DNA of 64,000 bases from Thiopseudomonas alkaliphila (GTDB taxonomy: Bacteria; Pseudomonadota; Gammaproteobacteria; Pseudomonadales; Pseudomonadaceae), in NCBI RefSeq assembly GCF_001267175.1, contig NZ_CP012358.1, forward strand, positions 1,466,501-1,530,500, written 5' to 3'. A program made the translations under genes and the position numbers. The notes beneath the pieces were generated by a model, which was not told the DNA's origin, did no database searches, and worked only from the letters and a program-made list of their open reading frames with translations. Below, one piece after another: positions 1-64,000 of this stretch. Numbering within the stretch: the stretch's first letter is position 1; every line of letters starts with the position of its first letter.

Positions 1-2708
1 TAATAGCTGTAGGTGTGTATTCATCAAGATGGAATGACTCTGTGACAAAGCTAGAGCCCCCCGTAACGAGGTGTCCAGCACCAGACACACGTTTAATCTC
101 AATTGTGTAATTACCAGGCTCTAGATTATCAATAGTGACATCTAGTGACCTTGCCGGATTTCCAGCATTAGTAGCTACAACCTCCCCAGTATCTTTATTA
201 GTAATTGAATACTCTAACCTTGTACCAAGTGTAGTCGTATTAACGCTTAAGGTTGCACTGGTTATAGTGTTTTCTGCAATGGTGAAATCTTTAACTACCT
301 CTGTTGTAGCAGCTGAAACACCGTCAATTACTTTCTCTATCGTTTGTAAGTTATGCTCCGAAACAATTACATCATTGAAATCATCAATAGCTGTATGAAC
401 ACCCACTTTGATGTTTAGCTTTTCAATAATGGTCTTACCGTTAGCATCTTGAGTGACTACTGTAAATGTATCCACCTTACCGTATGGCGGTTTCCAGTCA
501 GCAGGCGCATTTACTGGTTTCTCTACAGTGTAAGTATAAGTACCGTCTGAGTTAATCACTAACTTACCGTACTCACCCTCAACCACTGTGCCTTTACCAG
601 GCTCCACCTCTTGACCATCAACCTTGAGGACGATTGTTGAGTCTTCAGGTGTAATGTCGCCGCTCACTTCTCCAGCGAACTTCGACGGCTGATTGTAATC
701 GTAGACTTTTTCATGATCTACATACAGCCCAGCACCAGTAAGCAACCCTAGCCCACCTTTACTTTGTAGTAAAGCCTTGTACTCACCCTCACCAAACTGT
801 AAGGTCAACTGTTTTGACTTACCACCTAATACAGCCAAGAACCAACTCGGCTCCGCATGAACCTGAACATAGTTACCCGTTTCAGGGTCCAGCTTATAGA
901 TAAATAAGTCATAACCAACACCTAAAGCAACACCGCCTGCGCTACCGTGGAATGTCAACTCTTTAACTTGGTTCTCACCAACATTAAAGGACATTGCTCC
1001 AGCACCAGCTAAGGCATCTGCGCTTAGAATTGGACCTAAGAGTCCTACTTCTAATAAAGAGAAGCCAACAGCTGGTTTAATATCAGACTTGCCATCATGT
1101 GTAATAGTAGGCTCTGTATCCATGAGCACAATATTATCAATCTCGATACGAGACTCAGATGGAGTTAAATCTAATACAAAGGTTAGGTCAGACTCAGAGG
1201 TCTTGCCCGATGGTGATGTGACCTGGTAAGTAAAGACATCTTTCTCACCATATCCACGGAAATCCTCGTTCACAGTATAGGTATAGGATCCATCGGCTTT
1301 AACTACTAATGTGCCGTATTTACCCTCAACAACAATTTCACCATTTGCTGAAGTGTCTAACCAGTTACCATTGCCATCTTTGATAGCAGTAACTGTACTA
1401 CCTTCTGGCACTTCATCAGCACCATATTTCGGGTCGTCATCGGTAATCATATTACCTTCTGCCGAACCACTCACATTTTCAGCGTTGGCGTAATCTAGTA
1501 CCACGTCCTTAGTAAATTTGAGCCCAAACCCTGTTAAGGCTTGAACACCTTCACCAGAGGCCATGGTAAACATCCATTTACCTTGAGTAAGGGTAAAGTC
1601 TGTGTCTTTAGATCTGCCACCTAGTAACACTGCAACAAGCCAGTTTTTATTAACTGATTGCTGCTCCCACTCTCCGGTAGACTCATTCAGTTTGTAGGCA
1701 TATAGATCCATTGTTCCTAAAAGCTGAACACCACCTGAGACGCCATGCAGTGTTACTTCACGTACAGTGCCTTCTTCTACCTCAAATATTACAGACTTTT
1801 TCAGAACATCAGCTAATACATCTACACCCAGTACCGGACCTAAGCCAACGCTTGCTACAACAAAGCCACCCTTGTTTAAGTCGCTTGGTTTTGGATTAGT
1901 TGTCTTAGTTGGCGTTGCATCTAGAACCACATCAACATAGTTATCTGAAGTCGCAAGAATTTCCTCTACGCCTGCAATAACTTTTGTAGGTTTAGATTCA
2001 TTACCTGCCGCGTCTGTCGCAGTAACATTGAGGATCTTACCGCGGTCTAATGCCGGCTCAAATGTGTAACTTGCCTCACCATTCTCATCGGCCTGGAACT
2101 CGATGGCATTACCATTACTATCTAACAATGGCTTACCTTCTGAGTCATACACTTTTACAGTTGCATTAGGTTCGGTTTTGACGGTGAGTACAGCATTACT
2201 CTCATCAATCTCCGCATCAGGCGCATCGGGAGCAGTGGTATCTGGCGCATTGGTAAAGACAGAATCAGACTCATTTCCTGCCTCATCTTTCAAGCTGACC
2301 TCTAGCTTTTCACCGTTGGTGAATGGCTCATCAAGCTCGACTTCAAAGGTGCCGTCCTCATCGACTGTGCCTTCGCCCACAACGTTACCCTCGGCATCTT
2401 TAACAATCACCGTCGCACCTGGCTCACCTTCACCGGTCACGGTGGTTGTGGTGTTACCTTCACCGTCTTCAGTATTGGTGACCTCAACGTTTTCGGGTGC
2501 ATCCGGAGCAGTCGTATCGCTGTCGGAGTCAGAGTCGCTGTCGCTATCAGAGTCGCTGTCGGAGTCAGAGTCGCTGTCGGAATCAGAGTCGCTGTCGCTA
2601 TCCGAGTCGCTGTCGGAATCAGAGTCGCTGTCGCTATCAGAGTCGCTGTCGGTATCAGAGTCGCTGTCGCTATCCGAGTCACTGTCGGGTCCGGAGTCGC
2701 TGTCGCAG
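1..2708 (-). pseudogene. Giant BapA-like adhesin, part after the frameshift (runs off the left edge)
   Basis: Read on the minus strand in the frame whose lowest codon is 2-4, this stretch is open from the Ser-Asp repeat to the window edge. Just after the repeat is a second Ig-like unit almost identical to the one upstream of it ([15 protein letters not shown] motif), then a third Ig-like unit. Two long beta-rich modules of about 160 residues follow, each with an FHG/LHG...SGG core, an LYxYKL strand and a [12 protein letters not shown] strand. Each is followed by a VCBS-like segment ([16 protein letters not shown]). This architecture is typical of very large type I-secreted biofilm adhesins of the BapA/LapF kind. 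The frame differs by one base from the 5' part at 2709-3692, so as written the gene is broken. A sequencing error in the repeat is equally possible. Nothing of the C-terminal secretion signal lies in this window. Confidence 0.8.
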
Positions 2709-2920
2709 TCACCAGTCGCTGTCGGAGTCAGAGTCGCTGTCGCTATCCGAGTCGCTGTCGGAGTCAGAGTCGCTGTCGGAGTCCGAGTCGCTGTCGCTAT
2801 CAGAATCGCTATCGCTATCAGAATCGCTATCGGAGTCAGAGTCACTGTCGCTATCAGAGCCGGTGTCGCTATCAGAATCGCTATCGGAGTCAGAGTCACT
2901 GTCGCTATCAGAGCCGGTGT
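2514..2920 (-). repeat. Ser-Asp repeat tract of the adhesin
   Basis: About 400 bp of imperfect 6-bp and 18-bp tandem units encode (Ser-Asp)n on the minus strand, with occasional Thr, Gly and Pro. Such tracts act as flexible acidic stalks in surface adhesins. The tract contains the reading-frame break at 2704-2711. It also creates long spurious open frames on both strands, which are not genes. Confidence 0.9.
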
Positions 2921-3692
2921 CGTCCGGTGCCTCCACTTTCGCAGACTCAGACTCATTACCTGCTTCATCTTTCAAGCTAACTTCTAGCTCTTCACCGTTG
3001 GTGAATGGCTCATCAAGTTCAACTTCAAAGGTGCCATCTTCGTCAACGGTGCCTTCACCAACAATCTTACCGTCGGCATCTTTAACAATTACCGTTGCAC
3101 CAGGCTCACCTTCACCGGTCACGGTGGTTGTGGTTTTGCCATCAGCATCTTCGGTATTTGTAACTTCAAGGTTTTCAGGGGCATCAGGAGCAGTGCTGTC
3201 CGGTGCCTTCACTTTCGCAGACTCAGACTCATTACCTGCTTCATGCTTAGACTTACCGTGACTCTCGTTGGCAATAATCCCACCCACTGCCAACACAGCT
3301 AATCCAAACTTAACCCAATCAGGGACTCCACCGGTCGCTGCTCCAGCAGCGCCACCAGCAGCGACATCTAAAGCTGATATTTCTGTAAATGTAAACTCTG
3401 AGAGGCCAGCATCAAACTGACCCCACCAAAGAACACCATTATCATCCTCTAATACCAGCTCGTTTTTTTCGTCTTCCTCAAACTCAGTAAAGAAGCCGAG
3501 AACAGTGATGCTTGAGCCAGATTTAAGATTAATAATTAAACTTTCGCCATTTATCCCATAAGATGAAACATCTTCTGGTCCAAAAGGCATCTTGATTACA
3601 CTGGTAGAATTTAAAGTTACGGTATCACTCCAGTCCAACTTAGAAGACTGTCCCGTTTCTTTTTCTACCACTCCAATCGATTTACCGATCAT
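2709..3692 (-). CDS. BapA-like adhesin, N-terminal part (ends at a frameshift stop)
   Basis: Residues 1-115 resemble the BapA/LapF-type prefix domain (MIGKSIGVV start, [22 protein letters not shown]). A Gly/Ala-rich stretch and a hydrophobic segment near residues 127-145 come next, then one Ig-like domain ([16 protein letters not shown]) and the Ser-Asp tract. It has no classical signal peptide, as expected for type I secretion. I chose the ATG at 3690-3692 because a GAGGGAG ribosome binding site lies about 10 bases upstream; an earlier in-frame start at 3737 would add 15 residues unlike the family. The frame stops at TGA 2709-2711 inside the repeat, while the rest of the gene continues in another frame. 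Its role would be cell-cell or surface adhesion in biofilms (inferred from architecture). Confidence 0.8.
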
Positions 3693-4097
3693 AGTGCATT
3701 CGCTCCCTCGCGAAATTATGACAACCGCCACCCTCAAAAAAGAGATGTAGCTCCTTAGCCTCTGCCTTGCTTATACAAAGCAGAAAAAATCGTTATTAAA
3801 GTATTCCGGCCAAAGAATATGGCCGTTGAAGTAGAAAGGTTCCATTCTATTTTTATTCCCACAAAGCCTAGAAATTTAAAGGCTACCTGTTTCCTATTAT
3901 CCCCGTATTTTTGCAGCCTAGCAAAAGGCTATTTTTTATACAAGAAAATCAGGTAGGTATAAAAAAAAGCTTTTACTGAAGTGCTCATGCTTTTTAGTTG
4001 GGCTAATAAAACTCATTGCTCAGCGAACTATACATCTCATCAACCAATTACAAATCTGAACAATTATCAATTAAATTTAAAGCTGTTAAAATACAAA
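3693..4097. other. Intergenic region upstream of the adhesin
   Basis: About 400 AT-rich bases lie between the adhesin start and the terminator of the CoA-transferase gene. They presumably hold the adhesin promoter. I see no convincing gene or strong repeat in it. Confidence 0.5.
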
Positions 4098-4130
4098 CGC
4101 CCAATGCAATGCATTGGGCGTTTTTGGTTT
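4098..4130 (-). terminator. Bidirectional-looking intrinsic terminator
   Basis: A perfect 10-bp stem (CGCCCAATGC / GCATTGGGCG, 4098-4120) has T-rich runs on both sides. It lies just downstream of the CoA-transferase gene on the minus strand. Confidence 0.8.
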
Positions 4131-4169
4131 AAACAAAAATTAACTTATTAGCTATTACTTAGCATACTA

Positions 4170-5672
4170 TTAACTTTCTTTCATACTACCCGTTTCAGCA
4201 AAACGAGTGTGCCAAGAGAAGGCTTTTTCTAGCACGTGTGGAGTTTGACCACCACGCTGTTTTGCCTCTTCAAGATAAGCACGGGCCTGGGCACGATAGT
4301 CTGGGTGCATGCAATTTTCGATAATCGCTTCAGCAATCTGCACCGGCGCTAGACCACGCAAATCAGCATAGCCTTGCTCAGTCACAATCACATCCACATC
4401 GTGGTTGGTGTGATCCACGTGAGACACAAAGGGAACGATCGCTGAGATTTTGCCATCTTTGGCCACCGACTGCGTCACAAAGATCGTGATACGGGCGTTA
4501 CGGGCAAAGTCACCCGAGCCACCAATACCGTTCATCATGTGCGTACCACCCACGTGAGTCGAGTTCACGTTACCGTAAATATCGGCTTCAAGCGCAGTGT
4601 TAAACGAAATCACACCTAAACGACGGATCACTTCAGGGTGGTTAGAGATCTCTTGCGGGCGGAATACTAGCTTATCTTTATATTTAGCTAAGTCTTGACC
4701 CAATGTTTCTACGCGTTTCTTAGATAGAGACAGTGCAGTAGCAGCGGCAAACTTAACTACTCCAGCATCAATTAAATCAAAAATACCGTCTTGTAATACT
4801 TCAGAGGCAACAACGATATCTTTAAACTCAGAGTCCTTCATGCCATTGAGTACAGCGTTAGCTACCGAACCCACACCTGACTGCAAAGGTGCTAACTTTT
4901 CGGTTAAACGACCTGCTTTAACTTCTGCACGTAAGAAATCCAGCAAGTTGTCTGCAATTTGTTGAGTTTCCGCATTGGGCTCAAACAAAGGTGATGGAAT
5001 ATCAGGACGACTAGACAGCACAATACCGCGCACTTTTGCGGGATCAACTGGAATCCCAATGGTTCCAATGCGCTGGCTAATATCGTAAACCGGAATATCT
5101 TTACGCTCACCAGCTGCTTCAGGCACATAGATATCATGAATACCCTCATACTCTGCAGGCGCTGAAGTATTGAGCTCAATAATCACATGCTTAGCGGTTT
5201 GCACAAAGATAGGCGAGTTACCAACCGAACCGGTTGGGATAATCTGCCCCTCTTCAGTGATCGCTGCCGCCTCAATAATGGCGTAATCTACTGGATTTAA
5301 CACACCCTGACGAATGGCTTCAGCGGTATGGGATAAGTGCTGATCAATATAAAAAGCTTCGCCCTTGTTAATTTTGCCGCGCAGCACTGGGTTACCCTGA
5401 TAAGGCAGACGCAAATTAATCATGTCAGCTTCAGCCAATGCTTGGTCAGCCGCTGGCCCCATGGACGCACCAGTGTAAAGGTTAACTTTAATTTTTTCTT
5501 TTTTACCGCGCTCGGCTAACGCCGTAGGAAATTCTTTAGGCTCACCAAATAAGGTAAAGCCACTCATCCCTAAGGTCATACCGTCTTCAATCCAGGAAGC
5601 CGCTTCTTCAGCAGTGACCACTTTATCTAAAAACGCTTTATTACGAATATATTTACTTAAATCAACACTCAT
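4170..5672 (-). CDS. Acetyl-CoA hydrolase/transferase family (succinate/acetate CoA-transferase)
   Basis: This 500-residue protein matches the class I CoA-transferases of the AarC/YgfH type, which move CoA between succinate and acetate or propionate in the cytoplasm. The catalytic glutamate is expected in the SEVLQDG motif (E291). A Gly-rich SGVGSVANAV segment (about 265-274) and a C-terminal VTEQGYADLRG motif also fit. Length is normal for the family. The ATG at 5672 has little upstream competition. It is a single gene, ending at the terminator at 4098-4130. Substrate preference among acetate, propionate and succinate cannot be told from sequence alone. Confidence 0.9.
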   Translation of the reverse strand: MSVDLSKYIRNKAFLDKVVTAEEAASWIEDGMTLGMSGFTLFGEPKEFPTALAERGKKEKIKVNLYTGASMGPAADQALAEADMINLRLPYQGNPVLRGKINKGEAFYIDQHLSHTAEAIRQGVLNPVDYAIIEAAAITEEGQIIPTGSVGNSPIFVQTAKHVIIELNTSAPAEYEGIHDIYVPEAAGERKDIPVYDISQRIGTIGIPVDPAKVRGIVLSSRPDIPSPLFEPNAETQQIADNLLDFLRAEVKAGRLTEKLAPLQSGVGSVANAVLNGMKDSEFKDIVVASEVLQDGIFDLIDAGVVKFAAATALSLSKKRVETLGQDLAKYKDKLVFRPQEISNHPEVIRRLGVISFNTALEADIYGNVNSTHVGGTHMMNGIGGSGDFARNARITIFVTQSVAKDGKISAIVPFVSHVDHTNHDVDVIVTEQGYADLRGLAPVQIAEAIIENCMHPDYRAQARAYLEEAKQRGGQTPHVLEKAFSWHTRFAETGSMKES

Positions 5673-5872
5673 GACATTACCCCTAAATTAGGTGCTCATA
5701 CTCGGCACTGACTAATCACTGTGCCCAGTTGTGATATTTGAACCACTGGAAGCCACTGCGCAGTTTTCCTACGCTTATTTACGCTTTTATTCTAAGGGAA
5801 TTGTCGGACCAAAGTTGCTATACCATGGTCGCAGCGCCAGCCAAATGAAATCAAAACACCTATTTTGCTTAC

Positions 5873-5907
5873 AAAAAAACCGCCTATAGTGAGCACTAGA
5901 GGCGGTT
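5873..5907 (-). terminator. Intrinsic terminator of the cytochrome c4 gene
   Basis: On the minus strand an AACCGCC/GGCGGTT stem (5879-5907) with an AGTG/CACT inner helix is followed by seven T residues. Confidence 0.85.
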
Positions 5908-5924
5908 CCAATACAACGTAAAAC

Positions 5925-6530
5925 TTACTTTAAGCCTTCAATATAGCTAGCTAAAGCTTCAATATCTTTGTTACTTAATTTTGCGGCGATATCACGCATA
6001 ATTTCCGCATCGCCGTCATTGACGCGATCACCTTCACGGAAATCGGTTAACTGCTTCACCGTATAAGATGCATGCTGACCCGCAAGACGCGGATATTTAG
6101 CTTGGTCTAAACCCGAACCATCTGGCGAGTGACAACCAATACAAGCTGGCATGCCATCATCTAGTTTACCACCACGGAATAATGCTTCACCGCGCTCAAC
6201 TAATTTAGGATCGGTCGCGCCACCCGCAATCGTTTGGCTGGCATACCAAGCGGCAATATCAGCTAAATCTTGATCCGACATAGCATCAAGCATACCAGTC
6301 ATTTCAACTACAGGGCGTGTGCCTGCTTTGATGTCTTTCATTTGCTTGAGCAAGTACTGTTCACCCTGACCTGCAAGCTTAGGAAAGTTTGGTAACATGC
6401 TGTTACCATCCGGGTTGTGGCATGCAGAGCACATGGCAATTTTGCCTTGGCCCGCTGTCGCATCACCAGCTGCATGAGCAACACCAGTCACACCAACGGC
6501 CAACAGCAGACTCACGAGTAATTTGTTCAT
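5925..6530 (-). CDS. Cytochrome c4 (dihaem)
   Basis: This 201-residue periplasmic dihaem cytochrome carries electrons to terminal oxidases. It has a signal peptide (residues 1-20, cleaved after AHA) and two haem-binding motifs, CSACH (34-38) and CIGCH (130-134). Each haem sits in a homologous half, the layout typical of c4. The predicted axial methionines lie in segments such as VEMTGMLDAM. It is divergent from engB with about 215 bp between the starts, the arrangement known from Pseudomonas. An intrinsic terminator follows at 5873-5907. Confidence 0.93.
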   Translation of the reverse strand: MNKLLVSLLLAVGVTGVAHAAGDATAGQGKIAMCSACHNPDGNSMLPNFPKLAGQGEQYLLKQMKDIKAGTRPVVEMTGMLDAMSDQDLADIAAWYASQTIAGGATDPKLVERGEALFRGGKLDDGMPACIGCHSPDGSGLDQAKYPRLAGQHASYTVKQLTDFREGDRVNDGDAEIMRDIAAKLSNKDIEALASYIEGLK

Positions 6531-6748
6531 CAGCTAATCCAAATACGGCTAAAAATACTGTTCATTTGAACTCATTTGGTCCAGATAAAGGACTCAAAAT
6601 GGTTTCACCCTATAATTTTTACCGCTCACTATACCAATTTACAGACAAAGTGAAAGGTTATACACGTTTCTATGGCGGGGCATTATATACTGCTTCCCAT
6701 AAAACGTGAAAGATGTCATTCACAACACTCTTTAGGCAGAAGATTATC

Positions 6749-7384
6749 ATGTCGTTTAAAAATCCCATTCTTGGCTTAAGTCAACAAGCGAAGTTTCTGA
6801 TCAGTGCTGCAAAAGTCGATCAATGCCCTGAAGATAATGGCATTGAAGTGGCATTTGCTGGTCGCTCTAATGCCGGCAAATCCAGCGCGATTAACGCCCT
6901 AACCCACAACAGTTTAGCCCGCACCTCAAAAACCCCTGGCCGCACCCAACTACTTAACTTTTTTAGTCTAGATGAAGCTCGCCGTTTAGTAGATTTACCC
7001 GGCTACGGTTACGCCAAAGTACCGCTGCCGCTCAAACAGCATTGGCAACAACACCTTGAAGCCTACTTAAGCAGCCGTGAAAGTTTAGCTGGGATTGTGC
7101 TCACCATGGATGTACGTCATCCGCTTACACCCTTTGATACGTTAATGCTGGACTGGGCTACTAGCTGTCAGATGCCGGTGCATATTCTGCTTAGTAAAGC
7201 CGATAAGCTAACCTTTGGCGCGGCCAAAACCACGCTATTGACGATCCAGAAAACCATTCGTGAGCGCTGGAATAATGACCTGATCAGCGTGCAATTATTT
7301 TCTGCCACTAAACGCCAGGGTATCGAAGAAGCTCACTTGCTATTAGCCCATTGGTTTGAACTGATCGAGCCAACTGAACCTTAA
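6749..7384 (+). CDS. engB: Ribosome biogenesis GTP-binding protein YihA/YsxC/EngB
   Basis: A 211-residue essential GTPase for 50S subunit assembly. All G motifs are visible: G1 GRSNAGKS (38-45), a TPGRTQ switch (62-67), G3 DLPGYG (82-87) and G4 SKAD (149-152). I start at the ATG 6749 because the product then begins [10 protein letters not shown], like the Pseudomonas orthologue. An ATG at 6713 would add 12 atypical residues. It ends four bases before the convergent plpD-like gene. Confidence 0.93.
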
Positions 7385-7387
7385 GCA

Positions 7388-9595
7388 TTAAAAGCTATGG
7401 CCTAAATTTAAGTAAAACGCATTCTGATGCTCAGTATTTAAGCCATAGCTAAAGTTAACTGGCCCCAAAGGACTGTCTACAGTTAAGAACAGGCTCAGCG
7501 CATTAATGTAACCCGAGTCATAGTGACTGTTTTTAGCACTATCCCACGCACGGCCACGCTCAATGGAAGCGCCCGCATATACGGGAAAACTAAACGGCAA
7601 AATATTCTCTCGGGTCAGTCGTCGATAATAAATCAGCCGCCCTAAACTTACATTTTGCCCAGCTAGCGCATTTCTTTGATAACCCGATAAGTTTTGTGCG
7701 CCCCCTATTTGATAGCTGGCGTTAATTAACTCATTAGAATCTAACGTACGAGCATAACGCCCACCAATCACCCAAGTATTAGCCCCTAGTGTCAAAGGCT
7801 TATTCAAGACAATATCCCATTGTCGGTAACTTTGATCGGAACCCAAACTGGCACTGTGCTGGCGAAAATTCAGCTGTAGCTCTTCTCCTACCCTAGGAAA
7901 ATCAACGTTATCTAAGGTATCAAAGGCATAGCTGAGCTGATAATAACCTTCTTTAAAACTGTACTCAGGCAGATCAGGACTACCTACGCGCACATCGGCA
8001 TCACCCCAACCAGAGCCTAGACCCAGGCGAATTTCACCGTTATTACTAATTTGTCGCCCCACATCTATTCCATAACGAAAGCGATCTAAACGATATTCAG
8101 CCAAGGTATGCTTACCCTGCATCTGCTTGATATTACGCAAATTCCATTGCAGCCAAGGTGAAACAAAGTAACGCGAACCGGTATCCAGCGGTTGATAAAA
8201 CTCGCTATATAGCTCTTGCTCGGCTCCTAACTGTAAGCGGGTTAACCATTCTGCACCCAGTCGATTAACACCATTAATCCGAAAGCTTGCCCCCAGATTA
8301 AAGGTACTATCACCGCGTAAGTCATCACTTAAGTTAAGCCCCAACCGCAAGTAATCAGTCCCTGTGCGTTTATGTTCCGCATGAATAACCAGTTGTGCTT
8401 GTCCTTTTGCTTGATGCTCTAGGCGATACTGCACCTGCTCAAAGTACTCTAGGCCATAGAGTGTATTTAAATCTTTGCTTAACTGTTCAATATCCAGTGG
8501 CTCGTTTACTGCTTGGCGGATATAACTGCGAATCACGGCATCACTGACTTTAGAGCTGTTCTCAATAGTAATCCCTGTAATGCGTAGCGGCCGACTAGGC
8601 TTATCCGCCAACCAATGCTGCGAACGGTGTGATGCGACGACAGCTAATTGCGGCTGCATCTGCATAGTGGCTTGATAGCCTTGCTCAATCATTTGCGCCG
8701 CCTTAGCAAAGTCAGTGATACTAAAAGCGCTCATCTCTGGCTGAATCAAAAAATCATTGGCCTGCAAAGTGGCTAACTGCGCCTCTGAGTTGCGTCGAGT
8801 TAACAACGCCACCGACTGATTTAATACATTAACAACCGTTTCTAACTGTTCTTTAGTTTGCAGCGGCGAGCCAATATCAACCACTATCACCCGATCTACA
8901 TTCATCTGACGGGCAATATCTACGGGAATATTATTAGCAATTCCTCCATCGACCAGTAAGCGTCCTTGCCACTCCACGGGCGACAAAATAGCTGGAATCG
9001 ACATACTAGCGCGCACTGCTAGAGGTAAATGCCCTTCACTAAAAACCACCGCTTCGCCAGTCGCAATATCTGCAGCCACGGCACGAAATGGAATAGGTAA
9101 CTGATCAAAATGCTCTACTGCACTGTATTTAGCCAATAGCTTTTCTAACAGTAAGTTCAGATTTTGCCCTTGCAAAACCCCAATAGGTAAACCTAAGCTG
9201 CCATCATCTTTAAAGCTAATTTTTTGCTTCACCAGAAAGTCACGATCATCTTGCTTACGTCGATAAGGCTTTAAACGCCGATCGGGAGTATCAGACAAGG
9301 CTTCACGCCAGTCCAACTCAGTGGCCAGTTGCTCCAACTGCTCAGTGCTATAACCAGACGCATAGAGACTACCCACTACTGCACCCATACTGGTTCCCGC
9401 AATAGCACTGATTTCTACGCCTTGCTCTTCTAAGGCACGAATCACCCCAATATGTGCCAAGCCACGGGCGGCGCCTCCCGACAGCACTAATCCAACACGT
9501 TCTTTAGCCACTACCTGCCCCGGACTTAAACTTAAAAGCAAAGTAAGTCCTAGTAGAAAAAACACACTAAAAAAAGAGCGAGATAGCCTATTCAC
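7388..9595 (-). CDS. plpD: PlpD-type patatin phospholipase with POTRA and outer-membrane barrel (type Vd secretion)
   Basis: The protein (735 residues from this start) has a signal peptide, a patatin-like lipase domain with oxyanion motif GGAARG (40-45), nucleophile GTSMG (67-71, Ser69) and catalytic Asp in VDGG (D216), then a POTRA-like segment and a C-terminal 16-strand-type barrel ending in Phe. This order defines type Vd autotransporters such as P. aeruginosa PlpD, whose lipase domain is carried to the surface. I prefer the GTG at 9593-9595: AGGG lies 7 bases upstream and the product then starts with a clean signal peptide. A TTG at 9679 would add 28 residues ahead of it. Confidence 0.88.
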   Translation of the reverse strand: MNRLSRSFFSVFFLLGLTLLLSLSPGQVVAKERVGLVLSGGAARGLAHIGVIRALEEQGVEISAIAGTSMGAVVGSLYASGYSTEQLEQLATELDWREALSDTPDRRLKPYRRKQDDRDFLVKQKISFKDDGSLGLPIGVLQGQNLNLLLEKLLAKYSAVEHFDQLPIPFRAVAADIATGEAVVFSEGHLPLAVRASMSIPAILSPVEWQGRLLVDGGIANNIPVDIARQMNVDRVIVVDIGSPLQTKEQLETVVNVLNQSVALLTRRNSEAQLATLQANDFLIQPEMSAFSITDFAKAAQMIEQGYQATMQMQPQLAVVASHRSQHWLADKPSRPLRITGITIENSSKVSDAVIRSYIRQAVNEPLDIEQLSKDLNTLYGLEYFEQVQYRLEHQAKGQAQLVIHAEHKRTGTDYLRLGLNLSDDLRGDSTFNLGASFRINGVNRLGAEWLTRLQLGAEQELYSEFYQPLDTGSRYFVSPWLQWNLRNIKQMQGKHTLAEYRLDRFRYGIDVGRQISNNGEIRLGLGSGWGDADVRVGSPDLPEYSFKEGYYQLSYAFDTLDNVDFPRVGEELQLNFRQHSASLGSDQSYRQWDIVLNKPLTLGANTWVIGGRYARTLDSNELINASYQIGGAQNLSGYQRNALAGQNVSLGRLIYYRRLTRENILPFSFPVYAGASIERGRAWDSAKNSHYDSGYINALSLFLTVDSPLGPVNFSYGLNTEHQNAFYLNLGHSF

Positions 9596-9701
9596 CGTGT
9601 AACCCTGTAGTTGCAATGGTGGAAAAAGGATAACAGCTTTCTTCTCCCGACAAAGAAACTCTCGCCATTCACTCAACAAGAAGATTTATTTTTTACAAAT
9701 A

Positions 9702-9729
9702 AAAAAATCCACCTAAAAAGGTGGGTTTT
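9702..9729 (-). terminator. Terminator downstream of the tRNA-Thr 3' end
   Basis: Minus-strand stem AAAACCCACC/GGTGGATTTT followed by a T run. It is probably the original terminator of the tRNA-Thr gene, now separated from the intact tRNA by the ICE. Confidence 0.7.
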
Positions 9730-9734
9730 AAATA

Positions 9735-9781
9735 TGGTGCCGGTACCAAGAGTCGAACTCGGGACCTACTGATTACAAGTC
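9735..9781 (-). other. ICE attachment site: 3' fragment of tRNA-Thr(TGT)
   Basis: On the minus strand this reads the 3' part of a tRNA: anticodon loop CTTGTAA (anticodon TGT, Thr), variable region, T-arm GTTCGACTC and acceptor GGTACCGGCACCA. The match ends just before the expected 5' half, which is replaced by unrelated sequence leading into parA. This is the signature of an ICE inserted in a tRNA 3' end, leaving a short direct copy on the distal side. The intact tRNA should lie at the other ICE end, outside the window. Confidence 0.85.
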
Positions 9782-9818
9782 ACCCCCAGCCACCCTGACC
9801 TTACTAAGGATTCAGCAC

Positions 9819-9847
9819 CTCACAGACCACCATTTACTCTGTGAGGA
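9819..9847 (+). promoter_or_regulatory. Hairpin covering the parA ribosome binding site
   Basis: CTCACAGA (9819-9826) pairs with TCTGTGAG (9838-9845), which overlaps the GAGGA Shine-Dalgarno ahead of parA. It may damp translation of the first ICE gene. Confidence 0.45.
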
Positions 9848-9851
9848 ACAC

Positions 9852-10748
9852 ATGAAAAAAATAGCCGTTATTTCCACCAAAGGTGGCGTAGGTAAAACCA
9901 CAACAGCGGTCAACTTAGCAGGTATTGCTGCTGATGCAGGAAAACGTGTCCTGCTCATTGACCTAGATATTCAACCAACTTTGTCCAGTTATTTCCACCT
10001 AAAAACTGAAGTTGAAGGTGGAGTCTTTCAACTCGTTGGCTTTAATGAGACTCGTCGAAGCGAAATTATATCCGAAACTACCATACCAAACCTACATATC
10101 ATCAAGTCAAATGATGACCAGGGACAGCTAAACAGCCTACTGCTTAATGCTGCTGATGGGCGTTTACGACTTCTCCGTTTACTGGAAACATTCAATGATG
10201 ACTACGATTTGGTTGTCATGGATACGCAAGGCGCACGCTCAGTTACGCTCGAAATGGCATTACTGGCCGCTGATACAGCCCTCTCTCCAATTATCCCTGA
10301 ACTGCTTGCTGCTCGTGAGTTTCGTCGAGGAACACTCACACTCTTTGATGAGTTAGGCAGCTATCAGTACATGGGCATCCAGCTTCCCGAGTTGCTGGTT
10401 TTTGTTAACCGAGCCGATGCAGTTACAACGGATGCTCGTTTAATCACGCAAAATCTTCACAGCACATTTGCTAATGACAATGGTATTCGAGTCCTCGATA
10501 CCTCTATACCGAACCTTGCGTCTTATCGGCGAGCTGCAAGTCTTTCAATGCCTGCTCACCGAATTGAAACTCGTAAGCCTTCAGGAAGAAAAGCACCTTC
10601 TGCTTTGGAAAGTATGATTTTGCTTGCAAGTGAGGCTTTCCCTGAGTGGGCGGATGATTTTCGACAACTGACTCCTGAAAAAGTAAGCAGCCTGTTTGAC
10701 TCTTCAGCATTTACGCTACTCAACATGGGGGAAAGTGATGATGCGTAA
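9852..10748 (+). CDS. ParA/Soj family partition ATPase of the ICE
   Basis: This 298-residue P-loop ATPase has the deviant Walker A KGGVGKTT (10-17) and a VVMDTQG Walker B-like strand. In PAPI-1-like islands the soj homologue at this end is needed to keep the excised circle. It is the first gene inside the attachment site and overlaps the start of the dnaB-like gene by about 11 bases, so they form one operon that appears to run to the STY4528-type gene. Its partner is probably the ParB-like protein at 12383. Confidence 0.9.
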   Translation: MKKIAVISTKGGVGKTTTAVNLAGIAADAGKRVLLIDLDIQPTLSSYFHLKTEVEGGVFQLVGFNETRRSEIISETTIPNLHIIKSNDDQGQLNSLLLNAADGRLRLLRLLETFNDDYDLVVMDTQGARSVTLEMALLAADTALSPIIPELLAAREFRRGTLTLFDELGSYQYMGIQLPELLVFVNRADAVTTDARLITQNLHSTFANDNGIRVLDTSIPNLASYRRAASLSMPAHRIETRKPSGRKAPSALESMILLASEAFPEWADDFRQLTPEKVSSLFDSSAFTLLNMGESDDA

Positions 10749-12096
10749 ATTAGCACTCGCTCAACCCCCTCACTCAATTGAGGCTGAACAAGCTGTACTG
10801 GGTGGCCTTGTACTTAACAACTCCACCTGGGATCTCATTGCCGGAACACTGATCCCTTCAGATTTTTATCAGCACAATAATCAACAGTTCTTCAAACTGA
10901 TCCAAGAGCTTTCTGAAAATAATGAGCCCTTTGATGCAGTTACAATTTCTGAGCTTGCGATTAAGCGCAAACTAGGCGGAAATGAGTTTCTGGCATATGT
11001 CGGTGAGCTTTGTAACAACACGCCTTCTACCGCAAATATTGAAGCTTACCGGGACATTGTCCGAGAGCGCTCCCAACTTCGGCACCTCATCAGAATTGGC
11101 CATGACTGCACTCGCTTGGCAAGTTCAAAGGAAGCAGTCAGCGAAGATGTACTGGAAACAGTTGAGCGAGAACTGTTTGCTCTTTCCTCAGAAGCTTCCC
11201 ACGACTTTACTGACCTTCATGCAGTGATGATGGAAGTGCTTGGTGAAGTCGATTTAGCGGCTCAAAATGGCCTAAGCATACTGGGCCTAGACACAGGACT
11301 CACTGATCTTAACGATCTAATTGGTGGCTGGTTTACAGGCCTCAATCTACTCGCTGCACGACCCTCAATGGGCAAGACAGGGCTTTGCCTAAAATTCATC
11401 CAAGCAGCTCTAGACATTCTACCAAAAGAGCAAACCGTTCAGTTTTACAGCCTGGAAATGCCTTCAAAGCAAATTGCCTACAGACTTGCCGCGTTAGTGG
11501 GCAAGCTAGATATGCAAAAACTCCGAGCGGGTAAACTTGACGGTGAAGGCTGGGCTAAGCTCGCCGAAGCTATCTCTACAATTAACAACCTGCGCGGTCG
11601 CCTCATCATTGACGACGACAGCTATATGACCCCATCAAAACTGCGTTCCAAAGCACGTCGTGCCGCAAGACAATTCGGAAAGCCTGGATTTATTGTGATC
11701 GACTATCTTCAACTCATGCACTCATCTCAGAAGCGTGAGAATCGAAATCTTGAAGTCGCTGAAATTTCAGCCAGTCTGAAGGCTCTCTCCAAAGAAATGG
11801 ACTGTCCCGTACTTGCGCTCTCACAACTAAATCGCAGTGTTGAAAGCCGCCCAAACAAACGACCCAATAATAGTGACCTTCGTGATTCTGGCTCTCTTGA
11901 GCAAGACGCTGATCTCATCATGTTTATTTATCGAGATGAATACTACAACGACGATTCAGAAGACAAAGGGATCGCTGAACTCATTATTGGTAAAAACAGA
12001 AACGGTCCAACAGGCACTGTAAGAACTGCATTCATACCAGAGCAAATACGCTTTGAAAACCTTGGACATGTAGCCATGGAGGGACTTCGAGCATGA
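10738..12096 (+). CDS. DnaB-like replicative helicase of the ICE
   Basis: This 452-residue protein resembles bacterial DnaB: an N-terminal DnaB domain (about 10-110), then a RecA-like helicase domain with Walker A ARPSMGKT (207-214), Walker B VIDYLQLM and the SDLRDSGSLEQDAD motif. It unwinds DNA ahead of a replisome, which fits autonomous replication of the excised ICE. I start at ATG 10738, inside the end of parA, because GGGGGAAAG lies just upstream; ATG 10741 is equally possible. A frame start at 10696 would extend into parA without a ribosome binding site. Confidence 0.9.
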   Translation: MMRKLALAQPPHSIEAEQAVLGGLVLNNSTWDLIAGTLIPSDFYQHNNQQFFKLIQELSENNEPFDAVTISELAIKRKLGGNEFLAYVGELCNNTPSTANIEAYRDIVRERSQLRHLIRIGHDCTRLASSKEAVSEDVLETVERELFALSSEASHDFTDLHAVMMEVLGEVDLAAQNGLSILGLDTGLTDLNDLIGGWFTGLNLLAARPSMGKTGLCLKFIQAALDILPKEQTVQFYSLEMPSKQIAYRLAALVGKLDMQKLRAGKLDGEGWAKLAEAISTINNLRGRLIIDDDSYMTPSKLRSKARRAARQFGKPGFIVIDYLQLMHSSQKRENRNLEVAEISASLKALSKEMDCPVLALSQLNRSVESRPNKRPNNSDLRDSGSLEQDADLIMFIYRDEYYNDDSEDKGIAELIIGKNRNGPTGTVRTAFIPEQIRFENLGHVAMEGLRA

Positions 12097-12377
12097 GCCG
12101 TAAAGACATCATCACACTCACTATTGAATGCAGTATGGGTAGTTTTCTTAGCTTTATAGACCTACTAGAAAGCCAGCAAAACACTTTATTTATACGAAAA
12201 CGTATCAGCACAACAAGTCACGGCGACCTAGCTCGGAGCCATTGTGTTGTTTGCCTATTCGGCGTCACAGACACCTTAGCTGTCATGTGTTCTATCGCCA
12301 AACAGCTGAAAACACTCAGTACAGTCCATGGCTCACCCATTTTTTTAAAAGCATTCTCAGTTAACAACCAGGAGTAG
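12093..12377 (+). CDS. Small ICE protein of unknown function
   Basis: A 94-residue product starting with ATGA overlap on the dnaB stop, between the helicase and parB. I recognise no domain. It has two or three Cys and a hydrophobic middle (SHCVVCLFGVTDTLAVM), not clearly membrane-spanning. The tight overlap and the parB start six bases after its stop support a real gene. In ICEclc a short gene also lies between parA and parB, but I cannot show they are related. Confidence 0.65.
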   Translation: MSRKDIITLTIECSMGSFLSFIDLLESQQNTLFIRKRISTTSHGDLARSHCVVCLFGVTDTLAVMCSIAKQLKTLSTVHGSPIFLKAFSVNNQE

Positions 12378-12382
12378 TATTC

Positions 12383-14140
12383 ATGAACACCAAAGTCACC
12401 AAAGAATTAATTGAAAGACAGATGGCTGTAAAAGCGTTTTCATCGAATGCTGCGCCGATCAAACGTCTCACAGATCCGCTGCAAGACACTCCCATGGTAG
12501 TTACTCTGGATCAACTACGCTCTTACGAGCATAACCCGCGTAAAACCCGCAACCCACTGTACGATGAAATCAAAGCATCGATTAAAGCTCGCGGCCTGGA
12601 TCAGCCACCACTGATTACACGTCGCCCAGATGAAGATCATTACATCATCAGAAATGGAGGTAACACTCGCCTGGAGATCCTAAATGAACTGTGGCGTGAA
12701 ACTAAAAATGAACAGTTCTTCCGTATCCACTGCCTATTTAAGCCTTGGCAGTCAGAAGTTAACGCTCTGGCAGGACACCTTGCTGAAAATGAGTTACATG
12801 GGCAACTAAGCTTTATCGACAAAGCTCAAGGTATTGCTCAAATCAAAGCCATGTATGAAGAACGTCTGGATGGTGAGCAGCTATCTCTACGCAGACTATC
12901 TGAGCGACTGAAACAAGATGGGTACCCTGTTGCTATCAGCTTGCTTAGCAATATGCTTGAGTGCGTCAATAGCATTTTACCTGCTCTGCCCAACACATTG
13001 ATGCAGGGGCTTGGTAGAGCTCAAGTAGCCAAGCTAATTGTGCTTAAAAATAACCTTACTAAAGTCTGGGACAAATACGACGACAGCGGTAGTGATTTCT
13101 TTGAGTTCTGGTTAATGGTCTTAGCGGCACACGATACGGGCGTGGAAACCTACAGCTATGAAGTGATTCAAGATGAGTTGATTGGGCAAATGTCAGCCAT
13201 GCTAGGAGAAAGTTACAATATCTTAGAGCTAGACTTGGCAATTGCCGCTGAAGGCATCGTCAACAAAAACCCACTTTCTGCTGAACAACTGGAGGCGTTT
13301 GCAAATAATCCGCCACAACCTATCGAATCCCCTTTAAATACATCTGAAGCTGACACCCTTGTGGCCGACGATGAAAAAGATGTTACTCCTACCTCTGAAG
13401 ACTCAAAACACTCGTCAATAACTGATGAGCCAAATTTAACATCCACTCCAACAATACAAGGATCCAATACATCTACCCCTCAAACAGAATCAAAAGCACT
13501 CTCTGACAAAGACATTGATCCTGAGGCATTTCTTGAAGCTCATATTGTTACACCTTCTCAAGAAAGCGATACGCTGTTAAGAACAAGACAACAGGTCGCC
13601 ATACTCAATGGCGATCAATTACCTGACTTTAAAGAGTCTGTTTTAACTTCTATACCAGTTATAGCTGGAGGACCTTCATCTAGCGTGACCGACATCTGGT
13701 ATATCGAGAGCCGCATAAATGACCTACTAAGCCTAAGACACAATATATGGCTTTTAGTTAAAGACATTTGCACCACCACAGGTGTTAAAGGTTTTGGCCC
13801 AACAAAAGAAGGCTTAGGGTTCGGTATTTTTGGAAAGTTAGAGACCGATGGTACAGCTCTATCTCAGGGCGTACAGCTAATGTTGCTATCAATTTTACGT
13901 ACCACTGATAACTTTGCTGATAAAGCCCCCATCCCACTTTCATCTGCTCTCTTCTCACAGATTTTGATTGGCAGTTACGACATTACAGTTGGCCTCAATG
14001 GACCTGCAGATGTTGGGCTGGCTCGCTTGGAGGATGCTGAACTCGTAAAGCTTTTTCGAATTGTCCGTTTAGCTCGAGTACTCGTTGACCTAGAAAAAGA
14101 GATGATTCAACTCGCTGAGCAGGAGCAAAGTGATGAGTAA
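12383..14140 (+). CDS. ParB family protein, PFGI-1 ICE class
   Basis: A 585-residue protein with a ParB/Srx-like N-terminal domain (about 35-180) that includes an NGGNTRL motif where classical ParB proteins have GERR-type residues. A helical DNA-binding middle, a Ser/Thr/Pro-rich linker near 310-375 and a C-terminal domain follow. It matches the large ParB proteins of PFGI-1-type elements. It overlaps the next gene by 11 bases. Its DNA site is unknown; the 17-bp palindrome arrays at 17737, 20514 and 21297 resemble parS in their TGTT...AACA ends and are candidates (inference). Confidence 0.85.
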   Translation: MNTKVTKELIERQMAVKAFSSNAAPIKRLTDPLQDTPMVVTLDQLRSYEHNPRKTRNPLYDEIKASIKARGLDQPPLITRRPDEDHYIIRNGGNTRLEILNELWRETKNEQFFRIHCLFKPWQSEVNALAGHLAENELHGQLSFIDKAQGIAQIKAMYEERLDGEQLSLRRLSERLKQDGYPVAISLLSNMLECVNSILPALPNTLMQGLGRAQVAKLIVLKNNLTKVWDKYDDSGSDFFEFWLMVLAAHDTGVETYSYEVIQDELIGQMSAMLGESYNILELDLAIAAEGIVNKNPLSAEQLEAFANNPPQPIESPLNTSEADTLVADDEKDVTPTSEDSKHSSITDEPNLTSTPTIQGSNTSTPQTESKALSDKDIDPEAFLEAHIVTPSQESDTLLRTRQQVAILNGDQLPDFKESVLTSIPVIAGGPSSSVTDIWYIESRINDLLSLRHNIWLLVKDICTTTGVKGFGPTKEGLGFGIFGKLETDGTALSQGVQLMLLSILRTTDNFADKAPIPLSSALFSQILIGSYDITVGLNGPADVGLARLEDAELVKLFRIVRLARVLVDLEKEMIQLAEQEQSDE

Positions 14141-14861
14141 GGACTACAAACTCACGCCATTATTAAAGACACCTTCAGTACCCTCAGCGCATAAGCGCGT
14201 ATGTACTGACGATAAAATCATGCCTATTCCTCCTGTGCCTAGTTATATTTTTAACCAAGCACTTGTTACGCTGGTGTTACAAGAAGCCAGTGAAGGCAAA
14301 ATGCAGCGATGCCAGTCACTAGGATTTACATCAGACCTTATTTTAAGGCTACAAAGTCTTCCTCCGACCACGCTTCACAAAGTGATTAGTTCCCCTTATT
14401 TATGGATCAAACCCTCTGTAGACCCGCGCGCTCTTGAGTTAGTACTGGATAAGATTGATCGTGATGAAGAGCTCGAACGTCTAATTAACCGCTCAATTAA
14501 ACTTGGGGCCACGACCCCAATGTTAAATAGTTTCTTTGGTTTGTCTCATACGGAAGCGGCTGAACGACGAAGGGCGTTACACATTCCACCTAGAACCGGC
14601 CGTCTCCCCACGTTAACTCACGAACAACGGCGTGCTGTCTGGGAACGCTGGGTCACTCTAGTTAAACAGGTTGAGCAAAGTCATGGCTATGAATCCAAAG
14701 CTTCTATTCAAAACATCATGACGGGTGCAGATTTAGACGAAATGGACCAGCTCGATCTCATGCTCGTCATTGCTGAGGAGCAAAAAATTCTGGTGGGACA
14801 AATTTGGATGGAAATAGCCGAATGCCAGTCCTCTATAGAGGAGGATAACGATGATCTCTAG
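14130..14861 (+). CDS. DUF2857-type ICE protein (possible regulator)
   Basis: This 243-residue protein looks like the DUF2857 proteins that follow parB in this ICE family. The recognisable part is SRIKLG-like: NRSIKLGATTPMLNSFFGLSHTEAAERRRALHIP, which reads as a helix-turn-helix-like segment. In ICEclc the genes after parB include the BisDC activator of transfer genes, so a role in switching on the transfer promoters is possible, but this is by position only. It overlaps parB (11 bases) and the next gene (11 bases). An ATG at 14133 could be used instead. Confidence 0.6.
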   Translation: MMSKDYKLTPLLKTPSVPSAHKRVCTDDKIMPIPPVPSYIFNQALVTLVLQEASEGKMQRCQSLGFTSDLILRLQSLPPTTLHKVISSPYLWIKPSVDPRALELVLDKIDRDEELERLINRSIKLGATTPMLNSFFGLSHTEAAERRRALHIPPRTGRLPTLTHEQRRAVWERWVTLVKQVEQSHGYESKASIQNIMTGADLDEMDQLDLMLVIAEEQKILVGQIWMEIAECQSSIEEDNDDL

Positions 14862-16197
14862 CCTAAATCAGAACGATCATTGGGAATCTCTACCCCTGAA
14901 CATCAATGGCACTGTTTCCAAAAAGTGGCCCGATATTCCTGCTATAAACAAACCCTCTCCAGGCGGACGAACTTGTTCACCCGAAGCAGCAGGGTTCGTT
15001 TATAGCGGCCTCAAGCAAGAAATAGTACCTCAACGTCTACTACTAGACAGTCGACTCACTCCTTTAGAGAGAAATGGCTGGCTAGTTTTTAAAATGCTGC
15101 TGGACAAACAAGGTTATGCAGTGCCTAGGTATCAGGATCTACAACCCTACTTAGCTCAAACACCCTATGGCGAACAAGCTTCGCGAGAGACCGTCTCAAG
15201 AATTATTGCAATTTTGCGTATGACACGTTGGATCAGTTTGTTAGCACAAGGGCGAGACAGCAGCACAGGCAGAATAGTCGGCAATATGTACATACTGCAT
15301 GAAGATCCTGTCACCGCCCAAGAAGCAGCGGTGCTCGATCCTAGCTATGCAGAACTCGTAACAAAGAATCTGCATCACAACATAAAGTCCGTACGCATCG
15401 TAGCGGAAAAGATTGCTGAAGAGATGGACGCTGAAATAGGTGCCACTATGCCTACTCGACTCGACGTCCTACAACAACGCATTCAAAGTACAACCACTCA
15501 TGTCTCTCGTGGTTCGGAATCCGAACGCGGCAAAATCACCCTAGTTCGGAATCCGAACCCGGTAAAAAAGCCTAGTTCGGACCCTAGTTCGGAATCCGAA
15601 CTCAGTAAAAAAAGCCTAGTTCGGAATAATTCACCCCTCAGTTCGGATTCCGAACTAGGTCGCAAAGCCACTAAAATCAACGCAGTTCGGAATCCGAACT
15701 ACAGTACTAGTACAGTACTTAGTACATATACTAGTACTGTACTGTACATAGACCCCGAAGGTAAAAAACATCACTCCAGTATCAAATGGCCTGAACACCT
15801 CGATGATCACATTCGAGAACATGAACGAAGAAAAGCTCTCAGCATGCTCGAATATCAAGAGCCAGATTTACAACAAGAAATCATTAACGAGCTTGCTGCG
15901 CGCTGTCAGCAAGGTGGTATAAAAAAACCATTGGGTTATCTACGAGGGCTTGTGCGCAAAGCAGAACGAGGCGAATTCAAGTTGTGGTCAGGCCAAAACC
16001 AAGTAACTACCACACCTACCTCAAAACCTAATCATGCTGCTAAGAGCTTACAAAAAAAATCACCATATGTTGACGATTTTGAACGTATTCCGATTGATGA
16101 GCTATCACCTGAAGGCAAAGCAGGTTACTTAGCTGTTCGCGCATATATCGATAGTTTCAAGTCATCTCGTAAGAGCGATGAGGCAAGTGATCGTTAG
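14851..16197 (+). CDS. STY4528-type pathogenicity-island replication protein with embedded palindromes
   Basis: This 448-residue protein resembles the STY4528 family found after DUF2857 in these ICEs. Residues 1-200 hold the conserved part (RLTPLERNGWLVFKMLL, GEQASRETVSRIIAILR, a winged-helix-like segment). Residues 220-290 are low-complexity (repeated SESE and VRNPN) and are encoded by an array of 15-bp palindromes. A conserved charged C-terminal segment (KKPLGYLRGLVRKAERGEF) follows. The palindromes occur in two reading frames, so the DNA rather than the peptide seems selected. Phage lambda O is a precedent for an initiator gene containing its own origin. A replication role is inferred from the family name and this structure. 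Confidence 0.75.
   Translation: MISSLNQNDHWESLPLNINGTVSKKWPDIPAINKPSPGGRTCSPEAAGFVYSGLKQEIVPQRLLLDSRLTPLERNGWLVFKMLLDKQGYAVPRYQDLQPYLAQTPYGEQASRETVSRIIAILRMTRWISLLAQGRDSSTGRIVGNMYILHEDPVTAQEAAVLDPSYAELVTKNLHHNIKSVRIVAEKIAEEMDAEIGATMPTRLDVLQQRIQSTTTHVSRGSESERGKITLVRNPNPVKKPSSDPSSESELSKKSLVRNNSPLSSDSELGRKATKINAVRNPNYSTSTVLSTYTSTVLYIDPEGKKHHSSIKWPEHLDDHIREHERRKALSMLEYQEPDLQQEIINELAARCQQGGIKKPLGYLRGLVRKAERGEFKLWSGQNQVTTTPTSKPNHAAKSLQKKSPYVDDFERIPIDELSPEGKAGYLAVRAYIDSFKSSRKSDEASDR
15512..15699. repeat. Helically phased 15-bp palindromes (iteron-like) inside the replication gene
   Basis: The site GTTCGGAATCCGAAC or its reverse form occurs at 15512-15526, 15544-15558, 15587-15601, 15641-15655 and 15685-15699. 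A degenerate copy lies at 15619-15633 and a half site at 15575-15581. Centre-to-centre spacings of the six sites are 32, 43, 32, 22 and 44 bp, close to 3, 4, 3, 2 and 4 helical turns. Confidence 0.9.
15700..15743. repeat. GTAC-rich nested inverted repeats next to the palindrome array
   Basis: TACAGTACTAGTA (15700-15712) is a perfect complement of TACTAGTACTGTA (15729-15741); AGTACAGTACT (15709-15719) also pairs with AGTACTGTACT (15733-15743). The segment is AT-rich and could be a melting or hairpin element of an origin. Confidence 0.8.
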
Positions 16198-16225
16198 AAG
16201 GATGACTTAAGACCATGTGGAATCT

Positions 16226-16454
16226 ATGACTGTAAGCAGGCCATAATCCAGCGGAAAAACTCAGCGTTTTTGAAACGAAAGACGGCGGCGAGACTTATTA
16301 TTCCGTCGGAATATTGGATTATATAAGCTTGGAGAATCGCATTCTCCCCAGTAAGAAAGTTTATAAAAGCTACACGCAAGCATTTACAGCGGTCGGACGA
16401 GCACTTGATAAACAGTTTGATAAAAGCGACCTAGCGAGAGGAGAACAACAATGA
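16226..16454 (+). pseudogene. Short ICE gene with apparent one-base frameshift
   Basis: ATG 16226 opens MTVSRP and then stops. Restoring one base near 16243 joins it to an open frame of about 70 codons (KLSVFETKDGGETYYSVG ... LDKQFDKSDLARGEQQ) ending at TGA 16452-16454, which overlaps the next ATG. The downstream part has no usable start of its own. It could be a real disruption or a sequencing error. I do not recognise the product. Confidence 0.45.
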
Positions 16455-16582
16455 ATAGTGCAGGTAGGTTAAAAATGGGTATTTTGTGGCTTTCTGAGGA
16501 CGAAAACCCATATACAGGAATGGAAGTCGAGTACTGGTCAGATGGCTGGGAAGATGCTCAAGAAGATGCCTTACAGGCTTAA
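16451..16582 (+). CDS. Small acidic ICE protein (43 aa)
   Basis: A 43-residue acidic peptide (MNSAGRLKMGILWLSEDENP start, Trp-rich EYWSDGWEDAQED end). It has a strong AGAGGAG ribosome binding site and an ATGA overlap with the preceding broken gene. The function is unknown. Confidence 0.6.
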   Translation: MNSAGRLKMGILWLSEDENPYTGMEVEYWSDGWEDAQEDALQA

Positions 16583-16593
16583 AGGGGTACGAT

Positions 16594-16947
16594 ATGGAAG
16601 GCTTTAAACTTGAAATATTTTTCACACTAATTTCTATTTTTTTACTAACAGCAAGTGTGCTATGGACTGTTTTTACAATCTGCATATACGCAAAAATCAA
16701 GAAACCAGAATTAATTCTCGAAAAAATAACTGAACATTTTAAGCCTGATCGAGACGGAATATACAAAAAAATTCATGAGGTACGCGAAATAAAGGAAGCA
16801 CTTGAAAAGTTAAATGCTGATTGCTGGACTACAGTGTGGTGTGACGAACAGGAGCGCTGGATGAGTTCACTCGCAACTGAAATGGAAAAACTGGACTCGC
16901 AAATAGCTGACTACGGTGTGATGGGGCGACAAAAATACGGCCTATAG
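16594..16947 (+). CDS. Hypothetical single-span membrane protein
   Basis: A 117-residue protein with a good AAGGGG ribosome binding site and one N-terminal transmembrane segment (about residues 6-31). A charged, helical cytoplasmic part follows, with DCWTTVWCDEQERW and a predicted coiled end. I do not recognise a family. Its last bases overlap the convergent gene at 16942. Confidence 0.6.
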   Translation: MEGFKLEIFFTLISIFLLTASVLWTVFTICIYAKIKKPELILEKITEHFKPDRDGIYKKIHEVREIKEALEKLNADCWTTVWCDEQERWMSSLATEMEKLDSQIADYGVMGRQKYGL

Positions 16948-17655
16948 TTTATTTTCAAGCTCTGCAATCATCCGGCCAATCTCCCAAGCCCAGCCAAACT
17001 CAGGGTACACGGGCGTCCCTGAGTAGCTTGACTGCCCTCTAACCTTCCAGCCAATACCGTCATAGTGAACCAGATCCATTAAATCAACTATTTCCACATA
17101 ACCATATTCGTAAAATAGTCCCTCACCTCTAATTATTCCCTGAGCAATTGAGTGGTTACCATTATTCACCCAGCCTATCCCCAGGGGGTATACATATATA
17201 ACTCGGTGATTCATATCTTGAGTAAATATGCCCGCTGGCAAACCTGAGCCAATCATGCCTAAAGTCGAGACAATACTGGTGGGATGCCAGCAAGTAGGAA
17301 GAACTATATCAGTTGAAAGGTCCAAAGGTTTTAAATGCTTTTCAGGCGAAGGCGAGCAATACTTCATAGCATGGTACGAAAACCACTCATTTGAAGATGG
17401 CACCCTGCACTCAATACCCAGCGCTTCTGGCCACGCCAGCTCTGTCATGGCTGAGTGTGCAGGTTTGATATATGCATCCAGAATGTGAGCAGCCTGAATG
17501 GGTTTTAATATGATTTTCTGTAAGTCTTGGAGTCCAACCAGGTTCGCTTGCTTTTTCAAAACGGCTGCGCGACGCATCAGGTTTTCAAACGCCGAATCCT
17601 TATTTTGTTTCTTGCCTGAGAAAAAGCTAAAAAATATAGTCAAAATTTTTCGCAC
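16942..17655 (-). CDS. Hypothetical protein, DUF6710-like
   Basis: A 237-residue protein from a GTG start. After a basic N terminus it has a conserved-looking core: WPEALGIECRVP, HAMKYCSPSPEKH, a PLGIGWVNNGNHSIAQGI motif and YDGIGWKV. The NGNHS segment recalls the DUF6710 family, but I cite this from memory and with little confidence. It is the only minus-strand gene in the left ICE arm, which suggests an independent insertion. Confidence 0.55.
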   Translation of the reverse strand: MRKILTIFFSFFSGKKQNKDSAFENLMRRAAVLKKQANLVGLQDLQKIILKPIQAAHILDAYIKPAHSAMTELAWPEALGIECRVPSSNEWFSYHAMKYCSPSPEKHLKPLDLSTDIVLPTCWHPTSIVSTLGMIGSGLPAGIFTQDMNHRVIYVYPLGIGWVNNGNHSIAQGIIRGEGLFYEYGYVEIVDLMDLVHYDGIGWKVRGQSSYSGTPVYPEFGWAWEIGRMIAELENKL

Positions 17656-17736
17656 TCACACACCTTCAATCCATACCTGACGTGCTGAGCATCATAAGGC
17701 TCTTTGGCACTTTGCCACTTCCATCACCCAAGTACT

Positions 17737-18057
17737 TTCACACTGTGAACACCTAAACACCAGCAAGCACTGTTCACCCCGTGAACACCTAAAATACCAG
17801 CAAGCACTGTTCACCCCATGAACACCTAAAATACCAGCAAGCACTGTTCACCCCATGAACACCTAAAATACCAGCAAGCACTGTTCACCCCATGAACACC
17901 TAAAATACCAGCGACCACTGTTTACACTGTAAACACCCAAAACATCAGCAGCCACTGTGAACATCTGCAGGACCAGAAACTACTGTAATGGCCCATTACA
18001 CCTGCAAATTACTGTTTAGGCCCTAAACACCAGCGACCACTGTCTAGGCCCTAGACA
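17737..18057. repeat. Palindrome array 1 (37-bp period, covarying arms)
   Basis: Seventeen-bp palindromes of form TGTNNNN-N3-NNNNACA lie at 17771, 17808, 17845, 17882 and 17919 (exactly 37 bp apart), then 17984, 18013 and 18041, with partial copies at 17737 and 17955. Between them is a constant linker (AACACCTAAAATACCAGCAA). The arms differ (TTCAC, TTTAC, TAATG, TTTAG, TCTAG after TG) but stay complementary. The array fills the gap before the TIGR03761 gene. Confidence 0.92.
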
Positions 18058-18062
18058 CTCAC

Positions 18063-18100
18063 TTAATCCGTTTACTCCAATTTCGGGTTATTCCCTAAAA
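18063..18100 (+). promoter_or_regulatory. Shared ICE upstream motif, copy 1
   Basis: TTAATCCG, ten variable bases, then TTTCGGGTTA, 103 bp before the TIGR03761 gene. It aligns without gaps to 21494 and 32220. Confidence 0.6.
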
Positions 18101-18165
18101 GTACAAAACAGCTCCGTATCATCAGTCACCGATGATGCAAAACACACTACATATAGGAGCTATAT

Positions 18166-18933
18166 ATGAGCCAGCAGCAAGCAACCGTGGAACGCTACAA
18201 AGTGAACCTCGGTTCACTACGAAGCCAAATAGAACTCAAACTACATACTTATCATGCACTCCGAGTTTGGCAAGGCGGGCAGCCTACCGGCAAACCTGGC
18301 TACTCCGTTCCAAGCATGCAGCAGTATTTCGCAATCACAAATATGATTCGATTGACATCTGCTCGGGATAACCCCTACGCAGACTGGTGGATGATCAAGA
18401 TCGAAGAAAAACTAGATCAAGCACAGCAAGAGATGAAAGAGCTGTCCACAATGCTAGAAAAACTCATTACAGCCGTGCCTGAGCAAGTCAGTATCACTGA
18501 AAACCTAAACCAAGAACCATTTATAACGCCTGTGTTCTGTAACAGTCACATGGGATTCAGAGCTGTATTTTTGCTCGAGGCATACGACAGCTTGGCTCGT
18601 AAGATCCTATTAGCTAATCATGTTGGTCTGATGTCTCGTCGAGATATGGAAGGTTTTCTAGACCAAGGCGCTCACCAATTACGCAGCCTGTTTGGACTCG
18701 CATTAACTTACAAAAACATGGGGGTAAGCCGAGATGATATGGCCGCTAATAATGCAAGAGCAAGAGAAGCTATTGAGCGATTAGGTACTCCGCCAAGCGA
18801 TATTCTTCAAGGTATAAAGCGAAGTGAATTTGCTCCAAATATTCAACGTGACAATGCAACCTCTAATAGTGAAGCAGATACTGAAGTCGATCTCGAACAA
18901 CAGTCACAAAATAAAGAACAGCAAACCACGTAA
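18166..18933 (+). CDS. ICE protein, PFL_4669/TIGR03761 family
   Basis: This 255-residue protein matches the TIGR03761 family that is universal in PFGI-1-type ICEs. Typical segments are YHALRVWQGG, a DNPYADWWMIKIEE motif, HMGFRAVFLLEAYDSLARKIL and RRDMEGFLDQGAHQLRSL. It has no signal or membrane segment and an acidic Gln-rich tail. The biochemical role is unknown; neighbours (DUF3158, ssb, topB) point to DNA processing or replication. It starts a small operon behind palindrome array 1 and the shared upstream motif. Confidence 0.85.
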   Translation: MSQQQATVERYKVNLGSLRSQIELKLHTYHALRVWQGGQPTGKPGYSVPSMQQYFAITNMIRLTSARDNPYADWWMIKIEEKLDQAQQEMKELSTMLEKLITAVPEQVSITENLNQEPFITPVFCNSHMGFRAVFLLEAYDSLARKILLANHVGLMSRRDMEGFLDQGAHQLRSLFGLALTYKNMGVSRDDMAANNARAREAIERLGTPPSDILQGIKRSEFAPNIQRDNATSNSEADTEVDLEQQSQNKEQQTT

Positions 18934-18947
18934 CACAAGGAATTAAT

Positions 18948-19457
18948 ATGTCAGTCAAACAATCCCCCTACGACTACGTTCAACAAGCCCCCTACCACAG
19001 CGTCAAACAAGCCCCCTACCTAAAAGGCCTTTTAAAGCCTTTTAAGGGTAAAGGGGACTATGAGGTTTTAGAGCAGCAAATGATTGAGGCGCGTGAGGGG
19101 ATTGCCGCAATGATGGAACAGATTTCAGATATCTGGGCTAAGCCACCCTTCTCTCTCTTAGCACTACAAGCTGGTACACAGCCTTCAACTTCTGGAGCTA
19201 CACATTTACGATGGCGCAGTCGTGGGCGAGGACAAAAAATGGGCGTCGGTGTATGGGTTCAATCTATGAAAGACCGCAGAACGCCGGAAGAACTACTGGA
19301 TGAACTCTACTGGTTCGAAGTTCTACGCATTCAGACAAACATGCAAATGAGTTGCTTACAGTTCATTATGAAGCAGGCTCGTGAGTGCCAGGAAAAAATG
19401 GATGAAGCTGCAGAGATCTTAGCTAAAGCTAAAGAAGCCAAAGCTGAAACTCCGTGA
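18948..19457 (+). CDS. DUF3158 family ICE protein
   Basis: A 169-residue cytoplasmic protein with the family core HLRWRSRGRGQKMGVGVW and a helical C-terminal half. Its N terminus contains a threefold QSPYDYV/QAPYHSV/QAPYLKG repeat. It follows the TIGR03761 gene by 14 bp, the order usual in these ICEs, so the two are cotranscribed. The function is unknown. Confidence 0.8.
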   Translation: MSVKQSPYDYVQQAPYHSVKQAPYLKGLLKPFKGKGDYEVLEQQMIEAREGIAAMMEQISDIWAKPPFSLLALQAGTQPSTSGATHLRWRSRGRGQKMGVGVWVQSMKDRRTPEELLDELYWFEVLRIQTNMQMSCLQFIMKQARECQEKMDEAAEILAKAKEAKAETP

Positions 19458-19473
19458 TTGCGGAAAATTCGCC

Positions 19474-19519
19474 GGGCGGAACAAATTCCGTCTGGCCGAA
19501 AATCTACTCCGTTCCGCCC
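19474..19519 (+). promoter_or_regulatory. Long-range hairpin, copy 1
   Basis: GGGCGGAAC (19474-19482) is perfectly complementary to GTTCCGCCC (19511-19519). The inner part (GCCGAA...ACTCCGTTCCG) resembles the hairpin at 21409. There is no T run after it, so it is not an obvious terminator. Confidence 0.5.
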
Positions 19520-19565
19520 AATAGATTAGACTCAGATGATGGCCTCCCCTAAAAACACCAAAGAT

Positions 19566-19622
19566 AGCATTACTGATGCAAAAAAAACGAACTGAAGAAG
19601 CTGATTCAGCGGCTGAAAGAGG
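19566..19622 (+). pseudogene. RelE-type toxin C-terminal remnant, copy 1
   Basis: Nearly identical to 20254-20312, but one base shorter in the A run, so the frame is lost. Together the two copies flank the DinJ-like antitoxin as a direct repeat of about 57 bp. Confidence 0.6.
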
Positions 19623-19764
19623 AATACCAGTAAGCACTTTTATGAGGGGTAACACCTTATTTAACGAACACACCACCGTTCGGCAGTCGCTCTTAGGTGT
19701 TCCAGTGTGCAGTGAAAGCACCAAGCGATAACAGTTGTTTGCACAAATAAGAGGAGATATTGTT

Positions 19765-20007
19765 ATGTTAACCGCTATGAATACCGATGTACGTAGTCGT
19801 GTGAGCGCTGATCTCAAGCAGGAAGCTGCAGAAGTCTTGCAAGGTTGTGGTTTGAATGTCAGCAGTGCGATCCGCTTATTCTTGGAGCAAGTCGTTCAAG
19901 AGCAGAAGCTGCCTTTTGAGGTCAAACGTCATCCATCTGCAAAAATGAAAATAGCGCTGCAAGAAGCAAAGGCAATAGAAGCCATGTTTAGTAACATGGA
20001 GACATGA
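19765..20007 (+). CDS. RelB/DinJ family antitoxin (orphan)
   Basis: An 80-residue ribbon-helix-helix type antitoxin: it begins MLTAMNTDVRSRVSADLKQE and contains GLNVSSAIRLFLEQVV. ATG 19765 is preceded by AAGAGGAG; an upstream start at 19735 lacks one. Such proteins bind DNA and neutralise a YafQ/RelE-type RNase. The adjacent toxin gene is truncated (20042-20206), so this copy may only autoregulate or protect against the same toxin made elsewhere. Confidence 0.85.
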   Translation: MLTAMNTDVRSRVSADLKQEAAEVLQGCGLNVSSAIRLFLEQVVQEQKLPFEVKRHPSAKMKIALQEAKAIEAMFSNMET

Positions 20008-20041
20008 TGTCGGAGCTGGATAGTGACCAAAAAATCAAGTT

Positions 20042-20206
20042 GTAAGTGCTCCAGAGTGGCTCGACCATGCCCTTTTAGGGCCTGACTGGGCGGGAGCCAG
20101 AGAGCTACATATTGGCAGTGATTTTTTATTGGTGTACCGATTATCTGATAAAGGCGACAGCGTAATACTTGTAAATATTGGCACCCACAGTGAGCTATTT
20201 GGATAA
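20042..20206 (+). pseudogene. YafQ-type toxin, N-terminally truncated
   Basis: The frame encodes the C-terminal half of a YafQ mRNA interferase (APEWLDHALLGPDW, ARELHIGSDFLLVYRL, VNIGTHSELFG), including the HIGxDxLLxYR and HSELF motifs. No start codon or N-terminal half is present: a TGA lies upstream in frame at about 20027 and the antitoxin ends 35 bp before. Confidence 0.8.
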
Positions 20207-20250
20207 CTTCATAATAAGGTAAAAATAAAGGTACAAACTTACTTCATTAA

Positions 20251-20319
20251 GGCAGTATTACTGACGCAAAAAAAGCCGAACTGAAGAAGCTGATTCAGCG
20301 GCTGAAAGAGGGATTATAA
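20251..20319 (+). pseudogene. RelE-type toxin C-terminal remnant, copy 2
   Basis: An open stretch of about 20 codons (ITDAKKAELKKLIQRLKEGL, stop 20317-20319) resembles the tail of the RelE toxins that precede NadS-type antitoxins. The body of the toxin gene is missing. Confidence 0.6.
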
Positions 20320-20320
20320 T

Positions 20321-20509
20321 ATGAGCTTTTTTGACGAGTTAAAGGTCTCTCTAGAAGAGGCCGTAGAAATCAAAAACGGTACCAAGTTCCCAGCTCGTGT
20401 AACTCGCTACGAGCTAACAGATGCTCGGCCTATTAGAAAAGGCAACAAGAGCAGTCAGAAACGGGATATTGCTCTAGGCAAGACCATTGCAACGGAATGG
20501 AAGGAGTGA
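20321..20509 (+). pseudogene. NadS/HigA-type antitoxin, truncated
   Basis: The 62-residue product starts like NadS antitoxins (MSFFDELKVSLEEAVEIKNG, then RVTRYEL) but departs after IRKG, exactly where the helix-turn-helix should begin, and ends early (family about 90-100 residues). It follows the RelE remnant by two bases, as toxin and antitoxin do in intact pairs. Confidence 0.65.
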
Positions 20510-20513
20510 CCAC

Positions 20514-20641
20514 TGTTCACTCCATGAACACCTAAAACATCAGCAAGCACTGTCTAGGCCCTAGACACCTAAAACACCAACAATCGCTGTTAACACTGTT
20601 AGCACCCAAAACATCAGCAAGCACTGTTCACACTGTGAACA
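20514..20641. repeat. Palindrome array 2 (37-bp period, covarying arms)
   Basis: Four 17-bp palindromes at 20514, 20551, 20588 and 20625, exactly 37 bp apart: TGTTCAC/ATGAACA, TGTCTAG/CTAGACA, TGTTAAC/GTTAGCA and TGTTCAC/GTGAACA. The linker is the same AACACCTAAAACATCAGCAA type as in array 1. Confidence 0.92.
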
Positions 20642-20694
20642 CCCAAAATACCGGCACAATTGCGCGTAAAAGCACAACGAGTTACCATCAAAGC

Positions 20695-20866
20695 TCATGT
20701 CGCTGGTCGTTGACTGGCAACTGCCCAAAGCTTCTGTGCATCATGAAAATGAGGCGTTACTATGGTAACTTGATGCTATTAACACCATCCGTTGCGGAGA
20801 TCACTCCGCTACGGCAGTGTTTCTCCATGCGTGATGGATTTTCCAAAACTAGGGAGAAACATAACT
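20695..20866 (+). promoter_or_regulatory. Structured leader RNA, copy A
   Basis: It has four helices shared with copies at 31072 and 56344. Helix 1: GCTGGTC/GACTGGC (20702-20718). Helix 2: GCTTC/GAGGC (20730-20755). Helix 3: GCGGAG/CTCCGC (20794-20809). Helix 4: TGTTTCTCC/GGAGAAACA (20818-20861), which includes the Shine-Dalgarno of the 20867 gene. Confidence 0.75.
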
Positions 20867-21193
20867 ATGCAAACTAGCTTTGAGCTGTACCGAGCACTCG
20901 TGTCTATCAATGTGACCGAGGATCGTGCTAAAGCTGTTGTCGTGGCCCTGGAGGCTGATATGACAAACCACTTAGCAACTAAAACTGATATCACCGAGTT
21001 AAAAGCTAAGTTCAATGAACTTAGAATCGCTACTAAAGCCGATATCAACGAGCTAAAAGCTGAGCTCAATGAGCTTAAAGCCGCTACAAAAGCTGAACTC
21101 AATGAGCTAGAGCTCAGACTTACCATTAGAATGGCATTGATGCTCTCAACTGCCGTAGGAATAGGCTTGGCATTAGCCAAACTTTTATTCTAA
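20867..21193 (+). CDS. Coiled-coil membrane-anchored protein (DUF1640-like)
   Basis: A 108-residue protein. An N-terminal helix precedes a heptad-rich region with threefold repeats of the type TKxDIxELKAxxNEL (about residues 40-80), then a C-terminal hydrophobic anchor (ALMLSTAVGIGLALAKLLF). It resembles bacterial DUF1640/CCDC90-like coiled-coil proteins. I start at ATG 20867, which places the ribosome binding site GGGAGA in the last helix of the leader. It is followed by a strong terminator. The function is unknown. Confidence 0.7.
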   Translation: MQTSFELYRALVSINVTEDRAKAVVVALEADMTNHLATKTDITELKAKFNELRIATKADINELKAELNELKAATKAELNELELRLTIRMALMLSTAVGIGLALAKLLF

Positions 21194-21202
21194 TACGCTA
21201 TA

Positions 21203-21234
21203 CAAGAAACCTGTCAACGCAGGTTTCTTGTTTT
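21203..21234 (+). terminator. Intrinsic terminator
   Basis: CAAGAAACCTG/CAGGTTTCTTG, an 11-bp perfect stem followed by TTTT. Confidence 0.9.
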
Positions 21235-21296
21235 ACATTAAAGATTTAAATGGCTCTTAGTGTAAACATCAGCCACTAACACCACGAATAAATCAC

Positions 21297-21350
21297 TGTC
21301 TACACTGTAGACACCCAGAACAACAGCAACTACTGTTAAGGCCCTTAACA
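21297..21350. repeat. Palindrome array 3 (37-bp period)
   Basis: Two 17-bp palindromes at 21297 (TGTCTAC/GTAGACA) and 21334 (TGTTAAG/CTTAACA), 37 bp apart, with two further arm sequences not seen in arrays 1 and 2. Confidence 0.88.
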
Positions 21351-21408
21351 CTCCTGAGAACAAAACTGCTGTTAGTACCTGATCAATTACAATTACCGCC
21401 TAAAATCT

Positions 21409-21456
21409 GCGACGGAAAAACGCACTTATAGCCGAATACACACTCCGTTCCGTCGC
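21409..21456 (+). promoter_or_regulatory. Long-range hairpin, copy 2
   Basis: GCGACGGAA (21409-21417) pairs perfectly with TTCCGTCGC (21448-21456). The inner 3' part GCCGAATACACACTCCG resembles that of the hairpin at 19474. It lies upstream of ssb. Confidence 0.5.
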
Positions 21457-21493
21457 TGCAACTCTGCAATGACTACCTTGATATCCGCTCCAA

Positions 21494-21534
21494 TTAATCC
21501 GGCTAGCTCAATATCAGGTTACCCCTCATTTAAC
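21494..21534 (+). promoter_or_regulatory. Shared ICE upstream motif, copy 2
   Basis: TTAATCCG, ten bases, then TATCAGGTTA and a CTCATTT tail, 94 bp before ssb. It aligns without gaps to 18063 and 32220. Confidence 0.6.
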
Positions 21535-21587
21535 ATCACCTCTTAATGCAAGCTCTAATATCCATACATCACACAGAGGGCTGTAAA

Positions 21588-22100
21588 ATGGCACGGAGTA
21601 TTAATAAAGTTCAATTGATTGGTCATATCGGTGGCGACCCAACAACCACCGCGGCAGCAAACGGCACATCAATTACAAACTTCTCAGTAGCAACTGGCGA
21701 GTCATGGATAGATAAAAATACAGGGCAAAGACAAGAAAGAACTGAGTGGCACCGAGTCACTTGCTTTGGAAAAATCGCTGAAATTATTGCTCAGTACGCA
21801 AAAAAAGGGACACGCATCTATATCGAAGGCAAGAACAGAACGCGAGAATGGACAGATGAGCAAGGTATTAAACGTTATACCACAGAGGTGATCGTTGACT
21901 TGAGTGGCCAGGCCATTTTACTTGACTCAAAAGCAGACAGTAATGACGCTACTGAAGCGCGTGCACAAAGCCAGTATAAATCGTATATGCAAAACACTCC
22001 GAATCAAAACAGCTCAATGAATCCCACCCCAACTGCTCATCCTCATCAACCCAGTCAAGCGCCGAATGAGCCTGCTTTCGATGACGATATTCCGTTCTAG
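21588..22100 (+). CDS. ssb: Single-stranded DNA-binding protein of the ICE
   Basis: A 170-residue SSB: OB-fold (residues 1-110: INKVQLIGHIGGDP, EWHRVTCFGKIAEI), a Gln/Asn/Pro-rich linker and the conserved acidic tip DDDIPF used to recruit partner proteins. ATG 21588 gives the standard MARSINKVQLIG start; an upstream ATG at 21546 is less likely. It protects transfer or replication intermediates and sits with topB, as in related ICEs. Confidence 0.93.
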   Translation: MARSINKVQLIGHIGGDPTTTAAANGTSITNFSVATGESWIDKNTGQRQERTEWHRVTCFGKIAEIIAQYAKKGTRIYIEGKNRTREWTDEQGIKRYTTEVIVDLSGQAILLDSKADSNDATEARAQSQYKSYMQNTPNQNSSMNPTPTAHPHQPSQAPNEPAFDDDIPF

Positions 22101-22229
22101 CGCTACGCTTTAATATGTCTGTTGCCACCTACCAAGGTCGGCAGCAGATAGCCCACAAGATCACAGAGGTAAGTTACCAATCCCCAGTGGGATAATCTGT
22201 TTTGACACAATATTATTGAAGAGTTAATC

Positions 22230-24242
22230 ATGCGATTGTTTCTATGTGAAAAGCCCAGTCAAGGGCGAGATATTGCGAAAAGCCTGGGTGCAAACAAGCG
22301 CGGAAACGGTTATTACGAAGGGGCTGGAAATGTAGTCACTTGGTGTATTGGACACTTAGTGGAGACAGCACCACCTGAAGCCTACGATGAAATGTTTAAA
22401 AAATGGTCTCTTGAAACCCTACCTATAGTGCCGCAACAATGGCAAATGGTCGTCAAAAAATCCACAGCTGCCCAGTTTAAAGTAGTCAAAAATCTATTAT
22501 CTAAAACCACAGAGCTAATCATTGCCACGGATGCCGATCGCGAAGGCGAAATGATTGCAAGAGAACTAGTGGACCTATGCAACTACCGTGGCCCGATTAA
22601 ACGTCTGTGGCTATCAGCCCTCAACGATGCGTCCATTCAGAAAGCACTAGGGCAGCTCAAGCTAGGCCATGAAACTGAATCCTTATACTATTCAGCGCTT
22701 GGCCGGTCACGAGCAGACTGGTTAATCGGAATGAATCTATCACGATTATTTACATTGCTAGGCCAGCGCGCAGGATATCAAGGTGTGTTATCCGTTGGCC
22801 GAGTACAAACACCTACATTAAAACTGGTGGCTGACAGGGAAAATCAAGTCAATAATTTTGTGCCTGTGCCCTTCTGGAGCTTAGACGTCGTACTATCGAA
22901 CACAGAAGGCATACCATTTGTAGCTCGCTGGCAATGCCCTGAAGAGCTGGCCGATGAGGCCGGTCGATGCATTAATCAATCAGTAGCACATACCGCTGAA
23001 CAACAGATAAGGGCAGCCGCTCTAGCGACTGTGACCCAACTCAACGTAGCCCGTAAAAAAGAGTTCCCCCCCTTACCTTATGAACTCGGTGAATTACAAA
23101 AAGTATGCTCCAGTAAATTCGGTTTAGGCGCTCAAGCCACTCTAGATACCGTTCAAGCACTGTATGAAACACATAAACTGGTTACTTACCCACGCGTAGA
23201 TACCGGCTATTTGCCGGAAAACATGCACAATGAAGCCCCTGCTATTTTACAAGCAATGCTTAAGTCCGATGCACTGCTTGAACAGCTAGTGCAACAGTCA
23301 AATACCGGATTGAAATCACCTGCATGGAACGATGCCAAAGTGACTGCACACCATGGGATTATCCCAACCGCCGAAGTTGCAAATTTAAGCCAACTGTCCC
23401 AAATAGAGCGTGGGGTATATGACCTCATTAAAATGCGTTACTTAGCCCAGTTTTTTCCTCCTCACGAGTTCGACAAAACCGAAGTTACCTTAACTGCAGC
23501 TCAATACACCTTAAAAGCTGTAGGAAAAAAAATTATAACGCCAGGCTGGCGAATAACCCTGCTCAAAAGCAACGATCAAGAGCAGTCCACAGATAAAGAC
23601 GATGAATCAGGTCAAGAATTACCTCAGCTCATTGAAGGTCAAGCTTGCAACATCATGGACTGTAAAATTGAAGCTAAAAAAACTAAGGCCCCTTCCTTAT
23701 TCACTGAAGGAACACTCATTGAAGCGATGAAACAAGTCGGGCGCTATGTATCTGACCCTAGATTAAAAGCTAAGTTAAAAGAAACCACAGGCATTGGAAC
23801 CAATGCAACAAGAGCTGGAATTATTAAAAACTTACTTGATCGAAAACTCATCGTAAAAAAAGGAAAACGCCATCTGATCGCATCCAGTGAAGCACACGAC
23901 CTGTTAACAGCTGTGCCCGCTGCCATCTCTAACCCTGGTACCACAGCAATTTGGGAGCAAGCCCTGGATATGGTTGAATCAGGAGAGCTTTCGTTAGAGA
24001 CCTTCGTCGCTAAACAATCAACGTGGATTGCCAATATTGTTGATAAGTATCAGAACCAACCTTTCAACATAAAAGTAACAGTTGAGAAAACACCCGCTTG
24101 TACTCTATGTGGTAGTCCAACACGGCGTAGAAAGGGAAAAAATGGCGACTTTTATGGATGCAGTAAATACCCTCAGTGCAAGGGCATTATCAATATCGAA
24201 CAAAAGAAAAAACCAAGGCGTCAATCAGTTTCACGCAAGTAG
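22230..24242 (+). CDS. topB: DNA topoisomerase III (ICE-borne TopB)
   Basis: A 670-residue type IA topoisomerase that relaxes or decatenates DNA. The Toprim core has DADREGE (101-107), the active tyrosine is Y320 in TYPRVDTGYL, and a C-terminal four-cysteine zinc ribbon (CTLCGSP...YGCSKYPQCKG) ends the protein. ICE-encoded copies follow ssb in this family and probably help resolve replicating or transferring circles. Cys-rich tail and basic end are normal. Confidence 0.93.
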   Translation: MRLFLCEKPSQGRDIAKSLGANKRGNGYYEGAGNVVTWCIGHLVETAPPEAYDEMFKKWSLETLPIVPQQWQMVVKKSTAAQFKVVKNLLSKTTELIIATDADREGEMIARELVDLCNYRGPIKRLWLSALNDASIQKALGQLKLGHETESLYYSALGRSRADWLIGMNLSRLFTLLGQRAGYQGVLSVGRVQTPTLKLVADRENQVNNFVPVPFWSLDVVLSNTEGIPFVARWQCPEELADEAGRCINQSVAHTAEQQIRAAALATVTQLNVARKKEFPPLPYELGELQKVCSSKFGLGAQATLDTVQALYETHKLVTYPRVDTGYLPENMHNEAPAILQAMLKSDALLEQLVQQSNTGLKSPAWNDAKVTAHHGIIPTAEVANLSQLSQIERGVYDLIKMRYLAQFFPPHEFDKTEVTLTAAQYTLKAVGKKIITPGWRITLLKSNDQEQSTDKDDESGQELPQLIEGQACNIMDCKIEAKKTKAPSLFTEGTLIEAMKQVGRYVSDPRLKAKLKETTGIGTNATRAGIIKNLLDRKLIVKKGKRHLIASSEAHDLLTAVPAAISNPGTTAIWEQALDMVESGELSLETFVAKQSTWIANIVDKYQNQPFNIKVTVEKTPACTLCGSPTRRRKGKNGDFYGCSKYPQCKGIINIEQKKKPRRQSVSRK

Positions 24243-24788
24243 CTCCACCACATCTTAAAAATCTACGACAGCTAGCTTTTGCGCTTTCGATAATGGGTTG
24301 GAACTTGCCTTTTTACATCGCGCCCTAGCATAATAATAATGTAAATCTGTTTGGCCGCATTGTCAGCTACAAAGCGGTAACACTTGTTAGCTAGTAGCTT
24401 GAGTGTTTCTCCAAAAAAGCTGAGTGCCTGGGAAGATCAGCGCGTTGCTAGGGGTAGTAATGCCGGGCTTCTTTTACCATGTTAACACCGTTAATTTTTC
24501 ACTTTTTAGCATGTCTCCAGCAAATGTTCAGACGTTTTTAAGCTACAGACAGAAACGTGTGAACATTTGCTTGAACATCACAGTCAATGCCTGGCCCAGG
24601 TGAAAGGGCAACCGTTTGTGCAGGGATCTGCGCCGACTTGCTGGAAACAGACAAGAACTTGAGACAGGTCACTATAAGTCTCATGCTGGAAAATAGCTTT
24701 TGAAGGGGAGCTTAAATCCAACGCGTGGCCAAGAAACATACTCTATCGCCTGATTCAAGCCAGGCTATCTATCGGTCCCAAAAAATAG
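24243..24788. other. Gene-poor stretch between topB and the iron operon
   Basis: About 550 bp without a complete gene. The minus strand near 24265-24415 keeps an open frame (LKLLANKCYRFVADNAA, then IYIIIMLGRDVKRQV) that has no clear start and that I do not recognise; it may be a remnant. The stretch also holds the long inverted repeat at 24519-24571. Confidence 0.5.
24519..24571. repeat. Long inverted repeat
   Basis: AGCAAATGTTC-AG-ACGTTT (24519-24537) pairs with AAACGT-GT-GAACATTTGCT (24553-24571): 17 of 19 positions pair around a 15-base loop. There is no T run, so it is not a terminator. Confidence 0.85.
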
Positions 24789-24839
24789 AATCCTGCTGGA
24801 TGACTTAGTTGAAGAACTAAGCCGTACAGCAGGATTTTT
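24789..24839 (+). terminator. Two-part hairpin terminator ahead of the fecI-like gene
   Basis: AATCCTGCTG/CAGCAGGATT outer stem with a CTTAGTT/AACTAAG inner stem, followed by TTTTT. It insulates the iron operon from upstream transcription. Confidence 0.75.
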
Positions 24840-24886
24840 CACATATACATCCATAGTGCTCAAAAATAAGAAAAGCCCGCCTATTT

Positions 24887-24905
24887 GATAATGATTATCG
24901 TTTAA
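24887..24905 (+). promoter_or_regulatory. Probable Fur box
   Basis: GATAATGATTATCGTTT closely resembles the Fur consensus of GATAAT hexamers and lies just upstream of the sigma factor gene. It predicts iron repression of the operon. Confidence 0.75.
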
Positions 24906-24911
24906 TATAAG

Positions 24912-25448
24912 GTGTCGCCCAATTATTTTGATGGATCCATAGCGTTGACTAGTGAAATACACCTAAAGCTATTTCTAGAGCATCGTAATAAACTCATTGC
25001 TTATGCGACTTCGTTGCTGAATAGCCAAGACTCCGCAGAAGATCTGATACAAGAAGCGTGGATAAGATTTCACAAGCTTCCCACAACAGAAATACAGCAC
25101 CCTTCCAGCTATTTATTTAAAATTGTGCGTAACCTTGCTTTGGATCAGCTAAGAAAAAAGCGTGTCGAAAGGCTCTGGATTGATCCATTAACAGACCAAA
25201 CAATAGAAATAGCTTCAAATAAGCACAACCCAACGACCACATTAAGCTTTAACAGTACAGCTAAAAAAATGGAGCAAGCACTTAGCTCTCTTGAGCCGCA
25301 CATGCGTACTGCTTTTGAAATGCATCGTTTGGGTGGCTACACTATGCAACAAATCAGTGAACATTTAGGCATCTCGGTGAGTTCAGTACACAGAGCAATT
25401 CACTCAGCGTTACAAAAATGTTTGGAGTCCTTAAAAGATGAACTCTGA
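24912..25448 (+). CDS. FecI-like ECF sigma factor
   Basis: A 178-residue ECF sigma factor: region 2 at about residues 25-90 (LLNSQDSAEDLIQEAWIRFH) and region 4 helix-turn-helix at about 140-170 (YTMQQISEHLGISVSSVHRAI). Together with the FecR-like and TonB-receptor genes it forms a cell-surface signalling system that induces the receptor when its ligand is bound. The start is uncertain: GTG 24912, or TTG 24945 if the first 11 residues are excluded. Its stop overlaps the fecR-like start. Confidence 0.9.
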   Translation: MSPNYFDGSIALTSEIHLKLFLEHRNKLIAYATSLLNSQDSAEDLIQEAWIRFHKLPTTEIQHPSSYLFKIVRNLALDQLRKKRVERLWIDPLTDQTIEIASNKHNPTTTLSFNSTAKKMEQALSSLEPHMRTAFEMHRLGGYTMQQISEHLGISVSSVHRAIHSALQKCLESLKDEL

Positions 25449-26376
25449 CTCCAAAGACTTACAAATCGAATCAGCTGAAAGTCAAGCCTTAGACTGGAAG
25501 ATTAAGCTGAATGAGAAACCTAATAATTTTTTCATTAAAAGAGCTCATGCAATCTGGCTTCAAAGCAATCCTCTGCATCTAGAAAGCTGGAATAAAATAG
25601 AAAAACTATGGCTACTAACAGGTCAAATACAGCCAGAAACTAGCAAGCATTGGCCTAAAACAGATACCAACATCCACAAAAAAACAAATAACAGATTTAA
25701 ACGGTTTAGCACCGCTGCCATTTTAGTTCTATCAATTTCTATTGGGTGGCACGTCAATACCGGGGAAGAACACCCACAACAACAGCGCCTCACTGACGGC
25801 TCAACTATTTGGTCCGCTCCAGGAACAAAAATAGAAGTCAACTTTAATAACACCCAGCGAAAAGTAACCCTATATTTAGGTAAAGCCTATTTTAAAGTTA
25901 GTCCAGAAAATGACCGCCCATTTATAGTTCAGAAAGGCAATACAAAGATTAAAGTAACTGGTACCGCCTTTGCCGTAGAAAACACCGGACAGCACCTGAC
26001 CATCGCGGTAGAAAGTGGCTCAGTACTCGTCAACCATGAACAACACCAGTTCACGTTAACGGCCGGCCAACAAGCCAATATTCAGACAAAATCAAGCTCT
26101 CCGCCCTCTATACATCCTGTCCAAGGAAAAATTGCCCATTGGCGAAAACTTGAATTAGAAGTAAAAAATCAATCCATTAAGACATTAGTTAAAGATGTCG
26201 AACGCTACACCTCATGGCCAATCATTATTCTCGACCCGACATTGTCCACAAAAACAGTGAGTGGCCTATACGATATGAGCGACCCAGAGCAAGCGTTAAG
26301 CGAAATGCTCTACCCTCATGGGGCTTATTTTAAAAAAATATGGCCTGGAATCTTATTGATTGACAAAAAAGACTGA
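25438..26376 (+). CDS. FecR-like anti-sigma/sigma regulator
   Basis: A 312-residue inner-membrane regulator. A cytoplasmic N-terminal domain (DUF4880-like, W40, W51, W58) precedes one membrane span (about 91-105) and a periplasmic FecR domain (DGSTIWSAPGTKIEV, FKVSPENDRPFIV, VTGTAFAVE), then a C-terminal STN-like domain. It relays the ligand signal from the receptor's STN domain to the sigma factor. Start ATG overlaps the sigma gene by 11 bases. Confidence 0.9.
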   Translation: MNSDSKDLQIESAESQALDWKIKLNEKPNNFFIKRAHAIWLQSNPLHLESWNKIEKLWLLTGQIQPETSKHWPKTDTNIHKKTNNRFKRFSTAAILVLSISIGWHVNTGEEHPQQQRLTDGSTIWSAPGTKIEVNFNNTQRKVTLYLGKAYFKVSPENDRPFIVQKGNTKIKVTGTAFAVENTGQHLTIAVESGSVLVNHEQHQFTLTAGQQANIQTKSSSPPSIHPVQGKIAHWRKLELEVKNQSIKTLVKDVERYTSWPIIILDPTLSTKTVSGLYDMSDPEQALSEMLYPHGAYFKKIWPGILLIDKKD

Positions 26377-26454
26377 TTTTGTGAAAAAAAAGCGGCACTG
26401 ATACGTCTTACTCCTGCACATACAAATGCATCTCATTCGCATGGAGTCTAAGAA

Positions 26455-29313
26455 GTGCCATTAAAATCTGCCTTTTGTATAGAAAAATCAATAATTCACT
26501 GTATAAGTTACGCCAGCCTTGCTGGTCTAATCACACTCAATGCAACCGCTGTACATGCAGCTGCCCCCCTTCAAACAAGTCGGTTGATTTACTTTAATGT
26601 ACCGGCTCAATCGCTTGAAAGTGCACTGCACTTAATGGCACAGCAAGCGGATGTACGTCTAACTTACGATAGCAAGGTCCTTCCAAATGTTACTAGTCGC
26701 TCATTAAATGGGGAATTGAGCCTAGAACGAGGAATCACCTATCTTCTTGAAGGGCATCCACTGGCTTGGAAGAAACTACCCAACGACACAATCTTTATCA
26801 GTGCGAAAAAACCACCTATTGATCATATTGATAAAACTGTAAAACTCGACACCAGCCTAGTATTAGGAAGGCATGAAGAGCCCAATAGCCTTCATTATGA
26901 TCGTACTCACTTAACGTCTGCCCCCGTCAAACAAGGACAAATAACAGAGGTGTTACGTCAACACCCTGCAGTACAGTTTGATCGAAATTCATTGAGCAGT
27001 AAGAGCCCTGCTGATCTTGCACCCTCTAATATCTCAATCAACGGCGCAAAATATTGGGATAACAATTTCTCTGTGGATGGAGTCAGTATAAATAACGATA
27101 TCAATCCAGGGGGCCGTGAAGTAAAAGCAAACTCTTCATTTACGGATATACCGTCTAATACAAGCCAAGGATTGAATCTCGATGTCAATCTATTAGAAGG
27201 CATTACAGTTTATGACAGCAACGTACCTGCAGAGTACGGTGGATTTACAGGAGGTATGATCGATGCGAAAACCAGATCTCCCTCTAAAAAATTATCTGGC
27301 CAAGCATCCGTTAGCTTAACTAAAAACAGTTGGACTAAATATCACATTGATAAGCGTTATGACGATGACTTTTTTAACCCCAGTAAGGCTAACGGCTTAG
27401 CAGAAACTCAACCTGAATTCCGAACACTTATTTATCGAACGACACTCGAAGGGCCTGTCAGTGACAACTTTGGCCTTATTGGAAGCTTTGTAAGAAAAAA
27501 GTCTGATATTTATAACCAAAATGTTTACTCAAAAGACATGGTTAACAATGGAGTAACCGCTCGCTCCAGTACCGATCTTGCCCAAGTAGTTGACAATGTA
27601 TTTATCAAAGGCACATGGAAAGCGAGTGATCAACTAACAATCGATTCATCACTTAACTACGCCCCACAAACAGCAGAGTATTTCAATATTAATACCCTAA
27701 ATGGAGGGTTCGAAATGAAGTCAGGCGGCCTTCAAGCATTAGTGAATGCCGCTTGGGTTGGAGATATAGGGCATTTCGAACATAAATTAGGGTGGTCAGA
27801 TCTACAACAGTCAAGAACAAAAGGCGAAGACTACTTTAAAGCATGGTACTACTCAGAAGATAAAAACTGGAGTGACCCAACCGTAAGATGGAATGCCTCT
27901 ATGGAAGGAAGCTATGGAAATATTGAACAAAGCCAGAAAAGGTTAAATTACGACTTCAAGCTTGCATTACTACCTATACACATAGGACAAGCAACACACG
28001 AAGTAAAGCTCGGCTTAGCTTATGACCATACAAAGGCAAGTTACACGCGTAATAAACTATTTACTCAAGCCAATGGTACAGACTTAGTTCCCACAACAAA
28101 CTGTACAACAGCCACTGGCAGAATAGACAGTGACTATTGCTCTAGCTCCCCAGTACTAACCAGCCCTTTTACTCCTTGGCAGCAAGACGCAGGGCAGATG
28201 TTTAAGCGGCTGTATTACTACATGCCAGGTGATATCGAGTTAAAACAACAACAGTTAGCCATGTTTGTTGATAACAATATTACCTGGAAAAACATTAACC
28301 TACGCCCTGGGTTAAGGCTAGAGCGCGACAGCTTCATGCGCCAGTTAAACCTAGCCCCGCGCTTTAGCTTAAACTGGGATGTTTTTGGTGACAAAAGCAC
28401 TCAGCTTATTGCCGGTGCCAACCGGTATTATGGCCGTAGCATTTTTGATTACCGCTTACGCGAAGGTCGTGAAAAACTACGCTATGTGAGCTTTAGAGAT
28501 AACGACACCCTAGAGTTCGGAGAGCGTACACAAGCATCTAAAAACACTACCAACCTAAAGAAGCTAAAAACACCCTATGACAATGAAATCACTTTTGGCA
28601 TAGAGCAAATAGCCTTCAATACCGTGTTTGGTTTACGGTATGTCAACCGTTCAGGTCATGATCAAATACACCGCCGCCCGATAACCAATGACGGCAGTCG
28701 CCCTGATCTCTCGACAACTTATTACACATACTCGAACGATGGGCATAGCAAGAGCAGTCACTACTACCTAAGCATTTCCCCACTCCACTCATTAGATTTT
28801 TTAGGCAGTCAAACGCAAGGAGAACTCTTGCTGAGTTGGAGCGACGTTAAATCTTCTAACAAAAGTTACGATGATGATTTTGATGACTCGTTAGTGATTT
28901 ATAAAGGCCGGCCAATAAAAGCATATGACATTCCAGTCGATAACTTTAATCGCCCGTGGTCTGCTCGCTTCATAACGAACACCCACATTCCTCAAGCCAA
29001 CCTCAATATAAGCAACTTCATTAACTGGCGTGCTAACTACACGCAGGTGATTAGGGATGGCCGCGTTATGCACAATAACAATAGCGTGTACAACTACACT
29101 CAAAAAAGAATCGGTTCCGCACTTACATGGGATACCCGCATCGCTTGGGAACTTCCCATCACCAGAAATGAAACGGCCTTCGTCAACCTTGATATTGGCA
29201 ACTTACTCAATCGCAGAAATATGATCGGCAGTAGTAGCAGTACCAATACGAATGCTGAAACAAACTATGAGTTAGGCCGTAACTACACCCTAGAAGTGGG
29301 TTTCCGTTTTTAA
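26455..29313 (+). CDS. TonB-dependent receptor with STN signalling domain
   Basis: A 952-residue outer-membrane receptor. It has a signal peptide (about 1-36, AVHA|A), an STN domain (about 45-115, FNVPAQSLESALHLMAQQADV), a plug (VLRQHPAVQFDR ... DNNFSVDGVSIN ... VPAEYGG) and a 22-strand-type barrel ending in the terminal Phe motif (LEVGFRF). The STN domain marks it as a transducer acting with the upstream FecR/FecI pair. Start is GTG 26455 with GGAG 11 bases upstream. The ligand is unknown: presumably a ferric siderophore or another metal chelate, given the Fur box. The companion rhodanese suggests a sulfur-containing ligand or chemistry, an inference only. Confidence 0.92.
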   Translation: MPLKSAFCIEKSIIHCISYASLAGLITLNATAVHAAAPLQTSRLIYFNVPAQSLESALHLMAQQADVRLTYDSKVLPNVTSRSLNGELSLERGITYLLEGHPLAWKKLPNDTIFISAKKPPIDHIDKTVKLDTSLVLGRHEEPNSLHYDRTHLTSAPVKQGQITEVLRQHPAVQFDRNSLSSKSPADLAPSNISINGAKYWDNNFSVDGVSINNDINPGGREVKANSSFTDIPSNTSQGLNLDVNLLEGITVYDSNVPAEYGGFTGGMIDAKTRSPSKKLSGQASVSLTKNSWTKYHIDKRYDDDFFNPSKANGLAETQPEFRTLIYRTTLEGPVSDNFGLIGSFVRKKSDIYNQNVYSKDMVNNGVTARSSTDLAQVVDNVFIKGTWKASDQLTIDSSLNYAPQTAEYFNINTLNGGFEMKSGGLQALVNAAWVGDIGHFEHKLGWSDLQQSRTKGEDYFKAWYYSEDKNWSDPTVRWNASMEGSYGNIEQSQKRLNYDFKLALLPIHIGQATHEVKLGLAYDHTKASYTRNKLFTQANGTDLVPTTNCTTATGRIDSDYCSSSPVLTSPFTPWQQDAGQMFKRLYYYMPGDIELKQQQLAMFVDNNITWKNINLRPGLRLERDSFMRQLNLAPRFSLNWDVFGDKSTQLIAGANRYYGRSIFDYRLREGREKLRYVSFRDNDTLEFGERTQASKNTTNLKKLKTPYDNEITFGIEQIAFNTVFGLRYVNRSGHDQIHRRPITNDGSRPDLSTTYYTYSNDGHSKSSHYYLSISPLHSLDFLGSQTQGELLLSWSDVKSSNKSYDDDFDDSLVIYKGRPIKAYDIPVDNFNRPWSARFITNTHIPQANLNISNFINWRANYTQVIRDGRVMHNNNSVYNYTQKRIGSALTWDTRIAWELPITRNETAFVNLDIGNLLNRRNMIGSSSSTNTNAETNYELGRNYTLEVGFRF

Positions 29314-29333
29314 TTAAATCTTTAAGAGTAAAC

Positions 29334-30017
29334 ATGATGAAACACGCATATAAAATCCTTATATCTTTTACATTATTCTGGGTCTTACAGGTTCAAGCCA
29401 ATACCTTTGAAAGAATTATAATCAGTGACATAAATGAATCAGACAAATTGCTAGATATAAAACAGTCTCTTCCCCAGCTCTCATTAGAGCAGCTAGTTGC
29501 TAACAGCAAAAACCCACAACAAACCCCCATCAAAAATGATTCTTCGCTAGTCACTATGCAGGATTTTGAGCGACTTCTTTTGCCTAAGACGCAGCTTTCC
29601 TCTGATGATGAAGATAACGCGATGCGATCACTTTCATATTACGTTAGCCAATCTCTACTGAACCAATGCGCTCAATTATGTGGACTACAGATCAAACCTG
29701 AAATGGCACAAGGCATGGGTGGACAACTCATGAACTTTTCGTGTGATAACCAGATGGTTAGCTTAAGAGAATACCTATCAAGTAATGGAAGCCATGGATT
29801 CTCGTTATCAAAAGAGCAGATAAATTTACTCGTTAATCAACAACCTGCTTGGCTGCAACGAATTAAACATGAGGATGGCTCTAGTGCCAGCTTCTTAGCA
29901 TGGGAAGGCGTAGACAGGGGCTACTCACTCTACACAGCATCAGCAAGTGATGAGGCAGTCAAATACCTAGTGGATCTTGCTAACTCACTATCTGAAACTT
30001 CTGGAGAGTCACTATGA
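29334..30017 (+). CDS. Secreted protein of unknown function in the receptor operon
   Basis: A 227-residue protein with a signal peptide (about 1-22, cleaved after VQA). The mature part has three Cys (NQCAQLCGL and FSCDN), which could form disulfides in the periplasm, and a helix-rich acidic composition. I recognise no domain. It lies 20 bp after the receptor and overlaps the rhodanese gene by four bases (ATGA), so the three genes are cotranscribed and probably work together. Confidence 0.7.
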   Translation: MMKHAYKILISFTLFWVLQVQANTFERIIISDINESDKLLDIKQSLPQLSLEQLVANSKNPQQTPIKNDSSLVTMQDFERLLLPKTQLSSDDEDNAMRSLSYYVSQSLLNQCAQLCGLQIKPEMAQGMGGQLMNFSCDNQMVSLREYLSSNGSHGFSLSKEQINLLVNQQPAWLQRIKHEDGSSASFLAWEGVDRGYSLYTASASDEAVKYLVDLANSLSETSGESL

Positions 30018-30913
30018 GACAACTCGCATTAATGCTCTTATTAACTCTGAGCTTGCCTGTCTTTAGCTCACCCCTCGTGACGACTGACTGGCTCGAACAA
30101 CACCTCGCTGATGAAAACGTTAAATTGTTTGAAATCAGCGTGATTTCAAACCAATACGAACTAGGCCATATCCCCAATGCTTCAAATCTAAACTGGCATA
30201 CCGACTTAGTTGATCCTGTGCAGCGTGATATTGTGAGCCGTGAAACCCTACAGGCCCACTTGCAAAAAGCCGGGGTGAACGAGGGTGATACCATCATACT
30301 GTATGGAGATAATCACAACTGGTTCGCTGCTTGGGGAGTTTGGATCCTAGAAACCTATGGTATTGCGAATGTGCATTTATTGGATGGCGGTCGAGTTAAG
30401 TGGGAGATGGAGAATCGAAAGCTAACACGTGCATTACCCTCTCCTGCGCTTGGTAACATCACCGTAGGCCCTGCAAATGAGCAGTATCGAGCTCGCCTGG
30501 CCGATGTAGTGGCAGCGGCAAAAGGACAAAATAATCACCAGCTAGTCGATATCAGGTCTCCTGATGAGTTTTCAGGAAAAGTTTTAGCACCTCCGGGTTC
30601 CACTGAACTTGCGATGCGTGCTGGACATGTGCCAGGAGCTGTCAACATGCCATGGCACAAATTAGTGAATGAAGACGGTACCTTTCGCTCACAAGATGAA
30701 CTTAAAAAACTCTACGCAGATATAGGTATTACTGGTGAAAATCCCATTATTACGTATTGTCGTATTGGTGAACGTTCAAGTCATAGCTGGTTCGCGCTGC
30801 ATAAACTACTCGGCTACTCAGTTCGCAACTATGATGGCTCTTGGACTGAGTATGGTAATGCGGTAGGAGTTCCAATCAATAATCCATCAGCTACGGTATG
30901 GCGTGGTCGATAA
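30014..30913 (+). CDS. Periplasmic two-domain sulfurtransferase (rhodanese)
   Basis: A 299-residue protein with a signal peptide (1-19) and two rhodanese domains. The C-terminal one is active-looking, with Cys249 in the loop CRIGERSS. The N-terminal one has Asp99 in the equivalent YGDNHNW loop, so it is a structural domain, as in TST/MST enzymes. It would transfer sulfane sulfur from thiosulfate or mercaptopyruvate to an acceptor in the periplasm. A secreted rhodanese in a TonB-receptor operon is unusual. Confidence 0.9.
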   Translation: MRQLALMLLLTLSLPVFSSPLVTTDWLEQHLADENVKLFEISVISNQYELGHIPNASNLNWHTDLVDPVQRDIVSRETLQAHLQKAGVNEGDTIILYGDNHNWFAAWGVWILETYGIANVHLLDGGRVKWEMENRKLTRALPSPALGNITVGPANEQYRARLADVVAAAKGQNNHQLVDIRSPDEFSGKVLAPPGSTELAMRAGHVPGAVNMPWHKLVNEDGTFRSQDELKKLYADIGITGENPIITYCRIGERSSHSWFALHKLLGYSVRNYDGSWTEYGNAVGVPINNPSATVWRGR

Positions 30914-30929
30914 AAATATTGACCTTTTT

Positions 30930-30972
30930 AAGCAGCCAGTACTTTGTTATACCCACGTGCTGGCTGCTTTTT
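30930..30972 (+). terminator. Strong intrinsic terminator of the iron/rhodanese operon
   Basis: AAGCAGCCAGTAC pairs with GTGCTGGCTGCTT (13 positions, one G-T pair), followed by TTT. Confidence 0.9.
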
Positions 30973-31071
30973 GTAAAGCCTACCCACAATTATGGCTATC
31001 ACTGATAGCCTTTATCTACTAAAAATGCAGCTCGTTGCGAACCTTAAAAGCATGTGCTAGATTTAAAGAAT

Positions 31072-31234
31072 GTATCGCTAGTCGTTGATTAGCAACATGC
31101 CCTAAGCCGTGTACATGATGAAAAACGGCGCTCACGTAGTGAGTTCATGTTCAACCTACCTAATGATCCTAGGCGGAAAATACTTTTCCGTCAGGAATAG
31201 TGTTTCTCCGCCTTTTGCTTTTTGGAGAAACACA
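31072..31234 (+). promoter_or_regulatory. Structured leader RNA, copy B
   Basis: Helix 1: GCTAGTC/GATTAGC (31077-31093). Helix 2: GCCGT/ACGGC (31106-31129). Helix 3: GGCGGAAAA/TTTTCCGTC (31172-31192). Helix 4: GTGTTTCTCC/GGAGAAACAC (31200-31233), which buries the Shine-Dalgarno. TCCGCC (31207-31212) can instead pair with GGCGGA (31172-31177), ahead of a T-rich stretch. Confidence 0.8.
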
Positions 31235-31678
31235 ATGACTAATCAAGCAAATCAGACTCAATACTTCGATCTTCACACCCGTGGAGTAGGTTATTTAAAC
31301 CGTATTCGTGAAGTGACTGTGCGTAAAGGACAGCCTTTTATGGCTGTAACGGTTGCCGCACTTCGTGGCTCTTGCGATGAGATTGAGTATTCATACATAG
31401 ACTGCGTAGTACGCGGTGCAGAAGCTGAAAAACTGGTGCGACGTTGCCAACAAGCCTGTGATGCCGGGAAAAAAATTCTCGTAAGCTTCACCATTGGTGA
31501 CATCTACCCTGAAACTTTTATGTACCAATCCGGTGCTAAAAAAGGTGAGATGGGCGTCAGCTTAAAAGGCCGTTTATTACGAATTGGCTTCATCAAGATT
31601 GATGGAGAAACTGTCTACCAACAGAAAACAACTGAATCAGAGACCGCTTCAACCCCAGTCGATGAATCAGTAGCCTAA
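31235..31678 (+). CDS. DUF3577/STY4534 family ICE replication-associated protein
   Basis: A 147-residue protein with the family core YFDLHTRGVGYLNRIREV, PFMAVTVAALRGSCDEIEYSYIDC and a KGRLLRIGFIKIDGE end. DUF3577/STY4534 proteins are conserved in these islands and are annotated as replication-associated; direct biochemistry is unknown to me. I start at ATG 31235, which directly follows the GGAGAAACAC arm of the leader; an ATG at 31109 would translate through that leader. A terminator follows at 31684. Confidence 0.85.
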   Translation: MTNQANQTQYFDLHTRGVGYLNRIREVTVRKGQPFMAVTVAALRGSCDEIEYSYIDCVVRGAEAEKLVRRCQQACDAGKKILVSFTIGDIYPETFMYQSGAKKGEMGVSLKGRLLRIGFIKIDGETVYQQKTTESETASTPVDESVA

Positions 31679-31683
31679 CCTCT

Positions 31684-31719
31684 AAAACCCGCTTTGACAT
31701 TTGTCTAGCGGGTTTTTTT
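31684..31719 (+). terminator. Intrinsic terminator after DUF3577
   Basis: AAACCCGCT/AGCGGGTTT stem with a 13-base loop, followed by a T run. Confidence 0.85.
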
Positions 31720-31780
31720 CACCCACCAGGGACAAAATCCTGGGGGATTTCGCTTCCTGGTACTTCACAAAGGAAGTGAA

Positions 31781-32038
31781 ATGAAGAAGAAAATTAAAGA
31801 CGTTATGCGTCTTGTCTATGGTCTGGTTCTCGATAAAGCCTTTACCATACCCAAGCCAGTTTACATTAGGCTCAGCAGCGCCTTGCAGTCGATAGGCGGC
31901 ACGCTTATCTCGGCAGGCACTATCGGGTTTGCTGTAATTGGTGATGCCGTTCAGCCCATCGAAGCCATGCAGCTCTCTTTGATCGGCATTGGTATCTTTG
32001 CATGTGGTACAATTATTGACATTAAAGCAAGCAAATAA
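31781..32038 (+). CDS. Small two-span membrane protein
   Basis: An 85-residue protein: a basic N terminus (MKKKIKDVMRLVYGL), then two hydrophobic segments (about 40-58 and 64-80). It has a good AAGGAAGTGAA ribosome binding site and is followed by another tiny membrane protein. The function is unknown. The pair recalls the tiny genes at 57028 and 57259 behind another leader copy. Confidence 0.65.
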   Translation: MKKKIKDVMRLVYGLVLDKAFTIPKPVYIRLSSALQSIGGTLISAGTIGFAVIGDAVQPIEAMQLSLIGIGIFACGTIIDIKASK

Positions 32039-32051
32039 AAGCGAGGCTCTT

Positions 32052-32168
32052 ATGAGTGCTTTAACCTTTTTTGGAGGATTGCTGCTACTGGTCGTTGTAG
32101 CGTTCACAGCAGTAGCAGTCGCCGACCTGAACCGCAGGGAAAGGCTTAAAAAAATAGATAGCCTATAA
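32052..32168 (+). CDS. Very small membrane protein (38 aa)
   Basis: A 38-residue peptide with one transmembrane segment (LTFFGGLLLLVVVAFTAVAV) and a basic tail. It has a GCGAGG ribosome binding site, lies 13 bp after the previous gene and ends just before a terminator. Confidence 0.55.
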   Translation: MSALTFFGGLLLLVVVAFTAVAVADLNRRERLKKIDSL

Positions 32169-32182
32169 ATCACCCTCCCCAA

Positions 32183-32204
32183 AACCCGCTTCAGCGGGTT
32201 TTTT
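32183..32204 (+). terminator. Intrinsic terminator
   Basis: AACCCGCTTCAGCGGGTT stem-loop followed by TTTT; a near copy of the terminator at 57389. Confidence 0.9.
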
Positions 32205-32219
32205 AATGCCTCAAAACTA

Positions 32220-32260
32220 TTAATCCGCTCAGTTGCATATCAGGTTGTTTCTCATTTATT
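32220..32260 (+). promoter_or_regulatory. Shared ICE upstream motif, copy 3
   Basis: TTAATCCG, ten bases, then TATCAGGTTG and CTCATTT, 89 bp before the first conjugation gene. It aligns without gaps to 18063 and 21494. Confidence 0.6.
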
Positions 32261-32308
32261 CAAACCTACACGACATCATGCAAACTCCCATTACTCGGAG
32301 TATTGAGC

Positions 32309-32866
32309 ATGAAACTGAAAGCCACTCTATTAGCTGGAATCACCCTACTGGTTACCGGCTGTGCTAATAATCAAGTCCAAACAACCGCCTACACCCCCAG
32401 TGGGCCCAAAAACCCTGAACAGCTTTCTCCCGATATTTACCCTAAAGGCGCGCTGAGTGAACCTGAACCGGTCATCCGTGAAGGACGATACCGCATCGTC
32501 AGTACACGCCCATCAGCAGAGCAACGAGACCTTTTAGCACAAATCATCCAGTTTCACGCCCCGCATTCCCAAAGTACTGTAAAAACAGCACTGAATTATG
32601 TCACTGCAGACTCAGGTTATCGCCTATGTACAGCTGCTCCAGGCAGTGCCATTGAAACGCTATATAACCTCCCCTTACCAAAAGCCCATCAGACAATTGG
32701 CCCTATCACACTAAGAAATGCGCTACAGGTCTTAGCTGGACCCGCCTATCAGGTAGAAATTAACGAAGCGCAACGCGGCATATGCTTCAAAGTTCGCCCT
32801 GACTACATTGAAGCCCAAGTCATTAAAGGGACTGCTGCCAACGTCCACTCTGAGGTGAACAAATGA
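32309..32866 (+). CDS. PilL-N domain lipoprotein, TIGR03748 family
   Basis: A 185-residue lipoprotein (lipobox LVTGC, about residue 19) with the PilL N-terminal domain fold (YRIVSTRPSAEQRDLL ... LRNALQVLAGPAYQ) typical of the first conjugation gene in PFGI-1-type ICEs. It is probably an outer-membrane or periplasmic part of the transfer apparatus. I start at ATG 32309, 9 bp after CGGAG; a TTG two codons earlier is possible. Overlaps the next gene by four bases. Confidence 0.85.
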   Translation: MKLKATLLAGITLLVTGCANNQVQTTAYTPSGPKNPEQLSPDIYPKGALSEPEPVIREGRYRIVSTRPSAEQRDLLAQIIQFHAPHSQSTVKTALNYVTADSGYRLCTAAPGSAIETLYNLPLPKAHQTIGPITLRNALQVLAGPAYQVEINEAQRGICFKVRPDYIEAQVIKGTAANVHSEVNK

Positions 32867-33630
32867 AACGCTTGGCACTGATCTTGGGGGTGGCCTGCTC
32901 CACAAGCCTCTTTGCAGCGCAATCCATCACCGAAGAGGTCAAAAGTAATATTGAAGACACTTCTAGCAGTGGCAGCGTTTCTAATGTGGATCTAAATTTC
33001 ACTAATGCACAGAAAGCTCGTTTGTGGGGGTTAGAAGAAGCGGAGTGGGAACGTTACGAAGCCATTATGAAGGGGCCCCGTGGCTACTGGAGTCCTGGTC
33101 TCGACCCCTTAACAGCACTAGGCGTTGAAGCTAAAACAGAAACAGAACGTATGCGTTACGCAACGCTGCAAGTCGTTGCAGAATTCAATCGTGTAGAAAG
33201 TGAACTGGCATACCAACGTGCCTATAACCAAGCATTTAAGCAGCAGTTTCCCAACAGCATTTTAATTAATGATACCGATGAACAACCAAGTTTTTTAAAG
33301 CATGTACTCCCTCCAGGGCAGCTGAAAGAAGTACCTATTACCTTATTTGTCACCTTGAACTGTTCCGCCTGCGATTCGGCTGTAAAAAAAATGGTCACCA
33401 GTAAAAAACGCCTGGATATTTACGTCATCAATGCTGCAACAGACAACGAAATACGCACATGGGCTAACAAGGTGGGTATTCCGCCTGAACACGTGCAGCG
33501 CCGTCAAATAACCCTTAACTACAATAAAGATGAGTTGAAGCTGATAACTGGCCAAGCCACAACTAAGCCAGAACAGCTTCCACTTGCATTTAAACGAGTT
33601 GGGCAGGCATGGCAAAAGATCGATCTCTAA
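32863..33630 (+). CDS. ICE protein, TIGR03759 family
   Basis: A 255-residue periplasmic protein: signal peptide (1-19, LFA|A), a conserved ARLWGLEEAEWERYEAIMKGPRGYWSP-type core and a C-terminal thioredoxin-like segment with a CSACD pair (about residue 168). It is always found between the PilL and transglycosylase genes of this transfer type. It may act on disulfides of the secretion apparatus (inference from the CxxC). Confidence 0.85.
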   Translation: MKRLALILGVACSTSLFAAQSITEEVKSNIEDTSSSGSVSNVDLNFTNAQKARLWGLEEAEWERYEAIMKGPRGYWSPGLDPLTALGVEAKTETERMRYATLQVVAEFNRVESELAYQRAYNQAFKQQFPNSILINDTDEQPSFLKHVLPPGQLKEVPITLFVTLNCSACDSAVKKMVTSKKRLDIYVINAATDNEIRTWANKVGIPPEHVQRRQITLNYNKDELKLITGQATTKPEQLPLAFKRVGQAWQKIDL

Positions 33631-34172
33631 CGATAGGCTTAGCCTGCATTTTAGTCTGTTCTATAGCAGCTTCAGCCTCAGCTGAACCAATTCCCAGTGC
33701 ATATCAACTGATCGCAACAGCTCATCAAGTACCTCCCGCTGTGCTATATGCAGTGGCAACACAAGAGTCCAACCGCCGACAAAAGTCAGGACGTTATCGC
33801 CCTTGGCCTTGGACGCTAAACATCGCTGGAAAAGGCTATTACTACACTACTCGGCAAGCTGCCTGTACTGCATTACACATAGCCATGAGTGCACATAACT
33901 CTAAGCGTATTGACGTAGGTATTGCACAAATAAATGTAGGTTGGAATCCTCAGCTTTTTAAATCGCCCTGCGATGCCTTAGATCCCTACGCAAATCTTAA
34001 TGCAGCTGCAAAGTTGTTGCGAACCCATTATCTAAACTCTGGCAACTGGGCCAATGCCATTGGCTTATACCACTACCCATCCGGCGGCCCCATTGCTGCA
34101 CGTTATCAACACTCTGTGCAGCGTCACCTCTCAACCATACTCCCGCATCACTCATATGAGGCTTTAAAATGA
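33609..34172 (+). CDS. Lytic transglycosylase of the conjugation system
   Basis: A 187-residue secreted SLT-type enzyme: signal peptide (about 1-25), catalytic Glu in ATQESNRR, then the DVGIAQINVGW and LNAAAKLLRTHY motifs of the fold. It opens peptidoglycan locally for assembly of the type IV secretion channel, like VirB1. It overlaps both neighbours, showing tight translational coupling. Confidence 0.9.
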   Translation: MAKDRSLTIGLACILVCSIAASASAEPIPSAYQLIATAHQVPPAVLYAVATQESNRRQKSGRYRPWPWTLNIAGKGYYYTTRQAACTALHIAMSAHNSKRIDVGIAQINVGWNPQLFKSPCDALDPYANLNAAAKLLRTHYLNSGNWANAIGLYHYPSGGPIAARYQHSVQRHLSTILPHHSYEALK

Positions 34173-34693
34173 AGCGTTTTCTTTTATTGCTGAGTAGCTG
34201 TATCGCTACTGTTACAGCATCAGCCAGCACAAACTCAGAGCAATCCAACCCCTTGGTAATACATCAAGGCGGAGTTTCTGCCCTGCGTTACTACGACTCT
34301 TTAAGTGTTGAGTCCGGTGAGAAAGCCATACGGCCACTTCCTGATATACATCTACAAAAACCAGGACAGTTTTCAGCATTTCCAGTTGTTAGCAAACTAA
34401 CTCCAGGAGCAGTTAAAGCTAAAACGCTCAGTGCGAGCGGCTTAGTTCAACCCATTTTCATGATCGGTTATGACAAGCACTCCGCACAATGGCTCTCAGA
34501 GCGTTATCACATTCTGAAAGAGCTGAATGCCTTAGGTCTCGTTGTGAATGTGCCTACCGCTGAAGCAATGGCTGAACTGCAGAAAATTGCTCCAGACCTA
34601 ATGCTTCAGCCAATACCTGGCGATGACTTAGCAAAACATATCGGCGTTAAACACTATCCCGTGCTCATCACTAAAACCAGTATCGAGCAATAG
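34169..34693 (+). CDS. ICE protein, PFL_4695/TIGR03765 family
   Basis: A 174-residue secreted protein: signal peptide (1-19), then VIHQGGVSALRYYDSL and a thioredoxin-like/restriction C-terminal half (IFMIGYDKHSAQWL, YPVLITKTSIEQ). It precedes the coupling protein gene in all PFGI-1-like clusters. The exact role is unknown. Confidence 0.85.
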   Translation: MKRFLLLLSSCIATVTASASTNSEQSNPLVIHQGGVSALRYYDSLSVESGEKAIRPLPDIHLQKPGQFSAFPVVSKLTPGAVKAKTLSASGLVQPIFMIGYDKHSAQWLSERYHILKELNALGLVVNVPTAEAMAELQKIAPDLMLQPIPGDDLAKHIGVKHYPVLITKTSIEQ

Positions 34694-34701
34694 GGCTGAC
34701 A

Positions 34702-36921
34702 ATGGCAAAACACATCCTTGAATCAAAACTACGCCCTGCCGTTGAGTTTTACACAGCCTGGACCTGCTTCGGTGCAGCTGCTTTATGCCTCCACTCACCA
34801 TGGGCTGTCGCACTTGCCCCCAGTATGGGATGGGCGGCAGGTGGGTGCTACGGCTTAATCGGAGCCATACGTTTTAAGCAAGGCATGGATGTACTTCGCT
34901 ATCGCCGCAATTTAAAACGACTACCCGTTTACGAGATGACCAGTAGCCAGATTCCTGTCAGCAATAAGTTTCTTTTCATGGGAAAGGGATTCGAGTGGAC
35001 ACGCATTCATACCCAGCGACTTATGGATGCCCAAGATCCACAGGCTGCACGCTTTGTGGAGCCTTCGAAATTATTCCGTATAGCACGCTCGCTGGAAATG
35101 AAGCTGGAAGGCACTTCATCCTTTCTGTCTTTTATCCCAAAATTAACCCAGCGTGATTCCCCATGGAATCCAGTGCGGCCACTCCCACCAGTCGGAGGTT
35201 CAGCCTTTATTCATGGCGTAGAGCCAAATGAAAAGGATGCATACACCCCACTCTCAGAGCGCGTTGGACATACATTGGTAGTAGGCACTACACGTGTAGG
35301 TAAGACACGCCTGGCTGAATTATATGTGACACAAGATATTCACCGCGGGGATGTGACCATCATGTTTGACCCCAAGGGGGATGCAGATCTTTTAAAACGC
35401 ATGTACATGGAATCTAAACGCGCAGGCCGAGAAAAAGAGTTTTATGTGTTTCATCTGGGGTATCCAGAAATCTCTGCCCGTTATAACGCTATCGGTCGGT
35501 TTGGGCGCATTTCAGAAGTAGCAGGACGTGTATCAGGCCAGCTGTCCGGAGAAGGAAACTCGGCCGCTTTCCGTGAGTTCGCATGGCGGTTTGTCAATAT
35601 CATTGCCAAAGCGCTAAACGAGCTTGGCCACCGACCTGACTACATTCAAATCGCTCGCCATGTGGTCAATATTGATGAACTATTTATTGAATACGCTCAT
35701 ATCGCATTTGAGCGGGCCGGTCATACGAATGCCTGGGACATCATCGTTGAAATCGAGAATAAATTAAACGACAAAAATATTCCTAGAAACATGCAAGGCC
35801 GTGATAAGCGCGTCGTTGCTGTTGAACAGTACATTGCTCAGACCAGCTTTTATGATCCCGTGATGGATGGGCTACGCTCTGCAGTGCGCTATGACCGCAC
35901 TTATTTTGACAAGATTGTGGCATCCCTATTGCCATTGTTGGAAAAGTTAACCACCGGTAAAACGGCTGAGTTACTGGCACCAAATTATCTAGATATGACC
36001 GACCCTCGACCTATCTTTGATTGGATGCAAATTATCCGTAAGCGCGGAGTTGTGTATGTCGGGCTGGATGCTATGTCCGACTCCACCGTGGCCTCTGCCG
36101 TCGGAAACTCAATGTTTGCAGACCTTGTTTCAGTCGCTGGCCATATTTACAAACATGGCATTGATGAGGGTGTCCCTGGTGGCTCCGGTCAGGACAAGAT
36201 TCCCATCAACTTGCACGCAGACGAATTCAACGAATTGATGGGCGATGAGTTTATTCCACTCATTAACAAAGGCGGCGGTGCTGGCATGCAAGTCACTGCA
36301 TACACTCAAACCATCAGCGATATTGAGGCGCGAATTGGAAATGCAGCAAAGGCTGGCCAGGTGGTTGGTAACTTCAACACTTTGCAAATGCTACGTGTGC
36401 GTGAAACCAGAACAGCAGAGCTACTGACCAAACAACTGCAGAAAGTGAACGTATTAACCAACACGTTAGTATCCGGTGCGACTGATACCTCCGATCCAGA
36501 CAGCGCAACAGACTTTACCTCAAGCTCTCAGGACCGAGTGTCCGCAACCAGCATGCCTCTATTAGAACCAGCCCATATCGTCAAACTACCTAAAGGCCAA
36601 ATGTTTTCCCTACAAGAAGGGGGCCAGCTTTGGAAAGTTCGGATGCCTCTGCCTAAACCAGATCCAGATGAAAACTTACCCGACAACCTGCAAGAATTAG
36701 CCATACAAATGCGTAAAGATTACAACGAAAATGCCGGTGCATGGTGGAGCTCAACCAGCAGTGCAACAACAGCTACCTCCTTAGCCAATCTCAATGAATT
36801 TGCTGGCATTGAGTCATTCAATGAGTTCCATGCTTTATCTAGGGATGGTACAGACTTTGAAAGCACTGATGAGCATTACGACGATGCAGACCCTATCGAC
36901 ATGGATGACGGTGACTTCTAA
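34702..36921 (+). CDS. traD: Conjugative coupling protein TraD (TIGR03743-like)
   Basis: A 739-residue type IV coupling ATPase that docks the relaxase-DNA complex to the channel. Two N-terminal transmembrane segments (about 16-58) precede Walker A GTTRVGKT (195-202), an FDPKGDADLL segment and Walker B-like HADEFNELMG. The acidic C terminus (DDADPIDMDDGDF) is typical. It overlaps the next gene by one base. Confidence 0.92.
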   Translation: MAKHILESKLRPAVEFYTAWTCFGAAALCLHSPWAVALAPSMGWAAGGCYGLIGAIRFKQGMDVLRYRRNLKRLPVYEMTSSQIPVSNKFLFMGKGFEWTRIHTQRLMDAQDPQAARFVEPSKLFRIARSLEMKLEGTSSFLSFIPKLTQRDSPWNPVRPLPPVGGSAFIHGVEPNEKDAYTPLSERVGHTLVVGTTRVGKTRLAELYVTQDIHRGDVTIMFDPKGDADLLKRMYMESKRAGREKEFYVFHLGYPEISARYNAIGRFGRISEVAGRVSGQLSGEGNSAAFREFAWRFVNIIAKALNELGHRPDYIQIARHVVNIDELFIEYAHIAFERAGHTNAWDIIVEIENKLNDKNIPRNMQGRDKRVVAVEQYIAQTSFYDPVMDGLRSAVRYDRTYFDKIVASLLPLLEKLTTGKTAELLAPNYLDMTDPRPIFDWMQIIRKRGVVYVGLDAMSDSTVASAVGNSMFADLVSVAGHIYKHGIDEGVPGGSGQDKIPINLHADEFNELMGDEFIPLINKGGGAGMQVTAYTQTISDIEARIGNAAKAGQVVGNFNTLQMLRVRETRTAELLTKQLQKVNVLTNTLVSGATDTSDPDSATDFTSSSQDRVSATSMPLLEPAHIVKLPKGQMFSLQEGGQLWKVRMPLPKPDPDENLPDNLQELAIQMRKDYNENAGAWWSSTSSATTATSLANLNEFAGIESFNEFHALSRDGTDFESTDEHYDDADPIDMDDGDF

Positions 36922-37649
36922 TGGCTGAACAAAGACCCCAGCAACAGAAACCCCAAGAGCCCAAAACCTTTATTGGTAAAACATGGGCAATGATGTGGAA
37001 AGTTATAGGACTATTATTGATTTCACTGTTGGTTTCATTACTCATTGAATACGTTGGCATTACTTTTTGGTGGCCCGATGAAGGATGGCAACACAGCAGA
37101 AACATGCTAGATAAAGAGTTAGGGTGGTTAGATGATGGCTTTAGGCGATCGCTCATCCTGAGTGCCCCTGGCAGCTCCATTAATCAACTCTTGAACATAT
37201 CCTACGACTGGATATTCGTTAAGACCGGTTTAGCAGGACTGTCTCAAAATGCATCCGCTATGGTGGCCGCCAAAGGAACAACGGGGTGGTTGGCTACTGC
37301 CTATTTAATGGCCGAAAACTACATTTTAGCCACTCTCTTTGTGACAATGACATTCATCGTTCGGCTCTCCATCCTTGTACTCTCTATTCCGTTATTTATG
37401 CTCAGTATCATGACCGCTGTTGTAGACGGTTTGATGAGACGCGATATTCGAAAGTTTGGTGCAGGCCGGGAGAGCAGCTTTATTTATCACCGCGCAAAAA
37501 TGATGATCGTGCCACTGATCTTTGCTCCTTGGGTACTTTACCTAGCCGCGCCTATTTCTATACATCCACAGTTAATTCTAATCCCCTGTGCCATCTCATT
37601 GGGTGTGGCCATCGTTATTACAATTGCCACTTTCAAGAAATACCTCTAA
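36921..37649 (+). CDS. ICE membrane protein, TIGR03747 family
   Basis: A 242-residue inner-membrane protein with four or five hydrophobic segments (about 17-40, 130-165, 190-235). It is the standard partner gene after traD in these clusters and is probably an inner-membrane channel or coupling accessory. A strong terminator follows, so it ends the first transfer operon. Confidence 0.85.
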   Translation: MAEQRPQQQKPQEPKTFIGKTWAMMWKVIGLLLISLLVSLLIEYVGITFWWPDEGWQHSRNMLDKELGWLDDGFRRSLILSAPGSSINQLLNISYDWIFVKTGLAGLSQNASAMVAAKGTTGWLATAYLMAENYILATLFVTMTFIVRLSILVLSIPLFMLSIMTAVVDGLMRRDIRKFGAGRESSFIYHRAKMMIVPLIFAPWVLYLAAPISIHPQLILIPCAISLGVAIVITIATFKKYL

Positions 37650-37676
37650 TAGCAACACAAAAATAATCTACTGGTA

Positions 37677-37732
37677 AAGACTGCAAATTAACCCGCTACA
37701 ACGAGTATCAGGTTAATTGCAGTCTTTTTTTT
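37677..37732 (+). terminator. Strong intrinsic terminator inside the transfer region
   Basis: GACTGCAAATTAACC pairs with GGTTAATTGCAGTC (one bulge), followed by eight T residues. It splits the conjugation genes into two transcription units. Confidence 0.9.
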
Positions 37733-37788
37733 CCAACCGCATAAAGTAGGTATCCATAACAGCACCCGCACTTTGGAGCGACTGATAT

Positions 37789-38139
37789 ATGGATCCACTC
37801 AAAAAAATTGTTTTCACTCTAACCTTAAGTGGTCTGCTTACAACGCCAGTAATCGCTAGTGAGGTTTTTGAGCACGAACAACTTGCACTGGTTTTGCAAC
37901 AACTAGAAAACGCACAGCGCCTCACGCTCAACGCCCATAAGAATATAACGCCAAAAAATACTGACCGATTCTGGTTCGACTACGAGCGACTCACACGTGA
38001 TCTCAAAAGAATCCAGATAGGCATTGAGCACTACATGGTTCCCCACCGTGCTCAACCACGAGAGTTGCATGAGGAATTAACAAGTTCCTATACACGCACA
38101 CGTAGTTTACGTGAGCGCATTCATGAGGCTCAGAAATGA
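37789..38139 (+). CDS. RAQPRD family ICE protein (TIGR01690)
   Basis: A 116-residue secreted protein: signal peptide to VIA|S, a helical EHEQLALVLQQLENAQRL region and the eponymous RAQPRELHEELT motif. It starts the second transfer operon, four bases overlapping the next gene. The role in the secretion machine is unknown. Confidence 0.88.
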   Translation: MDPLKKIVFTLTLSGLLTTPVIASEVFEHEQLALVLQQLENAQRLTLNAHKNITPKNTDRFWFDYERLTRDLKRIQIGIEHYMVPHRAQPRELHEELTSSYTRTRSLRERIHEAQK

Positions 38140-38381
38140 CACCTGAGCAGCAAGCCGCATTTAAAACAGCTGCTGGAGGATCAGGGGCCGCTCCGTTCTA
38201 TGAGCTGTTCTCTTTTTCTTTAATGGCACTCGCACTGCTATGGGTTGCCTGGCTATTACTCAACACATATCACGCCTGGGTAAAGGGGAGGATTACCTTT
38301 GGTGGAGCAGGTGGCGTTTACCTAAGAGCCACCCTTTTAATCATTATCTTGATTGCATTTTTTGCAAAATTTGCCAAATAA
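38136..38381 (+). CDS. ICE protein, TIGR03758 family (pilin-like)
   Basis: An 81-residue protein with two transmembrane segments (about 30-46 and 58-78) separated by a short basic loop. The family sits beside the TIGR03745 protein and resembles small pilin-type subunits. Confidence 0.82.
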   Translation: MTPEQQAAFKTAAGGSGAAPFYELFSFSLMALALLWVAWLLLNTYHAWVKGRITFGGAGGVYLRATLLIIILIAFFAKFAK

Positions 38382-38406
38382 AACACATCAATTGGAGACT
38401 CATTAA

Positions 38407-38778
38407 ATGTTCAAAACAGTAAAGAAAATCAAAGCGCGGGCAAGCAATGCACTACTGGTGATGCTCTGCAGCATGATGACTGCACCTGCTTTTGCTAAAG
38501 GTGGGAGCTTTGGGGGAGTTGACTCAACTGGCTTCCTAACAGATGCGAAAGGAACCGCCGGACAGGGCCTTAACTTTGCAGGGCTAGTGGTAGCGGCCTT
38601 AGGGTTCCTCGGTGTTGCGTACTACGCCATCGCCGTTTTTTCTGACGTTCAAAAAGGCAAAAAGACCTGGACAGATTTTGGTGCAGTCGCACTGGTCGGG
38701 GCAATCATGTTGGTGGTCGTGTTCTGGATGCTCGGAAAAATGGGCGGCATCAGCGCGTTAACCGGTATCGGCGGTTAA
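38407..38778 (+). CDS. ICE membrane protein, TIGR03745 family (VirB2-like)
   Basis: A 123-residue protein: a signal-like N terminus cleaved near FA|KGG, a Gly-rich stretch and two transmembrane segments. Size, layout and position suggest the pilin subunit of the conjugative pilus (inference). Confidence 0.82.
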   Translation: MFKTVKKIKARASNALLVMLCSMMTAPAFAKGGSFGGVDSTGFLTDAKGTAGQGLNFAGLVVAALGFLGVAYYAIAVFSDVQKGKKTWTDFGAVALVGAIMLVVVFWMLGKMGGISALTGIGG

Positions 38779-38819
38779 TCCCTTTCCCCACACACTCAAG
38801 CATAAGCGAGGAGCAAGGT

Positions 38820-39251
38820 ATGTCTTCTGAACAAGCACCTGATGACACCGTAAGGTTCTTACCCGATCGGCTGGATCGAGACCCCACGGTCTTTAGAGGT
38901 ATGACCTCTGATGAATTATTTCTTGTAGGAGGAATAGGCGCTGCGTTAGGCATTCCTTTAGGTCTTTTTCTACTCGTTCTGACGGGAGAGACGACCGCGC
39001 TACTCGCTTCAATTTTACTGATTGGCCCTTGCCTCGCAATCGTATTTGGCGGTGGAGCAATTCGCCGACTTAAACGAGGAAAGCCCAATACATGGTTATA
39101 CCGAGTGGCTCAGTACTGGCTAGCTAAAAAAGGATTCCCTATGGGACAGGGAGCAGAACTCATTGTGCGTTCAGGCGCTTGGTCAACACGTAAAGATGAC
39201 AAAAATTGCAAAAAGAAATCATCCCACGCTCGTTCGGAGAAATCACTGTGA
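38820..39251 (+). CDS. Conjugal transfer protein, TIGR03750 family (TraL/VirB3-like)
   Basis: A 143-residue protein: PDRLDRDPTVFRGMTSDE motif, then two adjacent transmembrane segments (about 37-82) and a basic tail. It is the equivalent of TraL/VirB3, an inner-membrane partner of the VirB4-type ATPase. Its stop overlaps the GTG start of the next gene. Confidence 0.87.
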   Translation: MSSEQAPDDTVRFLPDRLDRDPTVFRGMTSDELFLVGGIGAALGIPLGLFLLVLTGETTALLASILLIGPCLAIVFGGGAIRRLKRGKPNTWLYRVAQYWLAKKGFPMGQGAELIVRSGAWSTRKDDKNCKKKSSHARSEKSL

Positions 39252-39892
39252 GCCGATTTAAAAATACCATCGATCAACAAAAAGCTCACATCAATACATT
39301 ACGAGGTGCCTTAGTGGGCATTGCGATTATTGCCGGTGCTTTCTTCTACGGCTGGAAAACTGCCCCCGACAATTTAGTCGTCCATGTTCCACCAGACCTA
39401 CGCTCAGGCTCGACCCGTCTATGGTGGGATATTCCACCGGAAAATGCCTATAGCTTTGGCCTGTATGTGTACCAACAACTTAACCGTTGGCCCAACGACG
39501 GCAACATTGATTATGAAAACAACATTGAACGAATGAGGCATCTATTAACAGACGCTTGTCGTGTTGAGCTGCAAGAAGACGTGAAAAGACGCCGCGCAGC
39601 CGGTGAGCTCAAAAGCCGTGTACGTGGCATTTACGAAATTATGGGACGTGGATTTATTGATGACCCCGAGTTTAGGGTCATTCAAGACTCGAAAAACTCA
39701 TGGATCGTGAACCTAGACTTGAATGCTGATGAGTACTTCATGAACGAGCCCGTCAAGCGCAGTGCATCACGTTATCCGCTACGAGTACTGCGTCAAGATA
39801 TTGATCCTCATAAAAACCCCTACGGCCTCGTTCTCAACTGTTTTGCAGGTCCAATTCAACGACTGGAAATTCAAGGAGACAGTGCTCTATGA
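39248..39892 (+). CDS. ICE protein, TIGR03746 family (TraE/VirB8-like)
   Basis: A 214-residue bitopic inner-membrane protein: basic N terminus, one membrane span (about 22-42), then a periplasmic domain (STRLWWDIPPENAYSFGLYVYQQLNRWP). I start at GTG 39248 (GTGA overlap, GGAGA upstream) rather than an earlier ATG inside the previous gene. It resembles the scaffold protein TraE/VirB8. Confidence 0.87.
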   Translation: MSRFKNTIDQQKAHINTLRGALVGIAIIAGAFFYGWKTAPDNLVVHVPPDLRSGSTRLWWDIPPENAYSFGLYVYQQLNRWPNDGNIDYENNIERMRHLLTDACRVELQEDVKRRRAAGELKSRVRGIYEIMGRGFIDDPEFRVIQDSKNSWIVNLDLNADEYFMNEPVKRSASRYPLRVLRQDIDPHKNPYGLVLNCFAGPIQRLEIQGDSAL

Positions 39893-40734
39893 AGACCAAT
39901 TTAAAGCGCATTATGGCGGTAGGATTATTATGCTGTTGTAGTGCATCTGCCTTTGCTGTTGAACTGATTAAATGGGAGCGCCTCCCGATTCCCGTGCCAT
40001 TAGTTAAAGACCAGGAACGGGTTATTTTTCTTGATAAAAATGTCCGTGTCGGAGTCTCTAGCAAACTAGCTGGCCAGTTACGCATACAGTCAGCATCAGG
40101 CACCTTATATCTACTTGCCACTGATGAGATTGAACCGTCACGGCTGCAGGTGCAGGATGTTGAGACCGGTGAAGTGATTCTGCTCGATGTCGCCACCGTA
40201 CCCGCTAAAGATCAGCCGCTTGAAGCCATACAAGTTGTCTATGATGAAAGCGTTGACTATCAGCGCGACACCCACTCAAAAGAAAAAATTACAAAAGCTC
40301 AAGATAAAGCATTAAGCATTCCTGCACCTGTCGCTCTTACTCGATATGCAGCACAGATGCTCTATGCTCCTTTACGTACAGTCGAACCTATACCTGGCAT
40401 CAGGCAAGTACCCGTCAAAGTATCAGGACCTTTACCCGTATTCCCTATGCTGCCTGTTAAAGCTGAAGCAGTCGCGGCATTTAAACTAGGGAGCTATACC
40501 CTAACAGCCGTCCGTATACAGCACCAACGCGCAGGTAAAGTCGAACTCGACCCACGGGATGTTCAGGCCAACTTATATTCAGTTGCTTTCCAACATTCAT
40601 GGCTAGGCTCAAAAGACACGCCAGAAGACACCACCATTGCTTACATGATCACCCGTCATGGGGGGCTAGAAAAATTCTTACCTCTAGCCCTGATGGCCCC
40701 TGAAACAACCCAGGAGCTGCCCAATGAAAAGTAA
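39889..40734 (+). CDS. ICE protein, TIGR03749 family (TraK/VirB9-like)
   Basis: A 281-residue secreted beta-rich protein with signal peptide (cleaved near AFA|V). It is the probable outer-membrane-complex component equivalent to TraK/VirB9. It overlaps both neighbours. Confidence 0.85.
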   Translation: MKTNLKRIMAVGLLCCCSASAFAVELIKWERLPIPVPLVKDQERVIFLDKNVRVGVSSKLAGQLRIQSASGTLYLLATDEIEPSRLQVQDVETGEVILLDVATVPAKDQPLEAIQVVYDESVDYQRDTHSKEKITKAQDKALSIPAPVALTRYAAQMLYAPLRTVEPIPGIRQVPVKVSGPLPVFPMLPVKAEAVAAFKLGSYTLTAVRIQHQRAGKVELDPRDVQANLYSVAFQHSWLGSKDTPEDTTIAYMITRHGGLEKFLPLALMAPETTQELPNEK

Positions 40735-42151
40735 TGTCATATTCAAATACATCGTGCCAGCGATGTTGTTAGTCGTTTTAATTATCATCGTTGCTCAGCC
40801 TCGTAAGCCTACCGAGCAACAACGCACAGAAAAAGGCCTCATGCTTTCTCAAGAAGAAGCACGTGAGCTAGGAATCGAGGGTGATACGCCAGCGGATACA
40901 CTGCGCACTCTTGTCGGCGAATTACGTCACATGCGCACCCAAATTAAATCAGCTAACGATAAAAATGATCAGTTATCAGATGCCAACCGTGAACTAGAAG
41001 TACGTAGTACTGAATGGGAAAAACGGCTTGAACAAGCTCTAGCTCGTGCGAACAGTGAAACTGATGCCGCAAAAGCAGAAGCGCAACAAGTGACTAGCCA
41101 AATGATGCAGATGCTATCTGAACTTGAGCATAAAGTTTCAAATAGCACTATGCCTGATTTTCCAATAGGCCTTGGCTTAGAGGATGAACACATCCAAAGC
41201 GAGGAAAAAACTGTCTGGATTAACCCTAGCGATGGAATCGAAACGGATACCCACGGCGCAGTCAAAGATAATGCATTCGCATTCCCCTCCTCTTTTAAAA
41301 ATCCACTGGATGGCTCTCTCTTAGACCAACAGCAGGATTCAGCAAAAAATGCTCTTGGCTCACCTGATGCAAATCAAGATGCAAAAATGCGAAACGAGAA
41401 TGTTGATTCCGTATTTACCATTGCTGAAAACTCAACGCTCCTTGGCTCCGTCAGCATGACAGCCCTGATTGGTCGTGTTCCAGTTGATGGCACAGTCAAT
41501 GACCCTTACCCATTCAAAGTCTTGCTTGGTAAAGACAACTTAGCGGCCAACGGCATTGAACTGCCAGAAATTAGTGGCGCGGTCATGTCAGGCACAGCCC
41601 AAGGGGACTGGACGCTGTCCTGTGTTCGTGGCCAAGTCGAAACCATCACCTTTATTTTTGAGGACGGCACCATTCGAACAGTGCCTGAGCCTGAAAAAGT
41701 TCAACGTAATCGTAGTACCACAGGTAACCAGAACCGTAACAGCATTACCGGCGGCATTGGCTATATCAGTGACCCCTTCGGTATTCCGTGCATTGCAGGG
41801 GACCGCAAGTCCAATGCCAAGGAATACATTACAAATAACAGCCTAATCACAGCTGCAGGTGCTGCCATTGCACGCATTTTCTCTAGTGATGGAAACAATG
41901 TTCAGGTCTCTTCCGGCGGTACCACCATCACAGACAATGACCAGGCATTCAACGCCATTTTACAACGAGGTGTCGGTGACATTCAGGACTGGGTTGGAAA
42001 GATGTATGGGCAAGCATTTGCTGCCGTTTACGTTCCTCCACACCAAGAAATCGCAGTGCATATTGACCGCGAAATCACACTCGACTACGAAAACTTCGGA
42101 CGCAAGGTTAAACACAATGAAGAACACGATGAAATCATTTGGCTTGATTAG
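40724..42151 (+). CDS. ICE protein, PFL_4705/TIGR03752 family (TraB/VirB10-like)
   Basis: A 475-residue protein: an N-terminal membrane span (about 9-24), a coiled coil (about 65-140) and a C-terminal VirB10-like beta domain (TALIGRVPVDGTVNDPYPFKVLL, GGIGYISDPFGIPCI, AVYVPPHQEIAVHIDREI). It would bridge inner and outer membranes in the channel core. Two Cys in the C-terminal domain may form a disulfide. Confidence 0.87.
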   Translation: MKSNVIFKYIVPAMLLVVLIIIVAQPRKPTEQQRTEKGLMLSQEEARELGIEGDTPADTLRTLVGELRHMRTQIKSANDKNDQLSDANRELEVRSTEWEKRLEQALARANSETDAAKAEAQQVTSQMMQMLSELEHKVSNSTMPDFPIGLGLEDEHIQSEEKTVWINPSDGIETDTHGAVKDNAFAFPSSFKNPLDGSLLDQQQDSAKNALGSPDANQDAKMRNENVDSVFTIAENSTLLGSVSMTALIGRVPVDGTVNDPYPFKVLLGKDNLAANGIELPEISGAVMSGTAQGDWTLSCVRGQVETITFIFEDGTIRTVPEPEKVQRNRSTTGNQNRNSITGGIGYISDPFGIPCIAGDRKSNAKEYITNNSLITAAGAAIARIFSSDGNNVQVSSGGTTITDNDQAFNAILQRGVGDIQDWVGKMYGQAFAAVYVPPHQEIAVHIDREITLDYENFGRKVKHNEEHDEIIWLD

Positions 42152-42530
42152 TTTTGTTGCCACTGCAGTCCTGATGTCTGGATGCAGCACAAATAAAGAT
42201 AAGACCTTCCCGCACGGTGACACAACAATGCACGATATCTGGCGTAATGCAGGTGGAGGTGGCATGCAACAAGAGTTAATGGATGCACGTAGCGTTTTAC
42301 GCCGCTCCATTGAGGGTGCACAGATCACCAACCAACACGCTTATACACGAACTGCTGCCAATGAAATTTACAGTCAGTTCAAACGCCTGCCAAACCCAGA
42401 TCTCATTATGTACGTCTATCCACACTTAGCTGGCTCTGAAGGTGCGCCTATTCCAGGCTACTCAACCGTTTTCCCCTTCTACAACAAAGTGCAATACGCC
42501 ATGCCTGGCGAACGGTTGGAGGACTATTAA
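42117..42530 (+). CDS. Conjugal transfer lipoprotein, TIGR03751 family (TraV/VirB7-like)
   Basis: A 137-residue lipoprotein (lipobox LMSGC). The ATG 42117 lies inside the end of the TIGR03752 gene with AAGG upstream; ATG 42129 also works. It ends with YAMPGERLEDY. It probably anchors the VirB10/VirB9-like core in the outer membrane. Confidence 0.85.
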   Translation: MKNTMKSFGLISFVATAVLMSGCSTNKDKTFPHGDTTMHDIWRNAGGGGMQQELMDARSVLRRSIEGAQITNQHAYTRTAANEIYSQFKRLPNPDLIMYVYPHLAGSEGAPIPGYSTVFPFYNKVQYAMPGERLEDY

Positions 42531-45364
42531 TGCTAAGCCTTTTTAAGCGCAGAAAAACTGATGCAGCCCATGAACAGACTAGAGCTACAGTTGCTGATGA
42601 GGAGCTGCTCTATAACGATAAGAAACCAGGATTTCCTCAATTCTTGCCGTGGGTTGAGTATTTACCAGAGTCGAAGGCCTTTCTACTTGAGGATGGACGT
42701 AGTGTAGGCGCTGTTTTTGAGCTGCGTCCTATTGGAACAGAAGGACGCATGCCCGATTGGCTTCAATCCGTTCGCGACATGATTGAGGACGCACTGCAAG
42801 ACTCATTTAAAGAGGTTGAGGAAAGCCCCTGGGTGATTCAAATGTTTTGCCAGGATGTTGATTCAACAGCCGAATATATGGGCAACTTGGAGCAGTACAT
42901 CCAAGCACGGGATAGCCGTAAAAAAGATCATGACAAATCATACGGCACACCGTTTACAGAGCGCTACCTCGAGCTTATGGAGCATCACCTAGTCGCGATT
43001 TCAAAACCAGGCGGACTCTTTCTTGATAAGCGCGTAACAAAGCTTCCATGGCGCGGTAAAAGCCGACAAGTTCATCTCTGTCTGTATCGCTGGATTCCTG
43101 AACGTGAAAGCAGTTCGTCTCTCATGTTTGAACCCATTGATCAGCTGGAACAGGTATGTGAGCGTTTATCGGGTGCGTTGGCCGGTGCAGGTGTACCCGT
43201 TAAACGCTTAGATGGCAAAGACTTTTACAACTGGCTCATGCCATTTTTTAATCCAAAACCGAAAGGGTTTAAGCGACCTTCTGACTTTTATAAAGCCATC
43301 CCCTACCAACAAGCAGCGGATGAATCTGCTGATGCCGCGTTGCTTGATCTACCATTTGATCATGACTTCGCAGAGCAACTCTTCAATAGCGAGCCGGTGA
43401 ATGATCATGAGAAAGGTTACTGGTACTTCGATGGCCTTCCACACCGAGTCATGGTCGTTGACCGCATCCGCAAACCACCCATCATCGGACAGATCGCTGG
43501 AGAAATAGCCAACGGCGATGGTTACAACGCTCTGTTTGATCAGCTCCCAGAACACACCATGATGTCCTTAACGCTGCTCATCACGCCACAAGACATACTG
43601 GAAGATCGCCTCAATCGCCTTGCAAAAAAAGCCATTGGTGAAAACTTAGAATCTGAACAGGTTCAAGACGATATTAATTCCGCTAAAGACATGATGGGCA
43701 GTAAACATCGGCTTTATCAGGGAGCAATGGCTTTTTATATGCGTGCTGACTCTGAAAAAGAGTTAGAAGACCATTCGGTAGTGTTGCTCAACAAGTTATT
43801 AGGTGCAGGGTTACAACCCGTAGAACCTGCTGATGAAATTGCCTCCTGTAATTCATATATCCGCTGGCTACCAATGGTTTTCAAACCTCAACTGGATAAA
43901 AAACTATGGTACAGCAAACTCATATTTGCCCAACATTTCACCAATTTAGCCCCATTCTGGGGACGCACAACAGGTACGGGCAACCCTGGCATCACTTTCT
44001 TTAATCGAGGGGGTGCGCCCGTTACCTTTGATCCGTTAAGTCGAATGGATCGATCGATGAATGCGCACGCACTGATTTTTGGCCCAACAGGCTCTGGAAA
44101 GTCTGCATCCCTCGTTTCATTGATGGCTCAATTAATGGCGGTATACCGTCCCCGACTTTTTGTTATTGAAGCAGGTAACTCATTTGGACTGCTTGCTGAC
44201 TATTTCAAGCTCATGGGGCTCACAGTAAACAAAGTAGCTTTAAAACCTGGTTCATCTATAACACTCGCACCTTTTGCTGATGCTCGACTGCTCTGGGAGC
44301 CTGAGCATCAGAAAGCCATTGATGTGAACGATGAATCAGAAGAGACAGATGAAGAGCGCGATATTTTAGGTGAACTAGCAATCACAGCGAAGCTAATGAT
44401 TACTGGCGGTGAACCACGTGAAATTGAGCGCTTGAACCGGGCCGATGAAAGCACGATTCGAGCCTGTATTTTGGAAGCTGCCCAGCGGTGCACATTCGAG
44501 AATAGGCCAGTATTAACTGAGGATGTCATCGAAGCCTTTGAGCGTAAAGCTGACAGTGAGGAGGGTGAGTTACGCACTCGATACAAAGATCATGCCTCTG
44601 CAATGCGTCTTTTTACTCAAGGGTTTGATGGGGAAATGTTTAACCGGCCAGGTTCAAGCTGGCCTGAAGCAGATGTAACCATTGTTGACCTCGCCACATT
44701 CTCACGTGAAGGCTATGAGGCTCAGATGGCCATCAGCTATATCACGCTAATGAACACCGTCAACAACATTGCCGAACGAGATCAGTACACCGGTCGAGAC
44801 ATTGTGATGATCACGGATGAAGGGCACATGATCACTAAGAACCCGTTAGTGGCACCGTATGCGGTAAAAATCACAAAAATGTGGCGTAAGTTACGGGCAT
44901 GGTTTTGGTTGGCCACACAAAACTTAGCAGACTTCCCAGGTTCTGCAGAAACCATGCTCAATATGATTGAGTGGTGGATTTGCTTGGTTATGCCCAAGCA
45001 AGAAATTAATGACATTGCACGGTTTAAAGAGCTGACGCCTGCCCAAGAAGCTCTGCTTTTATCTGCCAATAAAGAGCCTCAAAAGTATACCGAAGGTGTA
45101 GTTCTCTCTCGTAACCAAGACTTCCTTTTTCGTGCTGTTCCACCTTCTCTTTTTCTTGCATTAGCCATGACTGAAGGCGAAGAAAAGCGTGAGCGCATGC
45201 TTGTGATGGAAGAGCATAACTGCTCAGAGCTTGAAGCTGCCTTTTACATCGCCGAACAGATTGACCGAGCGCGCGGGATTCAGCCATTGCCGTGGAAGCA
45301 TTTATTTGCTGAGCACAACGAAGAAGCTAGTGGAGAAGGATTGAAAGATGCCTGCAAAGCTTGA
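42530..45364 (+). CDS. Conjugative transfer ATPase, PFL_4706/TIGR03744 family (TraC/VirB4-like)
   Basis: A 944-residue ATPase that powers pilus and channel assembly. Walker A GPTGSGKS lies at about 518-525, followed by a VIEAGNSFGLLADYF strand and Walker B IVMITDEGHM. The N-terminal half is the VirB4-type partner-binding region. It overlaps the preceding lipoprotein gene by one base and the tiny gene at 45348. Confidence 0.93.
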   Translation: MLSLFKRRKTDAAHEQTRATVADEELLYNDKKPGFPQFLPWVEYLPESKAFLLEDGRSVGAVFELRPIGTEGRMPDWLQSVRDMIEDALQDSFKEVEESPWVIQMFCQDVDSTAEYMGNLEQYIQARDSRKKDHDKSYGTPFTERYLELMEHHLVAISKPGGLFLDKRVTKLPWRGKSRQVHLCLYRWIPERESSSSLMFEPIDQLEQVCERLSGALAGAGVPVKRLDGKDFYNWLMPFFNPKPKGFKRPSDFYKAIPYQQAADESADAALLDLPFDHDFAEQLFNSEPVNDHEKGYWYFDGLPHRVMVVDRIRKPPIIGQIAGEIANGDGYNALFDQLPEHTMMSLTLLITPQDILEDRLNRLAKKAIGENLESEQVQDDINSAKDMMGSKHRLYQGAMAFYMRADSEKELEDHSVVLLNKLLGAGLQPVEPADEIASCNSYIRWLPMVFKPQLDKKLWYSKLIFAQHFTNLAPFWGRTTGTGNPGITFFNRGGAPVTFDPLSRMDRSMNAHALIFGPTGSGKSASLVSLMAQLMAVYRPRLFVIEAGNSFGLLADYFKLMGLTVNKVALKPGSSITLAPFADARLLWEPEHQKAIDVNDESEETDEERDILGELAITAKLMITGGEPREIERLNRADESTIRACILEAAQRCTFENRPVLTEDVIEAFERKADSEEGELRTRYKDHASAMRLFTQGFDGEMFNRPGSSWPEADVTIVDLATFSREGYEAQMAISYITLMNTVNNIAERDQYTGRDIVMITDEGHMITKNPLVAPYAVKITKMWRKLRAWFWLATQNLADFPGSAETMLNMIEWWICLVMPKQEINDIARFKELTPAQEALLLSANKEPQKYTEGVVLSRNQDFLFRAVPPSLFLALAMTEGEEKRERMLVMEEHNCSELEAAFYIAEQIDRARGIQPLPWKHLFAEHNEEASGEGLKDACKA

Positions 45365-45515
45365 GTTCAACGTGCCACTGACACCCGTTCTAATTGCTTC
45401 ACAGCAAGAAATACAGCGGTTACAGCAATCTCCTGACCCGCAAGACCGTGAAGCGTTACGGGCACTTTTGGAAGTTATCAGTCCCCTTTTGAAAAAAACT
45501 GCTCAGAACAAATAA
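45348..45515 (+). CDS. Small protein between virB4-like and TIGR03757 genes (55 aa)
   Basis: A 55-residue soluble helical peptide (MPAKLEFNVPLTPVLIASQQ start) that begins inside the last codons of the ATPase gene and ends 10 bp before the next start. GGAGAAGGA upstream is a good ribosome binding site. The function is unknown; the tight packing favours a real gene. Confidence 0.6.
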   Translation: MPAKLEFNVPLTPVLIASQQEIQRLQQSPDPQDREALRALLEVISPLLKKTAQNK

Positions 45516-45525
45516 AGGGCTTGTT

Positions 45526-45951
45526 ATGAATATGAATTTAATACGCAACCTGTGCATGGCCCTGCTTATTGGAGTCAATACAGCGCACGCCACCAATGAA
45601 CCCGAAGTGCTGCTGTTTACCGATAGGGCTAATGAATTTATAGACAATGGTGGCTATCCAGTTATTTATCTGGATGAAGTACTTCATCTTGAAGAACAAC
45701 TGACACAAGCAATCAGTCACTTCGATCTATCAGAACACATGGACGCCGCAACAGTCGACGCTGTTCGAAACCAGCTCAGCCAAGTGATGGATAAACAAGC
45801 ACTCATGGATGCTTATGCAGGCTTATCACTCGCTTGGAGCCTCAACATTACCCATGTTCCCGCCATTGTGACGCGATTTCCAGGCGAACGACCGCTTGTG
45901 AGCTACGGTGAATATTCTGTTCCAGAATCGCTTGGGAGAGTCAGAAATTGA
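45526..45951 (+). CDS. ICE protein, PFL_4709/TIGR03757 family
   Basis: A 141-residue secreted protein: signal peptide (cleaved near AHA|T), VLLFTDRANEFIDNGGYPVIYLDE and ITHVPAIVTRF. The last motif is thioredoxin-fold-like (TrbC-like). It is probably a periplasmic pilus-assembly factor and overlaps the TTG start of the next gene. Confidence 0.83.
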   Translation: MNMNLIRNLCMALLIGVNTAHATNEPEVLLFTDRANEFIDNGGYPVIYLDEVLHLEEQLTQAISHFDLSEHMDAATVDAVRNQLSQVMDKQALMDAYAGLSLAWSLNITHVPAIVTRFPGERPLVSYGEYSVPESLGRVRN

Positions 45952-46889
45952 TCACTTTCAAGAACAGTCTATACACACTCTTATTTTCAAGCATCACACT
46001 GACCGCCCTGACCACAGGGCCTGCCTATGCAGTCAATACAGCTCAAATTGTCGCTAATACAGCGAATGCCCAATGCATGGAGTGGAGCGTAGTAGGCACA
46101 TGCTTTTGGCTCAAGTGCAGCCCTAAATGCAAAGTGCGCACCAGTGTGAAAGTGAAGCACTATATTCCTGAGGTCGTAGTTTCAAGCTATACCAATACCG
46201 GCGCTAATCCGTGGACTGAAATGGCCCTGTTGGGCTCGTCAAAACCAGGCGCTGAAGACGGAGGAAACCTAATTACGCCCAATCAAAAACGGGGCAACCT
46301 GCCACGTTTTAAAAATACAGATGTTATTGGCCATCCCGCAAGCTACGTTCTGAATCAACTCAGCAGTTACACCTGCAGCAGTGCAACCACTGGTTTCATG
46401 CCGTACTACCTATCAACTTTAGATGTGCCTAGTTGGCGGTGGGGAGTAACGGAGATGCTCTATCCACAATCGATCATTCCAGGACAGCGTGAAATTCAGA
46501 AAGGCATGAATGGCTGGGGGTCAGTGTACCCACGACAAGGTTTTTTGGTTCAAGGAGATGATGGAAAAGCCGGTGCCGTCCTCGCTCAGCGCGCAGCTGA
46601 CTTCGTGGTTCGTACGGGTCAGCCCCATGTTTATAAAAGTATTTTTGCCCGTAAACAAGAAAGCCGAGGTTGGTGGCCACCTGGAGCTTATGAGGATCCT
46701 CTTATCGAAGGTAATAAAAAAACTCATAAGTGGCAGCAATTACACCCTTCTGTTTCCAGTAGCTGCGAAGTATGGCCTACCAGTGATCAGGTAGAACAAG
46801 ATGCCCAAGGGGGCTATGCCTATGCGCTTTGGCGGCCTTACCGCTGCTGTGAGCCTAAAGGGACTTTTTTATATTCAATTGGCCAGTAA
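45948..46889 (+). CDS. ICE protein, PFL_4710/TIGR03756 family (TraU-like)
   Basis: A 313-residue secreted Cys- and Trp-rich protein resembling TraU, a pilus-assembly and DNA-transfer factor. Signal peptide ends near AYA|V. Cys pairs (WLKCSPKCK, YRCCEPKG) suggest several disulfides. Start is TTG 45948, overlapping the previous stop. Confidence 0.85.
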   Translation: MITFKNSLYTLLFSSITLTALTTGPAYAVNTAQIVANTANAQCMEWSVVGTCFWLKCSPKCKVRTSVKVKHYIPEVVVSSYTNTGANPWTEMALLGSSKPGAEDGGNLITPNQKRGNLPRFKNTDVIGHPASYVLNQLSSYTCSSATTGFMPYYLSTLDVPSWRWGVTEMLYPQSIIPGQREIQKGMNGWGSVYPRQGFLVQGDDGKAGAVLAQRAADFVVRTGQPHVYKSIFARKQESRGWWPPGAYEDPLIEGNKKTHKWQQLHPSVSSSCEVWPTSDQVEQDAQGGYAYALWRPYRCCEPKGTFLYSIGQ

Positions 46890-46901
46890 GGACACCATCA
46901 G

Positions 46902-48299
46902 ATGGATAAATTAAACACACCCCTAAAGTTGCTAACAGCCACCGTATTTCTAGCAACCAGCTCCCTAAGTGCAGCAATACAGGCTTTTGATATCAGTGAG
47001 CGACCTTATGAAAAAGTGACTGGGACAGCAGTCAATGACAAATTGAGTTATGAGCTGGGAGGAGGTGCCGCTTACGGGGCTGCAAGCACACGTATAGTTC
47101 CACCAAGCATCGGATTCGGCATTAAATGGGACGCTGACATGATGTGCGGCAGCATGGACTTGCAGACCACAATTAAAAACCAGCTCAATGGTTCAACTGA
47201 CGGCTTCAAAAGCATTATGGGCGGTATTGTTGAATCAGCTACAGGTGCTGTTATGAGCCTGCCAGCTATGATGATTCAGCGCTCAAATCCTGGTCTCTAT
47301 GAAATGCTGAGTAACGGTGTTTTACAGGCCAGAGTCGACTTCGATCGCTCGAAGATTTCTTGTCAAGGAATCTTAGACCAAGCCAGTGCCTACCTTGATG
47401 GTGGTCCAAGCCTTACTTCTCTGGCAAAAGCAGAAACCATGAAATTAGCCGTCCAAGCAACAGGCGGCGACAGTGTGGCCGCCGAACAAAAAGCTGAGTC
47501 TGAAGGAACCGAAAATGGTGTTGTATGGATGGGCGAAAGACGTGGTGGCTTAGGTCAAAAACCGTTAGCACTAACAGAAGACATTGTACGCCGTGCTTAC
47601 AACACAAGTGTCGGACGCATAACGAATACCAATGCATTAGTAACCGCTGCTCAATGCAATGGAGCAGCGATTTGTTCGCTATGGGATACACCACAAAAAG
47701 CAGCAGAATTTGCAAAGAAAGTAGTAGGAGAAACCGAACTCACCACCTGTCAGGATGGTTGTGATCCAGCAGTGATCAAACCAGGAACTGGCCTTCTCCA
47801 TCTAGCTGACGAGGTTTACGAAGAAAAAGCCGAGCTAATGATCAAGCTGCTGGATAAAACTCAAACTATGAAGGATGAAGATCTACACAAGCTATCGACA
47901 CCTATGTTGCCTGTGTCACGCAGTGTGGTCGAAGCACTCCGTAATGATCCTGATGGCCAAGTGCTCTCAGAACGACTGCTATCTGAGATTGCTCTGGCTG
48001 ACATCATTTGGAAAGGCATGCAGCTCATGCGACTTCTGATGACAGGTGCCCAAAACCCTGATGTTCAGAAAGTGGCTGAAGCGAAGCAACACGTCTCGGA
48101 TAAGGTTGCCAACCTGCAGGCCGAAATTGACTCCATGAAAATGGAAATGGAGATGCGTCGTGAGCTCGCCAATAACACGGCCACAGCTGTACTAAATCGA
48201 GCGGCTGTAGCGCGAGCTCAAACGGGCTCAGTCGTTGAAGCGGATGCTGCACCTGATCGTTTACAGCAATCAGAAAAAGGACAGGAAGCCACGCCATGA
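46902..48299 (+). CDS. ICE protein, PFL_4711/TIGR03755 family (TraH-like)
   Basis: A 465-residue secreted protein: signal peptide (cleaved near IQA|F), YELGGGAAYGAAST, a FDRSKISCQGILDQA motif, a cluster of Cys (AAQCNGAAICSLW, TTCQDGCDP) and a C-terminal coiled coil. Equivalent to the TraH-type pilus assembly protein. It overlaps the next gene by four bases. Confidence 0.85.
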   Translation: MDKLNTPLKLLTATVFLATSSLSAAIQAFDISERPYEKVTGTAVNDKLSYELGGGAAYGAASTRIVPPSIGFGIKWDADMMCGSMDLQTTIKNQLNGSTDGFKSIMGGIVESATGAVMSLPAMMIQRSNPGLYEMLSNGVLQARVDFDRSKISCQGILDQASAYLDGGPSLTSLAKAETMKLAVQATGGDSVAAEQKAESEGTENGVVWMGERRGGLGQKPLALTEDIVRRAYNTSVGRITNTNALVTAAQCNGAAICSLWDTPQKAAEFAKKVVGETELTTCQDGCDPAVIKPGTGLLHLADEVYEEKAELMIKLLDKTQTMKDEDLHKLSTPMLPVSRSVVEALRNDPDGQVLSERLLSEIALADIIWKGMQLMRLLMTGAQNPDVQKVAEAKQHVSDKVANLQAEIDSMKMEMEMRRELANNTATAVLNRAAVARAQTGSVVEADAAPDRLQQSEKGQEATP

Positions 48300-48625
48300 T
48301 TCAGTTCATTAAAAGAAACGTATTAGTTCTCTCGATCTTTCTAACATTTATTGTTGCAGCTCTGCTGTACACCATCCAACTGTTGCTTAACGGTGGCGAT
48401 CCCATTGCTGTGCTTCAACAAAACGCTGAACTGGCCAATTATTGGTTGGCTTGGCGAATAGCTTTGTATTTAGGCGTCACCGCTCTCTACCTCTACCTTG
48501 TTCGCAAGCACACAGCCCAAGAGAATTTTAAGCACGTTGCCTATCTAGGCAGAATTCGTAACTACGGCCTCTTAATTATGCTCGCCAACGAAATCTCAAA
48601 CTATATTCGTTACTTCGAGGGATAA
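48296..48625 (+). CDS. Small membrane protein of the transfer operon
   Basis: A 109-residue protein with three hydrophobic segments (about 10-30, 48-65, 85-100). It overlaps the TraH-like gene (ATGA) and lies three bases ahead of the TraG-like gene. This position is constant in the family; the function is unknown. Confidence 0.72.
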   Translation: MIQFIKRNVLVLSIFLTFIVAALLYTIQLLLNGGDPIAVLQQNAELANYWLAWRIALYLGVTALYLYLVRKHTAQENFKHVAYLGRIRNYGLLIMLANEISNYIRYFEG

Positions 48626-48628
48626 GTC

Positions 48629-50302
48629 ATGGGAATGACAACATTTAGCTATTTTGAGTATTACCTAACCATGTTGGGCTGGGCCATCAGTAACAGCCTC
48701 TGGTCAGCATTGACTGCCAGTGGTGTTGCGCTTATTCCTATCATTATTCTTTTTGCACAATCAATGCTGGATGCTCGGCAGAAAGGTGAAATAAATGTTG
48801 AAGCCGTCACAAAAAGTGTTGAAAGCAGAGTATGGCAAGCTTACGTGGTTATCTTATTTGCCTGTATTCCATGGCCTGTTGTGAATTTAGGGGAAATTAA
48901 GGTAGATACAACTGCTTCCTGCGGTGTCACGCAGATCGAGCACAATAAAACACAGTGGGGAGGTGAGTTTTCAACCATTGGTAACGTAAAACCTCATGTG
49001 CCTGTTTGGTTTAATCTGATACATCTCCTTTCAAAGTCAATTACCGGTGCCGCTATTGCATCTATTCCTTGCGATGGTGATATCCGCTCAACTATGTTTG
49101 AAATTGATAACCAACGCATTGCAGATCCTAACCTAATCGAAGAAGTCGCCCAGTTTACCAACGAGTGCTACGCTGAAGCTCGGGTCAAACTCTTTCGTGA
49201 TAAACATGTGACTGAAAGTTGGACTGACGTTAGTGGACTCGCCACAAAATGGGAAGCTGGATGGATCGGTTCTAAAATATTCCTGGAAACCGGTGGTTAC
49301 TACGACAGCATGCGTGCACTGAGTCCACAATACCTTTTTCCTTGGAAGGAGAGTCGCGATGAAGGACTCGCTCCCGGGCGAGATGGAGGTGGGTACCCTA
49401 TCTGTAAAGACTGGTGGCTCAACAAAGATAAAGGACTACGCAAGCGTCTAGCCGAACAAATCAAGCCAGGCTTATTGGAGAGAGTATCGAGTACATTTCG
49501 TTGGGGAGAAAGTAGTACCGATAGTATGATTCGCAACCTAGTAAGCCCTAGCTCCATGGAGCGCTCAAAAGAAATGGGATCACCTTTTTATAATATGGGC
49601 CCCAGTACTGCTACAGGCGTAGCCGGCGCTCTAGATTGGGGGCGTGAACTGGTTAATAACTTCCAAACAACTAAAAAAACTGGCCCACTCGGGAGTGAAC
49701 GAGATAAGGCTGAATCAAAAGTGCAAGCTATGCGTGCAGCATTGCCAATGTTTCAGGCTATCGCTTATATGGTGCTTGTGATTTGTATACCTATTGTCCT
49801 CGTGCTTAGTGGTTACTCATTTAAAGCTTTGTTTCAATTATCTCTCGGGATGTTTACCATTCATTTTCTGACATTTTTCTGGGAGCTGTCACGCTGGTTG
49901 GACTCTAAAATGCTAGCTGGGCTGTATATGAATCAAGGCGTAGGGGCTGTAGCTACTCGTATGATGCCTTGGACAGACCATGGGGCAGCCTACTGGATGT
50001 CAGACTTTGTACTTTGGGGATCCCTAGTCGTAATGCCTGCATTGTTCTTGATATTTATGGGCTGGGCTGGAATGGTAGCTACCACATCATTCTTAGCTGC
50101 AGCAGCTCTTGGAGGGGAAAGTGCTGGAGGATCATTAGGAAATATCGGAGCACAATCTGGTATTGGTTTAAGCAGCAAAATGAGTAGTACTGCAAATAAG
50201 GCTGGGGGGGCTGCAATAAGGGCCGGTGCTCGTGTCGCTAGCAAGCATCCGCAAGTGAAAGCAGCTAAAGCGGCAGCTAATACGGTACGCAATCTCCGCT
50301 AA
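48629..50302 (+). CDS. TraG N-terminal-domain conjugation protein
   Basis: A 557-residue polytopic protein: an N-terminal span (about 25-45), another near 70-90, a long periplasmic loop with Cys residues, then a cluster of spans (about 370-500) and an Ala-rich basic tail. It matches the TraG-N proteins that close the PFGI-1-type cluster and act in pilus biogenesis and mating-pair stabilisation. A terminator follows. Confidence 0.87.
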   Translation: MGMTTFSYFEYYLTMLGWAISNSLWSALTASGVALIPIIILFAQSMLDARQKGEINVEAVTKSVESRVWQAYVVILFACIPWPVVNLGEIKVDTTASCGVTQIEHNKTQWGGEFSTIGNVKPHVPVWFNLIHLLSKSITGAAIASIPCDGDIRSTMFEIDNQRIADPNLIEEVAQFTNECYAEARVKLFRDKHVTESWTDVSGLATKWEAGWIGSKIFLETGGYYDSMRALSPQYLFPWKESRDEGLAPGRDGGGYPICKDWWLNKDKGLRKRLAEQIKPGLLERVSSTFRWGESSTDSMIRNLVSPSSMERSKEMGSPFYNMGPSTATGVAGALDWGRELVNNFQTTKKTGPLGSERDKAESKVQAMRAALPMFQAIAYMVLVICIPIVLVLSGYSFKALFQLSLGMFTIHFLTFFWELSRWLDSKMLAGLYMNQGVGAVATRMMPWTDHGAAYWMSDFVLWGSLVVMPALFLIFMGWAGMVATTSFLAAAALGGESAGGSLGNIGAQSGIGLSSKMSSTANKAGGAAIRAGARVASKHPQVKAAKAAANTVRNLR

Positions 50303-50316
50303 ACTATTTAGTCGTA

Positions 50317-50352
50317 AACAGGTGGCTGTATTAGACCAGTCACCTGTTTTTT
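50317..50352 (+). terminator. Terminator of the transfer operon
   Basis: AACAGGTG/CACCTGTT stem, followed by TTTT. Confidence 0.85.
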
Positions 50353-50394
50353 ATAAGATGCGTTTCAAGTAGCTGCGCACACGAATATTTTTTA

Positions 50395-50772
50395 TTACCA
50401 CTTATGCAGACTTTCAGCATATTCACGCAGGCTTTGTTCGGACTCAATCTGCTGAGCCATTAAGGCTGCTTCATCATATGCCTCTTGTCGTCCCTGCGCT
50501 CGCCCCTCCTCTCGCAACTCATCCGCCAGCTGCTCAGCTTTGCTTTTCTGGTTTGAGTTCGTAAGCATGAAATACACAAATGTGACAAAAGCTATTAACC
50601 CGGCCAGCATTAATCCAAGTCCAATCAATACTCCCCAAGTCAACACATTGACCAAAGGTTTAGGCAGTTTCAATGCAGTGAACAAGCTGCTCACCTTAGT
50701 TTTGACGGATCGAGCGACACCCAGCGCTATTTGCCCATATCCCGCGTTTTGAGTTCCAAATATACGTTCCAT
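50395..50772 (-). CDS. DUF3742 family protein
   Basis: A 125-residue protein opposite to the transfer genes: basic N terminus, one transmembrane segment (about 50-72) and a charged C-terminal helix (LADELREEGRAQGRQEAYDEAALM). This fits DUF3742, which is routinely found after TraG in these ICEs. I use ATG 50770-50772 with GGAG upstream; a TTG seven codons earlier is possible. Confidence 0.83.
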   Translation of the reverse strand: MERIFGTQNAGYGQIALGVARSVKTKVSSLFTALKLPKPLVNVLTWGVLIGLGLMLAGLIAFVTFVYFMLTNSNQKSKAEQLADELREEGRAQGRQEAYDEAALMAQQIESEQSLREYAESLHKW

Positions 50773-50969
50773 TGTAGTGTCTCCAACCGTCAAACATATG
50801 CAGAAAAAAACTTAATATGCCACAAACTTAATATACACCCTTGTCAGGGTCAACCTGTCATATAAACAAATTGATGCAACTTTAAAGAGTTAGTTGCGAT
50901 ATAGTTGCACCTCAAAAGTTATTTCTAATGAAAAACACTTTACTTTAGAAAAACCAAGAGGGATTTTGG

Positions 50970-51756
50970 ATGCCGATAAATTTTGACTACCCTTTCCATG
51001 AAATCAACACAAAAGCTGAAATAATCCAACTCAACTGTAGAGGTAACACTCTTTTAGCGTGGTGGTATTGCAGCATCTATAAAAACGCAAGGGATCAGTC
51101 TCAACCTCTCGTTCTTGTGGCCTTCCGAATACAAATCAATGACAAGACTTTTTCAGATGAAATTGTATACCGCTACATTTCCATAGCCCTACTCAGCCAG
51201 ATACGAATAGGCAGTCTTTGCAGGGATAACAGAATGGTTGCTCATGCAACGTATGAAACACGAGAGTTTGACTTGATATATGAGAAAGGAAACTGGTGGT
51301 TCACTTCTTTTGACAAAACCACAGAGCTAAATCGTCAACCTCCATTCCCGTTAAGTATTTATCCTCTTATACACAAACGCGATAAAAACTGGCTAGTTGA
51401 ATTTAAACTCCAATCTGACAACAATCTGGTAGTGCAATGCCTTGAGTACTCTAATCGTTGCTACGGGCAGTCGGCAGAGCTACGTCGCATTCTTATGACT
51501 TACCTATGGAACGGTAAAGACGGAAGAGCCTTTCAAAGGACTTGTTTTCACTCTAAATCATCCAGGTGATTTTTATAACTGGCTAAAAACCTTATTATCA
51601 CAGGTTAGACACATGAAAGGTGTAGTGCACACACAGACCAAATACTGCCCAGGTAAAGCAGATTCATTTAAACACGTGCCCTCATCTAACGATGAAGTAC
51701 CATGCTGGGCAGCACTCAACAATGCTCTTGGTGAAATGAGCATACAGGTGAATTAA
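50970..51756 (+). pseudogene. ICE accessory protein of unknown function, frameshifted near 51520
   Basis: The frame from 50970 runs for 199 codons to TGA 51567-51569. Its last 15 or so residues look out of frame: one base of offset near 51518-51524 (GGAAGAG) gives a natural continuation (EPFKGLVFTLNHPGDFYNWL ... GEMSIQVN) to TAA 51754-51756. Repaired, the protein would have about 261 residues. I do not recognise the family. The fault could be real or a sequencing error. Confidence 0.6.
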
Positions 51757-51924
51757 AACGAAAAATTTATTAGGATATACTGCGAAGCTTTATCATAATA
51801 TCTTTATAGCGGATATTTTTATATATTACTTACCGGTTAAATTATAGATATTATAAATTTATTAAAAACAGACAAGCTGACACTTTAAATAAATCAACAT
51901 AGAAAATAAGTTTGGTGACTTACA

Positions 51925-53841
51925 ATGACTAAAAGCACAGAAAAAGAATATAAGCTTAATATAGACCCAAGAATACTTGAACTACTGGGGCCAAATCTAT
52001 ATACAAATATATATTATGTACTGGCTGAACTTATTGCCAATGCATACGATGCTAATGCAAGTAACGTATACATTATTACCGACAACAATTCTATAACTGT
52101 GGAAGACGATGGAGTCGGAATGTCATACTCTTCAGGTGACGTTGATAGGTTTTTAGATGTAGCAAAAGAAACACGAACTAGTATTGATAACTCGTTTGTT
52201 CCGGGAAGTAACAGAAAAAGAGTGAAAATGGGCAGAAAAGGAGTCGGTAAATTAGCAGCTCTTTCTGTATCAGAAAATGTAATAGTTAAGACGGTAAAAA
52301 ATGGAGAAAAGTCAGGATTTATACTTTCTAGAAAAGTGAGAGACGATAAAACTCTTGATCCTATAGATGATTCAGATATCACCTTTTCGCACATTTCGGA
52401 CAACGGTACAGCTATAGTAATGACGGAGCCACAATACGATCTCAATAAAACATTGAAATCAGCCAAGAACAACATTCTAAGAATTTTTCCTTTAGTTGAT
52501 AAAAACTTCAGAATTCATCTTAAAATGAAAAATAAACCTATAGTTACTATCGATAGTTTTGAAAAAGACATCATTTCAGGGCTAGCCTGTATGATTACTT
52601 TAGGCGATGATTTTCACTCTTTGCATGACAACTTTAAGTTTGATCTTAAGAACCTATCTAATGCTCAAAAAGAAAATTTATCTAAACGATCTAAATCATA
52701 TATATGTAGGCTCAATAGTTTAAAGAAAAAAGATGGCACCGTAAGCGATTATACTTTAGAAATATCGGGTTGGATTGGAGCTTATCGAAGTACAAAAGGA
52801 CGTAAGAAAAACCAAGTGGATTTTCCTGATAACTTTATCTCACTCGTTTCAAATAAAAAAGTTGGTGAATTCAATATTCTTCCGGTGGTAGGAAAAAACG
52901 CATTGAATGAAGTATATGTTGTGGGCCAACTACATATAGACTTATTTGAACACTCAGATCTTCCTGATATGGCACTAAGTAACCGCCAGGGATATAAGTC
53001 TGATGATAAAAGATATGAAGCAGTCACGAAATATATTCGCAATGAACTATTGCCTGAAATAATTTCCATGAGATCAAAATACACCTCGTATAAGAAAGCT
53101 ACAGATGAATCCATTAAAAATGAAAAAAAACTTGTTCTCGAGGAGAGCTTAAGAAAAGGTATAGATGACTTCAAACAAAATGCAGTTAGGAAAAGTGTCG
53201 ATGAAATTTCCAGGCTAGACGGTAATGCGACATCTCAAGATATTGCCACTGCGATTGAAAAATCAATTAATACATCACTTCCAGACATGGGAATAAAATC
53301 TAAAGTAGATGGTAATAAAAAAAGACTTTTAATTAGTCACTCAAGTCGAAATAAAGCTATTGGAGACTTCTCTTATAACTTACTAACTTTTGCTGGAATT
53401 CCAGGTAATGATATCATTTATACATCTAATGATGATGCTATTAGCAGAGTACCAGAGTCGGAAGGGGTTTTTGATTACTTAAAGAATTTTTTTGTTAACA
53501 GCTACTCAACAGAAAAAATATATGTTCTTTACATTACTAGTGATGAAATGGCATCTAGTTGGGCCTGTGTTTCTGAAGTTGGTGCAGGCTGGGTTTTAAA
53601 AAGTGAGCATAATCTATTTAACTTAAATTCTCATACTCCACGAGAACCTCTAAATACATCTAGAGAATGGGCAAATATAGAATATGATGATGAAAATGGG
53701 TCAATAGAAATAACTCGCCGTACAGCTGACGTTCTTGCTGATAAAATAATCCATATATGTAACTTTTTAGGATACTCTCCCAAAAATAAATCTGAAATCT
53801 TATCAGAAATATCTAAAAAGGTTAATTATACAGATGACTGA
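51925..53841 (+). CDS. GHKL ATPase fused to a TIR-like domain (putative defence effector)
   Basis: A 638-residue fusion. Residues 20-200 form a GHKL/Hsp90-MutL-MORC type ATPase: N box LAELIANAYDANA (33-45, E35, N39), G1 DDGVGM (61-66) and G2 GRKGVGKL (103-110). Residues 200-390 fit the S5-like transducer (GYKSDDKRYEAVTKYIRN end). A charged helical linker (390-455) leads to a TIR-like domain (466-615): strand LLISHSS (468-474), VLYITSDEMASSW and SEVGAGW with E551 as the likely catalytic glutamate. TIR enzymes of this kind cleave NAD. The gene is AT-rich compared with the transfer genes and overlaps the convergent methyltransferase by 16 bp. A defence role is inferred from domains and neighbour. 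Confidence 0.85.
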   Translation: MTKSTEKEYKLNIDPRILELLGPNLYTNIYYVLAELIANAYDANASNVYIITDNNSITVEDDGVGMSYSSGDVDRFLDVAKETRTSIDNSFVPGSNRKRVKMGRKGVGKLAALSVSENVIVKTVKNGEKSGFILSRKVRDDKTLDPIDDSDITFSHISDNGTAIVMTEPQYDLNKTLKSAKNNILRIFPLVDKNFRIHLKMKNKPIVTIDSFEKDIISGLACMITLGDDFHSLHDNFKFDLKNLSNAQKENLSKRSKSYICRLNSLKKKDGTVSDYTLEISGWIGAYRSTKGRKKNQVDFPDNFISLVSNKKVGEFNILPVVGKNALNEVYVVGQLHIDLFEHSDLPDMALSNRQGYKSDDKRYEAVTKYIRNELLPEIISMRSKYTSYKKATDESIKNEKKLVLEESLRKGIDDFKQNAVRKSVDEISRLDGNATSQDIATAIEKSINTSLPDMGIKSKVDGNKKRLLISHSSRNKAIGDFSYNLLTFAGIPGNDIIYTSNDDAISRVPESEGVFDYLKNFFVNSYSTEKIYVLYITSDEMASSWACVSEVGAGWVLKSEHNLFNLNSHTPREPLNTSREWANIEYDDENGSIEITRRTADVLADKIIHICNFLGYSPKNKSEILSEISKKVNYTDD

Positions 53842-54869
53842 ATAAAACTTTTTCCAATAATCTCTCCTAAGTCTACAGGGACTGCATTACCGATCATTTT
53901 CCCTACTTGAGAAATATTAACTCTTTTTCCTGTAGGGAAGAATTTGTAATCTGCAGGGAAAGTTTGAAGAATAGCTGCTTCTCGTAAAGAAATGGCGCGA
54001 TTCTGTTGCATATCGTAATGACCAAAACGCCCGTTACCAAAGCCATAACATTGCGTTGTCATGGTGGGCGATGGTTGACATCCTCGCATGCGAGCATAAA
54101 CACCGCTATATGTTTTACCGCTTTCTTTTTGATGGCATTTCGCAATTAAGTGTTTTGGCCAATCATTCCAAGTACCTCCAGGCCTAGAGTGGCGAATACG
54201 CTCAAGATTAAGTGCAGATAACCCAGCTGCTCTGTGCAGAGGATCTAAGCGATCTGTTTCTCCAGCCTTAATAGGTGGAAGAAAACCGATAGCTTCCTGA
54301 ACAGTCTTGTAATTATCACGGGTATGGGTTGGCTTTATTAACTTAACTTCACCTATAAGCGATGCTAATAAAACATGTCTTTTTCGGGCTTGTGGTAACC
54401 CGTAATCAGGGCAAAACACTTCATCTGCCCACACTAAATACCCAAGTGATTTTAATTCTTTAACAAAATCATTATATACCTTATGCTTTGTCACATCAGG
54501 CACATTCTCCATAGTAACAAGCTCAGGCTTAACTCCTCTAATTAAACGAGAAAACGAGTATAGAAGAGGCCATCTTTTATCGTCACTAACGTTTCTGCCT
54601 TGGGAGTAAGTAGAGAATGGCTGGCAAGGAGCGCACCCTGCTAACAGCTTGAGGTCCCCTTTAGGAAATAATGCAGAAAGCGTTTCCGAGCTTAGAGTAG
54701 CAATATCTTGGACAAAAAACTTGGCCCCTTTATTGTTTTCCTCATACGGATATTTACATGCTTCTTCTATATCGAAGCCGGCAACAACATTAATTTTTGC
54801 CTTGATTAGTCCGTGTGTTAACCCACCAACCCCACAGAACAGATCAATAGCAGAGATTTTTTGAACCAT
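53826..54869 (-). CDS. DNA (cytosine-5) methyltransferase
   Basis: A 347-residue C5-cytosine methyltransferase with all key motifs: I DLFCGVGGL (9-17), IV catalytic PCQPFS (Cys82), VI ENV (121-123), VIII QARKR (160-164) and X GNAVP (327-331). The target-recognition region (about 170-290) is short; the target is not predictable. It looks active. No restriction endonuclease gene is adjacent; the only close partner is the GHKL-TIR gene, convergent with 16 bp overlap. It could mark self DNA for that protein or be a stand-alone methylase. Confidence 0.92.
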   Translation of the reverse strand: MVQKISAIDLFCGVGGLTHGLIKAKINVVAGFDIEEACKYPYEENNKGAKFFVQDIATLSSETLSALFPKGDLKLLAGCAPCQPFSTYSQGRNVSDDKRWPLLYSFSRLIRGVKPELVTMENVPDVTKHKVYNDFVKELKSLGYLVWADEVFCPDYGLPQARKRHVLLASLIGEVKLIKPTHTRDNYKTVQEAIGFLPPIKAGETDRLDPLHRAAGLSALNLERIRHSRPGGTWNDWPKHLIAKCHQKESGKTYSGVYARMRGCQPSPTMTTQCYGFGNGRFGHYDMQQNRAISLREAAILQTFPADYKFFPTGKRVNISQVGKMIGNAVPVDLGEIIGKSFIQSSV

Positions 54870-55225
54870 AGCATTTTTTCTATAATTATATTAGGAGTGT
54901 AGTATAAGCGTTGTGCGTGTTTTTATCGAGCAAAAAATCAACACAAATGCGCTCTGTCACTGTGCTAGAACTCCACACAAAATTTTCAAAATGCTCGGTG
55001 ATTCCACAGAAAAGGAACAGTGTTAAAAAGTAGATCTCTCACGTTGCCGCAATGCGGTTTGATAAGGCCTGACTAACCCCGACACTTTTTTATGGTAAAA
55101 ATCAAGGTGTTCTTTTATTCACGAAAACTGTGCATAACTCTATGGAAAAGCATCTGTTCCACAGATTGTTCAAAGCAAAATCTGAAGTGTTCAAATAATG
55201 ATCAGCACTGTAAGCATTATAGTGA
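54870..55225. other. Intergenic region after the methyltransferase promoter
   Basis: AT-rich, no supported gene. It contains a segment at 55060-55091 (TTGATAAGGCCTGACT ... GACACTTTTTT) that recurs at 60585-60617. Confidence 0.5.
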
Positions 55226-55254
55226 AAAAAGCCTGCACAACTCGCAGGCTTTTT
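55226..55254 (-). terminator. Bidirectional terminator
   Basis: AAAAAGCCTGC/GCAGGCTTTTT perfect 11-bp stem. It lies downstream of the DUF4282-like gene on the minus strand. Confidence 0.85.
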
Positions 55255-55270
55255 ATGCTCATAACTATTA

Positions 55271-55564
55271 TTAATCTGAGTCAGTACCGTCAAACTCAAC
55301 CGAAGCTGAGCTTTCAGATCTGATACAGCTTTGACGAATTTCCTGAACTGCTTCAGCAGCTTTAAAAGCAGCCAGTACTAGTTCGCAAACTATCCGAGCA
55401 CCAATCACGCCCAAAGCTATCCAACCCCAACGAATCAAACCCTCTAAATAGAAAGGTCTATTAATAAAATATAGGGCAAGAATACCCAGCATCAACCAAA
55501 ATGCAGCGCCTATTAATTTGGTTGGTGTTTTCCCATCCAGCTTGATGAAACTCTTGATGCCCAT
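55271..55564 (-). CDS. DUF4282-like membrane protein
   Basis: A 97-residue protein with two transmembrane segments (about 18-35 and 43-66), followed by ARIVCELVLAAFKAAEAVQEIR. This end matches the W/R-I-x-CEL...F...L/VQEIR pattern of DUF4282. The tail is acidic. The function is unknown. Confidence 0.72.
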   Translation of the reverse strand: MGIKSFIKLDGKTPTKLIGAAFWLMLGILALYFINRPFYLEGLIRWGWIALGVIGARIVCELVLAAFKAAEAVQEIRQSCIRSESSASVEFDGTDSD

Positions 55565-55662
55565 GCAATTTCCCTCATCTTTAAAGATATGTGCTTAACC
55601 CTCAACGCCAACAACAATAGATGCTGACCTCTGATTCCGTTTTTTAGGACTCTGTGATCGCC

Positions 55663-56118
55663 TCACTGAGCCCTAAGCTTCCCAGTAGCAACGTCTTTTG
55701 CTCCCGTAAACAGATCATCACGCCAACTCGCGGCTTGCGTTCGCTCGAATGCCGACTCATGCGCCATCTTGATTGACGTTCGATTTTCCCCTTCTTTATT
55801 CAGACTGATCCATAACACATCACGTGGCGTGTTCTTCCCAATATCTCCTACCATCCGGTAAAAAGCGCCGGGAGTCGCTTGAATACGCGCATTAGGAAAC
55901 CCGTAATAGGACTTCATTCGTGCTGCGACAGTATCTACGTCAACGTCTACAAAAAACGTTTTGGATGCGCTGTTAGGTGTTACTCGCCCACCGTAAACAA
56001 CCCGATTTACATCATAGGCGACGTCACTGATCTTCTGGTTCAATGCTGCAAAGTCTTCTGTTGCACAGCCTGATAACAATGCAAGGGAGCAAACAGCTGT
56101 TAAGTAAGTTGTCTTCAC
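55663..56118 (-). CDS. Hypothetical lipoprotein
   Basis: A 151-residue lipoprotein: signal peptide with lipobox LLSGC (Cys18), then VDVDTVAARMKSYYGFPN and SIKMAHESAFERTQ. It is predicted to be anchored in a membrane facing the periplasm. I recognise no family. Confidence 0.7.
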   Translation of the reverse strand: MKTTYLTAVCSLALLSGCATEDFAALNQKISDVAYDVNRVVYGGRVTPNSASKTFFVDVDVDTVAARMKSYYGFPNARIQATPGAFYRMVGDIGKNTPRDVLWISLNKEGENRTSIKMAHESAFERTQAASWRDDLFTGAKDVATGKLRAQ

Positions 56119-56343
56119 TTGTTAAGTTCCTTGATATCCAATAATCCACTTGGTATTTAACCTTCGGACTAATCGTGCTCTAGCGCTGACTGGTGTCATA
56201 TTGGGTGCATCAATAGAGCTTCTTACTCATCTGCACCTAACTATTACTCTAGCAACCGTGCAGTGGTGCATGTGTCTGAAACCCGAAAACCAACGCTACC
56301 TATTAAATTGGACACAGCGACTGGCCTGTTTTATGATCTGGCT

Positions 56344-56508
56344 ATGTTTCGTTGGTCGTTGACTGACAACATGCCCAAAGCCCTGTACAGCAAGAATATG
56401 GGCGTTCGTTCTGTGTAGAATGAATTGCTGTTGACTCACTATCCTAAGCGGAGAGATCACTCTCCGTTAGGGGCTGTGTTTCTCCGCTTTTTTATTTGGA
56501 GAAACACC
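56344..56508 (+). promoter_or_regulatory. Structured leader RNA, copy C
   Basis: Helix 1: GTTGGTC/GACTGAC (56351-56367). Helix 2: GCCC/GGGC (56380-56403). Helix 3: GCGGAGAG/CTCTCCGT (56448-56467). Helix 4: GTGTTTCTCC/GGAGAAACAC (56476-56507), covering the Shine-Dalgarno. AAGCGGAGA can alternatively pair with TCTCCGCTT just before a T-rich run. Confidence 0.8.
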
Positions 56509-56955
56509 ATGTCTCAGAAAAAAACCAACACTCAGGCGACACCGAGCACTTTGACCGATTTCTTAACAAGTCCTGAAATGATTCAGCTAGTTAGGGATGT
56601 GGCCATTGTGTGCAAAAGTCAAAGCAGAGCATTACGTGCTCGTACTGCTATTTACCTGACCTCTGGAGTGGCTCAAAGCAAAGCATTCAGCGCTAAACTG
56701 CATGCTCGCACTGCCAACAATCTAACCTCTGGAATAATTCACTGTAAAAAGTTATTGGCTTCCGCTAAAACCACAATGAATCACTCAATTAATCTAAAGC
56801 CTACTGAACCAACAGTAGCTGTCGATTACGATGTACCAACCATTTTGCGTAAGCTTGGTAGAGCAGAATTTGAGGCGTGGCAGCATCTTCGTGGCGTTGT
56901 TGAAACACCGGACACGAATATTCATCGTCATGCATTCAACATGAGTCTGTACTAA
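56509..56955 (+). CDS. Hypothetical ICE protein under leader C
   Basis: A 148-residue soluble basic protein. An internal duplication is visible: RARTAIYLTSGVAQSKAF and HARTANNLTSGIIHCKKL. The C-terminal part is acidic (VPTILRKLGRAEFEAWQHL). ATG 56509 follows directly on the leader's GGAGAAACAC arm; an upstream start at 56425 would run through the leader. I recognise no family. Confidence 0.68.
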   Translation: MSQKKTNTQATPSTLTDFLTSPEMIQLVRDVAIVCKSQSRALRARTAIYLTSGVAQSKAFSAKLHARTANNLTSGIIHCKKLLASAKTTMNHSINLKPTEPTVAVDYDVPTILRKLGRAEFEAWQHLRGVVETPDTNIHRHAFNMSLY

Positions 56956-56963
56956 AACACCTT

Positions 56964-57027
56964 TTAACCTGGCGGAAAGCTCTTTTCCGCCAGGATCAGT
57001 GTTTCTCCGCCTTTTATGGAGAAATAT
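56964..57027 (+). promoter_or_regulatory. Shortened leader, copy D
   Basis: Only the last two helices are present: CCTGGCGGAAA/TTTCCGCCAGG (11 bp perfect, 56968-56994) and TTTCTCC/GGAGAAA (57002-57024), covering the Shine-Dalgarno of the 46-residue gene. Confidence 0.65.
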
Positions 57028-57168
57028 ATGAAAAAAATTAGGATTTTGTCTCAAATAAAGGTACGTCTCGTTAGAAACGCTACTGGGGCCGGCGAAGATC
57101 TGCGCAAGCTTGGACTAGGAATGATAGCTGCAGGATTTTTTGGCTTTTTTAGAACCATCACAGTCTAA
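57028..57168 (+). CDS. Very small protein (46 aa)
   Basis: A 46-residue basic peptide with a C-terminal hydrophobic stretch (LGLGMIAAGFFGFFRTITV). It has a GGAG ribosome binding site in the shortened leader. The function is unknown. Confidence 0.55.
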   Translation: MKKIRILSQIKVRLVRNATGAGEDLRKLGLGMIAAGFFGFFRTITV

Positions 57169-57258
57169 ATCAGTTACATTGGTCTTATTAGGGTTGCTAA
57201 CTTGGCTCATTGGCTTAGTTTTATCGGCACCCAAACAAAACATACAGGAGTAACTCAA

Positions 57259-57378
57259 ATGATTTTTGGAGCAACTGTTGTTGTTTTTATTACAGTCATT
57301 TCTTTTGTTGCTTACGTCGGCCTGAAAGATCAATTTCTTAAAGACCTAGCTGCACGTCAGTCACAAGAAGACAAATAA
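57259..57378 (+). CDS. Very small membrane protein (39 aa)
   Basis: A 39-residue peptide: one transmembrane segment (IFGATVVVFITVISFVAYVG) and a charged tail ending ARQSQEDK. AGGAG lies upstream and a terminator follows. It parallels the 38-residue gene at 32052. Confidence 0.55.
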   Translation: MIFGATVVVFITVISFVAYVGLKDQFLKDLAARQSQEDK

Positions 57379-57388
57379 CCTCCCCAAA

Positions 57389-57410
57389 AAACCGCTTCGG
57401 CGGTTTTTTT
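57389..57410 (+). terminator. Intrinsic terminator
   Basis: AAACCGC-TTCG-GCGGTTT stem with a stable UUCG loop, followed by TTTT. Confidence 0.92.
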
Positions 57411-57682
57411 CATGTCTGCGCACAATAGCAAATTATCATTATCCAAGCGCTTTTATAGCCTGCCCCAAAACCCGTCTATTCGGAAATCGGGTTAACGCCC
57501 TATCCAGCTACCGTCATATTTAAGATTGACCCAGCCTCTCAAGTCATGAAACCATTTTAGTGAGAACGGTTTATTTTAGATGATATTTTAATACCTAGAG
57601 TATGAGTATCCTAACTTCTATAGACCATAGCTCAATAACGTGATGTCGCAGAGTATTTATTCACTCTCGGGAGCTACTTGAA

Positions 57683-58450
57683 CTAAGCATTTTTTAATTG
57701 ATAGCGTGCAGGTGTTGTACCTGTATGCTGTCGAAAAAATGTAATGAAAGCACTGTCGCTTACAAACTCTAATTGTTGTGCAACATAAGTTATCCTCGCT
57801 CCATCAGATAGCATTTCCATTGCTCTCAGCAATCTCCACTGTTGCCGCCATGCCTGATAACTCATTCCAGTATCTCTAATAAATATCCGGCTTATCGTGC
57901 GCTCAGATGCGCCGACCTGATGCGCTAAATGACCAAGACGCGATGGCATCTCACCTCCACGTATTTTGTCTAGCCATACCTTCAAACGCGTATCTGAAGG
58001 AAGCCGCAATGTCCAGTTCTCTACACGTGCAGCTTTTAACTCCTCACAAAAAACGGTAATAAGACTGACCTGCTGATCTGCCGGCATATCCCATGGCCAG
58101 AATGCCATACGCTCTATCACTTGGAAAAATAGAGGATTAACCTCTACTACCTGCAGTGCTAAATCAGATAAAGGCAACGCAGTTGAAAAATACAAAGAAC
58201 GATAGGCTAATTCTCCACGCATAATGGCACGATGAATTGTTCCTGCTGGAATCCAAGCTGCCCGTCCTGGTGGAAGTTGGCACAGCGTTTCTTCCAGCTC
58301 AATCGTAATGCTCCCTGAAGCTGAAAATAGCAACTGATGTCGAAGATGGCTGTGCCTACCTGAGTCATGTACGCCCATATCAGACGCAATGCCTATTACC
58401 GGTTCGTTAAAGCTATCTGGATCAAAAACATCACTAGGACTGATTTTCAT
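57683..58450 (-). CDS. AraC family transcriptional regulator
   Basis: A 255-residue regulator: an N-terminal cupin-like ligand domain (HSHLRHQLLFSASGSITIEL, PPGRAAWIPAGTIHRA) and a C-terminal pair of helix-turn-helix motifs (LAHQVGASERTISRIF; FVSDSAFITFFRQHTGTTPARY). It is divergent from the MFS transporter gene, with 98 bp between the two starts, so it most likely controls that gene. Confidence 0.9.
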   Translation of the reverse strand: MKISPSDVFDPDSFNEPVIGIASDMGVHDSGRHSHLRHQLLFSASGSITIELEETLCQLPPGRAAWIPAGTIHRAIMRGELAYRSLYFSTALPLSDLALQVVEVNPLFFQVIERMAFWPWDMPADQQVSLITVFCEELKAARVENWTLRLPSDTRLKVWLDKIRGGEMPSRLGHLAHQVGASERTISRIFIRDTGMSYQAWRQQWRLLRAMEMLSDGARITYVAQQLEFVSDSAFITFFRQHTGTTPARYQLKNA

Positions 58451-58548
58451 AACTTGTCCGATATTTTATATATAAAGTCTTTATTATTGTAATAAGACAA
58501 TATTTTCTCAGCAATTATAGCTTTCTGTTTTTTCTATTGAATGTTGTC

Positions 58549-59697
58549 ATGAATCCTATTATTAAACCGCCACTGTGGCTGCTGGCACTGCTCATTATGT
58601 TTCCACAACTAGTTGAAACGATATATAGCCCTGCACTGCCAAACATTGCCAGATCTTTTCAAGTCAGCAATGAGCACGCAGCTCAAACGCTTTCAGTTTA
58701 TTTTTTCGCCTTCGCTGCCGGAGTGGCACTGTGGGGTTGGCTTAGTGATTGGATTGGACGGCGTCCAGCAATGATGGCCGGACTCGGTTGTTACGGAGTG
58801 GGAGCGGCCATGGCAATTGTAGCCACTGATTTCAATATATTACTGCTGGCCCGCATGGTGGCTGCCTTAGGTGCCGCTGCTGGTTCTGTTGTAGTACAAA
58901 CGATGCTAAGGGATAGTTATCAATCAACCACCCTAGCACGCGTCTTTTCTGTTATGGGTGCTTTACTTGCAGTAAGCCCTGTTTTCGGCTTGATCACTGG
59001 AAGCTGGTTGGTGAGTTTGTATGGCCATACTGGAGTATTTATCGCATTAGTATCCTTGGCGATAGTTTTGCTAATACTGACGGCTATTTCCCTTCCGGAA
59101 ACACGACCAAAGAATACGCTAACTATTCGAAGGAGTAATTTAGCCTATCGCATGGCTCGGGACAGGGCGCTGTGGAAAAGTGCGCTACTTATCGCACTGC
59201 TAAACACAATGCTATTCAGTTATTACAGTCTGGCTCCGTTTCTTTTCAAGCGTTTAGGCTGGGACTCCACGGAATTTGGCTGGACAGGCGCTTTACTAGC
59301 CCTCGCCTCCCTCTCTGGTAGTCTCCTTAATCGCAAGTTACTAACGACCAACATAACACCGGAACAACTGGTCCATTACGCATGTGCTCTGGCACTCCTT
59401 TCAGGTATGGTCGCTTGGAAGCTGCAGCACTCTGTTTGGATACTTGTACCGATAGCAGGGGTTGTTATTGCCTATGGCATAGCGATACCCAACGTGTTGA
59501 GCCAAGCTTTAAAAAATTATCGCGAACAGACCGGAGCCGCTGGAGCATTGTTCGGGTTAAGCTACTATCTACTGCTGGGCATGATGTTAGGGATAGCAGG
59601 TATGGTGCAGCAACTAGGACTAGTGCTAACAGTGTGCGCAGCCATAGCTCTACTATGCAGCATATCGCGCAGAATATTTGATAGGTCGTACTATTGA
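58549..59697 (+). CDS. MFS drug-efflux transporter, Bcr/CflA-like
   Basis: A 382-residue transporter with about 12 membrane spans. It carries the MFS motif A-like GWLSDWIGRRPAMM (about residues 60-73) and the DHA1 antiporter motif segment LGAAAGSVVVQTMLRD. It is likely a proton-driven exporter of a drug or metabolite. ATG 58549 is preferred; a TTG four codons earlier is possible. The divergent AraC gene is the expected regulator. Confidence 0.88.
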   Translation: MNPIIKPPLWLLALLIMFPQLVETIYSPALPNIARSFQVSNEHAAQTLSVYFFAFAAGVALWGWLSDWIGRRPAMMAGLGCYGVGAAMAIVATDFNILLLARMVAALGAAAGSVVVQTMLRDSYQSTTLARVFSVMGALLAVSPVFGLITGSWLVSLYGHTGVFIALVSLAIVLLILTAISLPETRPKNTLTIRRSNLAYRMARDRALWKSALLIALLNTMLFSYYSLAPFLFKRLGWDSTEFGWTGALLALASLSGSLLNRKLLTTNITPEQLVHYACALALLSGMVAWKLQHSVWILVPIAGVVIAYGIAIPNVLSQALKNYREQTGAAGALFGLSYYLLLGMMLGIAGMVQQLGLVLTVCAAIALLCSISRRIFDRSYY

Positions 59698-59796
59698 TAA
59701 TCCACGACTTTGGCATTACCGAGGCCCCATCAGACCTAATAATAGGTTCTCTCTACAAGGAGCGGATAAGTATCATGCCAAATAAGAATCACTACT

Positions 59797-60336
59797 ATGT
59801 GTTATGAAAATAAAAGAATCATTATTACCGGTGGACCTGGCTCCGGGAAAAGTACGCTACTGGCGTGTCTTCGCACAAAAAACTTTCCTACCGCAACTGA
59901 AGCTGGACGCGCAATAATAAGGGATCAGGTGGCCATCGGCGGAAATGCACTTCCCTGGAAAAATAGAGAACATTTTGCCGAGCTTATGCTGAACTGGGAA
60001 TTACGTTCCTGGCATGCAGCATCGGAGAGTAAAATGCCGTTTTTCTTTGATAGAGGGCTGCCGGATATTGCTGGGTATCTGATGCTCTGTAAATTGCCTT
60101 TACCGCCACATTTGGAACGAGCGATCGCGTTGTTTCGTTACTCGAAAACCGTGTTCATCGCACCCCCATGGAAAAAAATATACGTGCAAGATACAGAGCG
60201 CAAACAGTCATTCCAAGAAGCAGTTCAAACATTTCATACAATGACTGAGTCTTATACCAGATATGGATATAACCTCATTAAATTACCGCTTAGCCAACCA
60301 GAAGAGCGAGCAGAATTTATTTTATCCTATTTGTAG
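59797..60336 (+). CDS. Small AAA-type P-loop ATPase/kinase-like protein
   Basis: A 179-residue protein: Walker A GGPGSGKST (about 12-20), then RGLPDIAGYL (D/R motif), and a lid-like APPWKKIYVQDTERKQSF. It resembles AAA_28-type nucleotide kinases or ATPases, usually of unknown substrate. It lies alone, 100 bp after the MFS gene; cotranscription is possible. Confidence 0.8.
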   Translation: MCYENKRIIITGGPGSGKSTLLACLRTKNFPTATEAGRAIIRDQVAIGGNALPWKNREHFAELMLNWELRSWHAASESKMPFFFDRGLPDIAGYLMLCKLPLPPHLERAIALFRYSKTVFIAPPWKKIYVQDTERKQSFQEAVQTFHTMTESYTRYGYNLIKLPLSQPEERAEFILSYL

Positions 60337-61214
60337 CTCTACACTTCCCATCTCTTTTTATGCGCCCGAAGCAAAATCATACCGGCGATAATTTATTAGC
60401 TTGCTAAAAATTTACTAAGCTGATGCTCAGCTACCCTTCCCCCTAGCAGCGTTAAAGGGGTAAAGGGTAAATGGCTTGAAGGGATTAATGGAAGGGGGAT
60501 TAAGGGCAAAGGGGCTACCCTGAAAGGGCTTGTTTGCAGGGAAAAGCAAAAGGCCAAAAGGTAGTCCGTGCCAGACCTGCATTAATTGATAGGGCCTGAC
60601 TTTATCAGACACTTTTTGGCGGTCTCTTGTTCTTATACTAAAAATGCTGTTACGCTCGCTATGCTGCCCTAGAACGTCCTCTCCTAACCCCCATACTGGT
60701 GATAGACACTAGGTACGTTTCGGCTCTCTTAGCAGAGCCGTCTAACTCTACAACAAGCCCACCTCACGGTGGGCTTGTTGTTTCTACCCGAATATCCTGC
60801 TTACCCCTAAGCTACGCTCACCTAGCTCCGTACTCTGATTTGTCCTGCATCAAATTTGAAGCACACTTTTCACTACCCTGACATAAAGCAAGCAATTTTA
60901 GGTAAGCAGTTGCGGGGAACAACATTAGAACAACTACTAAACCATTACTGAACTGATGCATCCCTCAAACCTGAATGAAAGAACACATTTGTAAATACCA
61001 CCCCAAGTTTATTAACTCGTGTTTTAGGTATTGAGAGGGGCAGACGGCTAAACCCTTCTTCCCCAAGTGCATTTACGCATGCTCTCGCTTTCCAGCACTG
61101 CGTAGTAATCATCAGTATCGTGAGGCAATAATTTTGTAGATAGCACTCACGCTATGAGTGGCAGTATGATTAAAAAGTAGACTCGCACTTAAAAGAAGAG
61201 GAAATGGTGAAAAG
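60337..61214. other. Long gene-free region
   Basis: About 880 bp without a supported gene. It holds a G-tract-rich strand at 60449-60540, a second copy of the TTGATAGGGCCTGACT element (60585-60617), and two perfect hairpins (60721-60740 and 60751-60780). It may be the scar of lost elements. Confidence 0.5.
60751..60783 (+). terminator. Intrinsic terminator without an upstream gene
   Basis: CAACAAGCCCACC-TCAC-GGTGGGCTTGTTG, 13-bp perfect stem followed by TTT. No gene precedes it closely on the plus strand. Confidence 0.75.
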
Positions 61215-61946
61215 ATGTATCAACAAGTAGATGCGTTAAAGCATGCTTTAGATAAGCTGCGTCCATTACCTGCCGAAACCGTAAAAAGCCTGCAAGAGGA
61301 TTTAGTTTTACGTTGGACTTATCACTCTAATGCGATTGAGGGCAACACACTTTCCTTACTTGAGACAAAAGTGGTGCTTGAGGGTATTACTGTAGGGGGA
61401 AAAGCGCTTAGAGAGCACTTTGAAGCAATCAATCACCGTAATGCTATTTACTACGTTGAGGACATCATCAATCAACAAGAGTCTTTCTCTGAGTGGCAAA
61501 TACGCAATATCCATCAACTAATTCTAAAGAATATTGATGATGAAAATGCCGGCCGCTATCGACAGGTTAACGTGCTTATTTCAGGGGCAACGCATACGCC
61601 ACCAGACTGCGCATTAGTTGCGGACAAAATGCAACAGTTTATAGCATGGTATCAACGAGATGCGCACAAGCTGCACCCTATTGAGCGTGCAGCTAAGGTA
61701 CACGCTGATTTTGTAGGCATTCACCCATTTATTGATGGAAACGGACGAACTTCACGCCTGTTAATGAATTTAGAGTTGATGAAGGCAGGCTATCCACCGT
61801 GTGTGATCACAGTAGAAGATCGACTGACTTACTATGATGCACTCGATCAATGGATGACAAAGAATAATGAGCGACCCTTCATAGAGTTAATTGAGCGCTC
61901 AGTACTGGCAGCCTTCGATTCTTATAAGCGCGTATTAAAACTTTAG
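61215..61946 (+). CDS. Fic family protein (putative AMP transferase)
   Basis: A 243-residue protein with the full Fic motif HPFIDGNGRTSR (170-181), which transfers AMP from ATP to a target hydroxyl. The N terminus carries SNAIEGN (38-44), the inhibitory S/TxxxEG/N helix of class II Fic proteins, so activity is probably self-restrained through E42. The target is unknown. It stands alone between non-coding stretches. Confidence 0.9.
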   Translation: MYQQVDALKHALDKLRPLPAETVKSLQEDLVLRWTYHSNAIEGNTLSLLETKVVLEGITVGGKALREHFEAINHRNAIYYVEDIINQQESFSEWQIRNIHQLILKNIDDENAGRYRQVNVLISGATHTPPDCALVADKMQQFIAWYQRDAHKLHPIERAAKVHADFVGIHPFIDGNGRTSRLLMNLELMKAGYPPCVITVEDRLTYYDALDQWMTKNNERPFIELIERSVLAAFDSYKRVLKL

Positions 61947-62118
61947 CGTGTCATTTTCAACATGATGAAAAAGTCATGTTGCATGGCCATGGACAAGCTC
62001 ATGATGCTTGGTTAACACGCGTAAAAAACACCACGACGGTGCAGGCAGTCCAGTAAAGTGGTATATGATTAAAAATCATAGTCACATTAATATACAGAGA
62101 GCTGATTAGGAGAAGATC

Positions 62119-62457
62119 ATGGAATCTATTAATTGGGATGACTTTCAAAAAGTTGATATTCGCGTTGGAACAATTATTAGCGTAGAAGATTTCCCCGAAG
62201 CTCGCAGGCCTGCTTACAAGCTACAAGTGGATTTTGGAGACGAACTTGGCATTAAAAAATCCAGTGCTCAGATTACTGACTTGTACTCCAAAGAAGATCT
62301 GTTAGGCAAGCAAGTGTTGGCAGTTGTTAACTTTCCTCCCAAGCAAATCGGCCCTATTATGTCCGAGTGTCTAGTAACTGGGTTACACCGGCCAGATGGC
62401 TCTGTCGTGCTTTCAACCGTTGATATGGCATTGCCGAATGGATCTCGACTAGCGTAA
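62119..62457 (+). CDS. csaA: CsaA-type tRNA-binding/chaperone protein
   Basis: A 112-residue OB-fold protein of the EMAP/CsaA family: INWDDFQKVDIRVGTII start, VNFPPKQIGPIMSECLVTG and a VLSTVDMALPNGSRLA end. CsaA binds tRNA-like ligands as a dimer and has chaperone-like activity. Length is standard. AGGAG lies upstream. Confidence 0.92.
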   Translation: MESINWDDFQKVDIRVGTIISVEDFPEARRPAYKLQVDFGDELGIKKSSAQITDLYSKEDLLGKQVLAVVNFPPKQIGPIMSECLVTGLHRPDGSVVLSTVDMALPNGSRLA

Positions 62458-62882
62458 TACTCAGGCATAGGCTTACCTTCCTACTTAGGAACTATCTGCA
62501 CTAATAGAGCCGACAGCTGTAACCATGGCCCACTACTGGAAATCGCACTTCATTTAAATCAGCGGCACGAAGTGCGCTGGGGTAAATGGAAGTGTTTTGG
62601 CACAGTAGAACCACTACAGCTTGGCAAAATTAAGACCATACCAGATATGTAGATGCAGACTCTTCTGAAACGCCGACCACATAAGCGCTCATCCAGATGA
62701 TCACTTATTGTTAATCGGCTAAGACGGCTATACACAGCATTTTGCAGGCACCTAAAGTTTTTATTGCTGACTTAATATTTTGTTAATCATAGGTGTTAAA
62801 GCTATATTAACTCGACCCTTGGATTAACTCAGCAACCACTAGGACTAATCCAGCTAGCATTATTTGGTGAAAAATACACTTT
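62458..62882. other. Intergenic region before the copper genes
   Basis: No complete gene. On the plus strand, 62492-62652 keeps an open frame (ADSCNHGPLLEIALHLNQRH ... KTIPDM) without a clear start, perhaps a gene remnant. The promoter of the copper operon is presumably near 62780-62870. Confidence 0.45.
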
Positions 62883-63242
62883 ATGCTTCCAACGAATATC
62901 TCAAGCTCTAGAAAAAAACGACGCTTAAACACGGTCGTTTGGGGGCTGTTATTCGTACTCGCATTGTTCCTCAACCTACCTAACCAACAAACGCAACCAC
63001 ACATCTCTACTGCTCAACCTGATGTGCATTGTGCGCACTGCCTACACCATTCAAACTCAACAGATACTGAGATTTGCTGTCTGGCTACCAGCAGTTGTAT
63101 CAGCTGCTTTGCAGTAATTAAAACTAATGAGCCACCTAATTATTTTCAGCCGCATAGCTTGTTAATACGAGGCAGTAATTTACTCTCTCCTCAAAACTAT
63201 CTAGTCCCCCTACTTCCCCCTCCTAAACAGGATTACAGCTAA
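62883..63242 (+). CDS. Small Cys-rich membrane-anchored protein upstream of copA
   Basis: A 119-residue protein: basic N terminus, one hydrophobic segment (about 19-33) and a Cys/His-rich exported part (HCAHCLHHSNS, ICCLATSSCISCF). The layout recalls the DUF2946-type proteins found in copper operons, and the Cys/His clusters could bind copper. It lies 59 bp before copA. Confidence 0.6.
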   Translation: MLPTNISSSRKKRRLNTVVWGLLFVLALFLNLPNQQTQPHISTAQPDVHCAHCLHHSNSTDTEICCLATSSCISCFAVIKTNEPPNYFQPHSLLIRGSNLLSPQNYLVPLLPPPKQDYS

Positions 63243-63301
63243 TTACCCGCTCGATTTTTTGAGCAATCACATCAATAGCTTTAACCAAATTAGGAAATAC
63301 T

Positions 63302-64000
63302 ATGAAACGTAGAACTCTAGTACAAATGCTGGGTGGTGCCTCGCTATTAGCGACTGGTGTTGGACAAGCTGTAGCTCGTGGCATGATGGGCTCAGGTCAT
63401 CACGCAGAAATGATGCACGATATGCAAGGCATGCATCATATGGGCGATATGCAGGGCATGATGCACGGTACGGCAAACTTAATGCCGTTGAATAAAATGC
63501 CCAGTCAGCAAAAGCTACAGCGCTTGCCGCTGCTAAAAAACCAAAGCAATCAACCACGCTTATTTAAAGCAACTCTTGAGGCTAAGCCTGTCAAGCTCAC
63601 CCTTGCTGACCGTAAGCAAACTGAAGTATGGGCATACAATGGACAAATCCCAGGCCCTCAAATTGTCGCTTTTGAAGGCGACACCGTAGAAATTAATTTT
63701 ATTAACTCCTTGTCCCAACCCAGCACTATTCACTGGCATGGCCTACCTGTACCGCCTGATCAAGATGGTAATCCACATGACGCAGTTGCGCCTGGTGAAA
63801 GTCGCCTCTATCGCTTTACCTTACCCAAAGGATCTGCAGGTACTTATTGGTATCACCCTCACCCCCACGGCTATGTATCAGAGCAAGTGTTCAGAGGGTT
63901 AGCTGGCAGCTTTATTGTTAAAGCTAAAGATGATCCTTTAGCCCACCTTACTGAACAACATTGGTTAATTTCGGACCTTCGTTTAGACGCCCAAGCGAGC
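63302..64000 (+). CDS. copA: CopA-type multicopper oxidase (partial, runs off the right edge)
   Basis: 233 codons are visible. A twin-arginine signal (MKRRTLVQML) precedes a Met/His-rich segment (HHAEMMHDMQGMHHMGDMQG), as in periplasmic copper-resistance oxidases. The first cupredoxin domain follows, with copper-ligand motifs IHWHG and YWYHPHPHG. These enzymes oxidise Cu(I) to the less toxic Cu(II). The downstream domains and any copB are outside the window. Confidence 0.9.
   Translation, partial: MKRRTLVQMLGGASLLATGVGQAVARGMMGSGHHAEMMHDMQGMHHMGDMQGMMHGTANLMPLNKMPSQQKLQRLPLLKNQSNQPRLFKATLEAKPVKLTLADRKQTEVWAYNGQIPGPQIVAFEGDTVEINFINSLSQPSTIHWHGLPVPPDQDGNPHDAVAPGESRLYRFTLPKGSAGTYWYHPHPHGYVSEQVFRGLAGSFIVKAKDDPLAHLTEQHWLISDLRLDAQAS

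Follow-up and report, generated by a model that had tools for sequence, protein, structure and literature searches.

A GHKL-ATPase/TIR fusion protein and the C5-cytosine DNA methyltransferase (MTase) encoded next to it in Thiopseudomonas alkaliphila probably work together as a restriction-modification-like pair. The fusion would correspond to a BbrUII/HgiDII-type enzyme that carries, in place of its nuclease half, a TIR NADase armed by unmethylated sites. This reading, which draws on sequence comparison, is given a probability of about 0.65 and would reinterpret the function and wiring of a known architecture in the light of new comparative evidence. In the available text of Iyer, Abhiman & Aravind (2008; PMC2292703), a GHKL-S5 module with a C-terminal TIR domain is named paraMORC4 and is placed among the GHKL families of restriction-modification neighborhoods, together with DNA methylases, helicases and nucleases. 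There the family is called infrequent and patchy, and its TIR domain is guessed to be either a binding site or a nuclease; a two-gene unit that joins paraMORC4 to a cytosine methylase is not explicitly described in that text (PMC2292703). The fusion architecture and its general setting are already in print, and the exact pairing perhaps is as well. An earlier note on this DNA, made from the sequence alone, had known of no described system with this pairing; that statement stands insofar as no single PADLOC model spans the whole fusion, but not for the architecture in its restriction-modification setting, which the accessible 2008 text contains (PMC2292703). Another GHKL branch with C5-methylases appears in the available text of Bellieny-Rabelo et al. 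(2021; PMC8011034). The open-access literature, with subscription papers and bioRxiv mostly outside the search, contained no study that tests a GHKL-TIR plus methyltransferase pair for phage defense, NADase activity or gating by methylation. New here are the equivalence with a restriction enzyme, the link to DISARM and the shared recognition domain. The protein has the GHKL, S5 and C-terminal TIR domains and the restriction-modification neighborhood of paraMORC4, and the present analysis adds to that description active-site residues like those of SpbK, counts of the MTase partner, the BbrUII equivalence and the placement within DISARM.

Locus organization

The window analyzed is the 64,000-nucleotide stretch at positions 1,466,501 to 1,530,500 of contig NZ_CP012358.1. 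The fusion gene (51925..53841, + strand) encodes 638 amino acids with a paraMORC4-like GHKL-ATPase/S5-like/TIR architecture. The MTase gene (53826..54869, − strand) encodes 347 amino acids with catalytic Cys82 and is recognized by the DNA_methylase, dcm TIGR00675 and DrmMII models. The two genes are convergent, and the coordinates of their open reading frames give a 16-bp overlap of their 3′ ends (53826..53841). The pair lies within AT-rich cargo, with a GC content of 0.33-0.37 at 51-54 kb versus 0.44-0.49 at 38-51 kb. Just before this cargo are the transfer genes of an integrative and conjugative element (ICE), traC (TIGR03744) and TraD (TIGR03754), and the same ICE region holds an ICE_PFGI_1 ParB domain (TIGR03764), all above the model cut-offs. 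A megablast search of the ICE stretch 36000-51900 against E. coli genomes returned no match. Both reading frames of the pair are unbroken, with the named active-site residues retained. Coordinates, GC content and ICE profiles confirm what the earlier note had described, a GHKL-TIR fusion convergent with a complete C5-MTase, overlapping it by 16 bp, in AT-rich ICE cargo.

Domains of the fusion protein

The GHKL ATPase and S5-like middle domain occupy residues about 1-390 (51925..53094, + strand), and structure matches to MORC3, MORC2, Hsp90, topoisomerase VI and MutL extend across residues 13-390. Residues E35, N39, D42, D61, D62, G63, G65, G103, G106 and G108 are invariant in alignment A1, which comprises 39 sequences, the window fusion and 38 of its 120 listed relatives. 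This half thus contains the GHKL with S5-like domain expected of paraMORC4, and no recognizable sequence-specific DNA-binding domain was detected in the fusion.

The C-terminal TIR domain, also expected of paraMORC4, spans residues 457-638 (53293..53838, + strand) as judged by alignment and fold, with S539, E551, G553, A554 and W556 invariant. Because GHKL structures filled the output of Foldseek and VIA for the full-length model and left the TIR part uncovered, that part was modeled by itself. The best structural match of this model is the NADase SpbK, and SPARTA, SARM1 and AbTir are also among the matches. In PADLOC, fusion residues 388-565 match positions 65-241 of the 308-position spbK model; only the TIR part matches, and the protein is not SpbK-type over its full length, its N-terminus being GHKL. 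In the structure alignment, E551, G553 and W556 of the fusion align with SpbK E192, G194 and W197 (chain numbering minus 24, with residue numbers from the accessible text of PMC12847820), and these SpbK-type Glu, Gly and Trp residues are identical in 79/79 aligned rows. SpbK depends on this Gly and Trp both to assemble and to act as an NADase. Two loci, L062 and L074, are left out of these residue counts, and the window and the viral locus L080 are included; alignment A2 consists of the window and 70 of the 73 usable loci. The first loop of the TIR domain reads H-S-S-R-N in the window, with N where the paraMORC4 pattern Hx[ST]xD has D. At position 476 the window fusion has Asn where all 78 aligned relatives have Asp, and position 472 is H in 32 and Q in 47 of the 79 rows. 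No domain or profile scan assigned a nuclease family to the C-terminal part. With its TIR fold and catalytic Glu, as seen in both alignment and model, the domain is predicted to degrade NAD. The GHKL and TIR domain calls of the earlier note are borne out by these structure matches, the TIR fold that it proposed for the C-terminal part is the one predicted, and its candidate catalytic residue E551 is the invariant counterpart of SpbK E192.

Conservation of the pairing

Among 7998 candidates scored in a homology search with the fusion, 2369 proteins matched at E ≤ 0.001. The 120 relatives listed share at least 50% identity with the query across 96% or more of its length; BbrUII-type proteins may be present among those beyond the 120. 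A total of 79 distinct loci from named genomes was obtained from the best 80 of 89 relatives in genome contigs. These loci were picked by the fusion alone and were therefore not selected for a partner. An MTase was counted at E < 1e-20 and a length of at least 100 amino acids by single-sequence score, which was adopted because a first home-made MTase profile also matched short proteins, two of which are Vsr nucleases (L029 and L007).

A C5-MTase lies within two open reading frames of the fusion in 60/79 loci from many phyla, archaea included, so the neighbor that the earlier note proposed to look for is kept by most homologs. It is upstream in the same direction in 46 loci, downstream in the same direction in 5, convergent as in the window in 8 and divergent in 1. 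The tree neighbors of the window, L003 from Kordiimonas and L004 from Thalassospira, have the same convergent, overlapping layout (8 bp and 43 bp, respectively). The MTase is farther off within the locus in two more cases (L005 and L059), and 15 of the 79 loci are inside DISARM operons. The remaining two loci have no MTase: L031, where the contig begins within the gene, and L050, whose genome encodes a 64%-identical MTase at G010:C19:83743-84750, which, judged by its coordinates, probably lies some 12 kb from the fusion on one contig. Whole-genome searches of 30 of the 79 found matches to the window MTase at E ≤ 1e-10 in 29 genomes, 37 in total; the exception at this limit is the genome of L023, a metagenome-assembled genome whose contig starts at DrmMI. 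With roughly one such MTase per genome, adjacency by chance is very unlikely.

The relation between the partners was also evaluated by correlating pairwise distances across 60 pairs, drawn from the window and 59 loci, one of which is L080. The Mantel correlation of MTase with GHKL distances is 0.37, with 0 of 2000 permutations as high, but this value is only moderate and shared descent alone would yield some of it. The corresponding values are 0.32 for TIR with MTase and 0.91 for GHKL with TIR.

The methyltransferase and its target

The window MTase matches DNA_methylase with an E-value of 1.1e-54 and dcm TIGR00675 with 123 bits (cut-off 100.65). Its top PADLOC model is DrmMII (PDLC02651, 343 bits). 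The published DrmMII site is CCWGG, but the model match does not settle the target site of this MTase. The target-recognition part was delimited by the present authors from motif order as residues 178-285 (54015..54338, − strand). Across 75 MTases (2775 pairs, with the window and L080 included and L074 left out), mean pairwise identity is 56.1% in the recognition part and 51.5% in the remainder. A recognition part as conserved across phyla as the catalytic core suggests a single target site. The MTase of L074 is unlike that of the window, with 29% identity in this part.

The available text of PMC5867850 reports that M.HgiDII methylates GTCGAC. Because the MTases of BbrUII-type loci group with that of the window, GTCGAC is the predicted site, a tentative assignment given somewhat below even odds. 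The site is without clear avoidance, ranking 19th of 64 palindromes in L001-L079 and 5th of 64 in the window, the latter on 3 sites. Vsr-like genes are present in 21/79 loci. Since Vsr repairs the deamination product of m5C, these genes fit real m5C marking.

Kinship with BbrUII/HgiDII restriction enzymes

Residues 9-437 of the fusion match positions 1-407 of the 659-position NF050001 (BbrUII/HgiDII) profile with an E-value of 1.2e-61. At 209.1 bits the fusion is below the NF050001 cut-off of 550, and the TIR domain occupies the place of the C-terminal nuclease. Full members of the BbrUII family (L081-L083) score 658-752 bits, and their MTase gene adjoins them or is separated by a single gene. 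With the DISARM members L138 and L139 (described below) counted in, the partner MTase adjoins, is one gene off or belongs to the same operon. The C-terminal half of BbrUII relatives is read as a PD-(D/E)xK nuclease because a D...ExK pattern is conserved there across 42 sequences and because, in L083, SduA_C is matched weakly (E 0.0035). In a joint alignment of the fusions and the BbrUII group, 65 positions are conserved in both, of which 58 fall within the first 375 residues and the 7 later ones are taken as alignment noise. With shared positions nearly all N-terminal, the two groups resemble a single clamp module fitted with either of two effector halves.

The MTases at the full BbrUII loci belong to the same specificity lineage as that of the window, as judged by the recognition part: identity to the window MTase in this part is 69% for L081, 52% for L082, 51% for L083 and 62% for L138, the last being a DISARM locus described below. 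The region of another such locus, L139, stops short of the place of the MTase. The MTases of L084, L085 and L088 are outside the group of the window, with 32%, 24% and 22% identity, respectively. The fusion and the BbrUII/HgiDII family therefore share the N-terminal GHKL-S5 module, the MTase lineage and its recognition part, the locus design and, in L138, a slot within DISARM, and they differ in the C-terminal half, which is TIR in the fusion and a PD-(D/E)xK-like nuclease in the family. The site specificity of BbrUII may reside in the nuclease half, which the fusion lacks.

Association with DISARM

PADLOC models for DrmD, DrmMI, DrmA, DrmB and DrmC match around the fusion of L041. For the first protein of this locus, the best of many models is labeled DrmA with DrmD next, and for the second a type IIG model is followed by DrmMI. 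Using the L041 Drm proteins as seeds, a full or partial DISARM set was found in 15 loci. The fusion is between DrmMI and DrmA in all 15, and directly between them in 8. An MTase of the window lineage is present in 14 of the 15 genomes with a DISARM-embedded fusion, and it adjoins DISARM genes in each of the 12 loci for which the neighborhood of the MTase was inspected. In L066 and L079 the MTase is on a different contig from the fusion, yet beside DISARM genes, and in L030 and L052 it is next to the DISARM locus by coordinates only. The starred branches of the fusion tree require at least 7 switches between DISARM and other contexts (by a quick method, with long branches flagged), and there has therefore been repeated recruitment or loss in DISARM. 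The interrupted or cut loci L054, L059, L062 and L074 were left out of this tree, and the viral L080 and three BbrUII rows were added.

Relatives of the L041 DrmA were found in 9/369, 6/398 and 7/390 genomes (the first search at a looser limit). Five of these finds were already known and G038 was left out, and 16 further DISARM-like regions were read, of which L144-L148 have no DrmMI match. The slot between DrmMI and DrmA is variable: it holds the fusion in L041, a full BbrUII/HgiDII enzyme in L138 (864 bits, cut-off 550), an AspBHI/Mrr-type enzyme in L149 and a protein that matches reverse transcriptase weakly in L142. Locus L139 has another BbrUII-type enzyme (866 bits), with further genes ahead of DrmA. 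Only one of the 16 regions contains the fusion (L150), which is interrupted there, with the MTase at the front of the operon. In L149, L151 and L152 the MTase is present without the fusion or a BbrUII-type enzyme, and the idea that MTase and fusion strictly need each other within DISARM is rejected on this ground.

The window itself was also considered as a DISARM locus and rejected. A tblastn search of the whole window with the five L041 Drm proteins gave nothing better than E 1.1, and neither the DrmA helicase nor DrmB is found there. The window resembles DISARM in that relatives of its fusion are inside such operons and that DrmMII is the top PADLOC model of its MTase, but it differs in having no DrmA, DrmB, DrmC, DrmD or DrmMI. 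In the available text of two DISARM-related papers (PMC9142583 and PMC12458937), neither TIR nor GHKL appears as a term.

Discussion

The proposed mechanism begins with the MTase, assigned to its enzyme class by sequence and presumably active, which would mark one fixed DNA site, perhaps GTCGAC, in host and ICE DNA. The GHKL-S5 module has the modeled fold of MORC and MutL and would act like them as an ATP-driven, dimerizing DNA clamp. Clamps would load on DNA with unmethylated sites, either an incoming phage or plasmid or host DNA after loss of the MTase, and would gather the TIR domains. By analogy with SpbK, composite active sites centered on E551 would form between the clustered TIR domains, and the resulting breakdown of NAD+ would halt growth or kill the cell ahead of any multiplication of the invader. 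For a pair carried by an ICE, cells that lose the element would be penalized in the same way. We infer both methylation gating and NADase activity for the pair. The proposal of the earlier note that methylation serves as the self mark gains weight from the comparison, the N-terminal module, MTase lineage and DISARM slot all being common to true restriction enzymes, and its interpretation overall is partly supported.

Two known systems bear on these steps. In its accessible text, PMC12847820 describes SpbK as a proven NADase carried by an ICE, which is switched on by TIR clustering with the phage portal protein YonE as trigger and which loses NADase activity and defense in the D158R, N191R, G194R and W197A variants. 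The fusion shares with SpbK of the Bacillus subtilis element ICEBs1 the sequence and fold of the TIR domain, the Glu of the active site, the Gly and Trp of the interface and carriage on an ICE, but SpbK senses the portal through another N-terminal domain and the available text mentions no MTase partner (PMC12847820). In VcSduA, a GHKL-Shedu (paraMORC3) protein, the GHKL clamp is likewise required for defense by the C-terminal effector: according to the accessible text of PMC12137116, phage defense is lost when either the ATPase site or the nuclease site is altered. The effector differs in being a nuclease that spares the host cell, with protection occurring without loss of viability, and that text mentions no MTase (PMC12137116). 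Given that cells protected by VcSduA survive, the presence of a GHKL clamp is not in itself a sign of suicide. This, along with the rarity of the fusion in the further DISARM regions, slightly weakens the preferred reading.

In one alternative, a phage component would trigger the fusion in the way that YonE triggers SpbK, making the fusion an abortive-infection sensor, and the MTase would be an independent protective or regulatory partner that, for example, keeps the fusion off host DNA or controls its expression. The TIR domain is indeed nearest to SpbK, a portal-protein sensor in the available text of PMC12847820, but the match to the spbK model is confined to this part, the sensor half is of the MORC/MutL-like kind common to restriction enzymes and the constant MTase partner is left unexplained, all of which makes this account unlikely. 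A classical restriction-modification system, in which the TIR domain is a nuclease or ligand-binding domain and not an NADase, would agree with the suggestion for paraMORC4 in the accessible text of Iyer et al. (2008; PMC2292703). It would also suit a fusion that can occupy the place of a restriction enzyme, but it is quite improbable given the SpbK-type Glu, Gly and Trp in 79/79 rows, the NADase SpbK as top structural match and scans that return no nuclease family.

Restriction-modification pairs act as addiction modules, and the pair may serve the ICE mainly in this way, with phage defense secondary: loss of the ICE would dilute the MTase, sites would become unmethylated and leftover fusion protein would kill the cell. 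The location on an ICE and a trigger identical to that of the preferred reading speak for this, and both may hold, but addiction as the main role is distinctly unlikely with 15 of 79 relatives in DISARM, a defense system. That the genes are chance neighbors in AT-rich cargo, with a decayed or inactive fusion, is hardly credible: the association is kept across phyla with about one MTase match per genome, the frames are intact and the active-site residues are kept.

Taken more broadly, the restriction-modification-like reading would define a widespread ‘restriction-NADase’ class with the same clamp and MTase lineage and interchangeable nuclease and TIR halves, in which unmethylated sites (possibly GTCGAC) would lead to NAD loss instead of cleavage and which would have been repeatedly recruited as an abortive back-up in the variable DISARM slot; the odds of this wider proposal are judged to be about even. 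If true, restriction-modification would be a sensing principle open to coupling with different effectors, one that cuts the invader and one that shuts the cell down. The pair would be among the simplest tests of TIR arming by DNA methylation state, and the naturally occurring swap between nuclease and TIR on a common framework would provide a clean comparison of how MORC/MutL-type clamps read DNA. It would also make sense of a family that has awaited explanation since 2008 and would put a suicide effector inside DISARM.

Placement of the fusion in DISARM operons

Genes for the fusion of a GHKL ATPase with a TIR domain are also found within DISARM operons, where they are placed between DrmMI and DrmA (loci L012, L015, L017, L023, L030, L033, L040, L041, L042, L052, L061, L066, L067, L077 and L079). 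The content of this DrmMI–DrmA region changes across the DISARM-like regions L138, L139, L142 and L149, among which the occupants are a BbrUII-type restriction enzyme, an AspBHI/Mrr-type enzyme and a protein that weakly matches reverse transcriptases. Close to the region, the same set also encodes NTPases of the KAP and Schlafen types.

Features of the window and a listed relative

In the first TIR loop, residue 476 (window positions 53350–53352) is Asn in the window protein versus Asp in 78 aligned relatives. A listed homologue with 94% identity, P0001, derives from a Tenuifilaceae MAG and reflects either a recent cross-phylum transfer or a misbinned contig. Elsewhere in the window, positions 57683–59697 carry an AraC-type regulator and a Bcr/CflA-family efflux gene, and this DNA is ~77% identical to a gene pair on Enterobacter and Klebsiella plasmids. 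The 243-aa protein at 61215–61946 weakly matches part of the XopAC/AvrAC family (50 bits versus a cut-off of 450) and perhaps carries a Fic-type domain.

Enlarged loci and other C-terminal halves

The Bacteroidota loci L038, L043, L044 and L058 represent an enlarged version of the locus, with additional genes upstream of the methyltransferase and fusion. Some of these encode proteins of ~600 aa that match our home-made methyltransferase profile and the Vsr seed alike, and others are 362 aa in size. At L072 (positions 7992–13061), three genes encode a GHKL-TIR fusion, a methyltransferase and a 704-aa protein with a BbrUII-like GHKL start and a histidine-kinase end. On the viral contig L084 (positions 7980–9653), a BbrUII-like GHKL module is joined to a TIGR02391 domain, possibly a third effector type; the gene adjoins a Vsr-like gene and an m5C methyltransferase whose recognition domain is unlike. 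The BbrUII/HgiDII restriction enzymes L081–L083 are fusions of a GHKL ATPase with a PD-(D/E)xK-like domain, and L083 has a weak match to the C-terminal part of Shedu, so this type II enzyme family and the GHKL-Shedu defence proteins may be close to each other.
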